Source: Lepidurus packardi (taxonomy: Eukaryota; Arthropoda; Branchiopoda; Notostraca; Triopsidae). From it: DNA of 64,000 nt. Within the stretch, counting starts at the first letter, position 1; every line of letters begins with the position of its first letter. Below are positions 1 through 64,000 of this stretch, in pieces. The notes beneath the pieces were generated by a model that was not told where the DNA came from, did no database searches, and was given only the letters and a program-made list of their open reading frames with translations. The DNA lies in the NCBI GenBank assembly GCA_023053545.1, contig JAKZAN010000003.1:901501-965500 (forward strand). The letters run 5' to 3'. The position numbers were made by a program, and so were the translations under genes.

Positions 1-1237
1 TGCAGTTCTCAATCTCGATGGCTAACCCGTCTTTATCCGCTTGGAAGATATCGGCAAAAGGGAGAATGACTTCTGCTTGCAGAAAAGAAGGAGAAGCAGG
101 AGTCAAACCAGGAATTCCTCGCATTAAAGTGATATTCGTTTCTCCAAACCTTCGGTTGAGCTCAGACAGAACGGTGTCGATGATGGCATATATTTCTCGC
201 TGGAAATCCTCGAAGGTGTTCACATAGCGAGAGGTGTTCACAAAATCCGTCATTACACTTTCACGTAAGCGAGCGGGTACAATTCTTGGACGTGAAGGCA
301 TTGTCTCCTTTTCCAGCTGCAACTTTTTTATGCTTCTTCTGCCTCCGACCAGAATTCAAGACATTGCTCCTGCGACCTGCATGCATTCAAATTGTCGCGG
401 AGATTCTGAATGATATCAGTAGTATCACTCAGATCATTGCTGGGGTTTTGTAGAAAATCGGATGCTCTCTTGCATTGCTCCATAATGTATCGCAACGCTT
501 AAAGAATGCGAAGGAATCCCTCGTTGATCTGGTGAAGCAATCCAGCTGCATCCGTTGCTCTATCAGAGTTCTTATCATTGATCGCAATTCCTGATAGGAG
601 GACCACGATGATTTCCATTCGCTTACAAATTGCGGATAGCATTGCAGCCTGGCAGGCCCAGCGGGTGTCTGAGATACTTTTCAGTTGAAGCACTCAGACG
701 TTCCTTTCTTCCTGTAAGGAAACCATTTTGCATGCACGTTACTGCCACTGACAAATACATACAGGAGTTGAAGCAGAGATATGGTCCGAGATGCGCATGG
801 CACGCCTTTTACTGTGTCCACAATTACTAAGTTCAATCTGTGATTGAAACAATGAACGTAAACAGCCAATGGCGCCACTCGACGAATGATTGCATTGACT
901 ACATTCAAATGTCCGGAGACAACTCCGGCGCCATCATAGCCTTGTCCGACGCAATTTTCGATCTTCAAACCAAGTTTTTCAAGGCTCTTCAGGATGGTGT
1001 CAGCTAAACCTTTAGCATCCAAAGAATATGCCTCTGTCAATGCAATGAGTTCTTCGTGAACGCATCCTTCGAAGATATATCTCACAGCAATAGCGACTTG
1101 CTCTTTCTTCGACATGTCTTTACTTTCATCTGCTAACAGAGTGAAAAATCCGGCTTTCTCGATTTCATCGCGGATTTGCCTCAAGGTCATATCGGCCATT
1201 ATATCCAACAAGGCGTTTTGAACAGAATGATGAGTAT

Positions 1238-2262
1238 TGTTATAGACCAAGGCCAAGGTTAGGCCAAGGTTAGGGGGCCTGTAGGGAACGATAGGGGAAC
1301 CACCACTGACCTTGCTGTTTGTTGTGTTGTTAATTGTTTGTTAATTGGTTGTCTTAACGTTGGGCAAACGTCTACTCGGGGAAGGGTATAAAACACCAAT
1401 GTTCCCAGTTAATGGGCAGTAGAGCACAGACTTGAATAGAAGCCAGAAAACTAAGCCATCCGTGACATTTTGGTGTCAGAAGTGGGATGTGATCGGCATG
1501 GGCCGTGAGGCTCATCGCCATCACAGCCCACCACTACCTGTGGCACGGAAACGACAACATCAACTATGGCGAAGCTGTTGGGCGCTGATCGTGAAGAACA
1601 ATAGCTGTATAGAAGAGAGGCCAGGGGAGGACGATGGTGAGTCTACAGTCGCAGAGAATCAGTGTCACGTCCGGGGAGTGGGCGAGATCACGTCGGTGGA
1701 AGACGCAAGGGCCACGGACGGCACGGGGCGTAGGCCCACGACGGGGAAGACGCTACTACGCCGGAGGAAGAAGCTGATCTGCGGCAGGAGAGGCCAGGCG
1801 AGGACGGTTGTTTTGCGAGTCTACAGCGGCCGAGAAGCAGTGTCACGGCCGGTGAGTGGGCGAGATCACGTCGGTGGAGGACGCGAGGGCCATGCACGGC
1901 ACAAGGCGTAGGACCACGCGGGGAAGACGCTAGCTACCACGCCGGAGGAAGGACCTGATCTACGGCAGCTGGGACACGAGGATTGAGTTCACTCGGGGAC
2001 GAGTGAATTGTCAGGAAGGGCCGAGTGTAGCGAATGACCCTTTTGTAAACGTTGGTCTTGGTTAATTTGCACTTTTGGGAGTAAGTGGCGGATTCTTGGA
2101 GAAGGGCAAGGTCGGGTCAATGAAGGACCAACGTTGAAAGAAGCATGTTCGCTAAGAAAGGGGTCGCCAAGTTGTATAAAAAGAGAAGGAAATGTAAAGG
2201 AAAGGGAGTCCAGTTCTGGACAGTGAAGGAAATACAGCGTTTGGAAAAGGCGAACCGCGACA
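1238..2262 (+). mobile_element. LTR-retrotransposon-like insertion, non-autonomous
   Basis: A 1,025-bp insert in the hAT gene, flanked by a 4-bp duplication GTAT (1234-1237 and 2263-2266). It starts TG and ends CA. The left end has a TATA box (about 1388) and ends near 1467 with GTGACA. Three bases later comes TGGTGTCAGAAGTGGGAT (1471-1488), which looks like a tRNA primer-binding site. A purine-rich stretch precedes a second TG at 2026, and 2026-2262 also has a TATA box. The two ends do not clearly align as one LTR, which is odd for an LTR element. No gag or pol is present. I infer a TRIM-like or recombinant LTR element. Confidence 0.6.
1615..1968 (+). repeat. two-copy tandem repeat, period about 173 bp
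   Basis: Inside the LTR-like insert. Copy 1 starts at 1615 and copy 2 at 1788, each opening GAGAGGCCAGG and later sharing GGGCGAGATCACGTCGGTGG. The copies differ at scattered bases, and copy 2 is slightly longer. The open frames seen here on both strands are by-products of GC-rich repeat sequence. Confidence 0.75.
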
Positions 2263-3230
2263 GTATATTTTGCGTTTTTCGGGCCGGTCCTTATACGCTC
2301 AGCTGTAATTAAGTCGTACTTCGCAATAAGATGCAGGAGAGAGAGGAAATTTCCCTGTGTATCATTATCAGGGTTTGAGGTACTGCATTCTCTTTGTGCA
2401 GATTTTCTCTGAGCTGTATGTAAAAGCACTTCACAAAGTGTTCGCATGTAATGACGATTGTCACTCACCAGTTTTCTGTGGGCCTCACTGATCATGCACA
2501 GTACAGATTTGTCTCCTGATGCAATTTGCTTTTTTTGTTCACATGTTTCCACTGCTTGAACATGAGCATTGCTCAACTGATGCTGAAGAAGGCGATTGTC
2601 TTTCGGATCCTTTCCATAACACTTATTCCATGTTCGAAATCCAGCTACTTGGGAAAATGCGGAATTGGTAGCACATCCAGAGTGCCTACACGGAAAGCAG
2701 TAAATGGCGTCTCGAGACACAGAATATTCAATCCACTGGTAGTTATCGTAGAAATGTGGATTAAAGGAGCGATAGACGCTGGCGATCATGTGTTTTGGAA
2801 AGTTTACATTGCGTGGCTGGCTTGTACCGTCTGCAGGAGATTTCGAAATGTCTAAGGGATATTTTTCGAGAAAGGAGGCCTTGCCAAGTGAGGAAGGGAA
2901 GCTTCCATCTGAATGAAATTGTATATGAAGAAGCGCTTAGACATGAGGAAAAGTACAAGTGAACTGTTGGAAACATACCTGCAATCTCAGACGCAACAGT
3001 TATTTGCAAATTAGCCGGGTCATTGTTATCATCACTGCTCTCCAGATCCTCGTCCTCTATTTCCTTGCCCTCATTCTCACATATCAGCTCCATATCCGTA
3101 TTGGTATCTTCTTCATTTTGGGATGTTACTGCACAGTGCACATAAACATTTAATAAAATATCTGTATAATACATTACCTGTGTTCTTTGGCAAGTATTTA
3201 TCTACAATATAAACTAAAAGGTAAACTTAC

Positions 3231-3561
3231 TTAAGTCTGGATGGTACATTGATTCATGCATCAACTCTTCTTCAAGATGTGTTTGCTGATGCTCATAAGC
3301 AGTGGGTGATAAGGGTGCTGATACACAAATGGTTTCATCCGTGGCTGCCGTTTTGCGAAGTTTCTTTGATGGCGGGATGTCCCAAGGACTTCGCATCACT
3401 TTGCCACCGGGCTCACATGTAGGGGCTAACCGCTGTTCATTTTTTAATTCAGGGTGTTTGGATGCCGTATGACGCGATAGGTAATCATTGTCAAATATGT
3501 CTTTACACAGTGTACACTGGACTTTTCGACGTAAAGCCTTAGCTCCACCAGACTTGTTCAT
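3231..3561 (-). other. exon 1 of the hAT gene
   Basis: The start is placed at 3561 (MNKSGGAK) because the upstream in-frame part is low-complexity (VGVWVCVCEC) and unlike this family. The exon ends before a GTAAGT donor at 3230. It encodes a single zinc finger, CTLC then H and H, followed by a charged linker. The upstream 3562-3815 region would hold the promoter; I see no clear TATA box. Confidence 0.6.
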
Positions 3562-3815
3562 CTCTAACTCAAACCGTGCTAAAGTGAAAATACACCCGCC
3601 TTCGACACGTCTGTAAGTCGAACTGCTTGCACTCATGCATTCACACACACAGACCCACACACCCACATACACAACATTCACTTCACACTTTGCCACGACC
3701 ACTGCAGGGTGAGGAGGTGCTATTCACAATGCAGCTCACAAACAAGCAAGCTAGTGACTGTTTCTGTCTCCACTGCCCAATCACCAGCTTTTGCTGACTT
3801 CAACCAAAACAGATT

Positions 3816-3840
3816 GTTAGGTTAGGTTAGGTTAGGTTAG
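3816..3840 (+). repeat. short (GTTAG)5 run, arthropod telomere-type motif
   Basis: Five exact GTTAG units, equivalent to TTAGG read in phase. TTAGG is the usual insect and arthropod telomere unit. The run is far too short to be a telomere and lies inside TE-rich DNA, so it is only weak taxonomic support. Confidence 0.6.
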
Positions 3841-4083
3841 TATATCAGGATATTTTAAATGAACTTGAGGTAGGGTATATGTAACTCCAAAAATTCTAAA
3901 CAGTGTATGGATGTGTGGGAATGAATTGGGGCTAATCTTCGATACAGTCGGCAAATCTCTCTCTATGCAGATACCCATTTATAGGTCTCCCCGACACCCA
4001 TGTATGGCCTTCCCCGACAGGGTGTCAGCAATTCCCCGACAGGGTGTATATATACACCTCTGACCCCCCCTGGCGCCTCCACT
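3841..4083. other. no recognised feature
   Basis: Non-coding. It has three short CCCCGACA-type repeats near 3990-4045 but no gene, RNA or TE end that I can identify. Confidence 0.4.
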
Positions 4084-4626
4084 GACGGGACGTTGGCCTT
4101 TAATGGATTCCACAGTTCGTTGGACAGTGGGAATCTCGTTAATCCATTCGTGCGCGTCACTAATTAGATGACGAGTCATTTGGCTATCACTAGTATATTG
4201 GTCAACATTTAAACTTACTTTACACCTCTTTATGGGTGAGCAACCCTTCGGGGTAGTTGCTCTCGCGTACGTTCTTGTTGCAATTATTATATGTTGGGCA
4301 GGGATAGGGTTTCGACAAGGACCACCATGTACATTGCAGCATGTTACGCTTCATAGAGAACAAAACAGGAATATATATCAGGCCATCGTGTTTATATACA
4401 AGACAAGGTAGGTTTTCGCTTGATATGGTGATCGGTCTAAATTGATCAGGTTTTGTTGGAGTGTCTACCATTGGAATCAATACCGTGCGATGGGTCTTCA
4501 AAGCAGCCGGTAGATCCTTCAGATAAAGTATAACGTTCAAGATTTTCGTTAAGAATTCGAGTCGAATGAGTTCCAAGCTTGCTGGGTTAAGATTGTCAGG
4601 ATCCGTGGCGGTGTTTTAGGGCAGGA
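4084..4626 (-). mobile_element. inverted R2 fragment: RT piece, 3' UTR and 28S stub
   Basis: Reading the minus strand: a piece of R2 reverse transcriptase (about 4615-4426, with HRTVLIPMVDTP and FRPITISS), then an R2 3' UTR (to 4187), then TAGCCAAATG at 4186. TAGCC is the canonical base run just 3' of the R2 site in 28S. The 28S stub lasts only to 4122 (ending CCCACTGTCC). A non-28S tail follows (4121-4084) that is shared with the plus-strand copy at 48772-48808. The RT piece is joined directly to the UTR, so most of the ORF is deleted. Confidence 0.75.
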
Positions 4627-4940
4627 TGTTAGCTTTGATCTCTGTTCCGGACTACCGGGAAGGGTTTTTATATTTCTTTGCTTTATTGACTTTTGCTCTG
4701 CCTCAGTTTTTCGTTGATGTTAGCTTTGCTTCTCTTCACTTTTTGGCAACGACCTTGAACTGCCGAGTTCAAAGGGAGGCAGGCAGTTGCGCAAGTAAGA
4801 AAGGCCCGAACGGTTGTGTGTACGCGTGTACGTGCCTTTTTAATATTTACCGTTTTTGACATACATTTATTCCTCCTTTAAACCTGTTTCGTGTCGTTTC
4901 AAATACTCTTCTACGTCACCTATCGTAAATCGTGGTGACA
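4627..4940 (+). repeat. 5' LTR of the BEL/Pao element
   Basis: Begins TGTTAGC and ends near GTGACA, just before the primer-binding site at 4946. No second LTR is in the window to confirm the ends, so the limits are inferred from TG/CA and the primer site. Confidence 0.5.
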
Positions 4941-5129
4941 ACAAATGGAGCCGAAACCCGGGAGTCGTAATTTATCGAAATTTGTTGCCCTTTTATTCGG
5001 AACAAGACTGCTGCGTGAACAGAGGCGCTGAGCGTTTGGGGGTCCCTGGGATTTGACCCAACGAGTCGTGCACTTTAAACTGCTGGGGCACGGGACCACG
5101 CTCAGCGGCTGTCACGTAGGCCGGTTACC

Positions 5130-7513
5130 ATGGCAACTGCTGTCGAAACCGTTTCTGACTTGAATACCTTGAAGCAACACCGCACAAGTACGAAGACAAG
5201 GCATACCAAGTTCATTGCAAAATGTATGAAACACGTCGAAGAGCGCGCGAGCAGATCCGACTTAATTGTCCACCGATCGACTCTATCCGAGCTTCTCGAA
5301 GAATGCATCCAAGCCCACGAAGCGTACGTCCAAGCCCACGAAGGGCCGATCCTCGCGAGAACGTTTTAACTTTAAATGACAATCCGAGACCGAACGCGTC
5401 AGCTTGTGCAACGGAAACACGCCCCGATCCCCGAACACGAGCTGGCCCATCGAATCGGCGAATGGGAACCGAAGCCGTCTCGAGACGGGTTGCTTTCTCG
5501 AACGCTAACGTTAGTGAGATTAATGAAACTGTAAATCGGCCTGTGTTGCCGTCACAGGTTCTAAACGGGCCGGCCAACACCTCGAGCTTTCCTTCCGAAC
5601 CCAATTCCGTAAACCTCATGCGACGAGCCACATCGGCAGCCTCTGGGGTTTCGGCGAACGCACTGGACTTCACCTATCGAAACGGAACCACTTTCGAGAG
5701 CGTCGGCTCGGATTCCGGAAGACAAACGTCGTCGAGTCCAGACGCGTGGATATTTCAACGATTACCCGATCGAATGCGTAATACCGATTCGGAAAAGACG
5801 CATTCCGCTGTCTGCAGGCTCCCACCACTTACCCTGAAACCGTTCTCAGGAGACCCGAGAGACTGGCCGATGTTTATCGGATCCTTTAAGACTTTGATTC
5901 ATGATCAAGCTCCGAGTGATGCTTACCGTATCGCACTGCTCCGACAATATCTCGCGCCGCATATCGCCCAGAACCTGGCCCATACACTCCATAGCCCCAC
6001 GCTGTACTACGAAGCTCTGTCCGAACTCCAACGAAAATATGGTAACCCACAGGTAGTTTCCAGTGCCTATCTTCGCAGCGTAATCCAACTTCCGGCTGTA
6101 AGGGAAGACAACTCTGAATCACTTCGAAAGTTCGCCACTCAGTTACGTGGAGCCATAGCAACACTTCGCCATTCGGGGTACGAACCTGAACTACAATCGA
6201 GGGGTATGCTTGAGCAGATAGTCCAGAAGCTTCCGAGAAAACTCCGCCTCAAGTAGGGCCATCGAGTTTTCAAACTGCTTCCCCGACCACCCACGTTCCA
6301 TGATCTGGACAACTGGCTCGATGAACTGGTGACGGTAGCGTTGCTCGTCGAACCGTTCTTCGCGAAATCCCCCGCCGTTTTAAATCCCGTGAAGGATTCG
6401 AAGTCAACTAATTTCCTGAAGGGACCAAAACCGTGGCAATCGCGGCAGCCCCCTCAACCGACCATTATGGCTACTGAGGTTGATTCGAGTAGCCCTCCAG
6501 CAGCGATGGAATGTTTTGTATGTGACGGCGATCACAAAGCCGAAGTCTGCGAAAAATTCCGTGCGTTGTCACCGACCGAACGAGCTCATTTACTGAAAGA
6601 AAAGGGCCGCTGTTTTGGGTGCCTAGCTCGTGGCCATCTGAGTAAAAAATGCGAAAGTAAACGTCAGTGTGCTATTGATAACTGTAAGGAGAAACACCAT
6701 ACGTTCCTACATGGGGCGTCGCGCGTATACGGTCGCGTATCGAATACCATTACAACCGACGGAGAGGCCTCCAACGAAAATTCTGCTTCAAGGATTGAAA
6801 TCGACGAAGAATCGGAAGAGCGCTACGTCAATACTACTACCACGAAACGACGCGACACTGTAGTCTTACTATCCGTCGTACCGGTACGACTTTCGGCCAA
6901 TGGTGTCTCCCTCAAGACGTTTGCCCTGCTCGACAGTGGTAGCCATGGCTCTTTGATCCTCGAAAGTATGGCTGACAAACTTCGACTTTCGGGGGAAACC
7001 CAACGGATTCGTATCGGCACGTTCCATGGAGCAGACCCTGAGCTTCAAGTAAAGAACGTTGATTTCCAGGTGTCCTCGCTAAATGGACACTCCTCTTTCG
7101 AAGTACACGACGCCCTCTCCGTCCCACAATTGAACGTCCCCCGAAAATCAGTTGATTGGCCGCGCGTTAAGCAACATTGGAATCATCTCGCCGACCTTGA
7201 CCTCTCGGAAATAGATTCGTCTCAAGTCACTATCCTCCTCGGTAGGGACGTGACGGCTGCGCATCGATACTTTGACATTCGGACGCCGACGCCCGGCACT
7301 ACGGCCCCCGAAGCGATACTTACGCCCTTTGGATGGTGCGTCGTCGGACGTGTACCCAGGGCTTTTTGCGAAGAAAATTCGAAGTCCCTTTTTTACAATC
7401 TTATCCACTCAAGATCCCGTATAGACATTGACTCTCTAAACGAACTTGTTAGGAATTTCTGGACGATCGAATCCCTGGGAGTTACGAACCACGAAATCGG
7501 TGGAAAGCCTTGA
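5130..7513 (+). pseudogene. BEL/Pao gag-protease
   Basis: The polyprotein probably starts at 5130 (MATAVETVSDLNTLK), then shifts frame near 5340-5370 into the frame that runs from 5222. The capsid-like region (DUF1759 type) holds PFSGDPRDWPMFIGSFK and an N-terminal coiled region. A single in-frame TAG at 6254-6256 interrupts it. Downstream are two retroviral-type knuckles (CFVCDGDH..EVC and CFGCLARGHLSKKC), then a pepsin-like protease with FALLDSGSHGSLI (DSG active site). The Gag would form particles and the protease would cut the polyprotein. The frame is lost again near 7500. Confidence 0.85.
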
Positions 7514-8497
7514 CAACCGACGAGCCCTCGAGATCATGAAAACGACATTGCGACACGATGGAGAACGCTATGAGGTTGGGCTTCCTTGGAAGACAAGCAA
7601 TACGTTTCTACCGGACAACCGTAAATACGCTCTTCATCGACTTTTTGCAACCGAGCGCCGTTTTCGCTCTGATCCTCGCTACGGTGCCCTAAGGCCGTTA
7701 TCGACGAATACGTAGCTCTAGGACATGCAAGAGAGCTGAAGCGAGACGAGTTGGAGGGACCCACCGGCCGCACTTGGTATCTCCCCCATCATGGGGTAGT
7801 TAATTCAAACAAGCCCGAGAAGGTCCGCGCGTCTTCGATGCATCGTCTCGCTACGGAGGCGTATCACTCAATGATTGTTTACTACAAGGGCCGGACATGC
7901 TCACTAACCTAGTGGGTCTTCTCATCCGTTTTCGTGAGCGGAACATACCAGTCTCGGCGGACATCGAAAAAATGTTTCACCAGGTAAAGCTGCGAGAAAG
8001 CGATCAGCCCGCTCTTCGCTTCTTGTGGCGCGACCCTGACGATGCGAATCCACCGCATACCTTCCAGATGACTGTCCAGATTTTCGGAGCCGTGTCTTCA
8101 CCGACAGTTTGCACCTTCACTTTGCGACAAACTGCTGACAATTTTGAGGATGACTACCCAGGAACGAAGGAAAAGTTTTATAAGAACTTTTACGTCGATA
8201 ATTATTTGGACTCAATGGATACGGAGGAAGAAGCCATCGCCACCTGTACACAGCTCACCTCGCTACTTGCACGTGGAGGTTTTCGTCTCACTAAATGGCT
8301 GTCGTCCTCTCGAAATACCCTGAACGCTCTCCCAAAAGGCGAACGTCTTGACCCGGAGCTTAACATTGACCTCGACTGTCTGCCTATTGAGAGGACTCTC
8401 GGCGTCCTTTGGGATTCACAAGCCGAAACCTTTGGGTTTAAGATAAAATTGGGGGATAATGAATGCACGAAACAATTGAACAATTTGCATTTCCGTT
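7446..8497 (+). pseudogene. BEL/Pao reverse transcriptase, N-terminal half
   Basis: Continues the BEL polyprotein in shifted frames. The linker ALEIMKTTLRHDGERYEVGLPWK at 7530-7600 is typical of the protease-RT junction. RT follows from 7897: [14 protein letters not shown] (catalytic Asp of motif A), [12 protein letters not shown] (motif B region), and FYVDNYLDS near 8200 where YVDD is usual. The second catalytic Asp is therefore Asn. The reading stops at about 8497 with the truncation, before RNase H. Confidence 0.8.
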
Positions 8498-9249
8498 GAG
8501 TATAAGAAGGTCTCAGTTTTCTCAGTCCTTCGCAGGTATTAAATCTTGGTTCTGTTAAAACTTCTTTAATCGACCTTTTCCCTGTAAGAAAACGAGAAAT
8601 AGTATTAGAAATTTTGTCGTGTCGCTTGATTCTGGCACCGTGAGTTTTATGGCAAGTCTGCAGGATGTGGCCGGTCGATTCAAGTGCATTGCATCCAAAT
8701 CGACATTTTTGTCTTGATGCTTCTCTACCTCGGGCACATCTGAGGGCTGACGGAAGAGCGTTGATTCTTAATTTGATTAAATCGCAAAAAATATGCGGTC
8801 TTGAGTGCAATATTCCGTCGCCAACCCATGAGTTTCCAGCAGGGTTATGACTGTATGCAAGATGGTGTCCATCTGTAGACGCTGTCAGAGTTCGTCGCCA
8901 ATAGTTGCTTAAATCTTCTGTTGTTTCGCAGGGTTTATCCAGTTTTAGCCATGATTGTAACGTTGTAATTTCTTTTAGGCTTTCGTCTGAGTTTGCTATG
9001 CCTGCTACTATTGGATCGTCGGATTTTGAGATATGTTTGAGTCGCTGTAGTCTTAATAGCGGGACATGAAAAGAAAGACATGGGATTCCCAGACCACCAT
9101 CACGGATCTTTGTGTGAAAATAGGCAATTGGAACGTCCTTGCGGAGTCTGAGCCATTTGCGTAAGTATGCTCGAATAGAAACGTAAAAAATTTCTAGTTC
9201 TCCTTTTCAAATCGGGAAAGCACTAAACTGTGGTAGATTATTGGTTGTA

Positions 9250-9333
9250 GAAAATTTCTTAAGATAAATAATATTTCTTAAGATAATTTCTTAAGAAAAT
9301 TTCTTAATTTCTTAAGAAAATTTCTTAAGATAA
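9250..9333 (+). repeat. simple repeat of TTTCTTAAGAAAA type
   Basis: About six imperfect, partly palindromic copies of TTTCTTAAG spread through 84 bp, inside the inverted R2 fragment. This looks like local slippage expansion. Confidence 0.7.
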
Positions 9334-10029
9334 ACTTTGTTGAGTTTTGAGGGGTGCCTTCTCTAGTTGTGTTAGGAGTCCTAGTAATTCTGGATTAAAA
9401 TTCTTCATACTTCCAACATGGCAAAAAGGGATTCCCAGATAAGTCCACATTTTATCTGGACCCAATGCGAGGATTTCAATGTTGTCAGCTTTAAATTTCA
9501 GATCTTCTCTAATAACCATTTTCTTCATTTTCCCCACTGGTATCATGCTGATGGTCTGACACTTATCGGCATTGATCTCCAAACCCCGCATCTTAAGTAA
9601 TTTAATAATGAGGTTTAGTTGGTCTTGTAAACCTCCCGGGGTCAAAGCTAGTAGATCTGAGTCGTCAGCATAAGCCATGTTGCCGATTTTACCGAATGGG
9701 GTATTGAATCCAATGGTCTGAGGTAGGGCTTCAAAGACTTGGTCTAGTACAGTGTTGAAGACCCAGGGAGAGAGTGGGTCTCCTTGTTTTACTCCTTTCT
9801 TTATGATGATATTGGAACAGAGGCTTATCCCATTTGAGAAGAGTGTGGTGGTGCTTGCATTGTAGTTATCGCTTAAATATTCGATTAATTCATCAGGGGC
9901 TCCTCTGTTTTGTATATCGGTTATCATGGCTTCATGGTTCACTGAGTCGAAAGCCTTTTTGATGTCTATAACGCCAATGAAAAGTGGTTTGAGATTTGCA
10001 TTTGCGTGGCGGAGTATGTAGTCCATCAA
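9325..10029 (-). pseudogene. R2 reverse transcriptase core (fragment)
   Basis: The longest clean frame of the inverted R2 fragment, 234 aa. It contains the D of motif A (DIKKAFDS), the GVKQGDPLSP motif and YADD, so the catalytic palm residues are all present here. Upstream frames carry the fingers with frameshifts, and downstream the frame breaks at the simple repeat near 9250-9333. Belongs to the R2 clade of site-specific non-LTR elements. Confidence 0.85.
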
Positions 10030-10479
10030 GAAGACATTTCCGGCAATTCCATCTTCTTTCTTGAAACCGTTGTCTTGTCTGAAAGGGCATAAAATGGTTT
10101 AGTCTTGGGCAATTATTTTGTGAAATTTTCTTATGAGGACCGGAGCAATTGTGATTGGTCTGAAATCTTTTGGGTCCTTTGGATTGTCTTTCTTTGGGAT
10201 TAATATTGTTTTGTGCCTCTTTAAACATCCGGGGATTTTCTTTAGGAATAGGAATAAGTTGACGGTTTTGGCTAATAAAGTTGCGGGTATTGATTCCAGT
10301 AGTCGTATCGAGAACCCATCTATTCCAGGTGAGGAATCTTTTGGTAGCTTGTTCGTCGTGATTTCCGTTTCAGAAATTGGAAGCCAAATTTCTTTTGTGC
10401 TTTGTATGTTCTTTCTTTTCGTGGGTTTTTGGCTTATTATGGACTCCGTACTAAAGATTTTGTTCGAAAATTCTTTTGT

Positions 10480-10614
10480 GGTCGAACCCGGTCCCTAGCC
10501 TAAGCCACCGGGGGAACGTCCTCGCAGTAGAGTAGGATAGTTTGGGCTTGACCCATTCATGGATCTCTCTCTCGGGTGCCAATGAACGACCAACTCATAA
10601 CTGGCCCGTTCCAG

Positions 10615-10648
<34 letters not shown>

Positions 10649-10724
10649 CGATGGCCGTAAAAGTGTGGTGACGCAATGTGATTTCTGCCCAGTGCTCTGA
10701 ATTTCAAAGTGAAGAAAGTCAACG

Positions 10725-10762
<38 letters not shown>
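10480..10762 (+). rRNA. 28S rRNA fragment ending at the R2 site
   Basis: Matches, with a few differences, the 28S stretch at 43266-43551 (GTCCCTAGCCTAAGCCACCG to AACTATGACTCTCTT). It ends at the R2 5' junction. The 28S sequence 5' of 10480 is missing, replaced by the inverted R2 fragment. This gene copy is therefore a truncated pseudogene. Confidence 0.9.
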
Positions 10763-10766
10763 TTTT

Positions 10767-10834
10767 GGGGTAGCAATTGATCGATTCCCGCCTCCTTGTG
10801 GCGCTACCCTGGGTAATACTAAGAGGAATTGATC
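10767..10834 (+). ncRNA. HDV-like self-cleaving ribozyme, R2 copy 1 (P4 absent)
   Basis: Pairings seen: P1 GGGGTAGC (10767-10774) with GCTACCCT (10803-10810). P2 GATCGATTCC (10779-10788) with GGAATTGATC (10825-10834), 10 pairs with one G-U. P3 GCC/GGC closes the loop TCCTTGT. J4/2 holds CTAAGAG with the expected catalytic C. P4 is missing. R2 elements are known to free their RNA 5' end with such ribozymes. Predicted cleavage is just before 10767. Confidence 0.8.
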
Positions 10835-10938
10835 ACGGGAAATTTATTTCACTGCCATAAGACCGGCAAATCGCAGCTGCAAGAAGCCTTTTCAAAACGA
10901 CATTTAGTTATCTTAGGAGCTAAATTATACGCTTTTGA

Positions 10939-13544
10939 ATGGCCGAAGGTGGCAGACTGCGCGTGAGGACCGGGTCCGATGATGGATCCGTGAACTCAAC
11001 CAATAGTGACGACTCAGGTCACATTTGCTCGATTTGTGGGAACAGTTTTCAGAAAAAGGTCGGATTATCTCTCCATTCCAGCAAAATCCACACAGAAGCT
11101 TATAATAAGCAAAAATGTGAAAACCAACCCATACTAAAGAAAGCCCGATGGAATGAAGATGAAACATATCTACTAGCTAAGAAAGAAGCGGAGCTTTCGT
11201 TGGGGATCAAGTTTATTAACATGGAATTAGCTGAGTTCTTTCCAGAAAGGACGGTCCAGTCCATTAAAGACCAACGACGCCCTGATAGCTACAAAAACCT
11301 AGTCATTACTACCAGAAATCAACTTTTAAACCAACCAATAATGATTTCATCCGTCATGCCTCCGTCTAAAATACATGCAAAAGACATTAGTGCATGGCTT
11401 GATTTTTTACTTGCCTTACCTAAAACAAAGAAGATACAGTATAGCGAGAACGTACTGGACGGTATTATTATAGACGCACAACACGGCCTTCCCGTGATTG
11501 ATCGCTTTGACACTTATCTCAGCTCTGTGCTTGTTGGGAAACATCCTCCGCGAGCCTCCAAAGATCAAACTATAGAGCCTGATGTTCCGGAGAATCGCCG
11601 TAAACGGCGCGATCGTGAATATGCCCGAGTCCAGAACCTTTATAAGAAACACCGCTCTGCTTGTATTAACTCTATACTTGATGGCAATACTCGCACGAAT
11701 AAAGAAGTTCTTGGCCTTGAACTTTACTGGGCTGAGATTTTTGAGTCACAATCGCCAATTGATAATGAGCCACCCGAATTCACTTTAGATGAAGTCCCCA
11801 CTGTAATATGGGGGTATATCTCATTCTTTGAAATGAGGAACCAATATCCCGAGACCCAGTCGGCCCCTGGTCCTCATGGCTTTACTATTAAAGCACTAAA
11901 GACCCTTCCGGCTCGGATTTTGAATAAAATCCTGAACCTCCTCATCTTCATTGAAGATCTCACCCCAACCCTCAAGCGAAACAGAACTGTCCTCATACCT
12001 AAAGTTGACTCACCTGTTAATCCGGGGGACTTCAGACCCATTACGATTTCCTCTGTGGTCGTCCGGCATCTGAATAAAATCCTATCATCAAGGCTTGTCA
12101 CAAATATTCCAATCAACAAGCGCCAAAAAGCCTTCCTTCCAATATTTATTTTTCTTCTCGACGTATGAACCGAGGTGTTAAGCAAGGCGACCCGCTCTCT
12201 CCCTTCCTCTTTAACCTAGTCATATATAGTATTATCCGGAAACTACCTGTTTCTATCGGCTATCCAATCTCAGATGAACTGAAAGTGAACTGCATCGCCT
12301 ATGCGGATGACTTAAGTTTATTGGCTGGCGCAAGAATGGGACTTAAGACGTTACTTGAAATATTGGAAACGAACCTACCCATGCGAGGCCTCGAATTGAA
12401 CCTGGATAAGTGCCATGCCTTGTCGTTGATTGCCAGCGGCAAAACTAAGACCACATATATCATCTCTGGTCACGAACTTGATCTGCATGGTAAATCTATG
12501 CGCAATCTCACGGTTTCAGACTCGTATAAATATCTTGGAATTGATTTTTCCCATATAGGTCGGTCCGATAGCTTTAATCCTGAGTTGGAGGCTCTTTTAA
12601 ACAAAATCCAAAAGAGTCCGCTTAAACTTCAACAGAAATTATACGCCGTCCGTACTCACCTGATTCCCCGCTTAATCCATGGGCTTATTCTTTCCAAATC
12701 TAATCTCAATGAATTGAATTCAATGGACAAAATGATAAGAAGATTCATTAGGAATTGGTTTCGGTTGCCAAAAGATTGCCCACTTTGATACTTCCACGCA
12801 CCGGTTGCTGCTGGTGGTCTTGGTATCATGTCATTGAGAACGAACATTTTAAACTCCCGTCGCAACCGATTATTACGGCTAGCCAATTCAACCGATGAAG
12901 TCTCCGTCCATATGGCTCATTCCGAGCCAGCGTGAAAGAAATATCCAAGCTTACAGAGTTGTTGACCATTTTTAATGGCGTGCTTCTTTCCTCTGTCGCT
13001 AAGATAAGGGAACATTGGTCCAAGGCCCTGCGTTCTTCCTATGACGGCCGAGCCCAGGCATATTCCGATTTCTTTCCATACGCCAATCATTGGGTCATAG
13101 AAGACAAGTTAACGCAGCCTGCTCACATATGATATGATTAAATTACGACTCAACGCTTCACCTACCCGTGCTCGCTGTAGTCGCTGTAGGGCTGCCAAAG
13201 ATACTTCATGCCGTGCTGGATGTCTTGACCAAGGCTCCCGATCCGTCGAGACCATTAACCATATTGCTCAAGTCTGCCCGCGAACACATGGGGCTCGAAT
13301 AAAAAGCCACGATAAGATAAGTGCCTACATTTGCAAAAACATACCTGCACGCGCTGGCACCCTATTAATTGAACCTCACTACCAGACAAAGAGCAGTCTT
13401 CGGAAACCGGACCTTGTTATCCTAAATGAGACTTCCGCAAAAATAGTCGACTTCCAAGTAGTCAACAACAATGCTAATCTGAACCTTGAATATAAGAAGA
13501 AGGCCGAGAAATACTCTTTGACCCTGACTTTGTCGATGCACTGA
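10939..13544 (+). pseudogene. R2 protein (zinc finger, Myb, RT, endonuclease), copy 1
   Basis: The first frame (10939-12168) starts MAEGGRLRVR. It has one finger (CSICGNSFQKKVGLSLHSSKIH), a W-containing Myb-like segment (RWNEDETYLLAKKEAE) and RT fingers (SAPGPHGFTIKAL, DFRPITISSVVV). Near 12150 about 80 residues are missing compared with copy 2, including the motif A Asp, so it cannot be active. The frame resumes at 12168 with RGVKQGDPLSP and YADDLSLLAG, hits TGA at 12786-12788, shifts near 12930 and again near 13130, and ends with the CCHC (CSRC..AGC...H..C) and the KPDLVIL...VDFQVV endonuclease core. DNA binding, nicking and reverse transcription are the known roles. Confidence 0.88.
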
Positions 13545-13912
13545 GTCTGAAACATAAGAATATTAATAAATTTGAAATTTTTGCAGAATTTCTTGCATTT
13601 TCCTAACCAAAAAGCGACGTTGTCTTCAAAGCTAGATATACTTACCTGCAAACTTACCAATGTTCTTACCTGTAGTCTCATCTCCACTTTCCTTTTTCTT
13701 TCTCCTACCCCCAATAATTACCCCTAATCTTAAATCCTGAGTATCCTAAAGAAAATTGTTAGTGTTTCCGTTTTTCACGTTTTCTTCTTGGTCCCTGTGT
13801 CCTCGGTGTTGGTACGGTATCCTGTTAAGCCGGAATATAAATGTTTTAGTTCAATGTAGTATGAGAAGTTTAATAAACGACCCAGAGGCATTGGCTATCC
13901 GCTATTTGGAAA

Positions 13913-14487
13913 TAGCCGAATGCCTCGTCATCTAATTAGTGACGCGCACGAATGGATTAACGAGATTCCCACTGTCCCTACCTACTATCTAACGAACCCA
14001 CTGCCAGGGAAACGGGCCTGGTTTCGTCAGCGGGGAAAGAAGAGCCTGTTGAGCTTGACTCTAGTTCGGCATTGTGGAGTGACATGAGAGGTGTAGCATA
14101 AGGGGGAGGGCGCAAGTCCGACAATGAAATACAACTACTCTCATGGTCGCTTCACTTACTCGGTGAAGCGGAAGTCGTCTGCTTCGGGAGACTGCTTTCT
14201 CGCGCCAAGCGATCTTGGCTGAGGACAATGCCGGATGGGGAGTTTGACTTGGGCGGTACATCTGTCAAACGATAACGCAGGTGTCCTAAGACCAGATCAG
14301 GGAGGACAGAAACCTCCCGTAGAGCAAAAGGGCAAATGCTGGCTTGATCCCGATTTTCAGTATGAATACGGACTGCGAAAGCACGGCCTATCGATCCTTT
14401 TGGCTTTAAGAGATTTGAGTAAGAGGTGTCAGAAAAGTTACCACAGGTATAACTGGCTTGTGGCGGCCAAGCGTTCATAGCGACGTC

Positions 14488-14525
<38 letters not shown>

Positions 14526-14567
14526 CGAAGCAGTATTCGCCAAGCGTAGGATTGTTCACCCACCTAC

Positions 14568-14622
<55 letters not shown>

Positions 14623-14685
14623 ACGACCAATGTCGTTGCGATAGTAATCCTGCGAAGTACGAGAGGAATCGCAGGTTCGGACAAT
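13913..14685 (+). rRNA. 28S rRNA, 3' segment between R2 and ISL2EU
   Basis: Canonical 28S from the base after the R2 site through the conserved GCTGGGTTTAGACCGTCGTG and GTACGAGAGGAATCGCAGG regions. It is interrupted at 14685 by the ISL2EU transposon and resumes at 17055. The sequence still looks well conserved. Confidence 0.95.
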
Positions 14686-14753
14686 AGGGCTTATTCCACG
14701 AGCAGTTTCCTGGGTTAATCCACCAGATGCGACACTGTAGAAACCGTACGGCG
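14686..14753 (+). repeat. left terminal inverted repeat of ISL2EU
   Basis: Identical to the reverse complement of 16987-17054. Preceded by the AT duplication. Confidence 0.9.
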
Positions 14754-14914
14754 CTAGCATAGCAGGGAACCAGGCTGAGGCCGCCATTTCTTGAGAGTTT
14801 ATATTTGGGTTCCCAGTTGTTACTAGGATACCGCTGACGCTTCGTCAGACAAGTCATTGTATTGTAAACAACAGTTGAAATTATTGTAAAGTTAAACTGT
14901 GATGAATTTGGAGA

Positions 14915-16322
14915 ATGACGAGGTGCTGTGTACCTGGATGTAATTCGGAGTCCGGAAAGAAGCTGTCCAGGGTTATGAAGGACACGGGACTAAAGATATC
15001 GTTTCATGAAGTTCCGAAAGATTATGTGTTATTAGAGGAGTTCTGTAGAAGAATCGAGCGAGAGATTGGTCCGCACTGGCACGTAAATAACGTTTCCTTG
15101 AATAACACAACTATAGAATATGCTTACATATAGGGCCCAAGACACACACATATTTGTTCCCTTCATTACAAGGACGAGGATTTGTATGCGTCAATAGGCA
15201 GGCGACAGCTAAAACCTAACGTTTTGCCAAGTGTGTTTCAGAACAAACCAAGTGAAAATCCTAAATGTCCAAAAGTACTTGATAATGTCCCTGATTTAGA
15301 TAATCGGATTGTAGTAACAAAAAGAGTCTTGACTTATTATCTATAAATCAAGCTTGTCGTGAACCTGAAAAAGAAACCTGTGCAGCAGGAATACAGGCTA
15401 CTGGAATGCTGTCAGATTATTATGACGGGGAAGTTGAAGCCGACGTTCAGGGTACTGACAGTAATTCGTTTAAATGTAAATAGTATTAAATTCTAGTTAG
15501 ATTCCAACGAACAGCAGCTTGAAACCGTGAGTGCGTTAGACTCACAGAGTAGACTCGACGAGGCTGCTTGTGGAACAATAACCTCCATTGAACTGCAGCA
15601 CAATGCCACAATCGCTCGCCTCGAAAAAGAACTTGACGAAGAAAGGAAAAGAAACCTTGAATACGAAGCACTCCTAGAGAAACGGTCTATCGACATGCTG
15701 AAAATCCGTGAAGATCTAGTCCGTACGAAAACGAAGATTTCCATGTCAAAAATCAAAATTGCGGAACTGAAGTCCAAATTGAAAAGCGCAAGGCGTACAT
15801 TCAGCTAGTTAAAAAAGAAAGGGAAAATTTAAAGTTTCAACTTGAAGTGGCAAATCTACGCTTTGATCATCGGGTGTTACAAGGAGAAATAGAACTAGCA
15901 AAGGAGCAAAATGAGAAGCAGGATTTGGTTGCGGAGCTTACAGACCTGAAGACAAATGAGCAAAACTCACAGCAGACATTGAAGCAAGCCTTAAAACTTT
16001 ATCACTGTGCAGATTAAGTTTCAACGATATTAAGTATGACCCGAACCTCCTCAAGTTTTATGCAGGGATGGAACAAGTAAAAGAGTTTAACGCACTTTAT
16101 GAGTATCTAGGCGCTGGAGAAAACGACGAAAATGTTTTCATGTGGCGTGGTGATGCCGAGTCTAAGGAAATTCTTTCGCCGCCCAGGATCGGGAAAAGAA
16201 AATTAAGCGGGAAAGATCAACTTCTCGTCGTTTTATGTCGCCTTCGTCTCAACTTATGCGAGCAAGACCTAGAAGTGGAGAAAGTTTTCACAGAAGGACG
16301 AAAAATGAGGGAACGCGTGTGA
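14915..16322 (+). pseudogene. ISL2EU transposase remnant: THAP, coiled coil, HTH
   Basis: The start is at 14915 (MTRCCVPGCNS). This is a THAP-type C2CH finger: the first C pair is CVPGC, then KISFHEVPKD and LEEFCRRI. The last pair (ICSLHYKDEDL) lies after an in-frame TAG at 15131-15133. A Glu/Lys-rich coiled coil follows (15527-15808, 93 aa). At 16068-16280 an HTH-like segment reads KRKLSGKDQLLVVLCRLRLNL, which in related transposases sits just before the DDE catalytic domain. The DDE domain itself is deleted. Stops and frame changes show it is dead. Confidence 0.7.
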
Positions 16323-16873
16323 CTATTATCGCTTAAGCGAAAATAAAATTGTTCTCTGGAACGGATTACACCCCATTGCTGGGGACGACTAGTGCATGTT
16401 ATCCCTGGGGGAACTTCCTCAAACCCAGAGCATTTGTAGGAACTTAGCACCTTCAAAGTTGCAATAATATGGTTACAGTAACCACTAATGCCTACAGCAC
16501 AAGTACATGAGGCTTTCTTTATTACGTCTTGCCATGTTTGTATGGCCAATGCGGTTTTTAAAAATAGCATAACATCGTGAGGCTTCTCATTCTTTCGGAA
16601 ACTTCGAAAGCATTTAGCTCGTACCTGAATACAGTTATCTTCTGTCTGCGAAGTTTGGACCTTACTAATATACTGTTCTTTTTGGAATGTTTCGCTTCTC
16701 CTATAATGCCTTTTTCCTTCAGTGCACTGATTAAAGTAGTCCTTAATAACACTCTCACTAAGAAAAGGAACGTAAGTCAGGCAAGTTGTCCAATCTGAAT
16801 TTTTATTTAGTTCCATATTACAAAAAATAACAACACAGAATGAATCGCACTGGGTCTCTTTCATGTGTATCAC
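16217..16873 (-). pseudogene. SWIM zinc-finger protein, second ISL2EU gene (partial)
   Basis: Minus-strand frame starting MIHMKETQCDSF. It includes a SWIM-type motif CTCAVGISGYCNH (CxC...CxH), about 120 residues in. SWIM fingers bind DNA or protein. In ISL2EU elements a second gene encodes a SWIM/YqaJ-type nuclease-like protein, which fits the position and opposite strand. The frame past about 16420 runs into sequence antisense to the transposase remnant, so the nuclease part is absent. Confidence 0.6.
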
Positions 16874-16986
16874 AGACTAAATGGGTAAATAGTGAATTCC
16901 CGCCACTGGTATTCTAGTGACAGTGGCGAACGTAAATATAAACTCTCAAGAAATGGCTGCTTTTCCCTAGTTCTCACGGTAGCCAC

Positions 16987-17054
16987 CGCCGTACGGTTTC
17001 TACAGTGTCGCATCTGGTGGATTAACCCAGGAAACTGCTCGTGGAATAAGCCCT
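16987..17054 (-). repeat. right terminal inverted repeat of ISL2EU
   Basis: Mirror of 14686-14753. Followed by AT at 17055-17056, after which 28S resumes (TGGTTCGCGCAG). Confidence 0.9.
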
Positions 17055-17410
17055 ATTGGTTCGCGCAGTTGGTCGAGCGGCCAGTGGTGCGAGGCTACGT
17101 CCGTCTGATTATACCTGAAGGCCTCTGAAGGTAGAAGCGATGCTGAATGAATGCAACCATACGCCGCGATACGGCTGCCGGGTCGCGTCATGGTGACCCT
17201 CTCAAAGCCAAGGCCGCTAGAAGGTGCACGTGAGCCACAATCAGTCCTGTGCCGTGGCTGCAGAGGGGAGTTGCCATGGCTGAAAGTTTGATGACTAATT
17301 AGTCTTGGAGGTCGTACGCCAAATCATCTGTAGACGACTTGGGTGCCGGCCGGGGTGTTGTACACGGTAGAGCAGTCATTCACAATGCGATCTTTTGAGA
17401 CTCAGCTTCT
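17055..17410 (+). rRNA. 28S rRNA, 3' end
   Basis: Resumes after the ISL2EU element (TGGTTCGCGCAGTTGGTCGA). It contains the conserved GATTATACCTGAAGGCCTCT and GACGACTTGGGTGCCGG regions and ends near GAGACTCAGCTT. The exact 3' end is estimated from other animal 28S genes. Confidence 0.88.
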
Positions 17411-17525
17411 GACCGGAAGATTTGTTTTGCTGGCTAAGCAAGTCTTCTACCGGGATGCAGAGGTACACCTACGCGGTACCCAATAAAGAAATCAAACGAC
17501 GGTGACGAACCTACCTTTGGACTGG

Positions 17526-17550
17526 CCCCCCAACAGAGAGTGCTGGGGGG
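17526..17550 (+). terminator. possible 28S 3' processing or Pol I stop hairpin
   Basis: Six C, a 13-base loop and six G, about 115 bp after the estimated 28S end. This is a stem-loop by eye only; its role is inferred from position. Confidence 0.3.
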
Positions 17551-18354
17551 TCTGATTTCTCATAGCTAAAAAGGCTTGTGGAACGGCACAGAAACTTTTC
17601 AGTTTCGTGGGGGATAAAAGAATTTTTGAAATAAGAGCGGCGCGTGGCGATGGCGAGGCTGTGATAGGCGGTGCTGTATATTGCTAAACCTTGGTCTGTC
17701 GTCGCTCATACTGTTGCGATGAAACCTTTTGTCTTCCGGTGTCGTTCCCAGTCTATTCGAAAAACGCATGGGTTTTAAAGAAGCAGAATAATTGGAAGGC
17801 CGCTGAGACTGTTTTGGTTTTCTTTTATTTGACGGTAAAGACCATGATGAGTGACGGAGCCTTGTGCGAGAGATACAGTGGATGATGCCTGACTAAACGT
17901 GCTATGGAATCTGCAAAGTCCCAGAGAATTGCCTAGGATGTCAAAAGGGAAGATAAAAGAGTTACGCTTTTTTTCTTTGGGTTAATTCATTCCCCCCCCC
18001 CTCCTTCTTGGGTCCGACAAATACATATATTCTCTGATGGACCAGTGTTCATGATGGTCTCCCTCTCCCGGGCCTGCTGTGAAATTCTTATTTAAGGGTT
18101 TTGAGAAAAAATTTTAAAAGCCGGCTATTTGACAATTGAACTTCGGGAGGAATCTAGTTAGTCGAGAAATGTACTCCCCTGTCAAAATGACAAGCCTTAG
18201 CGACTTTGTCCAGAAGGTCAAGCGAGAAGGCATAGCGCTAATTACGGCCTGTTGCTCGACTCAAACTACCATTGAGCTGAGGCTTCTAACCGGGACTCGT
18301 CTGATGACTCCGGCTGGAAGCTATCTCGCTCAATAGACTGTTCTTAAAAAAAAA

Positions 18355-18470
18355 CAAAAAGAAAATGCTCAACATTGTTTGGTGTTTGTGCAAGGCTTGA
18401 ATAAACAAAAAGGAAAGGCTCAACTTCGTTTTGTGCCTGGCTCAAGGCTTGAACAAATAAAAAGAAAAAA
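18355..18470 (+). repeat. spacer direct repeat A (two copies)
   Basis: Two copies of about 60 bp sharing GCTCAAC, TTTTGTG, CAAGGCTTGAA and ATAAA-AAG blocks. Typical of tandem spacer repeats in rDNA. Confidence 0.6.
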
Positions 18471-18589
18471 AAAACAGAAAAGGCTAAAAATGCGTTGCAG
18501 AGAAAGCTGGAGAGAGGACCGCCATGCTTGACTGCCGCCACCAGAATGCGAGAGCAGTCTAAGCCTGCACCGTGTTGACACGCAAAGGG

Positions 18590-18825
18590 AAAATGAAAAG
18601 AGATACATCATTTCTTCGAGTATGGGAAAAGCCGGTAGAACAGCTGCTTTTAGTCAAATCAAAAAGGAAAAAATCGTTTTAAAAATTTTTTAATTTAAAA
18701 GATGCAAAATTTTGAAAGAGGTGTCAGAAAAACTAAAACACAGCGAAAAGGAAAAGAGATACATATATTCTTCGAGCGTGGAAACAGCCGTTAGAACAAC
18801 TGCTTTTAGTCAAAACCAAATATAC
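18590..18825 (+). repeat. spacer direct repeat B (two copies)
   Basis: The block AAAAGAGATACAT...TTCTTCGAG...GAACA-CTGCTTTTAGTCAAA occurs at about 18594-18655 and again at 18752-18815, 158 bp apart. Confidence 0.65.
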
Positions 18826-18944
18826 CGACGGCTTTCAAGTGCAGAAAAACAAGTTCAAACTTTGGGATGTTAACGTCTTGAAAAATGGAACAAAGCCTAC
18901 TATGAGGAGGCCTAATGTCCATCACGATGCCTATTCCGCTTTTG

Positions 18945-19225
18945 ACGTACAACCAACCCGTGTAGCAGCAGGTCCGTGGAGGATAGGAAAAATTTTCAAA
19001 GGGTAAAAAACAAACACCCCGCGTTTGTCGGATGAGTGGCCGTATGAGGACTCGGGCACCGGGGCCTAGGAGCAACCGGGTTCCGACGCACAACCACCGG
19101 TGTAGCGGCGGGTCCGTGGAGGGTAGGAAAAAATTTTCCCCCCCAAAAAAAGTCCGAAAAAGTCACACGTCGTGTTGGTCCGATTATTGCCCGTATAAGG
19201 ACCAGGGCACCGTGGGACACATGGG
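18945..19225 (+). repeat. spacer direct repeat C (two copies)
   Basis: Two copies of about 140 bp. Each has CACAACCACCGGTGTAGC-like and GGTCCGTGGAGG blocks, then a poly-A/AAAATTTT tract, then CCGTAT.AGGAC...GGGCACCG. Repeats just upstream of the 5' ETS can carry promoter duplications in other animals; here that is inference. Confidence 0.65.
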
Positions 19226-20488
19226 CAAGCCGTTTTGAAAAATTGTTTCAAAAGTCCGAAAAAGTCACACGCCGCGCACGGTAAGGTTAATTTTCTCCCG
19301 AAGAAAGTTCCGTGGCTGGTATCGGTGGGGTCAAGCCGGGTTCGTGTAACGACTGGGGCGAAGCAGGGTAGAGAGTAGCTGGGCGTCAGAAATGGTTTCC
19401 AGTTTGCTCGTCATCTACCCTACGGAAACCTAGAAGTTGGACTGCCCGGTTTGGCGATTCCAAAATCTGGCTAGTTGCGGGACTGACGCGGGATGGAGGT
19501 CTGGCCGAACCGTTTGATGTTGCTGGGCTTAAGCAAAGTGCGAGGAAAAAATAAAGACCGGGACCCTGAGTCTTGAAAGTGAACTGTGAGCGGTAGCGAC
19601 TGCCCCATAAGGTGTACCTGAAACTTGTTCTCAAGACTGATTCCCTTACCAAATCAAAGTGAGCCTACCTTCCCCATTTTTGTCTCGAGGGTTGGGCTTG
19701 GCCTGATCAGTCACATGTGCAAGACAGAGCTTTTGGGCTCTTTCCCACACATACACTGCAAGCTGCGTGCTTTTTCTTGCTGAGAAGGCGCTATGCGGCA
19801 ACCACTCTTTTGCCCCTCACAGGGTTATTGCGACACGCCTTGAAAGGAGGCTCGTTGTACGCTCGAAATCCAGCTAGACGAGTCGCCTAGCGACCTGCTT
19901 GGAAATCTGTCTTTTGACAAAATGAAAAAGGCTACTTGCCTGTCGTGAAACGGCGAAAAGAGGGTGTGGGGAAGCTGTGTATAAAAAACGGGTTCCTGAC
20001 AGCTTTTTGCGTTCCGAGGAATCGTCAGTTTTGAGTCACTTAGGTCCGGCGGAAAGCCGTCGCCCCGAGAATGCGCTACCGCGACGAAAGCAAGCCTTTT
20101 CGGGAAGAGGAACAAAGGGTAGGAGAGCCGTGGAGACGGGAAGCCCCGGTGTCGAGGATCGAAAATGATAGACGAGGGGAAAGCGGTCGAGCTTTTTCTT
20201 TTTCGACGGTCTAAAAAAATTCCTTGAAGAACCCTACCGTGTCACACGCGTGGGGGGAATCAGGTCCGAAGTTTTTTTAAGGCTGAAGGAGAGAGGGAAG
20301 CTTTTTGAGTCGCCAGTACTTACGCATCTATTTTTGAGATTTTCCTCTGGGTTCCCTCTTTGCTGGTCACTTTCCGGCTTGGGTGGCCTAAAACCTTTTC
20401 GAGGTCGGCTTCGCTTGGTCGTGGGAGCTGTCAGTTCTTGGGACGGTGCGCTGGACGCGTGGAACGAACTTAAACGTTCACAACAAGC

Positions 20489-21624
20489 TACCTGGTTGAT
20501 CCTGCCAGTAGCATATGCTTGTCTCAAAGATTAAGCCATGCATGTCTAAGTACAAGCCGCTTTGCGGCGAAACCGCGAATGGCTCAATAAGTCAGTTATG
20601 GTTCCTTAGATCGTACCATCCTACTTGGATAACTGTGGTAATTCTAGAGCTAATACATGCACAATAGCCCTGACCTCACGGAAAGGGTGCTTTTATTAGA
20701 TCAAAACCAATCGGGTTTCGGCCCGTAGTTTTGGTGACTCTGGATAAATCTTAGCAGATCGCATGGTCTCGCACCGGCGACGCATCTTTCAAATGTCTGC
20801 CTTATCAACTGTCGATGGTAGGTTATGCGCCTACCATGGTTGCAACGGGTAACGGGGAATCAGGGTTCGATTCCGGAGAGGGAGCCTGAGAAACGGCTAC
20901 CACATCCAAGGAAGGCAGCAGGCACGCAAATTACCCACTCCCGGCACGGGGAGGTAGTGACGAAAAATAACGATACGGGACTCTTCCGAGGCCCCGTGAT
21001 TTGAATGAGTACACTTTAAATCCTTTAACGAGGACCAATTGGAGGGCAAGTCTGGTGCCAGCAGCCGCGGTAACTCCAGCTCCAATAGCATTAATTAAAG
21101 TTCTTGCGGTTAAAAAGCTCGTAGTTGGATTCCGGTCCTGGCCGGGCGGTACCGCCATCGTGCGTGCACTGCCTAGGCGGGACAAATAACCGGACTATCC
21201 GGAGTGCTCTTAACTGAGTGTCCTAGGTGGCCGGTACGTTCACTTTGAACAAATTAGAGTGCTCAAAGCAGGTGCTCCGCGCCTGAATATCACAGCATGG
21301 AATGATGGAATAGGACCTCGGTCTTATTTTGTTGGTTTTCTGGACCCGAGGTAATGGTTAATAGAGACAGACGGGGGCATTCGTACTGCGACGCTAGAGG
21401 TGAAATTCTTGGACCGTCGCAAGACGAACAACTGCGAAAGCATTTGCCAAAAATGTTTTCATTAATCAAGAACGAAAGTTAGAGGTTCGAAGGCGATCAG
21501 ATACCGCCCTAGTTCTAACCATAAACGATGCCAACTAGCGATCCGCCGGAGTTACTCCCATGACTCGGCGGGCAGCTTCCGGGAAACCAAAGTTTTTGGG
21601 TTCCAGGGGAAGTATGGTTGCAAA

Positions 21625-21673
<49 letters not shown>

Positions 21674-22105
21674 GCGGCTTAATTTGACTCAACACGGGAA
21701 ACCTCACCAGGCCCGGACACTGGAAGGATTGACAGATTGAGAGCTCTTTCTTGATTCGGTGGGTGGTGGTGCATGGCCGTTCTTAGTTGGTGGAGCGATT
21801 TGTCTGGTTAATTCCGATAACGAACGAGACTCTAGCCTGCTAAATAGGCGACGGGTTTTATCCGTCCGTCGCTCTTCTTAGAGGGACAAGCGGCGTCCAG
21901 CCGCATGACAAAGAGCAATAACAGGTCTGTGATGCCCTTAGATGTTCTGGGCCGCACGCGCGCTGCACTGAAGGAATCATCGTATTTTCCGTGTCCGAAA
22001 GGACCGGGTAACCGCTGAACCTCCTTCGTGGTTGGGATTGGGGACTGCAATGATCCCCATGAACCAGGAATCCCTAGTAGGCGCAAGTCACTAGCTTGCG
22101 TCGAT

Positions 22106-22151
<46 letters not shown>

Positions 22152-22240
22152 AATGATTTAGTGAGGCCTTCGGACGGACTCGCCGGGCGGAGCTTCCGCT
22201 TCGCTCCGGCGGGACTGAAAGATGGTCGAACTTGATCCTT

Positions 22241-22298
<58 letters not shown>
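20489..22298 (+). rRNA. 18S (small subunit) rRNA
   Basis: A complete gene of about 1,810 bp, from TACCTGGTTGATCCTGCCAG to GTAGGTGAACCTGCGGAAGG plus ATCATTA. Universal blocks are present, including GTGCCAGCAGCCGCGGTAA (about 21054), the 1100-region GAAACTTAAAGGAATTGACG and TTGTACACACCGCCCGTCG. No insertion is visible. The length and expansion segments look arthropod- or other ecdysozoan-like. Confidence 0.98.
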
Positions 22299-22301
<3 letters not shown>

Positions 22302-24345
22302 AACACAATCCAAACCTTATTTTTTGAACCAAGCGAGTTTTGGCTTTGGGATATCCGTAAGGAACCAAAAGTCTTCAAACAAGCAAAGGGGAAAAAGAAA
22401 TGGCCAATGTGTTTTTTGATAAACCACTCGAACGTTATACAGGGTGTTAAGAAAAAGCCTCGCCACCCGGGAGAGACCTCCGGTCACTCTTGCTTTGTGC
22501 TCCTTTTGGACACAAACGAGTCGCGCGTCCGCCAGGATCCGCGAGGCGTTCCGTGGGGTTAGGTCACCGTCCTGGTTTCCTTCTCCCACGGGCGTCTTAT
22601 TTGAAAATACCTTGGACAAAAAAGATACTGCTTGGTTCGATTTCTTTTGTTTTACTCCACGCGTGAAGAGAGAATGGAAAGGGAAGGGGCTTCCATGACG
22701 TTCAACTTGTTAACGGGACGCAGTCTGGGTACTTTCGAATATGTTCTATGTTTCGGCGAGTACTCGGCCCAAGTCCGGTTTCAAGTTGGTGTCTAAGTGT
22801 TGCCCCTGGAGACTTTCTCTTCTTCCGAGGGGATACTGTAAAAGAAATGTGCCCAAAAAGTTCTGTCCGAGAAGAACAAAATCTCGGTTCTAAGGAGACA
22901 AATCGTTCGAGAAGCGACACCATGTCCTTCGGAAAACTTTTTCATTCTTCTTCCCCGAGTCAGTGCGGGAAACCCTGACGGAAGATACCTCGGTCGGGAT
23001 CAGGGTATGCCGCCGTTTGAACTAATTTTAAATGGATTTGAAGAAGCTGAAATGTGACTGAAGGTCTTGTACGGTAACGGTTTTTCTTTCGATACGGTGA
23101 AAAGCGTTGTGGCCCGGATCTAGGGAAACTTTTGAAAAGCCATATCATTGTTGGGAGGATACGGCTTGGATAAGTTAGGCTGGAACCAGGTTGCCCCGCT
23201 TGAAGCCGAGGACAAATGAAATCTGTATCAACAACCGCAGATTATTCTTCATCTCCGCCTTCTCCCAATAAGTGGGGTTCTGAGATGTACCAAAAGTTTG
23301 TGCGGAACGACAGAAAGCCAATATTTTCGGCCAAACGGGGAGTGGAGTTTTCACGGGAACGGCGAGAGTGAGTAGACCAACTATTTCAAAATGGCAGTCA
23401 ATCCATCGACTGGAGAACGAACAGAACTGAAACCGGGGAGTGTTCTTTCGCTCCAGTTTGAAGGCTGAGTTGTCACTCGAAAGCTGGTTTTGCTCGTTTC
23501 TTGGACGCTTAATTCCGTGTGAAACGGGGTATCCTTTCTCGCAAGGAAACCGCTTCAGGAACAAGGCTTGTGTTAACACTAGGATGGTGCCAAAAATGCA
23601 GGGTGAGTCGCCAAAGCTATAGCTCTTTTTTGGGCGGGCTGATTTCTTCGGGGTTCAACTTTACTAAGCGAACAGGGGGGCTTGGTAAAGGCTGGGCTGC
23701 CAGAGAAAACTGGCCTCTGAAAAAGACTATGTGCTTGGGCTAACTTACAGCGGTGGCATTTTTTTAAGAGGTACCCGAAAAGTGTTGAGACACTCGACGG
23801 TTCATGAAAGCGTTAGTATATATTGCGAGAAACTTTCTGCGGAGGCTAGTACGTTGAAAGACCCATGGATCTCTTTGAGTTTTGACTCTCTAAACTTAGG
23901 GGGTTGGAGGAGTGTCAAGCCCAAAGAACCTGGTGGTCGGAAACCGTGCCGGCCGTGCCAACGAAGGTATGTGATTTAAAGTTATGCGCCACCGAAAAGG
24001 CTAAAGTATGTCGCTGTCCGTGTAAGCCTTGTCTCCCTCAAGGAAGAAGGTTTTTCAAAACGGTGTGCAGATAATGCCGATACCTAAACTTTGAAATCTT
24101 TGAACTGGTTGCTCGATGAAACCTGGCTGAAACAGAGGAGAAAACGTGGAAGGGTTTGCTTGGTCATACCACATGAGAAAAGGGTTCCAAAATTGCCGTT
24201 GTTGCTTGAAATGATGCTCTATGGGGGGAGTTGAGCGTACTTTTCTGGCCTTCAGTAATGATTTCCCGTTTCTTTGCGGGGTTTTGAATAAGCAATCCTT
24301 GGCGTTTCTACCGCGTTGAAACCAAAACCAATTTCTTAAAAGCAT
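22299..24345 (+). other. ITS1 (internal transcribed spacer 1)
   Basis: About 2.05 kb between 18S and 5.8S, long for an animal ITS1. No protein gene or TE that I recognise; the frames here lack any family motif. Confidence 0.9.
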
Positions 24346-24503
24346 GACCCTGAACGGTGGATCACTCGGCTCGTGGATCGATGAAGAAGGCTGCAAAACG
24401 CACTAGAACGTGTGAACTGCAGAACACCGCGATCATCGAAGTTTCGAACGTAAATGGCGGCCCAGCGTTTGCGCTCGGGCTACACCTGTTTGAGGGTCGG
24501 AAT
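24346..24503 (+). rRNA. 5.8S rRNA
   Basis: Starts near GACCCTGAACGGTGGATCAC, carries GTGTGAACTGCAGAACAC and ends near TTTGAGGGTCGG. The near-universal block CGATGAAGAACGCAGC reads CGATGAAGAAGGCTGC here (two changes). This could be a lineage feature or a sign that this unit is relaxed. Confidence 0.93.
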
Positions 24504-25370
24504 GTCAATCATTGCCTGAATTCGTGGGAGATGTTAGATTCGCTCTCACCCACGCGGCGATGGGTTGCTTCTCGTGCGTAAAGCAACCCACACACTCTTG
24601 TCGTAGCACGTGCTTAGCGGGTTCGTGGGTTGTGTGGCGTCTGTGGCGTTAAATAAAGTTTTCTTAAAACCAAAACAACATAGGAGGCCGACGCAAGATT
24701 TATCTTACGCGTGGCTTGGGGTTGCTATGCCTGATCAGGATACTCAAAAGCCTCTTCCGTCGCTGGGGGAGAGCTCCAAGGTCCGGGAAATGTCAGAGCG
24801 TTGAAACGCGGCTTGTGCACTCAAGTGAAACGGTTTTGAAAAATAAACCCGATCCTTGATTTCAAACCGTGATAGTAAACGCTCCGACTGCCTTTCAGCA
24901 AGGTTTTGTAACCCCTGAAAAGTTGGGGGGGGGGGGGGGTGAACGAAACCGTAAGAAGACCCAAGAGTTTCCCGGAGGAGAGATACCTGTCACTGCCCCA
25001 CTTTGTATGAAGTGGGGTAGTTGTGCTCGCCAGCCCCAAGTATACCAAACACGTTACCAATCTGCCTTTATTGCTCGCACGCAAGTGTGGGTCGGTCCTC
25101 GACAGAAAACGGGAAGGCAGCAGAAAAAAGAGACGGCTTGGAGCTTGTTCCAAAAGCCCTAAAAGAAACCAAAAGGGGGGAAACTTCATTTCTGGAAGAC
25201 TTTTTTTTCGAGATTCCGTTGCGGGGGGGGGCGGAAACGAAAAATAAGTTTGCCTGGATGAGTTTCTGTGGGGTTTTTTTTGGGTGCCTTGAAACTATTC
25301 TCCAAAGTGGTTTCATTTTTCTTTGGCTATAGCCCTTGTGAATTCCCCAGGGAGACTATAACAGTCATAC
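24504..25370 (+). other. ITS2 (internal transcribed spacer 2)
   Basis: About 870 bp between 5.8S and 28S. Contains a 14-G run near 24925. No gene seen. Confidence 0.9.
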
Positions 25371-26827
25371 TGACCTCAACTCAGGTGAGACGACCCGCTG
25401 AACTTAAGCATATCAGTAGCGGAGGAAAAGAAACTAAAAAGGATTCCCTTAGTAGCGGCGAGCGAATAGGGATAAGCCCAGCACTGAACCTCGTATCTCC
25501 CAATACCGAGGAATGTAGTGTTCAGGAGAGAGGTGGTTTGCCTTTCCGGTGTTGTCCAAGTCCCCATGATCGGGGCTAGAGTCCGCAGAGGGTGTCAGGC
25601 ACGTAGTGACGCATCGCGACCGTGAACACTTTATCTCCTAAGAGTCGGGTTGCTTGAGAGTGCAGCCCTAAGCGGGAGGTAAACTCCTTTTAAGGCTAAA
25701 TACTGCCACGAGACCGACAGCAAACAAGTACCGCGAGGGAAAGTTGAAAAGAACTTTGAAGAGAGAGTTCAAGAGTGCGTGAAACCGTTCAGGGGGTTAA
25801 ACGGGTGGGCCCTCGAAGGTCGAACGGCATCTACTCCCGTTACCTGCATACGAGCCTGCGCCTGGACGAGCTGCATTTTGCGGCCGCCGGGCGTGGTACG
25901 CTTGGAGCGTGCAGGGGCAGCTAGTTGGATGCCTAGTAGGACTCCGCAACCGGCTGGGCTCGGTCGTCAGACGGGTTTTGAGGATCGACCCCCACGTGGG
26001 GTTGTATTTTTGAGATTCCCGGCGACCGCTCGGCCGTTTGTACTTGCTCACTGTTCCTCCGGGCAGACAAGCGTTGCGTTTGCCTTCACGGGCGCGGAGC
26101 GTTGTCGGTCTGTTTGAGGCTCCGGTGAAAAGCGCGGAGAGTAGGTCGGGTCCCACCCGACCCGTCTTGAAACACGGAACAAGGAGTCTAACATGTGCGC
26201 GAGTCGTCGAGTTGTACCAAACTCGAAGGCGAAATGAAAGTAAAGGATCGGTTTCCGAGCTGAGGGGAGATCCCGTTCTGCTTCTGTAGCGCGGGCGCAT
26301 CCCCGGGGCGTCTATACTGCGTTGCCAGTGAAACGAACCTAGAGCGTACACGTTGGGACCCGAAAGATGGTGACCTATGCCTGGCCAGGACGAAGCCAGG
26401 GGAAACCCTGGTGGAGGTCCGCAGCGATTCTGACGTGCAAATCGATCGTCGGAGTTGGGTATAGGGGCGAAAGACTAATCGAACCATCTAGTAGCTGGTT
26501 CCCCCCGAAGTTTCCCTCAGGATAGCTGGTGCTCGCAACAAGACACGGAGTTTCATCCGGTAAAGCGAATGATTAGAGGTCTTGGGGTCGAAACGACCTC
26601 AACCTATTCTCAAACTTTCAATGGGTGAGAAGCCCGGCTTAGCCTAAGCGAAGCCGTGGCAGTCGAATCCGAGCGCCCAGTGGGCCACTTTTGGTAAGCA
26701 GAACTGGCGCTGTGGGATGAACCAAACGTCTGGTTAAGGCGCCCAAACAACGCACATTCCGGAACCCACAAAAGGAGTTGGTTGCTAAAGACAGCAGGAC
26801 GGTGGCCATGGAGGTCGGAACCCGCTC

Positions 26828-26859
<32 letters not shown>

Positions 26860-27258
26860 CTAGCCCTTAAAATGGGAGGCGCTATAGCGTTGTGCCTATA
26901 CCAGACCGCCGGTGGCAGAGCCTACCCCCTGTAAAGGGGTGCACTGAGGCCCCGGTGAGTAGGGGGGTCGCCGCGGTGAGCGTAGAAGGGTCTGGGCGTA
27001 AGCCTGCCTGGAGCCGCCGCTGGTGCAGATCTTGGTGGTAGTAGCAAATACTACAGAGAGATCCTGGAGGACTGACGTGGAGAAGGGTTTCATGTGAACA
27101 GTGGTTGAACATGAGTCAGTCGGTCCTAAGCCGCAGGTGAAATCCGGCCCAGGGAACGGCGCGTCGACTGTTTTGTTACAAAACCTGACGAAGCGCCGCT
27201 GGGTTAGGCGAAAGGGAATCCGGTTCTAATTCCGGAACCCGGTTGCGGATACGTCCGA
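25371..27258 (+). rRNA. 28S rRNA, 5' segment, cut by the Polinton
   Basis: Begins TGACCTCAACTCAGGTGAGA and includes CCCGCTGAACTTAAGCATA and GTAACAACTCACCTGCCGAA. It ends at GGATACGTCCGA, where the Polinton starts. The last six bases (27253-27258) are the target duplication. The gene resumes at 42858. Confidence 0.96.
27253..27258. repeat. target-site duplication, left (GTCCGA)
   Basis: The 28S bases GTCCGA next to the Polinton left end. Repeated at 42858-42863 and present once in the uninterrupted 28S fragment at 50003-50008. Confidence 0.97.
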
Positions 27259-28485
27259 AGTAGTATAGGTACCACCATTACTGCCACCTCCATTACTGCA
27301 GCACCAATAGGAAGCCTCCATTTCCCCCAAGCCCCGCCCCTTTTACGGCTCCACCAATAGGATGCCTCCATTTCTCCCCTAGTCCCCTGCCCTGACGCCT
27401 GCGCAGTATGGTTTGACAACACCTAGTCCCTAGCGTTTCCGCCACTTTCACGTTGGCGCTGTCCTCACAATTGAGCAGCTCTCGTGTCGACAACAGTGTC
27501 CTCCGCCAACTTAAACTTAATTACCATTAAAGTTAAAGACACTTTTTCGGACTCGACATTAAAGTTAAAGACACTTTTTCGGACTCGACATTAAAGTTAA
27601 AGACACTTTTTCAGGATTACCATTAAAGTTAAGGACACTTTTTCAGATTCGACATTAAAGTTAAAGACACTTTTTCGAGAATAGTCATTAAAGTTAAAGA
27701 CACTTTTTCAGATTCGACATTAAAGTTAAAGACACTTTTTCAGAATCAACATTAAAGTTAAGGACACTTTTTCGAGAATAGACATTAAAGTTCAAAACAC
27801 TTTTTCAGGATTACCATTAAAGTTAAAGACACTTTTTCAGATTCGACATTAAAGTTAAAGACACTTTTTCGAGAATAGACATTAAAGTTAAAGACACTTT
27901 TTCAGAATCAACATTAAAGTTAAGGACACTTTTTCGAGAATAGACATTAAAGTTAAAGACACTTTTCGAGATTCATCATTTAAGTTAAAGACACTTTTTT
28001 CACAAAATACACATTTAAGTGAAGACACTTTTTCAAAAATAGACATTAAAGTTAATGACACTTTTTCGGAGATAGACATTTAAGTTAAAGACACTTTTTG
28101 TAAGTTTAACCTTTGAAATGTATTTTCTTTCAACAAATACAATTACAAATTTATTCAAAATAATGGTTGGTGGTTTCACTACACTGTAAGATTTTTTGGA
28201 GAGTGTGCCATCATGCTCATCAGGCTATCAACTGTCGCACACACACTGATAACACCAACTCACCAACTCTTGCGTTTGCGCAGCCCCTCTGGCTAGGATG
28301 CTTGTCAGCTCACACTCCCCTCAAGCTCCTGTGTTGGCCAATCCTCACTCTTCCATCGGTATGATTCCTCAGATGAGCGCGCTTGACAACCCCCTCTTTG
28401 ACATCTGTGCAACCCTTAGGCTGAACGGTTTCAAAATCCCCAATTCTCGCAACCGCACACCCACACGCCCATTCCATCCAGTGTA
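27259..28485 (+). repeat. left terminal inverted repeat of the Polinton
   Basis: The first 252 bp (27259-27510) match 42857-42606 exactly. They carry two related blocks with CCAATAGGA and CCTCCATTT, plus a GCCCCGCCCC box, which is promoter-like. A minisatellite follows (27526-28100), then a further near-identical stretch to about 28485 that includes GGAGAGTGTGCCATCATGCT. Confidence 0.9.
27526..28100 (+). repeat. minisatellite in the left TIR, about 18 units of 32-33 bp
   Basis: Unit core ATTAAAGTTAAAGACACTTT followed by TTC and an 8-10 base variable spacer (GGACTCGAC, AGGATTACC, GAGAATAGAC, AGAATCAAC). The spacers recur in a higher-order pattern. Frames seen across it are artefacts. Confidence 0.95.
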
Positions 28486-29620
28486 TCCTCACTCTTCCAT
28501 CGGTATCACTCCTCAGATGAGCACGCTTGACAACCCCTCTTTGTCATCTGTGCGATTATTTATTTGAGCATAAACTTTGTGATAATAATTACAGTTTGCC
28601 ATGATGTTGGAGTAAAACTTATGCGAGCGTCCACAAGAACTTCATTTATTTGTTATGTAGTAATATTTATTGTTATCACGTGTTACTACGTTTTTTTTGA
28701 TAACCTTCACAACAGCACTGTAAATACCAAATTTACCCAAAATGAATTTTAATATGTTGAATACATTTCAATACATACAAACATTTACAGAATTATCGTT
28801 GTTAAATGTGCAGGTGTACACAAACATTGGTTCTACAATTTCTGTAGAAGTCCACGTGGATTGCATATAGTCATTCCACAGGAAATGATCGGCAACAGCC
28901 ATCGACCAGGTCAGTCCATCATCAAGCAGACATCCGTTAATAGATTGAATAGAAGCGGTCTCACCACCAACGAATAGGTTCACAAGCATTCTTTGTTGAG
29001 AAGGTTCTGGAATAAACCGGAAAGCACCATCTTGCGCGCAAACCCAAATTTCGTTGAAATTGTTGTGAAACACAATCGGATCTTCGTTACGTATAAATTT
29101 AATACATGCTTGGCTCGAACTATCACACGTTACAAGACATTGATAACCATTTGCAGTTGCTGTGTAAATACGAAATTTACCCAAAGCAGTAACAAATCTT
29201 TTTGGAGAGTGTGCCATCATGCTCGTCGGACAGTCAACTGTCGCACACGCACACACTCTCTGATAACGTCAGTGCACTCTACACACACACTAGAATGTTC
29301 AACAATGCCAACTCTTGCGCTTGCGCACCTCTCAAGCTGAGATGTTGACCAACCCCACTCTTCCCTCAACACAACCCTCAGGTTAGTGTGTTTGACAACC
29401 CACACTGTTGCGTTCGCACACCCTCTCATGCAGGAGTGTTGACCAACCCATTCTTCCATCGACACACCCCTCAGACTTGACTGTGTGACTACCCCCATTG
29501 TTATGCATGCACACTCTCAGGCTAGTGTGTTTGACAACCCACACTCTTACCCCTGTGCACCCCATCACTGATTGGTTGATAAATTCGCTATCTCGCGTCG
29601 ACACAGTTTCCCCTACCCTT
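28200..29620 (+). repeat. imperfect subterminal repeats of the Polinton
   Basis: Blocks such as CACTCTTCCATCGGTAT, CCTCAGATGAGC and TTGACAACCC recur at 28345, 28490 and, more diverged, at 29330-29540. The segment CACACTCTCC...ATGATGGC with the start of the small gene at 29220 is also duplicated near 28215. This looks like repeated promoter or replication DNA; that role is inferred. Confidence 0.6.
28768..29220 (-). CDS. unknown Polinton protein, 150 aa
   Basis: I do not recognise this protein. The start is set at 29220 (MMAHSPKRFVTALGKF), because the upstream frame lies in the CA-rich subterminal repeat. It has no membrane segment or known motif, is rich in aromatic and beta-prone stretches (FRIYTATANGYQCLVTC, EIWVCAQDGAFRFIP) and is mildly acidic, with scattered Cys. 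It is the outermost gene on the left arm, minus strand, and the promoter side faces the subterminal repeats. The start region, ATG included, is copied in both terminal repeats, where the frame soon stops. Intact over its length, so probably a real gene. Confidence 0.55.
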   Translation of the reverse strand: MMAHSPKRFVTALGKFRIYTATANGYQCLVTCDSSSQACIKFIRNEDPIVFHNNFNEIWVCAQDGAFRFIPEPSQQRMLVNLFVGGETASIQSINGCLLDDGLTWSMAVADHFLWNDYMQSTWTSTEIVEPMFVYTCTFNNDNSVNVCMY

Positions 29621-29640
29621 GCAGTCGGCCGATCTTCTTT

Positions 29641-29646
29641 ATAAAC
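29641..29646 (+). promoter_or_regulatory. TATA box for the gene at 29688
   Basis: TATAAA 42 bp before the ATG of the plus-strand gene, after the subterminal repeats. Likely the core promoter. Confidence 0.5.
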
Positions 29647-29687
29647 AGCACACATCCTTTTAAAAGTATTCAGTCAGCTTTCTGAAT

Positions 29688-30299
29688 TTGATAATAATGT
29701 CAAACTCTAACAAGCAGACTGGAGCAGTCTCCAATTCCGGATTTAGAAGCGAGCGTAAATGGCAACCCGTCTACACTGAAGAAAGCCCAACCCGTTTTCA
29801 AGAGAAGACAGTGCATGTCAAAGGACATTGGCACTGCACACTCAGGAAACCGGCAAAACGTTGGGTGGTGGCAGTAAAAGTGTTACGAACCACCGGAGAG
29901 CCGACAACCTATGGCGCCACATACGGTTTTCCAACCGATCATCTCGAGGATGTAATCGAGGCGTTGCTAGTACTGAAAGAGTACATCAACAACCAAGAGG
30001 ACAAGTCTGAAGACTCTGATATTGAAATAGAAGAGGTGTGCCCACCAATTAAAGAAGACAAGAAACGTACCATTGTCAAAATGAACGCTTCCAATACGAA
30101 AGTAAAAGAATTCAAGAAGCGCAAGATTGTCAAAATGATGGAAGATTCTGACGCTGAAGTAGAAGAGGCGACACCCACGCTTGAAGACAAGAAGCATAAA
30201 CCCGCCATGGTTGAAGACTCTGATGTTGAAATAGAAGAGCATAAGTCAACCAAAGTAAAAGCTGTTGTCAATGGTCGCACTCTTCGTCCACGTTTTTAA
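29688..30299 (+). CDS. unknown Polinton protein with charged C-terminal repeats, 203 aa
   Basis: I do not recognise a family. The N-terminal half (residues 10-100) looks folded, with alternating beta-like strands (HVKGHWHCTLRKPAKRWVVAVKV) and then a helix (DHLEDVIEALLVLKEYIN). The C-terminal half is four acidic/basic repeats of the type EDSD(I/A/V)E(I/V)EE followed by KEDKKRTIVKM-like segments, ending in a basic tail. Such tails suggest nuclear nucleic-acid or histone contact; that is inference. The start may be at MIIMSNSN (29688) or the second Met. It is one of only two plus-strand genes of the element, convergent with the protease gene. Confidence 0.7.
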   Translation: MIIMSNSNKQTGAVSNSGFRSERKWQPVYTEESPTRFQEKTVHVKGHWHCTLRKPAKRWVVAVKVLRTTGEPTTYGATYGFPTDHLEDVIEALLVLKEYINNQEDKSEDSDIEIEEVCPPIKEDKKRTIVKMNASNTKVKEFKKRKIVKMMEDSDAEVEEATPTLEDKKHKPAMVEDSDVEIEEHKSTKVKAVVNGRTLRPRF

Positions 30300-30397
30300 T
30301 AACGGGGTATACAAATGTCTCTAATAACATAGAGATACACCATCTGTATTGTTTGACATTGTCAGAAATACACTATTTGTATTGAAATTTGTTTGTA

Positions 30398-30991
30398 TTA
30401 TTCATCATCATCATACAAAGCTCGACAGGTTTGGTCAGTACACACAATTCGTAGGGGTTTCAATTGTAATCCATATCTTTGTTGAATTTGCTTTTCAACC
30501 CAGCGATCTTGTTGTAAAAGTCGAGTTTTACCGCTATTGCAACGAAAAGGAATTAGAATATTTTTCAAAGAATGATTTCGAGCTCGCTGTAAAGCCACAT
30601 AAAGACACCATTGTCCACAAGCGCGCGATGTAGGATGTTGAAGGGTTAAAGGATGGTTTTGCCAGAGGTGCAAACCACACCATGTGGCAAAGTCCGGATG
30701 GTAGCTATGGATGCTTTGACCTAAACTATCGAAAAATTCAACTGGTTGCAGCGGGGTGACAATAGCCGGAACATAAATTAAAAGCCAATGAACACCTTCA
30801 TGTTGATGAGGGTGAGTGTTGCAAATAACAAGTAAAGGTTTCCCAGAGTTGGACTTGAGACGAGTAAGATGGTCGCGAGGAATAACCCAAGTTTCAAAAC
30901 CACGTTTTTGAATAACAGGGTCATGACGCAAGATATGATAAAGCTGGCTAGTATTCATAGCTAAATAAATCAAGACTTTTATCCCCTTCAA
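30398..30991 (-). CDS. adenain-like cysteine protease (maturation protease)
   Basis: Cleaves capsid precursors during virion maturation in adenoviruses and related elements. The catalytic set is visible with the adenain spacing: His68 (GVHWLLIYV), Asp88 (EFFDSLG), Gln118 (LTLQHP) and Cys125 (RACGQWC), with the Gln and Cys seven residues apart as in adenain. It is 197 aa from 30991, but the second Met (30958, MNTSQLYHILRHDP) is the better start because the first 11 residues are unlike the family. It is the last gene of the minus-strand block, just after the major capsid gene. Intact. Typical of Polinton PRO. Confidence 0.93.
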   Translation of the reverse strand: MKGIKVLIYLAMNTSQLYHILRHDPVIQKRGFETWVIPRDHLTRLKSNSGKPLLVICNTHPHQHEGVHWLLIYVPAIVTPLQPVEFFDSLGQSIHSYHPDFATWCGLHLWQNHPLTLQHPTSRACGQWCLYVALQRARNHSLKNILIPFRCNSGKTRLLQQDRWVEKQIQQRYGLQLKPLRIVCTDQTCRALYDDDE

Positions 30992-31066
30992 AGGTTTGGT
31001 GTGTATTGATGATTCAAAGGTTCACTGTCAACAAACATTTGAACTATGAAAACATAACTAATCAAC

Positions 31067-32359
31067 TCATTCAACGAGAATTTGACGAGCACTATCAATT
31101 TGCAACAAAGAATCTGTTTCGCTAAAAACAATCATAGTTAAAGAATCGACTACTGCTTTAGAAAAGCGAACATCTATTTTCAAATTCCCCTCTTTCAACA
31201 TTCCAAAACCTTCGGTGACGGGAATAATTTGAAAACCGTAAAGACGATAGTACTGTTGGTAAAGTTCACGTTCAAATGATAGTCCAACCTCTGAGTTCAC
31301 TAGATTGTAACAATCTAAAAGCGAGTAATAACCCAACAGGTATTCATCAGAACCAACAGGAATACTTGGAAAAGGAACTTCTTCATTGTTGAGGGACACG
31401 CTTATGGTAGATACATTATGATGTTGAAACAGGTAAGGATTGCTGAGCCAATCACCCATGAAAGCTTTAGTAGGCAAGAAACCGATAACTATCCGTCGAG
31501 GAATGCGACGCAGGTAGGAATCTTCCACAGTTTTTTGCATGGTGCCAGCAGGTATGGTAAAAGAGCGAACGTCAGTTTTAAGAAAAGGATATTTGGCTAC
31601 ATTACCCCCCAACAACATTTTCTCCAATCCTAAGCGATATTCAGAATTGAGAGTATGAACTCGCAACACCATTTGAGCTTTTTCGATAACAACTTTGTAG
31701 GAATAAGTCTGTGTTGCAGGTAACGCATTGTGGCTAATCAAGAAACTATCAGCTTGTCGATGTAACCGTAAGACGCAGCTTACATCGGGCAGCAACAGTT
31801 TGGGACATTGGAATAAATCCACATTCAAGACGCCCATAAGTTCCACTAATTTAGATTTTTCTGTGAAAGTTTTACGCAAAAGAGACGAACTACTGGTTTC
31901 TATAACGTCAGCATTTTCATCTTTGACGTAGAGAGCAGCAGTACCAAAACTTCGGTGATATTCTTCACCATGGCGTAGCAAACAATTTAAAAAACTTTTG
32001 TAACCGTAATTTTGCCCTGAAGAAGTGACAAGCGTATCGTTGAGATACAGATCAACTTGACTAAAGAGCGAATGAAGCAGATTGTTGACTGGAAAAACAG
32101 AATCTGAATCTGTAATATTAACCCCGTCGCTGCGTACAATTTTAACTTGCGCGTAAAGCTGGGGACGTTCCAGATCCAAAAATTGGTTGGAGTGGGTGGA
32201 AAAATTAAATTCTATAGGAGCTACATTGTCTTTGGATGACGCGCGAGTTTGAACAATAAAATCTTTAGATTGACTAATACCAGCTTCAGTATGAGGAATA
32301 CTCAACAAGTCTAGTTTGTCTGAAATGAAAGGTGTGCTACCCTCGCGGATGGTATCCAT
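31067..32359 (-). CDS. major capsid protein (double jelly-roll)
   Basis: A 430-aa protein in the position of the Polinton major capsid protein, between the basic protein and the protease. The sequence fits the double jelly-roll family: an N-terminal strand region (APIEFNFSTHSNQFLDLER), NNLLHSLFSQVDLYLNDTLV, then a loop and helix (NYGYKSFLNCLL) and a second barrel (RIPRRIVIGFLPTKAFMGDW, FERELYQQYYRLYG). It would form the trimeric hexon of an icosahedral shell. Its ATG directly follows the stop of the upstream gene with no gap. The frame is intact. Recognised by motifs and synteny; a structure model would settle it. Confidence 0.88.
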   Translation of the reverse strand: MDTIREGSTPFISDKLDLLSIPHTEAGISQSKDFIVQTRASSKDNVAPIEFNFSTHSNQFLDLERPQLYAQVKIVRSDGVNITDSDSVFPVNNLLHSLFSQVDLYLNDTLVTSSGQNYGYKSFLNCLLRHGEEYHRSFGTAALYVKDENADVIETSSSSLLRKTFTEKSKLVELMGVLNVDLFQCPKLLLPDVSCVLRLHRQADSFLISHNALPATQTYSYKVVIEKAQMVLRVHTLNSEYRLGLEKMLLGGNVAKYPFLKTDVRSFTIPAGTMQKTVEDSYLRRIPRRIVIGFLPTKAFMGDWLSNPYLFQHHNVSTISVSLNNEEVPFPSIPVGSDEYLLGYYSLLDCYNLVNSEVGLSFERELYQQYYRLYGFQIIPVTEGFGMLKEGNLKIDVRFSKAVVDSLTMIVFSETDSLLQIDSARQILVE

Positions 32360-32923
32360 CTAACCGAATATATCGGCGGCTGTTTTTCGTTTAATTGAGC
32401 GCTTCTTGACACAAGGTTTTTTACGTTTGACTGCTGAAGATTTACGTTTACGTCCGCTACCTGTTTGATAAGGTGCCACAGCACCCGCTAATTTTCGACG
32501 AGGACGACGACGACGGCGACGAGGTGTTTTCACAACTGTGGTGCTAGACATACTGAGCTGTCGTTGAAGAGGAGTTTTGTTTAAGAATTGAATGAACCCT
32601 TGTCCAACTTGAGCTTTTGCATCGTTGGTGTTGCGTTGCAAAATTTCTTGACCCATTTGTTGTAAACTTTCCATACCTCGAGTTTTCATGGTGTCTGTCA
32701 ATTTCTTACCCGATGAGACATCACGAGCCACGTTTCTAACTAGATGTCTGAGCGAGGGTGCTACTAATCCACGGAAAATTGGTATTATGTAGCGCGAGAA
32801 AAATCCATAACCACGTTGACGGTGGTTGCCTCGATAAAAAGTTTCACCTCCACCACCTCGCTGTTGTGGGTTTAACGCCTTCATATAACATTCAACCGAT
32901 AAACATCCCTTAAAAGGCGCCAT
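32360..32923 (-). CDS. basic core or minor virion protein
   Basis: 187 aa if started at 32923 (MAPFKGCLSVECYMK). I prefer this start because it overlaps the end of the upstream gene by only 14 bases. The N-terminal part has a Gly/aromatic patch (GGGGETFYRG, RGYGFFSRYIIPIFRGL) resembling the pX/pVI-like proteins of adenoviruses and adintoviruses. The C-terminal half is strongly basic (TPRRRRRRPRRK, GRKRKSSAVKRKKP), suited to DNA condensation. The gene sits between the minor and major capsid genes. The function is inferred from composition and place; no catalytic motif is present. Confidence 0.7.
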   Translation of the reverse strand: MAPFKGCLSVECYMKALNPQQRGGGGETFYRGNHRQRGYGFFSRYIIPIFRGLVAPSLRHLVRNVARDVSSGKKLTDTMKTRGMESLQQMGQEILQRNTNDAKAQVGQGFIQFLNKTPLQRQLSMSSTTVVKTPRRRRRRPRRKLAGAVAPYQTGSGRKRKSSAVKRKKPCVKKRSIKRKTAADIFG

Positions 32924-33779
32924 GAGAGCGAACTCGTTGTAGATGTAGTATAGCCGACACTGTCCCAGCTTGGAATAAAACAGGTAGACCAGTACCTGTC
33001 TTAATATAGATGTGAATTGTATCAATGTAACCTCGACTAAGGGGGATATAGTAATTGTGATTAAAACTAACTGAGACTAGGTCACCCTCTCTCATTTCGG
33101 TGGAAAGAGGGATGGTGCGTAAAAGAGGAGCGCTGGTATCCCCCACGAAACTCGATTGGATAATATCACAATAAACGTATAAATTGTGAGCACCACTTTT
33201 CAGATCTGGTGTTAGACTCGAATTACATTCCCCACGACCTTTGACCACCCGTAATTTGTCCTGATCCATGAACCCTAAGATAGCTTTAACCCGTGCCGGT
33301 AAAATAATTTCGCAAGCTTCCAAATCGGAACTCGGGGGTAGTTTCAAGCTCACTGTTTTCTTTTTGTCACGGTAAACAAATTCGACTCTCCGAGATTTAT
33401 CCGATAGAGTCGGAAACATACGGTCAAGACCACTGTTGAGATCGCTCACCAACCGATCTATAGAATCGTACACTTCCAAATTGTGTAAATTGATTTTAGT
33501 TAGCTCTTCCTTCGATGAAATTTCTACTACTTCTTTGGTTAAACCATCAGTCTGTTTTTTAGATTTGATTTCACTGTGTGCAATCATAAAATTCTCTTCT
33601 TCGCTTAAAGTATGCATACTGTTCACAAATAGAAATTCCACCAAAGCCACCTCATACTCATCTACAGGGACATGTATTGGTTCACACAATAGAGTTCGAT
33701 AATTACTCATAGTATTATGAGGATAATGCGACATGGATGAGTTAGAAGGTAACGTGATATACTTTTCATTGTGGGTCAT
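32910..33779 (-). CDS. minor capsid (penton-like) protein
   Basis: 289 aa. The position next to the major capsid gene and the segment ending YIPLSRGYIDTIHIYIKTGT, with VYCDIIQSSFVGDTSAPLLR, match Polinton minor capsid proteins, which adopt a single jelly-roll and form pentons at the vertices. The N-terminus (ITLPSNSSMSHYPHNTMSNY) resembles the penton N-arm. The start overlaps the last four bases of the integrase gene, and its end overlaps the basic-protein gene. Intact. Confidence 0.85.
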   Translation of the reverse strand: MTHNEKYITLPSNSSMSHYPHNTMSNYRTLLCEPIHVPVDEYEVALVEFLFVNSMHTLSEEENFMIAHSEIKSKKQTDGLTKEVVEISSKEELTKINLHNLEVYDSIDRLVSDLNSGLDRMFPTLSDKSRRVEFVYRDKKKTVSLKLPPSSDLEACEIILPARVKAILGFMDQDKLRVVKGRGECNSSLTPDLKSGAHNLYVYCDIIQSSFVGDTSAPLLRTIPLSTEMREGDLVSVSFNHNYYIPLSRGYIDTIHIYIKTGTGLPVLFQAGTVSAILHLQRVRSHGAF

Positions 33780-34984
33780 GGTGACTGTCGACTAGATCGC
33801 ATGCGACCCGAATACAGATTGCTGGGAGGTTTTAAAGTCTTCCGTGTGCGGACAAAGTCTTGCCAGAAAGGTGTTAACTCTCGAGCGTTTACCCAAGTAT
33901 TGAACTCGGTTGGCCAACCTTTCCATGTTATATAGTACTCGGTCTCACCCACCGAGTTGCGACGTTGTTTGAGCACTTTTTCGATGGGGTACAAAGCTTT
34001 AAAGTTAGGTGGCGCCACATGGGTTAATTCAATACCGTAAAATTGACCAATAATATCTTCATTTTGGAGATCAACTAAATTGTAAGTTACAGGTTGAGTA
34101 AGATTCACCGTTTCAATCTTGTATATCTCGTATGTGTTTTGAACAATATAGCCTTTATTAAAAAATGGTTTTGTATCGTTTTTAATCCGTACGTAATCAC
34201 CCACACTGAAGGTGGGCTGACGAGTTTTAACAGCTGCACTGCGCATCTTATGAATATGTCGAGCTACCTCATCTTGGTTTTCCACGGTGACTTCCACAGG
34301 AGCCCGACCTATGGTTCGATGGTAACTCCGATTGTAGTTATCCACTAATTGTGGCAACACATCTATGAAACGTTCGGTATGATGTTGAGTCATGTAACGC
34401 GAGATTCGCTCTAGGAGGGTGCGATGGACTCGTTCCACAATCGGTGCTTTAGTTTCTTGAGTCCGAGTTAGATAAAATTTGACACCTACGTCTTTAAGAT
34501 ATTTTTGGAACGCGTGATTGAGAAATTCTGTACCCTGATCCGTGTTGAAATGTTTGGGTATTAATCTTGTGTTTGTAATATGTTGTTGTAAGGTTGCGAG
34601 TACAGTAGGTCCAGTCTTGTTGGGGATAGGATAGACCCAGAGATAACGACTATGAACATCAATAATAGTAAAAAGAAAGTTCATTCCATTATTCATTCGA
34701 CTCCAGCGTTGTACATCGACCAAATCAGCCTGCCAAAGATCATGAAGCGTAGAAGTGATTACATATCGACGTGGAAAGCGACGAGGATTGTTCCGATGTA
34801 GAGTATAACTATTAAGATAGCTCAAAGCTTGACGGGCGGTGGCAAGGTTAATATTAGTGGCTTTCGGGTATTGCTGTTTGGCGTAACGCAACAAACGTTG
34901 TAAACCACCATAAGCACCCAAAGACGAAGGATCCGTATAGAGTTGATGCCAATCGTCTCGAGTAAGCCATGTCTTTTCTACCAT
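33776..34984 (-). CDS. retroviral-type integrase with C-terminal chromodomain
   Basis: 402 aa. The rve core has the catalytic triad Asp87 (WQADLVDV), Asp149 (FNTDQGTEF) and Glu184 (PIVERVHRTL); the last two are 35 residues apart, the classic DD35E. Upstream is a helical domain in place of a clear HHCC finger. Near residues 335-390 a chromodomain-like segment (EYYITWKGWP..FNTWV, with the aromatic cage positions) follows a beta-rich domain. It inserts the element and makes the 6-bp duplication. The chromodomain may read methylated histones and steer insertion toward silent chromatin, such as inactive rDNA. The start is 1 bp after the upstream stop. Confidence 0.96.
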   Translation of the reverse strand: MVEKTWLTRDDWHQLYTDPSSLGAYGGLQRLLRYAKQQYPKATNINLATARQALSYLNSYTLHRNNPRRFPRRYVITSTLHDLWQADLVDVQRWSRMNNGMNFLFTIIDVHSRYLWVYPIPNKTGPTVLATLQQHITNTRLIPKHFNTDQGTEFLNHAFQKYLKDVGVKFYLTRTQETKAPIVERVHRTLLERISRYMTQHHTERFIDVLPQLVDNYNRSYHRTIGRAPVEVTVENQDEVARHIHKMRSAAVKTRQPTFSVGDYVRIKNDTKPFFNKGYIVQNTYEIYKIETVNLTQPVTYNLVDLQNEDIIGQFYGIELTHVAPPNFKALYPIEKVLKQRRNSVGETEYYITWKGWPTEFNTWVNARELTPFWQDFVRTRKTLKPPSNLYSGRMRSSRQSP

Positions 34985-34985
34985 T

Positions 34986-35846
34986 TCAAGCTAAATTTTG
35001 CCACTGAGGACTTGATCCAGCTCGAGCGCGTTTATACGATCGGGTGACTCTAGGGCTGGGTGGAGTGATACCGCGCGAATGGAGCAGTTTCAAACGTTCA
35101 ATCTCTTTTAGCCGTTTCTCTTTAACAATAAGCTGGGTGGGAAAATTAATATCGGCTAACGCGCGTGAAAAATCATCCATTCGAGGTAAAAAGCGACCCT
35201 TGTTGTGTGAAAAGAGATCTCTCATGTAATCTGACACATGGCTGTTTTCTATAGTTTCCCCATATAGTTTTAGAGTACTGTCAGGATTAACTGTAATTAT
35301 GTGTGCATATTCAGGTTTTGTAAGATACTCGCTAGCTGTCAACGCTTTCTCACGATATTGGTCGTCCACTTTAACCATAAATTGGGTAACGCTGGGGGTC
35401 TCTTCAACACTTGACTGCAATGGACTGTCATACATGTCGGGTTTAGAAATGTTATTAATTGGTGTTTGAAAAGGTTGTGGTGAAAAGCTGCGAGTGGCGT
35501 TTACACGTGTGGGTGTTAAATCACTCTCAACACCCTCATGTTTTAAAGATGGAACCGTGGGAACAGAGGGTAAAGAAACATGTGTTGACGATGCAGCCCT
35601 CTCATGACCTGGGTGAGCAGCCTTGTAGCGTTGAAACGTTTTTTCAAACAGGTGCAACTTATTCTCAATGCTTAATTCAGGATTATTGAGAATATTCCGC
35701 ATTTCCTCTTCCGCCCGATAAAATTCTGTTAGTTTGAAACTGGGGGGCGGTTTTATGGCAGACTGCGATTCCCGATGCAAAACTTGATCAATTTTGTTGG
35801 CTATGTCTAGCGGCACTAACCGCATGGGACGCGCTGCTTTGGCCAT
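34986..35846 (-). CDS. conserved unknown Polinton protein, 286 aa
   Basis: I recognise the general type (found between the polymerase and integrase in Polintons) but no function. Residues 1-90 are helical (EEEMRNILNNPELSIENKLH). 90-170 is a Ser/Pro/Thr-rich linker, and 170-250 a possible folded part (YAHIITVNPDSTLKLYGETI). The tail is basic (RVTRSYKRARAG). The 5' end overlaps the preceding gene by 59 bp in another frame. Intact. A structural or scaffold role is possible. Confidence 0.75.
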   Translation of the reverse strand: MAKAARPMRLVPLDIANKIDQVLHRESQSAIKPPPSFKLTEFYRAEEEMRNILNNPELSIENKLHLFEKTFQRYKAAHPGHERAASSTHVSLPSVPTVPSLKHEGVESDLTPTRVNATRSFSPQPFQTPINNISKPDMYDSPLQSSVEETPSVTQFMVKVDDQYREKALTASEYLTKPEYAHIITVNPDSTLKLYGETIENSHVSDYMRDLFSHNKGRFLPRMDDFSRALADINFPTQLIVKEKRLKEIERLKLLHSRGITPPSPRVTRSYKRARAGSSPQWQNLA

Positions 35847-36165
35847 GGCGACGTAAAAAAGCTAAAGCGGGGTTAAGTACGTTTAAAATAAATCCTCCAC
35901 CCTTCTGTACTATTCGTTTATGACGATAGCGGAAACTCTGTTTGGATTGAGCCAAATCTCGAAGAATAGACTTGAAACGACGTAGCTTTTGTTTCTCTTT
36001 TTCCTGAAGAGGGATAACACCCTTGACTAAATTCAAGATGATTTCGCAAATAACGTTAATAAGGGGTCGGTCAGCGTTCTGAAGGATAATTTGACGGAGT
36101 TTGGGCTGACAGCGACATAAAGTTTTCAAATAAGGTTTGTATTTCTTCACCTGTTTAAGACACAT
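35788..36165 (-). CDS. conserved small basic Polinton protein, 125 aa
   Basis: A family commonly seen in animal Polintons: a basic helical protein (VKKYKPYLKTLCRCQPKLRQ), the central INVICEIILNLVKGVIPL, then a KIVQKGG-F motif (RIVQKGGGFILNVLNPAL) near the C-terminus with a hydrophobic tail. The function is unknown to me. A membrane-active or minor virion role is possible from the hydrophobic end. Overlaps the next gene. The last 20 residues (HGQSSASHAVSAARH) may be variable. Confidence 0.75.
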   Translation of the reverse strand: MCLKQVKKYKPYLKTLCRCQPKLRQIILQNADRPLINVICEIILNLVKGVIPLQEKEKQKLRRFKSILRDLAQSKQSFRYRHKRIVQKGGGFILNVLNPALAFLRRHGQSSASHAVSAARHSQQN

Positions 36166-36211
36166 CCTCTCGTTGTCTGTTTACCTCCAAAGCCAGTGTG
36201 CGACTAAAGGT

Positions 36212-36355
36212 TTACCCACTCGAAGATCGCGCTTTAAAGGCTAAAATAAGACGCGTCATAATCGACAACCATTCAGCTAGAGTTTGAAGGGTTTGCGTGG
36301 CAACCTGTCGACAGCGAGTGCGCCATTTCTTCCCAAATCTTTTATCATGAACCAT
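36212..36355 (-). CDS. possible small basic protein, 47 aa
   Basis: A short frame between the polymerase end and the 125-aa gene: MVHDKRFGKKWRTRCRQ, then a helix with LAEWLSIMTRLILAF. Basic and amphipathic, with no family recognised. The gap between its neighbours is otherwise empty in a very compact element, which is the main support. Confidence 0.35.
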   Translation of the reverse strand: MVHDKRFGKKWRTRCRQVATQTLQTLAEWLSIMTRLILAFKARSSSG

Positions 36356-36418
36356 CTTGCAGCTTCAAAGGTTGAGTGACAACTAAACTAGACATGGGTT
36401 ATAGACACAATTTAAACT

Positions 36419-39400
36419 TTATTCATCATCTTCATTACAATATCCGTAAGCGTGACTGGTAACAAGATCTGGGAGCCAGAAACGTTTATCATCAAGAGCA
36501 GACAATGACAATTTACGAGTTTGATAAGTATAAATTTGATGGTTGAATGAGCGGAGAGTGGTATTGGTAGTATATACCTCGCTGCGCTCACCATACAACA
36601 CTTGACGGTAAAGGTCTAACGATAATTCACGACGGGTGGCTTCTCGGGTAGTGCCCTTGGCCTTTCGTTGTTCTTCACCCGTGTCAAAACGTATACAATA
36701 GAGTTTGGGTCGTAAAGCTACAATTTCCACAATACGGTTTTGTCCAGCCTCGTTCTTAAACATGCCTAGACGTTTATCGTTGTCAGCATAGTAATATGGA
36801 CTGGATGGATGTTGGTTGGAGGTATCAAAGTGGGTGGTTAGACGATGACACATCTCTTCCCAGAATCCGGTAGGGCTTTCCACACTGTAGCAAAAACTGT
36901 CGGTATCGGTAAAAACCAAGCGGCAGCGCGAACCAAAATGTGGGCGAATAATGTTGTAGTGGAAATCGTACATATGCATTTTGGCTAATTCCAATATTGC
37001 AAAACCTACAAGAATTGGTTTGTTATAAAAAACGTCGGTTTTTCTCATCTGGATGAGTGCTAAATCATTCGAAATGCGTCGTGCATGGCTGAAGGCTGGA
37101 CTGGCTGTTAAACTCACAAGAGTTTTCTCGTTGTTTATTACGTAGATGTTGACTCGGTTGTCTACGTTTTCTACAGTTTTACCTGAAATGTTAACCGAAG
37201 GTTAGTCAAAAGTATGAGTTTAAGTTAGAATGATTTTACCAAAGATGGAATTATTCATCAGTTTGAACGATTCACGATCAGCGTCATTGGTGGCGGCAGC
37301 TCGCAAAGCGGTGTTGCATTCGATGTAGGGCTGAAACAGCGTTGTCTGACGAAATCTGATACCACCATGCATTCGGGTCACTAACAATCCGTGACTTAAA
37401 GCCAGCTGCAACATTCTGTAATGAATCAGATATTTTTCTTTAGCGTTTAAGGTGACACATAGTTTTTCAACACGAGAGGGAAATGTTTTCCCATCCTTCA
37501 GATAATGCTCTTGGATTGCGGGGCTTAGCATATCCCATGTTATTTGTTCTTTGCGGGGGAGAAAGGGAAAATCGTCGTGTTCTTCGTGTAAATGGGCAGG
37601 ATATTCCATGTCGACTAGTAGGGCATAACCATAGAGCGAATCTGGGGTTAACGAGAGGATTTCGTTCAAACTGGGGCATTCTTTGGTTGATAACCAGCAA
37701 ATTCCATCGGTGGGTAAAGCTTGAACCATCGCCCATCCATACAAGTTGTTAGCATCGATATATTCGATGGAGCTATTAGGGCGTGTAGGATCATAATGCG
37801 GCAAGTCTGGTAAATTGGCTACAGCATGACGTTGGGACACCATGGTTAGCCCCCCTCGCACGTTTTGTTTAACCATACTATGCATGGTTACATCGGTCAT
37901 AAGTTCCATCGTCACCCCCGTTGTGTACAAACAGGCGTTCCAGCTAAAATGCGAAATGCTGTAAAAATGGGCTACATCCAAACCCGAATGGTGATAGGTT
38001 GTTTGACGTAAGGTGGAAAAGCAGTCGGCTAGAATGCGGACATCGCACTCTAAATACAAGTTGTGATAGTCGCGTAATGTGCGACATTGGAAAGTATCCC
38101 AAACGTTTTGTGCATGAATGTAATCCTCATCTGAAACTGAGCAACCAGTTAGGGTGGAGAAAAAGGCCAGTTGGGATGGTAAATGTGGTAAATCGAGAGC
38201 TGTCAGACTAGTCATGAACTCGTAGGGAAATATCCCTTTGCGCGCTAAGAGTTTGAGTTTCTCTTGATTCCCCGCTACCGCAGCCGCACGGTTCAAACAT
38301 TGAAAGGAGTGGAGCCCCTTTTTCAAGAGAACTTGAGCCCAACGTTCCAAACTAGTGTTCATAAATTGAAGACTGTCCAGAAAGCGAACGTTATCAACTT
38401 TAAAAGTCAAGAACTTTTCCATGGATTTGGGGATAATGTCAATGTCTTGCCCGTAATGCTCCAATGCTTGACAGATGAAGTGTCCATCGTAATTCCTAGA
38501 AACAACAGATTATTTGGATTCGGTTTATCGGTTTTCACAGATACTTACTGTAAATTGTGGAAGTAGACAGGTAATTCGTAGTTTTCCAATTTACAATGGA
38601 GATTACAACCTCGGTGAGCAATACCCCGGAAAGAACCGTCAAAATGATCATGATCTATCATACGCTCGGACAAATCTTGGGGTAAGGGTTTCTTGCAGTG
38701 TACGCATATAGTAGCTGTATGTCGGGCTCTTATTGCCATTGACACATCTTTTTCATTGAGGGGAAAATTTGTTGAGCGCACCACTTGTTCAAGATTTGCT
38801 GCTGTTTCTAAGATGTTTTGTAGGAAAATCTGACCTGCATTAGGGCCAACATAGCGCTGGTATGCCACTTCACTCCCCTGCAGGTCGAGCACCAAATAAC
38901 AAAAAGATAGAGCTTCGTGACGATGAAGCTTTTGATTGACGGGAGAGTGTTCTTCATCAGTTGGATCATAAGAAACTAAAAGAGATTCAAAATCGGCAAA
39001 AGCTATGTAAGGGGCACGTTGTGCTGCATTAAAACATCGCATCTGAACAAAATCGTTCTTCCCAGGAGTGGGGAGTCGAACTGCTTTTTGTTTGTTTTCC
39101 AAACAGTACATTTTATGAGCATCTAGGGACCGGGAACTTTTAAACGCGTTTAGACATTTGAGACAATAATGATCCTTATGTAGTTGATCTTTACCCAACA
39201 AACGATTTGGTGAAAGAATAGGCCAGAAATGTCCTTGTCCCGGACCGGTGCATGTATACAAAAGATTAACCGGTTCTTGGCAGAGGGTGGTGTTGGGTTT
39301 GAAAAAGGTTTTCCCAGAAATACGAAAAGGATAAATATTTCGAGGGGTGGCAACAAGAGTTGGTGGGAGTTTAGAGCGTTTAGGATTTTCTGCTTCTTCA

Positions 39401-40485
39401 TCACTCTCGTCAAAACATCCAAACGGTAAAGTATCAAAAGCTAAGATATTAATAGCGATTGAATGGGCTTCTTCAAAAGCAGTTATGTCTTGAATTTTAA
39501 CAGGATAGGTTAGCACTTGTGGATTAATGGTCGGTAATCTGTCGGGATAACGGGCGAAGAGAGCGTCTAAGCTTTTAGCACTATGATGTTTTATAAAAAA
39601 CTGAGAATTTTCGTCAGTTGCAGCATGTTGACGAGCTAGCACTGCTTTGACAGCATAGACAAAACATTGATTGCCGCAACGTTCGATATTAACAACAGCT
39701 TTGCGTTTAGCGATGTTGGTAGGTAACCGTATCTGGTGAGAGTCGTTACCACTACCCGCCATAGGAACAAACGTGGTCACTGAAGCTCGAAGCTCACTAA
39801 TGTACTCCATCCGCCAACCAGAACCAGCTTGATTCTGACGATTGTGGATCACGTTGGCAATATGATCAAATGCATTTTGCATAACTTGATTTAAATCTGA
39901 AGTTGGGAGCACGATAACATACACACTGTGGAAAAAACGGGGGTAGCGTTCGCTGCGATTGATTTCAGGAGTGTTTATGATTTTACTCATAACGCTATGA
40001 ACTACAAATTTGATTTTCACAGACAAACTCTTTCGTAGTTGAGCTTTCAATAATCCGAGAATTTGTGAACTATACTCGCTCATCAATTGTTCGGCTGTTA
40101 CAATCGGGTAACGCTCAGGTCCAACAATCAATCGATATTCCCGCAAATGTCCAGCTAGTGTACTATTCAATTCAAAAAATTCATTGTGGTTAGATTCAAT
40201 CGATTGCGGTGGTGGTATATTGGGTGTGAGAGGTTCTGCAACACTTGTTGGAGGGGGTGGTGAAAGGGCAATCGTTGGCAGAGGGTTTAAAATTTGACGA
40301 CGACGTTTCAAACGTCGTTGTCGACGCTTGATGCCGCGATTGAGAGTTCGAGTACGGATTGATGGGTGTGGAGCGGGGAATTCTTCGCCAGCACCTGCTT
40401 GTGACTCGTCATCATGATCAACATCAATACCTAATTCACGAATCAAATCGCCTAAGATTGGACTATATTCAGAATTCATTGTCAA
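36419..40485 (-). CDS. protein-primed DNA polymerase B (with two introns)
   Basis: Three exons: 40485-38549, 38495-37240 and 37182-36419. Together they give 3,957 bases, an exact 1,319 codons. The N-terminal third has acidic and basic linkers. A motif CVHCKKP...DHDHFDGSFRGIAH..CN (exon 1 end) resembles a zinc HNH/endonuclease VII fold. Exonuclease: FADFESLL, then FHNLQ-NYDGHF across intron 1 and a later Exo region. Palm motif A is IDANNLYGW, motif B KLMNNSIFGK (split by intron 2) and motif C FTDTDSF. It copies the element with a protein primer, as in adenoviruses. Introns of 53 and 57 bp have GTAAGT/CTAG and GTAAAA/CAG borders. It diverges from the ATPase gene across 89 bp. Confidence 0.96.
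37183..37239 (-). other. spliceosomal intron 2 of polB (57 bp)
   Basis: Donor GGTAAAAT and acceptor TTTCAG. It lies inside the conserved palm motif B, so splicing is needed for a working enzyme. The joined reading is NNSIFGKTVENV. Confidence 0.88.
38496..38548 (-). other. spliceosomal intron 1 of polB (53 bp)
   Basis: Donor GTAAGT and acceptor TTTCTAG. It splits a Gln codon, and the joined reading gives the conserved YFHNLQNYDGHF exonuclease region. Without splicing a stop follows at once. Confidence 0.88.
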
Positions 40486-40574
40486 ACGCTGTCCGAGGGC
40501 TACTGAGCACGATTTTCATGGCGTGTTAGTGCTTAAAGACTCGGAACTAGAAGAGGAGGAACTCATTCGTTAGT
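40486..40574. promoter_or_regulatory. divergent promoter region, polB and ATPase
   Basis: 89 bp between two head-to-head starts. It must hold both core promoters or a shared one. No clear TATA box seen. Confidence 0.45.
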
Positions 40575-41237
40575 ATGGAGGCGTTGTTTAGACATCCAGT
40601 GCGCATCCTCATTGCTGGTCCTTCACAATCGGGTAAAAGCGAGGTGGTAGCCCAGCTGCTTCGACAACTATCGTCAATGTTCACTCCCTGTCCTGAACGT
40701 ATACGCTATTGTTATGGAGCGTGGCAACCGCTTTTTGCACAACTCCAGTCGGAGTTGGACAATATTACTTTTCAAGCCGGGTTTGACGAAAATGATATTA
40801 AAGAAACTTTACCAGCCAACAGTTTACTCATTCTGGATGATCTGATGGAAACTATAGATGGTAAATCAAAAGCATTGGAGAACATCTTTACCAAACATTC
40901 CCACCATGCCAATATCTCCGTCATCATGATTACACAAAACCCGTTTTATAGCAACCTTCGCACCATCTCTCTTAATTGCTCCCACATGTTTCTAATGAAA
41001 ACTGCTCGAGATGTTACTCAAATTCGAGCTATTGGAGCTCAAATGTTCCCTGGTAAACTGAGATATTTTATGGATGCGTACGAGCATGCCTGTGAAGAAC
41101 CTTACTCTTATTTGATGCTCTCCTTCGATCCCAACACTCCTGACACTCATCGTCTTATGTCAGACGTTTTCAACGCGAAAGGCGAGCCTATTGTATATGA
41201 AAGAGTGCACCAACCTGTAAAAGTTTCACGAAAATAA
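40575..41237 (+). CDS. FtsK/HerA-type genome-packaging ATPase
   Basis: 220 aa. Walker A is GPSQSGKS (residues 15-22) and Walker B LLILDDL (about 84-90), followed by VIMITQNPF, a sensor-like motif. This is the A32-like packaging ATPase of Polintons and related viruses, which pumps DNA into the shell. It is one of the plus-strand genes, divergent from polB. The stop codon overlaps an AATAAA polyadenylation signal. Intact. Confidence 0.95.
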   Translation: MEALFRHPVRILIAGPSQSGKSEVVAQLLRQLSSMFTPCPERIRYCYGAWQPLFAQLQSELDNITFQAGFDENDIKETLPANSLLILDDLMETIDGKSKALENIFTKHSHHANISVIMITQNPFYSNLRTISLNCSHMFLMKTARDVTQIRAIGAQMFPGKLRYFMDAYEHACEEPYSYLMLSFDPNTPDTHRLMSDVFNAKGEPIVYERVHQPVKVSRK

Positions 41238-41238
41238 A
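41233..41238 (+). terminator. polyadenylation signal overlapping the ATPase stop
   Basis: AATAAA includes the TAA stop (41235-41237). A very tight 3' end, common in compact viral genomes. Confidence 0.6.
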
Positions 41239-41318
41239 ACATTTTGTTATAAACATGTTTTTCAGATGTTTGATGTAAAATGTGGTGATATCTTTCAAAT
41301 ATTAGTCTCGATTATTTT

Positions 41319-41762
41319 TCACAATTTTGTATTTACATTAATTCGTTCTACATCTCGGGTTAACCAATAAGTGAATTTGTAGGTTTGGAACAGCGTACAA
41401 AGAGTCGGGGTTGTTTTATGTTTAGGACAATAGGGTGGTTCAAAAGGGATAAAAATTTCGTTGACTGCAGGGCAATTGTATCCCACCAAGTTCTCAATAG
41501 GTTGTTGAAGTCCTTGTGAGAGAATTTCAAACGAAGGATCACCCCATGTTAAAACTCGATATTTTCGGATTGAGTGGGCTAAATGATTGAAGAAAACCCC
41601 CATCGTGTCAAAGGGCCAGTCTTGATCATGGTCATTTCCCCATGTGAAATGTCGATAGTAAAAATTGTTCTGTGATAATTTGGAATTAATAAAACATGAA
41701 GTTAACTCCACAGGGATGCTGTCAACTAATCTCAAGTAGACTACAGCCAAGTCTTCAGCCAT
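41319..41762 (-). CDS. unknown Polinton protein, 147 aa
   Basis: I do not recognise it. Starts MAEDLAVVYLRLVDSIP. It has an aromatic-rich middle (NNFYYRHFTWGNDHDQDWPF), a CP..EIFIPFEPPYCPKH stretch with paired Cys/His, and no membrane segment. It sits just inside the right terminal repeat and is convergent with the ATPase gene. Intact frame, compact placement; probably a real gene of unknown role. Confidence 0.6.
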   Translation of the reverse strand: MAEDLAVVYLRLVDSIPVELTSCFINSKLSQNNFYYRHFTWGNDHDQDWPFDTMGVFFNHLAHSIRKYRVLTWGDPSFEILSQGLQQPIENLVGYNCPAVNEIFIPFEPPYCPKHKTTPTLCTLFQTYKFTYWLTRDVERINVNTKL

Positions 41763-41849
41763 TCTTATGCTCTAGCAGAGTTTATTGAACCACCGTGTTG
41801 ATCTGTGTTGGTTCCACTGGTTTCATAAATGGGAGACGTGCTGGTGATA

Positions 41850-42857
41850 GCCTTGAGTTTGTCAAACACTGGTTGGAATGTGTGTGTGGGTGTGTGGTTG
41901 TGAGAATTGGGGATTTTGAAACCATTCAGCCTAAGGGTTGCACAGATGTCAAAGAGGGGGTTGTCAAGCGCGCTCATCTGAGGAGTCATACCGATGGAAG
42001 AGTGAGGGTTGGCCAACACAGGAGCTTGAGGGGGGTGTGAGCTGACAAGCATCCTAGCCAGAGGGGCTGCGCAAACGCAAGAGTGGGTGAGTTGGTGTTA
42101 TCAGTGTGTGTGCAACAGTTGATAGCCTGATGAGCATGATGGCACACTCTCCAAAAAATCTTAAAGTGTAGTGAAACCACCAACCATTATTTTGAATGAA
42201 TTTGTAATTGTATTTGTTGAAAGAAAATACATTTCGAAGGTTAAACTTACAAAAAGTGTCTTTAACTTAAATGTCTATCTCCGAAAAAAGTGTCATTAAC
42301 TTTAATGTCTATTTTGAAAAACTGTCTTTACTTAAATGTATGTGTGTATTTTGTGAAAAAAAAAGTGTCTTTAACTTAAATGATGAATCTCGAAAAGTGT
42401 CTATTCTCGAAAAAGCGTCCTTAACTTTAATGTTGATTCTGAAAAAGTGTCTTTAACTTTAATGTCTATTCTCGAAAAAGTGTCCTTAACTTTAATGTCG
42501 AATCGGAAAAAGTGTCTTTAACTTTAATGGTAATCCTGAAAAAGTGTCTTTAACTTTAATGTCGAGTCCGAAAAAGTTTCTTTAACTTTAATGGTAATTA
42601 AGTTTGTTGGCGGAGGACACTGTTGTCGACACGAGAGCTGCTCAATTGTGAGGACAGCGCCAACGTGAAAGTGGCGGAAACGCTAGGGACTAGGTGTTGT
42701 CAAACCATACTGCGCAGGCGTCAGGGCAGGGGACTAGGGGAGAAATGGAGGCATCCTATTGGTGGAGCCGTAAAAGGGGCGGGGCTTGGGGGAAATGGAG
42801 GCTTCCTATTGGTGCTGCAGTAATGGAGGTGGCAGTAATGGTGGTACCTATACTACT
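41850..42857 (-). repeat. right terminal inverted repeat of the Polinton
   Basis: Mirror of the left repeat, shorter because its minisatellite has about 10 units instead of 18. The inner limit is approximate, where similarity to the left side fades near 41850. Confidence 0.9.
42255..42600 (-). repeat. minisatellite in the right TIR, about 10 units
   Basis: The same unit as the left array in inverted orientation, with fewer copies. One unit pair is fused by a short deletion near 42396-42410. Confidence 0.93.
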
Positions 42858-42863
42858 GTCCGA
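42858..42863. repeat. target-site duplication, right (GTCCGA)
   Basis: Second copy of the 6-bp duplication, after which 28S continues GCTCTCGTAGCTCGTC. Confidence 0.97.
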
Positions 42864-43400
42864 GCTCTCGTAGCTCGTCATGGTAACATGACATGACCCG
42901 GAGAAGCTGGCGGGGACCCCGGGAAGAGTTTTCTTTTCTGCTTGAGGGGACGAGACCCTGGAATTCTGTCGCGGAGCGATAGGGTTTTGACCCCGAATAG
43001 CGCCGCAGGTCTGCGGCGTCCGTGGTTTCTTGCCGGCCCTTGAAAATACGGGGGAGGGCCACGTGGACTTTCCAACCGGACCGTACCGATATCCGCATCA
43101 GGTCTCCAAGGTGAACAGCCTCTAGTCGATAGATGAATGTAGGTAAGGGAAATCGCCAAATTGGATCCGTAACCTCGGGATAAGGATTGGCTCTGAGGGT
43201 CGAGGTGGTCGGGCTTGGACGCGAAACCGGTAGTGCCCACGTGCTGGGCCTGGGCGAGGCCGTTCGCGGTCGAACCCGGTCCCTAGCCTAAGCCACCGGG
43301 GGAACGTCCTCGCAGTAGAGTAGGATAGTTTGGGCTTGACCCATTCATGCCTCTCTCTCGGCTGCCAATGAACGACCAACACAGAACTGGCACGATCCAG

Positions 43401-43434
<34 letters not shown>

Positions 43435-43459
43435 CGATGGCCGTAAGAGGGTGGTGACG

Positions 43460-43493
<34 letters not shown>

Positions 43494-43510
43494 AGTGAAG
43501 AAATTCAACG

Positions 43511-43551
<41 letters not shown>
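42858..43551 (+). rRNA. 28S rRNA, middle segment, Polinton to R2 site
   Basis: Continues the second 28S gene after the Polinton (GCTCTCGTAGCTCGTC), through GTAGGTAAGGGAAATC and CGCAGTAGAGTAGGATAG, to ATGACTCTCTTAAG. R2 copy 2 starts at 43552. Confidence 0.96.
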
Positions 43552-43568
43552 CAATTGGGGTAGCAATT

Positions 43569-43659
43569 GGGGTAGCAATTGATCGATTCCCGCCTCCTCG
43601 TGGCGCTACCCTGGGATAGCCGCAATTAAATTTGACGGTAAAGCTAAGAGGAATTGATC
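43569..43659 (+). ncRNA. HDV-like self-cleaving ribozyme, R2 copy 2
   Basis: P1 GGGGTAGC (43569-43576) with GCTACCCT (43605-43612). P2 GATCGATTCC (43581-43590) with GGAATTGATC (43650-43659). P3 GCC/GGC with loop TCCTCGT, close to the HDV L3 loop. A short P4-like GCCG/CGGT stem and J4/2 AAAGCTAAGA with the expected active-site C follow. Predicted cleavage is just before 43569. Confidence 0.85.
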
Positions 43660-46058
43660 ACACCGTGGAGAAAGTCATCAGCCACAGCTGCAGGTTGTCA
43701 TTTAAAAGTGCCTATCGGTGAGTTATTCGAAAGAAGCCACCCATTAACTTTTCAGATGGCTGAAAGGTGCAGCAAAGAGAAGTCGGTCTCCAGAGGAGCC
43801 GAAGGGTTAAACACCCCTCCAAGTGGGAGGAATGTTTGCGAATTGTGTGGGAGGGAGTTTCAGAAGCCTGTTGGGTTGTCACTCCATAAACGCAAGATCC
43901 ATCCAGCTGAATACCATGCCGCAGCTGAGTCGGCTCATGCAAGACCTAAGAAAATGAGATGGACCGATGAAGATCTTTACTTATTGGCGAAGAAGGAGGC
44001 GGAGATCATCTTGAACGGTGGGGTCCGCTTTATCAACAAGGAACTGATTGAGTTCTTTCCTGGCAAGACAATCGATCAGATCAAGGGTCAACGTCGAAAA
44101 ACTACTTACAAGAACTTAGTCGAATCTATTAGAGTAGATTTGTTGAAGGAGATTGACCCAGTCCCGATAGTTATCCCTTCCCGTATCCCTCCTTGTGAGA
44201 TAAACGCATGGCTTGATTTCCTTTTAGCACTGCCTAAAACTAAAAACAATTTTCAGGAAGACAGACTTGATTTGCTTATTATAGAAGCTCAGAAGGGGTC
44301 CGTGGTGATTGATAATTTCATTCAATACATAAAGGAGGTTCTAGTTGCTAATAAGGAGTCTAGTCAGCGTTGTTCTCAAAAATCCCTACCTCAACCCAAG
44401 ACCTCACGTGAAAAAAGAGACCGCGAATATGCCCGTGTACAAAACTTTTATCGAAAGAACAGACCTGCATGCATCAATTCAATTTTGGATGCCAATACGA
44501 GTACCAATGTAGAGATTCCAGGAATGGAAAAGTTTTGGAAGGATATATTTGAGGCTGAGTCTCCCACGGATAATGAACCTACAAACTTGGTAGTTAGTGA
44601 GGATCCCAAGGATATTTGGAAATGGATTTCTTTCTACGAAATGAGTCAGAACTATCCAGATGTGTCGTCAGCTCCCGGAATCGATGGAATCACTGCACGA
44701 TCTCTACGTACAATGCCTCCACGGGTGCTTAATAAGATTTTGAATCTTATGATGTGCATGGAAGACTTGCCAGAATCCTTTAAAAGGCATAGAACAGTGT
44801 TGATTCCTAAGATCGTAAATCCATCGACTCCTAGCGACTTTCGACCTATTACGATCTCCTCAATTATAGTTCGGCAACTAAATAAGATCATTGCTTCTCG
44901 TTTAACATCGGGAATCCCAATCAATGCCTCTCAGAAAGCCTTTCGCCAGATTGACGGTTGCGCGGAAAATGTTTTCCTGTTGGACTTTATGTTCCGTGAT
45001 TCTAGAAAGAACATCAAGTCACTGTCGATGACTTCTGTTGACATACGGAAAGCATTTGACAGCGTGTCGCATGAATCAATTTTCAGAGCAATTCGCGGGG
45101 CCCGATGCCCAGAAAACTTTTTGAACAATGTCATGAACAGTTATAGCGGCTGTACTACCCAATTAGCAGTTGGTGGAACAACACGACCATCCTTAATCGA
45201 AATGCGTAGAGGTGTTAAACAGGGAGATCCCTTATCTCCAGTCCTGTTTAATCTTATTATAAACGAAATAATTCGTAAACTACCTACCTCAATTTGTTAT
45301 CCTATAAGCAAAGAGATTAATATTAACTGCATCGCTTACGCTGATGACTTGATTCTCATTGCCAACACGCGTGCTGGCCTTAAATCCCTGCTTGAGATTC
45401 TGAACGTGGAGCTGCCCAAGAGGGGGCCTCAGTTTGAACCCCGACAAGTGTTTTGGTCTTTCGGTCACAGCAATTGGTAAAGCTAAAAAGACCTACGTTA
45501 GTGCGGCTGACCAGTTGGACCTAGACGGAGTGTTCATTAAGAACCTAAATGTTTTGGAGTCATGGACGTACCTGGGAGTTGAATTCTCTCATGTGGGCCG
45601 CTCCAACAGCTTCTGTCCTGAACTGGAAAGACTTTTAAATCGACTGCAATCGGCACCCCTCAAACTCCAACAGAAGATGCATGCTCTTAGAACTCATCTA
45701 ATTCCGAGATTGCTGCATGGGTTAATTCTCTCTAAAACAGTGATTAATGAACTTAAAACAATGGATAAAATTATTATTAGATACTTGCGTGTCTGGCTTC
45801 GTTTACCCAAAGATACTCCTTTGGGATTTTTCTATTGTGCTGTGAAAAGTGGTGGTCTTGGTGTGATGAACTTACGATCATCTGTTCTGAAATGTAGAAA
45901 GCAGAGAATTGAGAGAATGTTGGTCTCTTCTGACATAGTGATCCGTACGATTGCCGAATCTGAGTTATTCTAAAAAGAAGTATCCAAGTTGATAGACCTT
46001 CTCACCACTAATGGTACGTGCCTGGATACGACTGAGAAAATCCGAAAGTTTTGGATGG
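43654..46058 (+). pseudogene. R2 protein, copy 2 (finger, Myb, RT; no endonuclease)
   Basis: The frame from 43654 (or Met near 43756, MAERCSKEK) holds a single finger (CELCGREFQKPVGLSLHKRKIH), a Myb-like W (MRWTDEDLYLLAKKEAE), and the full RT palm: SSAPGIDGITARSL, VDIRKAFDSVSH (motif A), GVKQGDPLSPVLFN and IAYADDLILIAN. A one-base shift in a G run near 45430 moves the thumb to the next frame (45434-45973), which ends at TAA. The reading goes on weakly to about 46058. The CCHC and endonuclease are missing. Confidence 0.9.
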
Positions 46059-46062
46059 ATCG

Positions 46063-46113
46063 GCTCTCTCTCGGCTGCCAATGAGCGACCAACTCAGAAC
46101 TGGCCCGATCCAG

Positions 46114-46147
<34 letters not shown>

Positions 46148-46172
46148 CGATGGCCGTAAGAGGGTGGTGACG

Positions 46173-46206
<34 letters not shown>

Positions 46207-46223
46207 AGTGAAGAAATTCAACG

Positions 46224-46265
<42 letters not shown>
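46063..46265 (+). rRNA. 28S rRNA fragment (repeat of the R2 5' flank)
   Basis: CTCTCTCGGCTGCCAATGAG to CTCTTAAGG, a second copy of the 200 bp before the R2 site. It shows that copy 2 was joined to another R2-bearing 28S by unequal recombination. Confidence 0.93.
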
Positions 46266-46422
46266 GAGACTTTATGCCTCCCTTACTACGAGGAGAACCC
46301 ATAATTGCTCCGGCGGAACCATGTTCCGTCCTAAAAAAAACAGTAAGAAGGGCTACCTTCCCATCTATACAGTTCTAGGGCTGTAATCGAACACCCTAAG
46401 CACATCGGGGAATATGCGAAGG

Positions 46423-46529
46423 GTTTTTCGAAAACAACCTAATCCCGTGATAGTCCTCCTCGCGGGGACGCTGGAAAATGATCAACTCAGTACACCCCTA
46501 CGGTGAGTCGATGAGCTAACTATCACGGG
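46423..46529 (+). ncRNA. possible HDV-like ribozyme, two-finger R2
   Basis: P2 CCCGTGATAG (46444-46453) pairs fully with CTATCACGGG (46520-46529). Between them are a P3 hairpin with TCCTCGC, a P4-like stem (TCAACTCA/TGAGTCGA, one mismatch) and J4/2 GAGCTAAC. P1 is weak (GTTTTTCG/TGGAAAAT). It lies 160 bp inside the element rather than at its edge, so activity is uncertain. Confidence 0.45.
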
Positions 46530-46766
46530 CTGACCACACCACCTAAACCCCTAAAAGGGATCGAAGGATTTGAAGAACCTAGTCTCCCCAGGAGGCGGTG
46601 GTGAAAAATAGGAAACTTTTTCCCTCGGCGGAGGTCAGAGCTACCAACCCTGTTCCTCTGAAAAACAGCCCAGTCCCAAAAATACATAGAACCTAAGGGA
46701 TACCTCCCCAAGAGGTGAAACCCCAAGCGAAAGCCTGGGTCCCGATCCGGGCGGCAGAAAGATAGG

Positions 46767-48361
46767 GTGGAAGCAAATCCACCAATGCAGAACAAAACGG
46801 ATATCCAATGCCCAGTCTGTAACAGACCATACAAGACAAAATCAGGTTTTAAAAGTCACTTACGACTCAAACACACAAACGAAAAACCCTCCGACCAACA
46901 ACCGCAAGAGACAGAGGAGGAAACGGCTGACAGAGAATATCAACAACCGGCAACAACCGAGGTATCGAGAACAGAGGATGAGAATACCCAGATTGAATTC
47001 CAATGTCCCTTCTGCGCTTTGACGTTTAAAACGAAAATCGGTCTAGGCCAACATAAACGTCAGCGCCACCCAACTGAATATAATGCACAAACTGCATCAG
47101 GACATCAATCTGGAGAGAAAAAAGGGAAATTATGGACGTCCGAAGACGAACACACCCTCGCTATTCACGACTCGGATTTCTAACAAAAATCTTGAATTTT
47201 TTAAATCGAAAAGGCCGAATTCAAAAAGATAGATGTGGCATAAGGAACATCTTACGAAAAGGGATCAAACTACCTCATGACGCCCCGAAATTCTACTTCC
47301 ATGCCCGTATTCTATATGGTGGTCTGGGTTTCCCAATGCTTCGGTGGAGTATACCGATTCTATGTAAGAAACGATTATTAAAACTTAGTAAATTGGAGGA
47401 CGAATTCATGCGTAAAATATCAAACGACGATATATTAACCGAAGAGCTGCAAGACATATCCTCGATGCTTGCAAACAACACAAAGCTCACGTTGATAGCC
47501 TACAAACGATTCAGAGCTGTTATGCGAGAAAGTATGTGAATCCATAGATGGAAAACCACTAGCCTACTCCATTAATTGCCCATCAATTAATAGCTGGATC
47601 ACTGTAGACCACGCTAAACAACCTGTCTCTATCTTTAGAGACAGCATAAAACTTGGAATAAACGCACTACCAACGCGTAGTCGAACAACTAGGGGTACTG
47701 GACCAATCAGAAATTGTAGAGCCGGCTGTAGTGGTCCCGAAACAGTCAACCACAATCTACAGATTTGTCCAAGATCACACGAGACCCGAATCCACAAGCA
47801 CGATAGGGTCTCAAAACTCCTGCGAAATTTCTGCAATGGCCGCGGGTATATTTGCCTCGACGAGCCACAATTTAAAACAAGTCAAGGACTAAGGAAACCT
47901 GACCTAGTAGTTTTCTTACCAACAAACTACACTGAAGACATGAAGGAGGACATAAAGAATCTCGTTAGTCCAGAGTGCGCGTAACGAATATCCTTCCCCA
48001 AAAAGTTACACCCTTCGTCTATTTCAGGAACAGCCTTTGTCATTGACACACAAGTCGTTACCGATGATTGTGAGCGAACCAACATCGAACGACTACGCCG
48101 GCTAAAGACGGATAAATACAAGAATATCCCCGAAATCACTAATTCTCTCCTTAATCCACCCCAGGTTGACAATGTGATCCATACATCAGCAACTTTTAAC
48201 TGGCGAGGACTTATCGCGAAGGAAGCGGCTGATGACCTGCTCAAACTCGGGATCACCAAAGGCCAATTAAGAATCCTGTCCATGGCCTGTCTGGAAAAAC
48301 GAGTCCATATTTGGAGAAACTTTAACAGAACAACGAAGACGAAAACGACTGATCCCCGATG
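46767..48361 (+). pseudogene. R2 protein, two-finger clade, RT deleted
   Basis: Starts MEANPPMQNKTD. Finger 1 is CPVCNRPYKTKSGFKSHLRLKH, finger 2 CPFCALTFKTKIGLGQHKRQRH, then a Myb-like W (KLWTSEDEHTLA). Near 47165 it jumps to the RT thumb in another frame (FLNRKGRIQKDRCGIRN, ARILYGGLGFPML). It then shifts to the CCHC region (CRAGCSGPETVNHNLQICPRSH, about 47700) and an endonuclease core (LRKPDLVVF, VIDTQVVTDD). It ends near 48361. The whole catalytic RT is gone. Confidence 0.85.
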
Positions 48362-48706
48362 ACACCGCGATAAAAGCCAGGTACAATTTTGTACCTATGT
48401 AATGTAATGATTTGTAATCACATACTCCATGCCCATACCATGTCACCCAAAAGAGAAATGTTGTAAATGAAACGAAAACCTACCTAGTCTTGTATATAAA
48501 CACGATGGCCTGATATACATTCCTGTTTTGTTCTCTATGAAGCGTAATATGCTGAAATGTAGATGGTGGTCCTTGTGCGAAACCCTATCCCTGCCCAACA
48601 TATAATAATTGCAACCAAGAACGTACGCGAAAGCAACTAACCCAAAGGGTTGCTCACCCATAAAGAGCTGTAAAGTGATTTTAAATGTTGACCAATACAC
48701 TAGTGA

Positions 48707-48771
48707 TAGCCAAATGCCACGTCATCTAATTAGTCACGCGCACGAAAGGATTAACGAGACTCCCACTGTCC
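48707..48771 (+). rRNA. 28S rRNA stub 3' of the R2 site
   Basis: TAGCCAAATGCCACGTCATC to CCCACTGTC. It stops where the 4122-4186 stub also stops, then a non-28S tail (48772-48808) shared with 4121-4084 follows. Confidence 0.85.
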
Positions 48772-48839
48772 AAAGAACTGTAGAATCCATTAAAGGCCAA
48801 CGTCCCGTAATCGCCTACAGTTAGTGTATTAAAGAAAGA

Positions 48840-49287
48840 GATCATTGATAAACCTGCTCTGCTAGGCCTACGATTTTTGAGTTTGAGTCATCACTAGATA
48901 ATGAAGGTCCTGAATTTATAAGTGAAGAAAAAGCGACATACGTCTGGAAGTATATCTAATGTTTCTACTGAAGAATAACTACCCAGAAAAACCAACAGCT
49001 CCAGGACCGATTAATCTCGGCCAAAGCATTGCGAATCATGCCTCCTTAATAAGATTTTAAATCTACTTGATTTCGTGAAGGATTTTCCTCCTGTGTTTAA
49101 AATCCACAGAACGGTTCTTATCCCAAAAATCGATGAACCTTCATCCCCTGGTGACCTTAGACCAATCATAATCTCTTCTGTTGTTGTGCGCCATCTTAGT
49201 AAGATTTTGTCAGCTCGTTTAATGTATGCATTTCCTATTAACAAGAGACAGAAGGCATTTATACCGACCAAGGGATCGTATGACTAG
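48840..49287 (+). mobile_element. R2 reverse transcriptase fragment
   Basis: Broken frames give FESSLDNEGPEF, then VFKIHRTVLIPKIDEPSSPG and LRPIIISSVVVRHLSKILSA near 49080-49230, the RT fingers of R2. It ends near KRQKAFIPT. No ends or flanks identifiable. Confidence 0.75.
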
Positions 49288-49920
49288 GCAATAGCAATTG
49301 AACAGTTCTTATCCCAGTTATGCTTCCTTAGGGTTGGATACAATATTCCGAATAAAAAAGGGGTATCTCTGCGAAGAATACGAAATCCTTCCCAGGTCCT
49401 ACTGACTGCCTCCACGCGGCCAGAATCGGTACCTCCTCCTATATCAACCAAACACACCCCTAGTTCTGAAATACTGTATAGTAAGTGCTAAAGTTCAGAG
49501 GACAGCAGGGCAAAAATATCGGGATAAAGGGATGGAACATAATGTCACCTACCTTCCCTACTTCCAAACCACTGGGGTCAGCGCCCGAAATTCGATCCTA
49601 CACCAGGAGCCCGAAGTTTCTCCTTTATTCGATTCAACGGTCGCACCCCCACCCCGGAAAGGCCTGCCAAGCCTGACTGGGTTTCTTGGATGGCTACTAG
49701 CTCTTTACAAATAGACTCGGAACTGCGTGTTGCCGCCGAAGTCCTGGGTCACCCCAAGACGCCCTCGTATATTTTTCCTCCCCCTCTTCGATTGATGAAA
49801 GCAACCTCACTTACACATCCGACATCTGAAAAAGATGTTTCCAAACTCAAAATGGTCATCTAGCACACATGTCTAGAATGCATAAAGTCTCACACGCGCC
49901 AAAAAGCTCGGAGAACGCCT
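49288..49920. other. no recognised feature
   Basis: About 630 bp with no coding motif, RNA or repeat I can name. The frames here are short and lack family features. Confidence 0.4.
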
Positions 49921-50146
49921 AGGAACGGCGCGTCGCATGTTTTGTTACAAAACCTGACGAAGCCCCGCTGGGTTAGGCGAAAGGTAACCCGGTTGCGGAT
50001 ACGTCCGATCTCTCGTAGCTCGTCGTGGTAACATGACATGACCCAGATAAGCTGGCGGGGACCCCAGGAAGAGTTTTTTTTCGCTTGAGGGGTCGAGACC
50101 CTGAAATTCTGTTGCGGAACGATATGGTTTTAACCCCGAAGAGCGC
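49921..50146 (+). rRNA. 28S rRNA fragment with an empty Polinton site
   Basis: GGAACGGCGCGTCGC to GACCCCGAAGAGCGC-like 28S, with small deletions. It spans the Polinton target without the element: GGTTGCGGATACGTCCGATC with a single GTCCGA (50003-50008). This confirms the target duplication. Confidence 0.92.
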
Positions 50147-50245
50147 TTTAGACGTTTAACCCCTGATAGGCCTCCTCGTGGCGGCGCTGGGAAATGATCA
50201 ACTCAGTACATCCCTACGATGAGTTGATTATTCATTCCCATTTGT
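50147..50245 (+). ncRNA. two-finger R2 5' UTR piece with HDV-like loop
   Basis: Similar to 46440-46515: GGCCTCCTCGTGG, CGCTGGGAAATGATCAACTC, then a 9-bp stem ATCAACTCA/TGAGTTGAT. The P2 3' strand is not seen. Here it is fused to 28S upstream of the R2 site, so it is a rearranged fragment. Confidence 0.45.
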
Positions 50246-50598
50246 GATTCCAGACTGAGCTATTCTCCCGTCCCTCACCAGAGGACAATAAGGAGATCGA
50301 AACCAATAAAAAAAAGTGCCCTTGGCGACATTTGGCGCCCAATAATACCAATGGAGATCAAAGCTAACATGAAGTCCTAAAACACCTCCTGGGGTCCTGA
50401 CAATCTATATACCATAATCTAAATCTACCATATCACGGCAACTCTGTTCGAAAAGCTTTGACAATGGTCAGGATCTAATGAAATTGACGACTTCAATTGC
50501 CGACTTAAGGGACTTCATTAAGGGCAGGGCTAAGGGTTTTGGATACCAGTACTTCCCTGTGGATGGTACAATAAGTCCAAAAACAGTAAGGAAGTTTT
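50246..50598. other. no recognised feature
   Basis: About 350 bp. A short plus-strand frame (from 50478, DFIKGRAKGFGYQYFPVDG) has no family I recognise. Confidence 0.35.
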
Positions 50599-50639
50599 TC
50601 ACGGATCAAAGTTTGCAAACCGCCGTAACGCCCCGATAT

Positions 50640-51018
50640 AGAACTGTGCGTTACGGCAGTTTGTGCACACACCTACACATTTCTTCCAGTTGATGCTATT
50701 CTCTTCTATGAAAGATTGTAGAATTTCAAAAATATCTGTCGCTTTAGTTCCAGATTTAATTCCCCTGCAGAAGAGACAATCTTCGCAAAACTTGGTATTA
50801 CTCTCATCCATATAACTTATATAGCAAATGAGATACGCATCATTATGCTTATGAGTAGCCCAATCTAACTGAATAGCAAAATCAGAAGTGAGTGTCTGAA
50901 CTAACTGTTCTTTAATATCTTCGGTAATATCAGGAATTCGACGACTAATGGTGTTGTCAGACAAAGGTATAGTTAGCAATTGTTTGGCAGCCGACTCGCT
51001 AATCATAACGGAAACCAT
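50640..51018 (-). pseudogene. hAT transposase fragment, ZBED5/SCAND3-like
   Basis: The minus-strand frame starts MVSVMISESAAKQLLTIPLS and has PLSDNTISRRIPDITEDIKE, FAIQLDWATHKHND and LFCRGIKSGTKATDIFEILQ, then NWKKCVGVCTN. These are hallmarks of the ZBED5-type hAT catalytic region around the first Asp (QLDxAT). Only about 125 residues remain. A different hAT family from that at 1-3561. Confidence 0.8.
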
Positions 51019-51639
51019 CTAGATGGAACCTAGATCACCATCTAGAATCTAGATGGAATACAAACTGGTCTGGAGATTACAAGGGCTATAGTGGAATGGC
51101 CGAGGGCTAACAACGCGGATCACATGTGCGGACTTGATTTGCGGATAGATTTGCTGAAGCAAATCCGTACGATGCACGAAAGCCAAGACGTACTGATTGA
51201 AAGAGTTTGTGGGATGATAAAGTTCCAGATCAGACAGACTGCCAATTCTCTGATTTCATTATCGAACACACTCTACAGCTGTTGAACAACTGGAACCTTC
51301 CAACTTTTCAGAACGAACATGGCCGTTCGTCCACGATCGGTCCCACCAATTAGCTACCCAAATACAGTGGGTCTCCTTGATGAAGACAACTTGTACAACG
51401 AATCAGACTAGTGCTGTTATGCTTTCTTTCACACGAGTCGTTGCTCCCAAATGATCGGCTTCGTGGTACTACAAAAAAGCAAATTGGGATCAACTTATAA
51501 AAGATGCAACAACAGAGCCAGCTAAGGCCAATCACGTATGTTCAGATCTCCCAAGCTCACGAGCGATTGATAAAGCAGCGACAGGAAAAGCAGCCCTCAC
51601 CCTCGCGGAATTACAAGCTCGAACACTAATACCGATTTC
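51019..51639. other. no recognised feature
   Basis: Short ATCTAGATGG-type repeats near 51020-51055. A plus-strand frame at 51091-51285 (LKQIRTMHESQDVLIERVCG) has no motif I can assign. Confidence 0.35.
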
Positions 51640-52820
51640 AGCGTGGAAGAATAAACCGTTAATCTTAAGAGACGATACAAAGCATCTGGAATGGATGACT
51701 TCCGAACAATTTCTTTAAAAGATCTTTGGGAACCACTGCTAAGAAACTCGTCATATCTACTGTGTATTACTCGCCCTCGGTCACTATCCCGATGTATGGA
51801 AAACAGCTCAAGTCTCCCACTCCACAAGCGAGGGAAGAAACTACACGATGCTTAAAGGCTTCCGGCTGATCGCACTACTGCTAATAATGGGGAAGATATT
51901 AGAAAAGGTCATAGCCACTAGACCGCAAACTCAACTGCAACACGGCAACTCCCTGTCAAACATGCTATGCTGTTTTAGACCAGGAAGTTCCACAACAGGT
52001 GCTCATGAAACACCTAGCAATGCGGTGCTTGAAATTTTCTACCGACATAAAGTCATACAGCCCTAATGCTGGATATCAAAGGCGAACTTTGACAGTATGG
52101 ATCATGATAGGCTGGTGAAGTTTCGGAAAATGAAGTTCCTTTTAAAATAGCAGGCGCGATCAAGCGTTTGTTGAAAAACCACAAAGCATTAATGGCATGC
52201 AGGTCGGAAAAAAATGAAACGAAATATAATCAATGCAGAAAGGTGTACCGTAAGTTTTCCTAATCTCTCCGATTCTCTTATTGGCCTATATGAACGGGTC
52301 ACTGAGCGTCATCGAACGTAAGCGCAAAAGCACAGAACATTTCGCAGACGATTAATTGCTTCCTATCTCAGGCTCACCCAGTGAGGGAAATATTAGACTC
52401 AACCCACAACCTGTCAGCCCTCGAAAAGTGGGCAAAACGACAACATGAATTGGTGAAACAGAAGACCGAACTAATCCACTTCTCGAGAAGACGAACGCGG
52501 GAATAAGCATCTGCTGCCTGTGGAGCCTCAATGGTCCAGCCGAAAGAGGTAGTAAGATACCATGGCACGACACATGACTCTATGCTGCTATTAGCCCAAG
52601 TCGCAGCAGAGCAACTACAATACAGAAAGGTTTCCAAAACTATCGAAAGTTTCGAAGTCGATCAACTGTTCCACACGCTTTTTTTTGGCAATGGTCATCG
52701 CAAACTGCGCTGTGGTTTCCCTATATGGTGCAACGTCTTAGATTCGAGATTACATGCCCTTTATTACACACATCAAGAGGGGTTGTTAACCACAACAGGT
52801 ATCTTACAACAACTGTAGCC
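51640..52820 (+). mobile_element. decayed LINE reverse transcriptase (R1/jockey-like)
   Basis: Many frame breaks, but RT blocks are readable: KASGMDDF, LGHYPDVWKTAQVS, then GFRLIALLLIMGKILEKVIA with CFRPGSSTTGAHET (51848-52020). Further on come WAKRQHELVKQKTELIHFSR (about 52440) and YHGTTHDSMLLL. This is the APE-type non-LTR RT order. Which clade is uncertain. Confidence 0.7.
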
Positions 52821-53449
52821 CCGCAAGTCGAGACAGGATTACCTCCTATTGGGCTGCTCCTGGAAATAGGTTATTGTGACATTTTCCACTGGAGCAGCCA
52901 AGACAGAAGTCAACACCTCCTGAGAGAGCAAATTGCCTCATGTCGACCGCCTGGAATATACATGTACAAACCAATTAGAAGCAATGCAATGGATAAAGGA
53001 AGAATAATGAAATATAGAAAAGTCGATGGGAAACAATTGAGAACCCCTTAAAAGACCTCGACATCTCCTACGATATTTTGGGGAGAAACCGTTTCTGTCA
53101 AATCCCACAATAACCCCACATACCGTACCCTTTTTGAATTTAATCAGCAACCAAAAATAAATTTAAAAAAAAACTCTCGGATGTCATTATACATTCCGTT
53201 ACCTCTCAGAACTGAAGCCCTTAACATTACACGTGTCGAAAATGTCCAAATTAAAACCAAAAAATACCCTTGAGCAAGGAGTGACACTGGCCGTATTACA
53301 AACGTTCAAAAACCATAAATGTAGTGCACGACTAGGTACGCACGAGATGGGGTTACCGGTCATTGTTGACATTGGATTTCCGCGATACGGTTCCAACGCT
53401 TACCTAATACAGACTCGTTCAGTTAATCACAACTATCCATAGCTCAGTA

Positions 53450-53860
53450 TGAAAAATTTTTGCTAGCGCTGGACATCCTAATCCAAGAAGATGACACCGA
53501 AGTAAAGCAGCAAGCGACTGATAAACGACGCTTAGCTTTAACGGTGCACTACGCGAGTCCAGAAGTGCGCGAAAATATCGTCAACAGAAAGTAAAGATAC
53601 ATATAACTAAGGTAAAATCACTCGCACAGGCGTACTTCCAGCCCAAATAAAATCTCGAGCTAGGGATATTCCGCTTCCGAAAGATGGAGCAAAACGATGG
53701 GGAGACGACGGACGCGTTCACTCCAAGACTCCGCCCACAAGCAGCGAGATGTAGCTTCAGCAACGCCGATCCAGAGATCAAACTCCAAATCATGGAAGGA
53801 TATTTGCCAAGCTCTTTTCGACGTGTGTGCCTAAGAGAACAAGTAGCCGTGAATAGCCGA
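53450..53860 (+). mobile_element. gypsy-type gag fragment
   Basis: The frame near 53680-53860 reads EQNDGETTDAFTPRLRPQAA and IKLQIMEGYLPSSFRRVCLR, the pattern of Ty3/gypsy Gag C-terminal capsid (Mag-like). No protease or pol seen. The 53160-53449 stretch has only a short frame with no motif. Confidence 0.55.
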
Positions 53861-55565
53861 AGCCTTAGATGGCATTTAATTTGAAATGGAAATTAAGTCA
53901 GAAGACATCAATTACCTCAAAAATCCTGTTTCACTCTTACTACACCACTTAGTCATAGCCGACTTCGACGTCAAATGTTTCGATGAAAAGAATAACTCGA
54001 ATGTTTTAGCAGCAGTTGAAACAACTTGTGTTCCGGATCACATAATTAGAAAGCCTAGTAGATACAAGGATTGATGTCGAATGTTTTGCTTTTTGTTTTC
54101 ATTTGAAAATGTTAACTTTTGGAATTCCCGTGGCACGTCAGTCCAATAAGGAGTAACCCAGATTTCGAAGAAAAACGTTGTCGTCGCTCCTAAAATGACT
54201 GTGTGATCGGCTAGTTATACGGAAATAAATTGCTTTTAGATACTTAAACAAAAAGCTTTGAAGAATCCAGGCAAACTTAACAAAAGCACAAACCAGAGAA
54301 TCCCATGGTTGCAAATGGCTGCGGTTCACTGAACAAAGTTTGCTTCTCTGGGCGGAACCTATTTTATCAAGAGAAACAAAAACTGTCTATGAAAACAATG
54401 ATGAATAACTTATTATCAAATTAAGGCTTGCATGCACTGTACAGATAATATTTAAATAGCATTAAATTGAATAGTATTAAGTGACAAATAAAACCAATTT
54501 ACTAAGAAAAAGTAAAAATAAAACTGTGGAAAGTTTTCAAACTGGCCAGTGAAAAACGGTAAGTTCTTCAAAGTACAAAAAGAGTCTATATTTCAGTTAT
54601 ACACAGAATATCACAACGCCACTTTACTATCCAAATGGGCAGAGTAGCCACGTCCAATCTTGACCCAACTAACACCAACTGACCCCCCACCTCGTAGGCC
54701 TTATCAGGCAAGGTATATGCGAACCAGTATAGGCAAGCAAGGAAATTTTTCCACTTTCGAACTGAAAAATTCCTGACAAAAATGAACGCGTACCAAACTT
54801 GTTCAGGTTCATGTATAGTAAACTAAATTGCCTTCTCCGCATATTGCATAGAAAAAGAAATTAAGTAAAACAAAATAATCTTCATTTAAATAATATTCTT
54901 CATTTTAAATAATCTTCATTTTAATAAAAACAAAAAAATCTAATTTTTCTAACGTCACTTTAGAAAAGTCAGAGCGTTGTCTAAACGTTGGAACAAAGCC
55001 GAATAGTTCACAAACCGCGTGTTGCACTGTGGGGCAACTGACAGCCTGTTATCCTTATTACAAATGGTAAGGACTGGATTAATTGGCACACAGAGGTTAA
55101 ATTAGGTACACACATTAAGTCTATGTGATAGGGAATATTTCCAACTTGTTTCTTACCTCTAAACCTTCGGAAAAGTACCACTTTTTAAGCCACTTATTTA
55201 GACAAAACACGCTAAACGCCACCAGGAGAGGCTCCCTTAGGGATGCCGCCCAGCTACAGCTGCGTTCCAGTTGCGCAATATGACCCGAGCGCCATTATGA
55301 GAGGTTTTGGGCATTAACGGTTCAAACAGAACTAGTTTGTTTTGAAATATTTCTCTATTTCTAACTCACTTATTCAATAATGATAATAAACTGTTAAATT
55401 TAACTGCGCTCTCTAAAATTGACGGGAATGGGAGGATTTAATTTGAACGATTAGCCAACTAAGAAATAAACTGATTACCAACTACATGTAAAAATGGTAA
55501 TTTAGCAAAAGGTTTAACTCAAGCCATTTCTTTATGTACTGGTAGTGAACCAAAGAGATTCTAAA
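53861..55565. other. long AT-rich stretch with no recognised feature
   Basis: No coding motif, RNA or clear repeat in about 1.7 kb. Confidence 0.4.
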
Positions 55566-55937
55566 TTAATAATAAGTTGATAAAAACGACGGATTACTTG
55601 TCATGTAATTGGCCCTGTAGTTCGGTAACAAGGTTGGCTGGTGAAAGATTTCCTTATGCGCCGCGTAAAGACTCTGGAATTTGACCACTTCCATATCGTA
55701 CAAGTCAATCCAATTTTCACTCCACTCCTCGTATTTCATGGGTCCAAACAAACTACGAGCATATGGAACAACCATGCATTGGTCCCAGTAGTGTTTTAAT
55801 GAATCAAGTAAACGTTCGACAAAGACTTTCAGATTCTCGCCTTTACGGCGAACTAAATGACTCGCTGTCGCATCAGCAGCACCACTTTCAACGGACGGGT
55901 CCAAAAACTTGGTTACAGCGTCATCACTCTGTCAAAA
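55566..55937 (-). CDS. possible spliced gene, last exon, unknown
   Basis: I do not recognise it. The last exon would begin after an acceptor TTTTTGACAG at about 55938 and run to the stop at 55566, reading LVRRKGENLKVFVERLLDSL, HYWDQCMVVPYARSLFG and WIDLYDMEVVKFQSLYAAHK. A Ser/Glu-rich exon with a GTAAGCC donor lies upstream (about 56060-55990). Another helical frame is at 56407-56213. The charged helical composition looks coding, and a transposon accessory gene is possible. Confidence 0.35.
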
Positions 55938-56458
55938 ATGAGACTTAAAAAGGAGCTTGAAAGCTTTTCCTAATGAATGATGGCTTACTTCTGAGGAACC
56001 AGTGGAAATTGCATCTTCCGAACTGGAAGAGGCGTGGCTACCTTGAGCAGGGTCTTCTTTTGCCTATTTTATGTTTTAAGCACCTTTGGAACTGATCGTG
56101 AGGCATTGGAAGGCTAAGAGGTCGATATTCACGCCAGCGGCAAGCAAAGGAGTGGCTAAAGTGAGGCCTGGCATGCAATGTTGGATTACAAAAGCTTATG
56201 GTTTACAGGGTGCTAGGTAAGGGGTGAGGATAAGGAGTTGAAAACTAGAAAATGAATACCTAAGGCTTTGTCTCTAGCGTCTGCTTCTTCTTGGATTGCA
56301 TCAACAGTAGCCAGGGGTTCCAAAAGCTGCTTGGTTTTGTTCTTGAAGGAATGGCTATAGAGAAATTTCAAAGCTCTAATATACGTGCTGCTAGAGGTAT
56401 TAGCCAAGGTATTGACTAGAAGGTACTAACCTTGTAGTCATTAGAAGCTCGCCTAATT

Positions 56459-57331
56459 TTATATTGTAAAATTTGTTAAATAACACTTTAATAGTTTACC
56501 AAGCCATTGTAGAATGTCTGATGGAAAATCGGTTTTCCGGTCAGCAGATTTGTTTGATGGTCGACTAGCATGGTATCTATGCCAAAAGGCTGATAATAAG
56601 TTACTTGATAATAAGTGACAATAAGTAAGTTCCAGGAGTTTCTCCAGTTTTTCCCAGAGTCCCTGCAGCTCTTTGTTCGCCCTCTTGAACGTTCGCGCGT
56701 TGTCCGAGTAAACTACTGCACAACGTCCTCTTGTCGATATAAATCGTTTCAGCGCCATCCACAAGGATTCTGTATCCAAAGACGTGCAAAGTTCTAAATG
56801 GATAGCTCGGGTAACAGTGCATGTGAAGATGCAAATGTAACCCGTTTCTTGAATTCCTTTTTGTCCAGATACGAAGAGGGGTCCAGCGAAGTCCAGTCCA
56901 TTTTTTTCAAATGGGTGTGCTTTTTGCAAACGATCCAGGGGTAAAGGGGCCATGAGTTGCTGGTAAGGCTGCGATAGCGCTCTTCTGCAGGTAACGCAAG
57001 ACTTCACTAAGTCCCTTACCAGTTGCCTTCCGCGGTGTATCCAAAACTCTTCTCTAAGCGCGCTGAGGGTGCCATTGACTCCAGCGTGTAATTTTGTAAC
57101 ATGGTAATAACGTGTGATCAATTCTGAGAAATGATTTTTCGGCAATAGGATGGAATGTTTCGTTTCATACGGTACGTCTGCTTCGTCAATCCTTCCTCCA
57201 ATTCTTACGATTCCATTTTCATCCAGTAATGGGGTAAAGTTCTTCAGTTTGGAATCGCTGCTCCATTCTCGGCCTTCTTTGATTCTTCTTTGATCTTGTT
57301 CATACTTAATGGATTTTTCGAAGAATTCCAC
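56459..57331 (-). pseudogene. BEL/Pao integrase, second element
   Basis: 290 aa. It begins VEFFEKSIKY, which is the protease-RT linker, then jumps to the integrase front (VRIGGRIDEADVPYETKHSI). The zinc part H..H..C..C (YYHVTKLHAGVNG..CVTCRR), the core Asp (GLDFAGPLF) and the second Asp (VVYSDNARTF) are visible; the final Glu region is lost as the frame decays near 56560. Dead. Confidence 0.85.
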
Positions 57332-58838
57332 CGCTAGCTGTTCTTCTTGTTCTTGCTTCGTTTTTCGAAATACAAAGGCTGTCTATGTCAAGTCGTAATT
57401 CGCTATTCAAGTCCGCCAGTTGGAGATCCTTCAGGTAAACACCCGGTGCGTTCGGCCAACCAACTTGTCTGAATAGGCTGTTCTTGAAACTCTCTGAGAG
57501 TTTTCCAGATTCAATGCGCTCCACATTATCGTAAATTCCGGTCGCGTTTACTTCTACGGTCCTCTTTTCATGTCCACAGGTGTTGCTTAATTTTATCCTG
57601 TAGATCTTGCGGCGGTACGAGTGGTTCGACTTTCTTCCAAGGCCACTGACACGCAAAGATTCAGTTTCGACGACTTTTAGTCCCTTCGTTAATTTCGTCC
57701 GTATCCATTTACGATCCGATCCACTGTCGAAAAGTATTCTTACTTTCTGGATGCGGCCATCGTCGTACTCCAAATTTGCTAGGGCTGTTCGGAAAAAGAC
57801 TTCGCCTTGGTTAGAGCTTACGGTGCTTGAAGCTGCCATAGTGGTAGCCTTGGGGGTCTTATGCAACAACGTGTAGTGCATCCCTTTGCATACGGAGCAC
57901 GTTACGTTTTCTTTGCAATCTCTGGAAATGTGACCTTTGCTTAAGCAGCGGAAACATGCTCCAGTTTTCTTCAGCCTTTCGGCTCTTTCTTCTGGGTTCA
58001 ATTTTAACCCTTCTTGGCAATTCGTTGGGCTGTAATTCTTCAGACAAAATCCACACGCATTGTCGCGCTCTTTTGACGTAGTTGCAGTCAGCGCTGCTCC
58101 CGTATGTGTCTTCTTAACCGTTCGTAGTTCAGGATCTGTCTTCGAATTTTCCTGAGCTTGGTTGAGAATTTTCTTCGAGAGCTGCGTCTTTTCTTTGGTC
58201 TTGACTTCTTCTTTCAGGAATTCAAGAAGTGTGTCCAATGAGACATCTTTGGGCTTTCCGGAGCCTCTACTCCAGGTGTCGTTCATTTCGTCCGGGAGAA
58301 GCGATAACACCAACGGCATCAACATAGTGACTAGCGAATCAGATTTCTTGACCAAGTTGTTGAGTGCTCGAATATGAAACGCCAAAGCTTCATACAGCTT
58401 CCTTAAATCGTTCGTGTTGCCTTCTCTAACGGGTCTAATTTTCAAAAGCTCAGCTACATGTTGACTGGAGATTACTTCGTCGTTACCATAGCGACCTATT
58501 AGGAGGTCTTTGGCCAGTGCGTAATTGGCGTCAGTTGTTTTCATGCCCTTTACGGTCTTCAAGGCTTCTCCCTCCAGGCAGGATTTTAGGTAGTAAAGTT
58601 TCTCCGAGTCTGCTAGGTCTTCATCATCGTCAACAGCTGAGGCAAAAGAATCCCAAAATTCAAGCCCATCCATTATGTCCGATCCATCGAACTTCTTCAT
58701 GTCGATTCTTGGCTTCCGTATGTGGTTCTTGCTTCTTCGGCTGATTGTAGAAGCCGTCTCGAACCTATCTTCTTGAGGTGTCGAAGCTCTACTTTCAGCA
58801 ACAAATAATTCTTGGATGCCAACCCCCAAGTAGCACAC
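57306..58838 (-). pseudogene. BEL/Pao gag-protease, second element
   Basis: 510 aa, one long frame. Gag (DUF1759-like) has KKFDGSDIMDGLEFWDSFAS, the long helical region follows, then knuckles (CFRCLSKGHISRDC). The protease is KVRILFDSGSDRKWI (DSG). The first 20 residues (MCYLGVGIQELF) may not be native, since LGVGI falls near an element edge. The frame shifts near 57320 to the downstream part. Confidence 0.85.
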
Positions 58839-59160
58839 TTTGGTAGAATGAAGGTCGAATTAACGTAATCGACGTCGAAATTCAACGTCGCATTGCGACG
58901 TAACCAAATTTTGACAATTGGATGTAACGTCTACGTTATATAGTTGTCGAATTTCTTCGCTAAAAGTAACGTCGATTTCAAGGCGATGATACATTACTTT
59001 GGGTTAACTTTTGCCACGGCTGATTCTTCGTTGCATAAACGTCGAATTTAGTAGATCTATGGAACTCCACTTTTAAAGCGATGTAACGTAACTTGGGTCG
59101 ACTTACCAAGGAGGATATAACCATTGATAGAAGAATATAACATATTGAGTTATTTTATAA
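58839..59160. repeat. AACGTCGAA-rich region, possible MITE remnant
   Basis: GTCGAA/TTCGAC and AACGT blocks recur at least eight times in both orientations over 320 bp. This looks like a decayed palindromic element. No clear ends. Confidence 0.4.
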
Positions 59161-59367
59161 TGGGGAAGACAGGACGAACCTCAAGTGTCCCAGAAAATTG
59201 CATACGACCCCTCCCCCCCAAAAAAAGAAACAACAAAAAAAACGAGTAGACACGGCCCTGGAAGCAAGGTTGTCGGGCAAGCAAGCACCGCAAGCGTTGT
59301 AGTCTTGTAGATTTTTGTGTATGGAAGACCGGGTAAAATCCAACAGTTTTTCCTCAATACCCGGAAG

Positions 59368-59642
59368 CAGGCCCGTACCCAGGGGGGGTTCGAGGGGCTT
59401 AAACCCCCATCGAAAGTTTCCGCAAATGAAAAATATACGTTTTTCTAGCATATGGTACTTGAGAAGTTTATTTCAAATTGAGCTTTGGTTTTGTTTGACC
59501 GTTTTGAAGCTCGAACAACGCGATAACTTTTCTCCTTTATCGTATCCCCCTTTCCTTACCGGAAATATGGTGTACGACAAAAATAGGATTTCAAGTTCTC
59601 GGGTTAAAACCCCCCCGAAAAAAAATCCTGGGTACGGGCCTG
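59368..59642 (+). mobile_element. hAT-type MITE, 275 bp
   Basis: Inverted ends CAGGCCCGTACCCAGG and CCTGGGTACGGGCCTG. A perfect 8-bp duplication CCCGGAAG (59360-59367 and 59643-59650), the size made by hAT transposases. No coding capacity; the 59315-59695 frame runs through it by chance. Confidence 0.9.
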
Positions 59643-60061
59643 CCCGGAAGCTTAATTATAAAGAATGCTCCCTTATGTATTTGATAGATTCGTAATTCTT
59701 ATTTAAATATTTTTCTTTCCGGTTACATGGCTACGGGGGATATTTTTAATTTCTCATGAAACTGTCTAAAATGTCGAGCTGCCCAACGCACGGTAGGCTA
59801 GACATTTCACACAGTTATGAATTCCAGTACTACACAGTAATCTTCTAACTGGTGTTAAATTCTTGCAAACTGCATAAGCGCGCTTACCAAATGCCGCTCC
59901 TCCCTTTACTGAAGTGCGCGCCTCCCGTGGGATCCACGCCGCACAGTTTGACAACCACTGAGTTACGGTTACAGTGTAACAGTGCTTACAGTGCTTGCCT
60001 AGATTTCTGTAACACAGGGCCGTTTTAAGACCTTTACGACCAAAGCAATACTTCAATAGAC

Positions 60062-62294
60062 ATGGCAAAACGCGCGTTGAAAGAAAGCGTTGGCAGACGA
60101 CAACTTTTAAGGAGAGCAGCGGAAGAAATGGATACTCTGATCGTCAATACACCCGACAACTGCGATTTGCTGTCTCGAAGTCTTGAAACCCTCTCATCAG
60201 TTGTACATTCTCAGCCCCAGTCAGGAAAGCGGTCACGGCATGTGTCATTAACTGAACCTGTCTTGCAACAAGAAGATAGCTCATCTGTTCCTAATTTCGG
60301 CCATCAGGAAACTAGTGACTTTGAAATCGTTGATTCAGAAGATGGAAATACTGCGTTTGAATGCGACGAACACGAAAGATTTGTTGATGATCCTGAGGAG
60401 CGTGAATATGGTGAACTCTGCTATCAAGAAATGTTTCAGATAACTCCTTCCGAAGAGAGTGTCAATGAAGATAGTGAAACGCCAAGGGAAGATAAGTTGT
60501 TACTTTCTAAGCTTGCGGATTGGGCAGTAGATTGTAACGTACCACGTATGCATGTGGATAAACTACTTAAAACATTGCGCGAAGTTCCTTACTTGTCTTT
60601 TTTGCCGGCCGATCACCGTTATCTGCTGAAATCTATACGTCGGGTTGAAAGTGAAATACTGCCACCAGGAAAGTACTACAGCTTTAAACTGGCAACGAGG
60701 CTAAAGCGCAGTTTGGAAATGCTTCCGGATATAAATATACCCAACAAGCTCTTTTTACACGTCAACGTGGATGGATTGCCGATGGCTAAAAGCTCAGGAC
60801 ACTGTTTTTGGCCAATACTAGTGAAGAGTTTTAACGTGCCTGTTTTGAAACCCTTCGTATGTGGCATTTACTCAGGGAATGCAAAACATGACAATTTCAA
60901 CGATTTCCTAAAACTTTTTGTCGAGGAAGCGTGCATGTTGGAGAGGGAAGGGTTAGCTTTTGGGGATTTAAAGGTAGAAATAGAAGTCAGCGCTTTTATA
61001 TGTGATGCACCGGCATCTGCTTTAGTAAAAGGAGTTGTGTCGCACGGGGGGTATTCTTCATGTCAGGAGTGCGTCACAACAGGGACTTATGTTCGGGAAG
61101 CTCCGGTAAATGGAAGGGTTATACTTCACGAACTTGACGCGGAAAAAAGGACGAATTCATCATTTCGCGCGCGCTTGGAATTAGATCCTGACAAACCCCA
61201 TCACAATCGGGACGTGAATGTTGTAGAAAATTTACAGATTGATATGGTTTTAGGTTTTCCGCGTGAATCGCTTCATTTGCTTGATTTAGGGGTTACAAAA
61301 AGATTACTGAGTTTTCTGACACGAAGCTTCCGAAGTCAAGGTAATTTACCAAGAAGGGTAGTAAATGAAATCTCTGCACGACTCAAAGCCTTGTAACCTT
61401 ATGTTCCGTCCGATTTTGCTCGGAAACCAAGAGTACTGGATGAGCTTAAGCAATGGAAAGGGAAAGAATTTAGGATGTATCGGGATTACTTAGGTATTAG
61501 CGTGTTCAAAAACATCTTACCCGATAATCTGTATCACCATTTTTTGGCGTTCTTCGTCGCCGTTAGGCTTCTATCCCGCCACGCCACTAGTCGTATGCCA
61601 GGGACTTTCACTTACTGCCGAAATTTGCTCAAAGATTTTGTACAAGAATCCTCAACACTTTATGGTAGGCACTTTTTGTCATTCAATGTCCACGGTCTCC
61701 TTCATCTCGTTGACAACGTAGAAATTTTTGTCCCAATTCCCACTTGGAGTGGTTACTGGGCTGAGAACTACTTGCAAGTAATTAAACACCTTGTCAAAAT
61801 CAAAAAACTGATGCTTGAGCAAGCCGTTAAACGTTTGCACGAGCTCGAAAATCGTCCTGTGGAGAAAGTTAAGGCAAGCAACACTCCAGTTCTTTCTCAA
61901 GAGCATGCTGATGGGCCCGTATGGCCACCAGGTAGACAAGGAATGCAATATGGAAAATTGTCATGCGAGCGTTTCAAGTTATCTAGAAAGGAACCAGACA
62001 ATACAGTGTTTCTGAAGAATACTGCTGTTTTCTGTATTGAAAACTTTGTAAAAAAACACGGACGGTAGAATTTTTGTAATTGGTAAAAGCTTTTCTTGCT
62101 ATGACAATTTCTTTGAATACCCTATACCCTCGCGGAGTATTGATACCGCGTTGGTAAGTAACTTGTCAGTGCAATTGGAATGCTACTCTATTGAATGCCT
62201 GAAATGGAAAGGAGTCAAACTGCCTTCTTTCGCAGCAGAGGAATCATGGATCGTGTCTCCACTTTCTTATGAACTAGGTTCTTTCTTCGAGTGA
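60062..62294 (+). pseudogene. CACTA/EnSpm-like (CMC) transposase, one stop and one frameshift
   Basis: The start at 60062 is MAKRALKESVGRRQLLRRAA. An acidic N-terminus is followed by the transposase core: LFLHVNVDGLPMAKSSGHCF, FWPILVK, PFVCGIYSGNAKHDNFNDFL, AFICDAPASALVKGVVSHGG with SCQECVTTG, and SLHLLDLGVTKRLLSFL. An in-frame TAA at 61394-61396 is followed in the same frame by PYVPSDFARKPRVLDELKQW and FNVHGLLHLVDNV. An indel in an A run near 62051 then moves the C-terminus to the next frame (RIFVIGKSFSCYDNFFEYP, ending 62294). This order is that of insect CMC-type transposases. The superfamily is inferred from memory of such proteins. Confidence 0.75.
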
Positions 62295-62853
62295 AAATTC
62301 ACGGGAGCCGATTCCAGAGCTTAAGTGGAAAAGGAAAACCAGACGAGTATAGGCAAAGGGACTTCCAACGTATATGAGTCAAAAATCTCGATTTGACAAC
62401 CTAGTTCGGCAACATGGCGTGGGTTAGCGTTTTGAACCCCTTCCCACGCTTCCAAGACCCTAACCGAAGGCCCCTTTTGCCAATAAATACATGTATTCGT
62501 TTGCGTTTTGTCAACTTTTTAGCTCAACCAGAGCGCTCAGTCGATAACCGGAGCGTCACCAGTGAAGTTCTTCAAATAACTCCTTTTGTTTTAAGTGATA
62601 GTTGTAAGCAAATCAGTGCACTTGTGCATGTAAACCAAACAATTAATAGAGACCGAACTTCGTCCAGCGTGTCGGTGAAGGTGGCAAGTGTAATTATCGA
62701 TCCTGCATTATCAGTTTAAAACTTGAACGTTTTTTCAACACTACGCTAAAGTGCGGAACTTAGTGAAATTACCTACCTTGACATACGCCCATTATCACAA
62801 AGTGTCGTTATACAAGGCCTAAAAAACTACACCTCTCAAATTGTTTATAGACT
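62295..62853. other. no recognised feature between transposase and next gene
   Basis: A plus-strand frame at 62414-62719 has no motif I know and may be chance or an extra exon. The promoter of the next gene should lie here. Confidence 0.4.
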
Positions 62854-63832
62854 ATGGCGTTTCAAGTGGTAGAGTTTATCATCGGGGGTAGAAAGAGCGG
62901 TCCCGTTGTAGTGCCACAAAACTGGGTATGCGAGTCACGGTGCTACTACCCGAAGTTTCACGGCAAGAAACTTGAGCAAGCTGTAATGAGTGGGGATACG
63001 CAAGAGTTTAACTGGCCCAACTACGAGTTTAACCTTCTTTCAAAGCACGGTACAGTTTGAATGAAAGTATTTCTCCTATTATTACTAGCTCATTCTTTTG
63101 AAACAGGAAGTTACTCTGTTGCTGCTGCCTACGTGCAGACGGGGAAAGGCAAACGTGTAGTGTTCCCTAAACGAGTCTTTATTCCTAGCGAACCTGACCA
63201 ATTGCCGATTTCTGCTCCAGTTACTTCAAATCTTCCAGGTATATACTACTATTTTGTGAGAAGTATTAACGTCAAGATTATTTTCAGAAGAAAGTTTTCA
63301 TGCTATTCCTTCTACAAGTGATGAAAGCCATAATTCACACTCGGCACATTCCCATTCACTGGACTCAGATCCGCAAGAATTATTTGAAAGCAGTGCAGAC
63401 GGTATTTCGTTCGTTTTGGAACGTAACAGGACTTCAATAACGAACTTATTGTTGCTAGGTACGATACAAAGCGAAGACACCGAAGAGTTTCGTTATTTAG
63501 CGCGCCACGAACCGGTCCAGGAAAGCTCGGAAATGTGTCGCCTCTTGAAAGGTAACTCTAGTATACTAAGATCCATTGTAATATTAAATCTTTCTCTAGA
63601 AAACAATGCAGGAATGAAAAAATTATTGACGACCACGCTTGCCATGTTCCGCATGCTAGAAAAACATAACAGAGTGCTTACTACACTAGCCAGTCAACGC
63701 CGTTCAGAGAAAGAGTTTGAATACTCCCCTGCCAATAGCACCGAAGAGCTTAAACAACTAGAGCTCCGACTTCAGGACCCTGCAGAGGAAGAGGCCTTCG
63801 TAAGCTTTCTACTTACGAAACGTATAATTTGA
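62854..63832 (+). CDS. DUF4806-like protein, four exons, intact
   Basis: Exons 62854-63049, 63107-63238, 63288-63551 and 63600-63832 give 825 bases (274 aa plus stop). All introns have GT-AG ends and the same phase. The N-terminus FQVVEFIIGGRKSGPVVVPQ with W and CYYP, and a C-terminal helix EELKQLELRLQDPAEEEAFV, match DUF4806-type insect proteins. These are often found beside transposons; the role is not known, and a DNA-binding partner of the transposase is one guess. It lies 560 bp after the CMC transposase on the same strand, so it may be the element's second gene. No break is seen. Confidence 0.7.
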
Positions 63833-64000
63833 AGAAAACTGCTTAAATTTCAAGGTCTCCTTTATTGCCAACATTGGCGGAAGCAACATTCAAAATGGCA
63901 TATACAATGCCTGGCGAGCAGTGGGCACTGATAATGCTTGGCGCACATTGAATTGGGCGGGTCGAGCGCATTGTGGTCGCAAGGAGAACAAGCCAGGCAT
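63833..64000. other. window end, no recognised feature
   Basis: The 3' flank of the DUF4806-like gene. Short TGCCTGGCGA / GCTTGGCGCA repeats near the end. The element may continue past the window. Confidence 0.4.

Follow-up and report, generated by a model that had tools for sequence, protein, structure and literature searches.

The Polinton and its host 28S rRNA gene

The window analysed here, a stretch of 64,000 nucleotides from Lepidurus packardi, contains a Polinton of 15,599 bp (27259..42857, not assigned to a strand) with the termini AGTAGT...ACTACT. It is flanked on both sides, within a 28S rRNA gene, by a perfect 6-bp target-site duplication, GTCCGA (27253..27258 and 42858..42863, forward strand); the previously reported interval 27253-42863 includes both copies in full. 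Upstream lies the 5' portion of the 28S gene (25371..27258, forward strand; Rfam RF02543), which is 98-99% identical to some ten further full-length copies in the genome and ends in the left GTCCGA; the 28S sequence resumes on the same strand at 42858..43551, as far as the R2 site (Rfam). The left 28S/Polinton junction occurs once in the window, against 0 occurrences expected from 100 shuffles. An earlier note on this DNA had described a Polinton with a perfect GTCCGA duplication inside 28S and with identical 252-bp outer ends; both descriptions are borne out, as both copies of the duplication are present, both flanks are 28S, and the two 252-bp ends show 100% complementarity.

The left terminal inverted repeat (27259..28484, forward strand) consists of the outer 252 bp, a 32-bp tandem array (27525-28099) and an inner arm (28062-28484). 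The right one (41866..42857, reverse strand) has the same composition with a shorter array, the length of which is thus unequal between the two arms, and its inner arm lies at 41866-42288. No position out of 250 differs between the outer ends. The inner arms (423 nt) are 97% identical, with 14 differences, and three right-end states among these are found in no other family end having that region. A search for rDNA-derived sequence within the Polinton found none (best match 16 bp, E 0.042).

The host gene is interrupted a second time 694 bp downstream of the Polinton, at the R2 site, by a piece of an R2-like retroelement (43552..46063, forward strand) with an open reading frame carrying an RVT_1 domain (43756-45480). 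Beyond this piece, Rfam identifies no large 3' part of 28S in the window; a 62-bp piece lies near 48710-48771. The host 28S carries 21 private substitutions in 2.1 kb, compared with 0 to 6 in nine of the ten other copies, the exception being copy L044 with 63. Because of these substitutions and of the R2-like element within it, the host 28S is considered a relic, out of use. Among the 15 copies of 28S in the genome that reach the insertion site, it is the only one occupied. Of the 14 copies with an empty site, which include those at 1.90-2.05 Mb of the rDNA-bearing contig C16, 13 have an unaltered 18-base sequence leading up to GTCCGA; in three of the 14, the 28S to the left of the site is reduced to 37 bp.

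Gene content of the element

The retrovirus-like integrase (402 aa; 33776..34984, reverse strand) matches PF00665 (E 1.2e-16) and has a C-terminal chromodomain (PF00385) that aligns with the chromodomains of CDYL and HP1. The packaging ATPase (220 aa; 40575..41237, forward strand) is Pox_A32-like, with a match to PF04665 above the cut-off (E 2.4e-6). The major capsid protein (MCP; 430 aa; 31067..32359, reverse strand) was recognized from its predicted double-jelly-roll fold: the structure model (pLDDT 85.0, pTM 0.85) retrieved capsid proteins of an iridovirus, Sputnik and mavirus with Foldseek (E 4e-16 to 6e-13). The sequence profile alone found nothing relevant in PDB, and searches of IMG/VR with the MCP alone and with a 40-row MCP alignment gave no confirmed locus. 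Identity to the best database relatives found is 35% for the MCP and about 41% for the integrase.

The DNA polymerase gene, polB, lies on the reverse strand and consists of three frames, not one. The first coding piece (38549..40479) has a weak match to recombination endonuclease VII, the second (37240..38495, hereafter exon 2) matches PF03175 (E 3.4e-13), which points to a family B DNA polymerase, presumably protein-primed, and the third (36419..37182) has no Pfam match by itself. The gaps between them, of 53 bp (38496..38548, GTAAGT...TTCTAG) and 57 bp (37183..37239, GT...AG), both have GT-AG ends and, judging from sequence, look like introns rather than breaks. A true break was rejected on the grounds of these ends and because the middle piece has the same 429-aa frame in all of its 30 full-length copies, the comparison among copies covering this piece.

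The remaining frames are assigned more tentatively. A presumed adenain-like cysteine protease (186 aa; 30398..30958, reverse strand) was recognized by eye and has no match in Pfam, PHROG or PDB. A presumed penton or minor capsid protein (289 aa; 32910..33779, reverse strand), likewise proposed by eye, weakly matches one PHROG, itself of unknown function, and nothing informative in Pfam, and a basic protein of 187 aa (32360..32923, reverse strand) is presumed to be a minor virion protein. No role is assigned to frames of about 150 aa (28768..29217, reverse strand; no Pfam match), 200 aa (29697..30299, forward strand; all Pfam matches sub-threshold), 286 aa (34986..35846), 125 aa (35788..36165) and 147 aa (41319..41762), the last three on the reverse strand. 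The claim that every core gene lacks a visible break holds for the most part: the frames of the integrase, polB exon 2 and the MCP are open, with polB in three exon-like pieces. The duplication, the end motif with inverted repeats, polB, the integrase, the ATPase and the double-jelly-roll MCP together place the element among the Polintons/Mavericks.

A multi-copy family and the question of targeting

The 108.6-Mb genome, placed nearest to Lepidurus by a nuclear copy of COX1, contains 67 ends of this family, several of which have flanks in common. Perfect 6-bp duplications, comprising 14 different sequences, flank 15 of the 22 elements with adjacent paired ends; no matching duplication flanks the other seven pairs, and 23 ends have no partner. 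Full-length frames without stops were found for 27 MCP copies (42 matches in all), for 27 of 29 integrases and for 29 of 30 copies of polB exon 2. Polymorphism in 21 of the 27 full-length MCP copies (24 nonsynonymous and 19 synonymous changes; ratio 0.39, P 0.0023) argues for constraint on the capsid gene. The closest MCP copies, among 20 compared, differ at 3 of 1290 bases. The suggestion of a recent, single event is supported by this proximity, the identical outer ends and the single occupied site among 15: the element is a real, young, single insertion, and its family is multi-copy and probably still mobile.

We are confident that the locus represents a young copy of this family, which its own retrovirus-like integrase placed, in a single event, in a 28S gene out of use. 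The linear element would be joined by the integrase, at both of its ends, to target DNA cut with a 6-bp stagger, as suggested by the duplication, the inverted repeats and the intact integrase frame. Replication would depend on the protein-primed DNA polymerase that the element encodes, and packaging may take place in a double-jelly-roll capsid, a step for which the open genes, the constrained capsid gene and the predicted fold are the basis. With family copies concentrated on the rDNA-bearing contig, an occasional 28S would be struck, and the host would presumably lose little by an insertion into a relic that an R2-like element had already disabled.

An assembly artefact, in which a Polinton contig was falsely joined into an rDNA contig, is scarcely credible. 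rDNA and multi-copy elements are difficult to assemble, and our analysis was made from the assembly alone; a false join, however, would not create an exact 6-base duplication at both exact ends of the element, and the same site is empty in 14 other 28S copies. Misassembly was rejected on these two grounds. The earlier note had also raised the possibility of an R2-like preference of the lineage for rDNA. In that case 28S would be the target of the family or of one branch, and this copy the visible member of an rDNA-resident population hidden in the unassembled array. The assembly contains no uninterrupted R2 site and no uninterrupted 28S; the working rDNA array is therefore not represented and could hold further Polintons. 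The chromodomain of the integrase also speaks for targeting. Against it, only two of the 67 flanks match rDNA, both from the 28S-inserted element, the duplications of the paired copies differ, and the empty 28S copies include those at 1.90-2.05 Mb of C16. Repeated insertion at one rDNA site, as in R2 or Pokey, was not observed (1/15 copies occupied). We thus consider 28S targeting very improbable: a single copy in 28S is no evidence for it, no preference for rDNA sequence can be detected in the family, and the insertion looks like a chance landing.

This chance argument presupposes the concentration of the family on C16. That contig makes up 1.9% of the assembly and carries 31 of the 67 ends and eight of the 15 elements with a perfect duplication; for this share of ends, P is 2e-35, a value not relied on, since it presupposes independent ends, which these are not. 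At the density of C16, 0.29 Polintons are expected in its 28S sequences (P 0.26) and one insertion is unremarkable, which it would not be if insertions were spread evenly across the assembly as a whole (0.014 expected). The HP1/CDYL-like chromodomain is a possible reason for the concentration, and retrotransposons are reportedly directed to heterochromatin by chromodomains, according to the title of one cited paper. A preference of the family for heterochromatin, the chromodomain steering it to a repeat-rich, rDNA-bearing contig with the 28S insertion as a by-product, is a reading that we entertain without favouring it. The same picture could result from selection against insertions in other places, from haplotype duplicates or from local duplication, several ends having flanks in common. 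Slightly more speculative is the fuller proposal that the integrase reads heterochromatin by means of its HP1/CDYL-like chromodomain and steers a capsid-encoding element to the chromatin around rDNA, where copies are tolerated and stay intact, the 28S insertion marking this niche. If this is true, retrotransposons guided by chromodomains would have a virus-like counterpart here. Whether Polintons choose heterochromatin can be tested with this family, which is useful for its constrained capsid gene, its chromodomain integrase, its strongly uneven distribution and its close copies, nearly 30 in number, whose capsid, integrase and polymerase frames are open, all within a small branchiopod genome.

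Comparison with known systems

No paper on a Polinton in 28S was found in the open-licence PMC literature; the setting may therefore be unreported so far, in agreement with the earlier remark that 28S is not a known setting for Polintons. The element otherwise resembles animal Polintons/Mavericks. Vertebrate Mavericks are described in PMC8097293 as elements of 12.7-24.6 kb with (AGT)2//(ACT)2 ends and a 6-bp duplication, and the Lepidurus element shares the duplication and the end motif, has a length of 15.6 kb, and encodes polB, integrase, ATPase and a capsid protein, the gene for which likewise appears constrained. Intact vertebrate copies are reported there as intronless, whereas polB has two apparent short introns here.

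Pokey, a piggyBac element of Daphnia 28S, is reported to recur at a single TTAA site and to contain repeats derived from rDNA (PMC3849761, PMC3315735). Both are DNA transposons within a branchiopod 28S gene with further copies elsewhere in the genome, and a DNA transposon other than Pokey has now been seen in such a position. The Polinton differs in being present there in one copy, at a different site, with a 6-bp duplication and no rDNA-derived sequence; identity with Pokey or piggyBac was rejected, given GTCCGA instead of TTAA and an rve-type integrase instead of a piggyBac transposase. R2 retrotransposons are known from Lepidurus and Triops (PMC3581529). The Polinton interrupts 28S as R2 does, in a gene that contains an R2-like element as well, but it has neither the site specificity of R2 nor its reverse transcription.

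A Polinton inside a 28S rRNA gene

The earlier note's reading of this locus as a Polinton in a 28S rRNA gene is confirmed: 28S sequence lies on both sides, GTCCGA is present at both junctions and the outer 252 bp of the two ends are perfect inverted repeats. The left flank is 28S ending in GTCCGA (27253-27258), the element starts with AGTAGTATAGG at 27259 and ends with CCTATACTACT at 42857, and 28S resumes at 42858, opening with the second GTCCGA. The range first proposed, 27253..42863, placed the element correctly but takes in both copies of the duplication; the element alone spans 27259-42857. Inward of the outer 252 bp lies a 32-bp tandem array, larger on the left than on the right, and the inner arms (423 nt each) differ from one another at 14 positions.

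State of the host gene and age of the insertion

The host 28S is broken off again at the R2 site (43551) by an R2-like element whose frame stops inside the reverse transcriptase match, and only 28S fragments are found further downstream in the window. The R2-like piece (43552-46063) runs into a second copy of right-flank 28S bases 494-693 (46064-46263, 99%), beyond which lies another element with a zinc-finger ORF at 46785. This arrangement amounts to tandem R2-like insertions with a repeated 28S stretch of about 200 bp. The 28S 3' part of a second rDNA unit occupies 13915-14946, with a further R2-like element (10480-13914), its frames broken, immediately before it and a 28S piece before that element in turn.

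Aligned with ten other copies over about 2.1 kb, the host 28S carries 21 private differences, against 0 to 6 in nine of the ten and 63 in one, so this copy has left concerted evolution. The Polinton insertion is young. Its outer ends are identical over 250 positions, where eight other paired elements show 0 to 3 differences. In the gene for the major capsid protein (MCP), 3 of 1290 bases separate it from each of the six nearest among 20 other copies. At three of the 14 inner-arm differences the right-arm state is found in no other fetched end. Among the fetched 28S copies the Polinton site is occupied in the window copy alone and uninterrupted in 14 others. These results agree with the recent single event that had been envisaged.

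No uninterrupted R2 site was detected in the whole assembly (28-base pattern, up to 2 mismatches), and the 28S 3' part is absent within the fetched flank of all 14 other copies spanning the Polinton site; a working rDNA array seems to be missing from the assembly. Dispersed 28S fragments, about 90-95% alike and including the Polinton-site stretch, occur at window 49922-50146, on the contig bearing the window (C16) at 402, 741 and 1018 kb, at C3:2048 kb and at C1:11727 kb. A 28S-like sequence at C329:25006-26260, of 74-82% identity only, is perhaps from another organism. Among the matches listed (120 of 7997 scored), a nuclear COX1 copy is most similar to Lepidurus (94% identity), followed by Triops (92-93%), and reaches at most 89% with the other animals; this places the genome in or close to the tadpole shrimps. 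COX1-like genes on C52, C214 and C43 that have no stops under the standard code are perhaps from bacterial contaminants or symbionts.

The family and its concentration on one contig

A search of the assembly (108.6 Mb, 344 contigs) with a 25-base end pattern, allowing up to 3 mismatches, detected 67 family ends; the reversed-pattern control gave 0. For every end, 350 bp of outer flank was searched against the 28S, 18S, spacer and R2-like sequences of the window (E 1e-5). Only two matched rDNA, both from the window element, although short or diverged rDNA pieces could escape this test. Together with the 14 empty sites, this speaks against the rDNA-favouring lineage suggested as an alternative. 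Identical 6-bp duplications flank 15 of 22 adjacent end pairs (14 sequences, TACTGA twice); seven pairs lack them, and the other 23 ends have no partner. Some ends have common, partly palindromic flanks, so not every end is a separate insertion. Oppositely oriented ends with 99-100% identical outer flanks (C16:455918/470846, 1603392/1632107 and 1658170/1707478; C5:11291700/11308820) are accordingly copies in palindromes or inverted duplications.

C16 (2.05 Mb, 1.9% of the assembly) bears 31 of the 67 ends, about 15.5 elements, and 8 of the 15 elements with a perfect duplication. Its 28S up to the R2 site amounts to 38,078 bases (1.85% of the contig), so that, given these ends, 0.29 Polintons are expected there (P 0.26 for at least one), against 0.014 under uniform insertion over the whole assembly. 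The question therefore becomes why C16 is so rich. The integrase chromodomain aligns best with that of CDYL and also with CHD1, CBX and HP1 domains, some of which bind methylated H3K9; chromodomain-guided integration is reportedly known for retrotransposons. Retention of the family in gene-poor DNA or local duplication would explain the richness equally simply. The element is of an ordinary kind, its 28S location unusual but probably accidental.

Coding content and comparison with known elements

The element encodes an integrase with a chromodomain, a family B polymerase (polB), a Pox_A32-like ATPase and the 430-aa MCP, whose relatives span its full length at up to 35% identity. The MCP model (pLDDT 85.0, pTM 0.85) has its matches among double-jelly-roll capsid proteins, those of iridovirus, Sputnik and mavirus. 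Candidates for a protease and a penton protein were picked by eye from sequence patterns, and library searches gave no confirmation of either. Stop-free frames are found in 27 full-length MCP copies (42 matches in all) and in 27 of 29 full-length integrase copies. A comparison of 21 of these 27 MCP copies yields 24 nonsynonymous and 19 synonymous changes and a ratio of 0.39, which departs from a simple neutral expectation that ignores transition bias (P 0.0023); the restriction to stop-free copies is no filter against missense changes. The family is thus young, and constraint acted on it recently.

PolB is split over three frames by gaps of 53 bp (GTAAGT to TTCTAG) and 57 bp (GTAAAA to TTTCAG), presumed to be introns; the middle piece has the same 429-aa frame in all 30 full-length genome copies listed, 29 of them without a stop. 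Among the titles listed by searches of open-licence PMC papers, none reports a Polinton or Maverick insertion in 28S, rDNA or rRNA genes, and no paper on Lepidurus with Maverick was found. Several R2 lineages are known from Lepidurus couesii, according to the part of the literature consulted (PMC3581529). Intact vertebrate Mavericks are described, in the portion of the source consulted, as lacking introns (PMC8097293), whereas polB of the present element would carry two.
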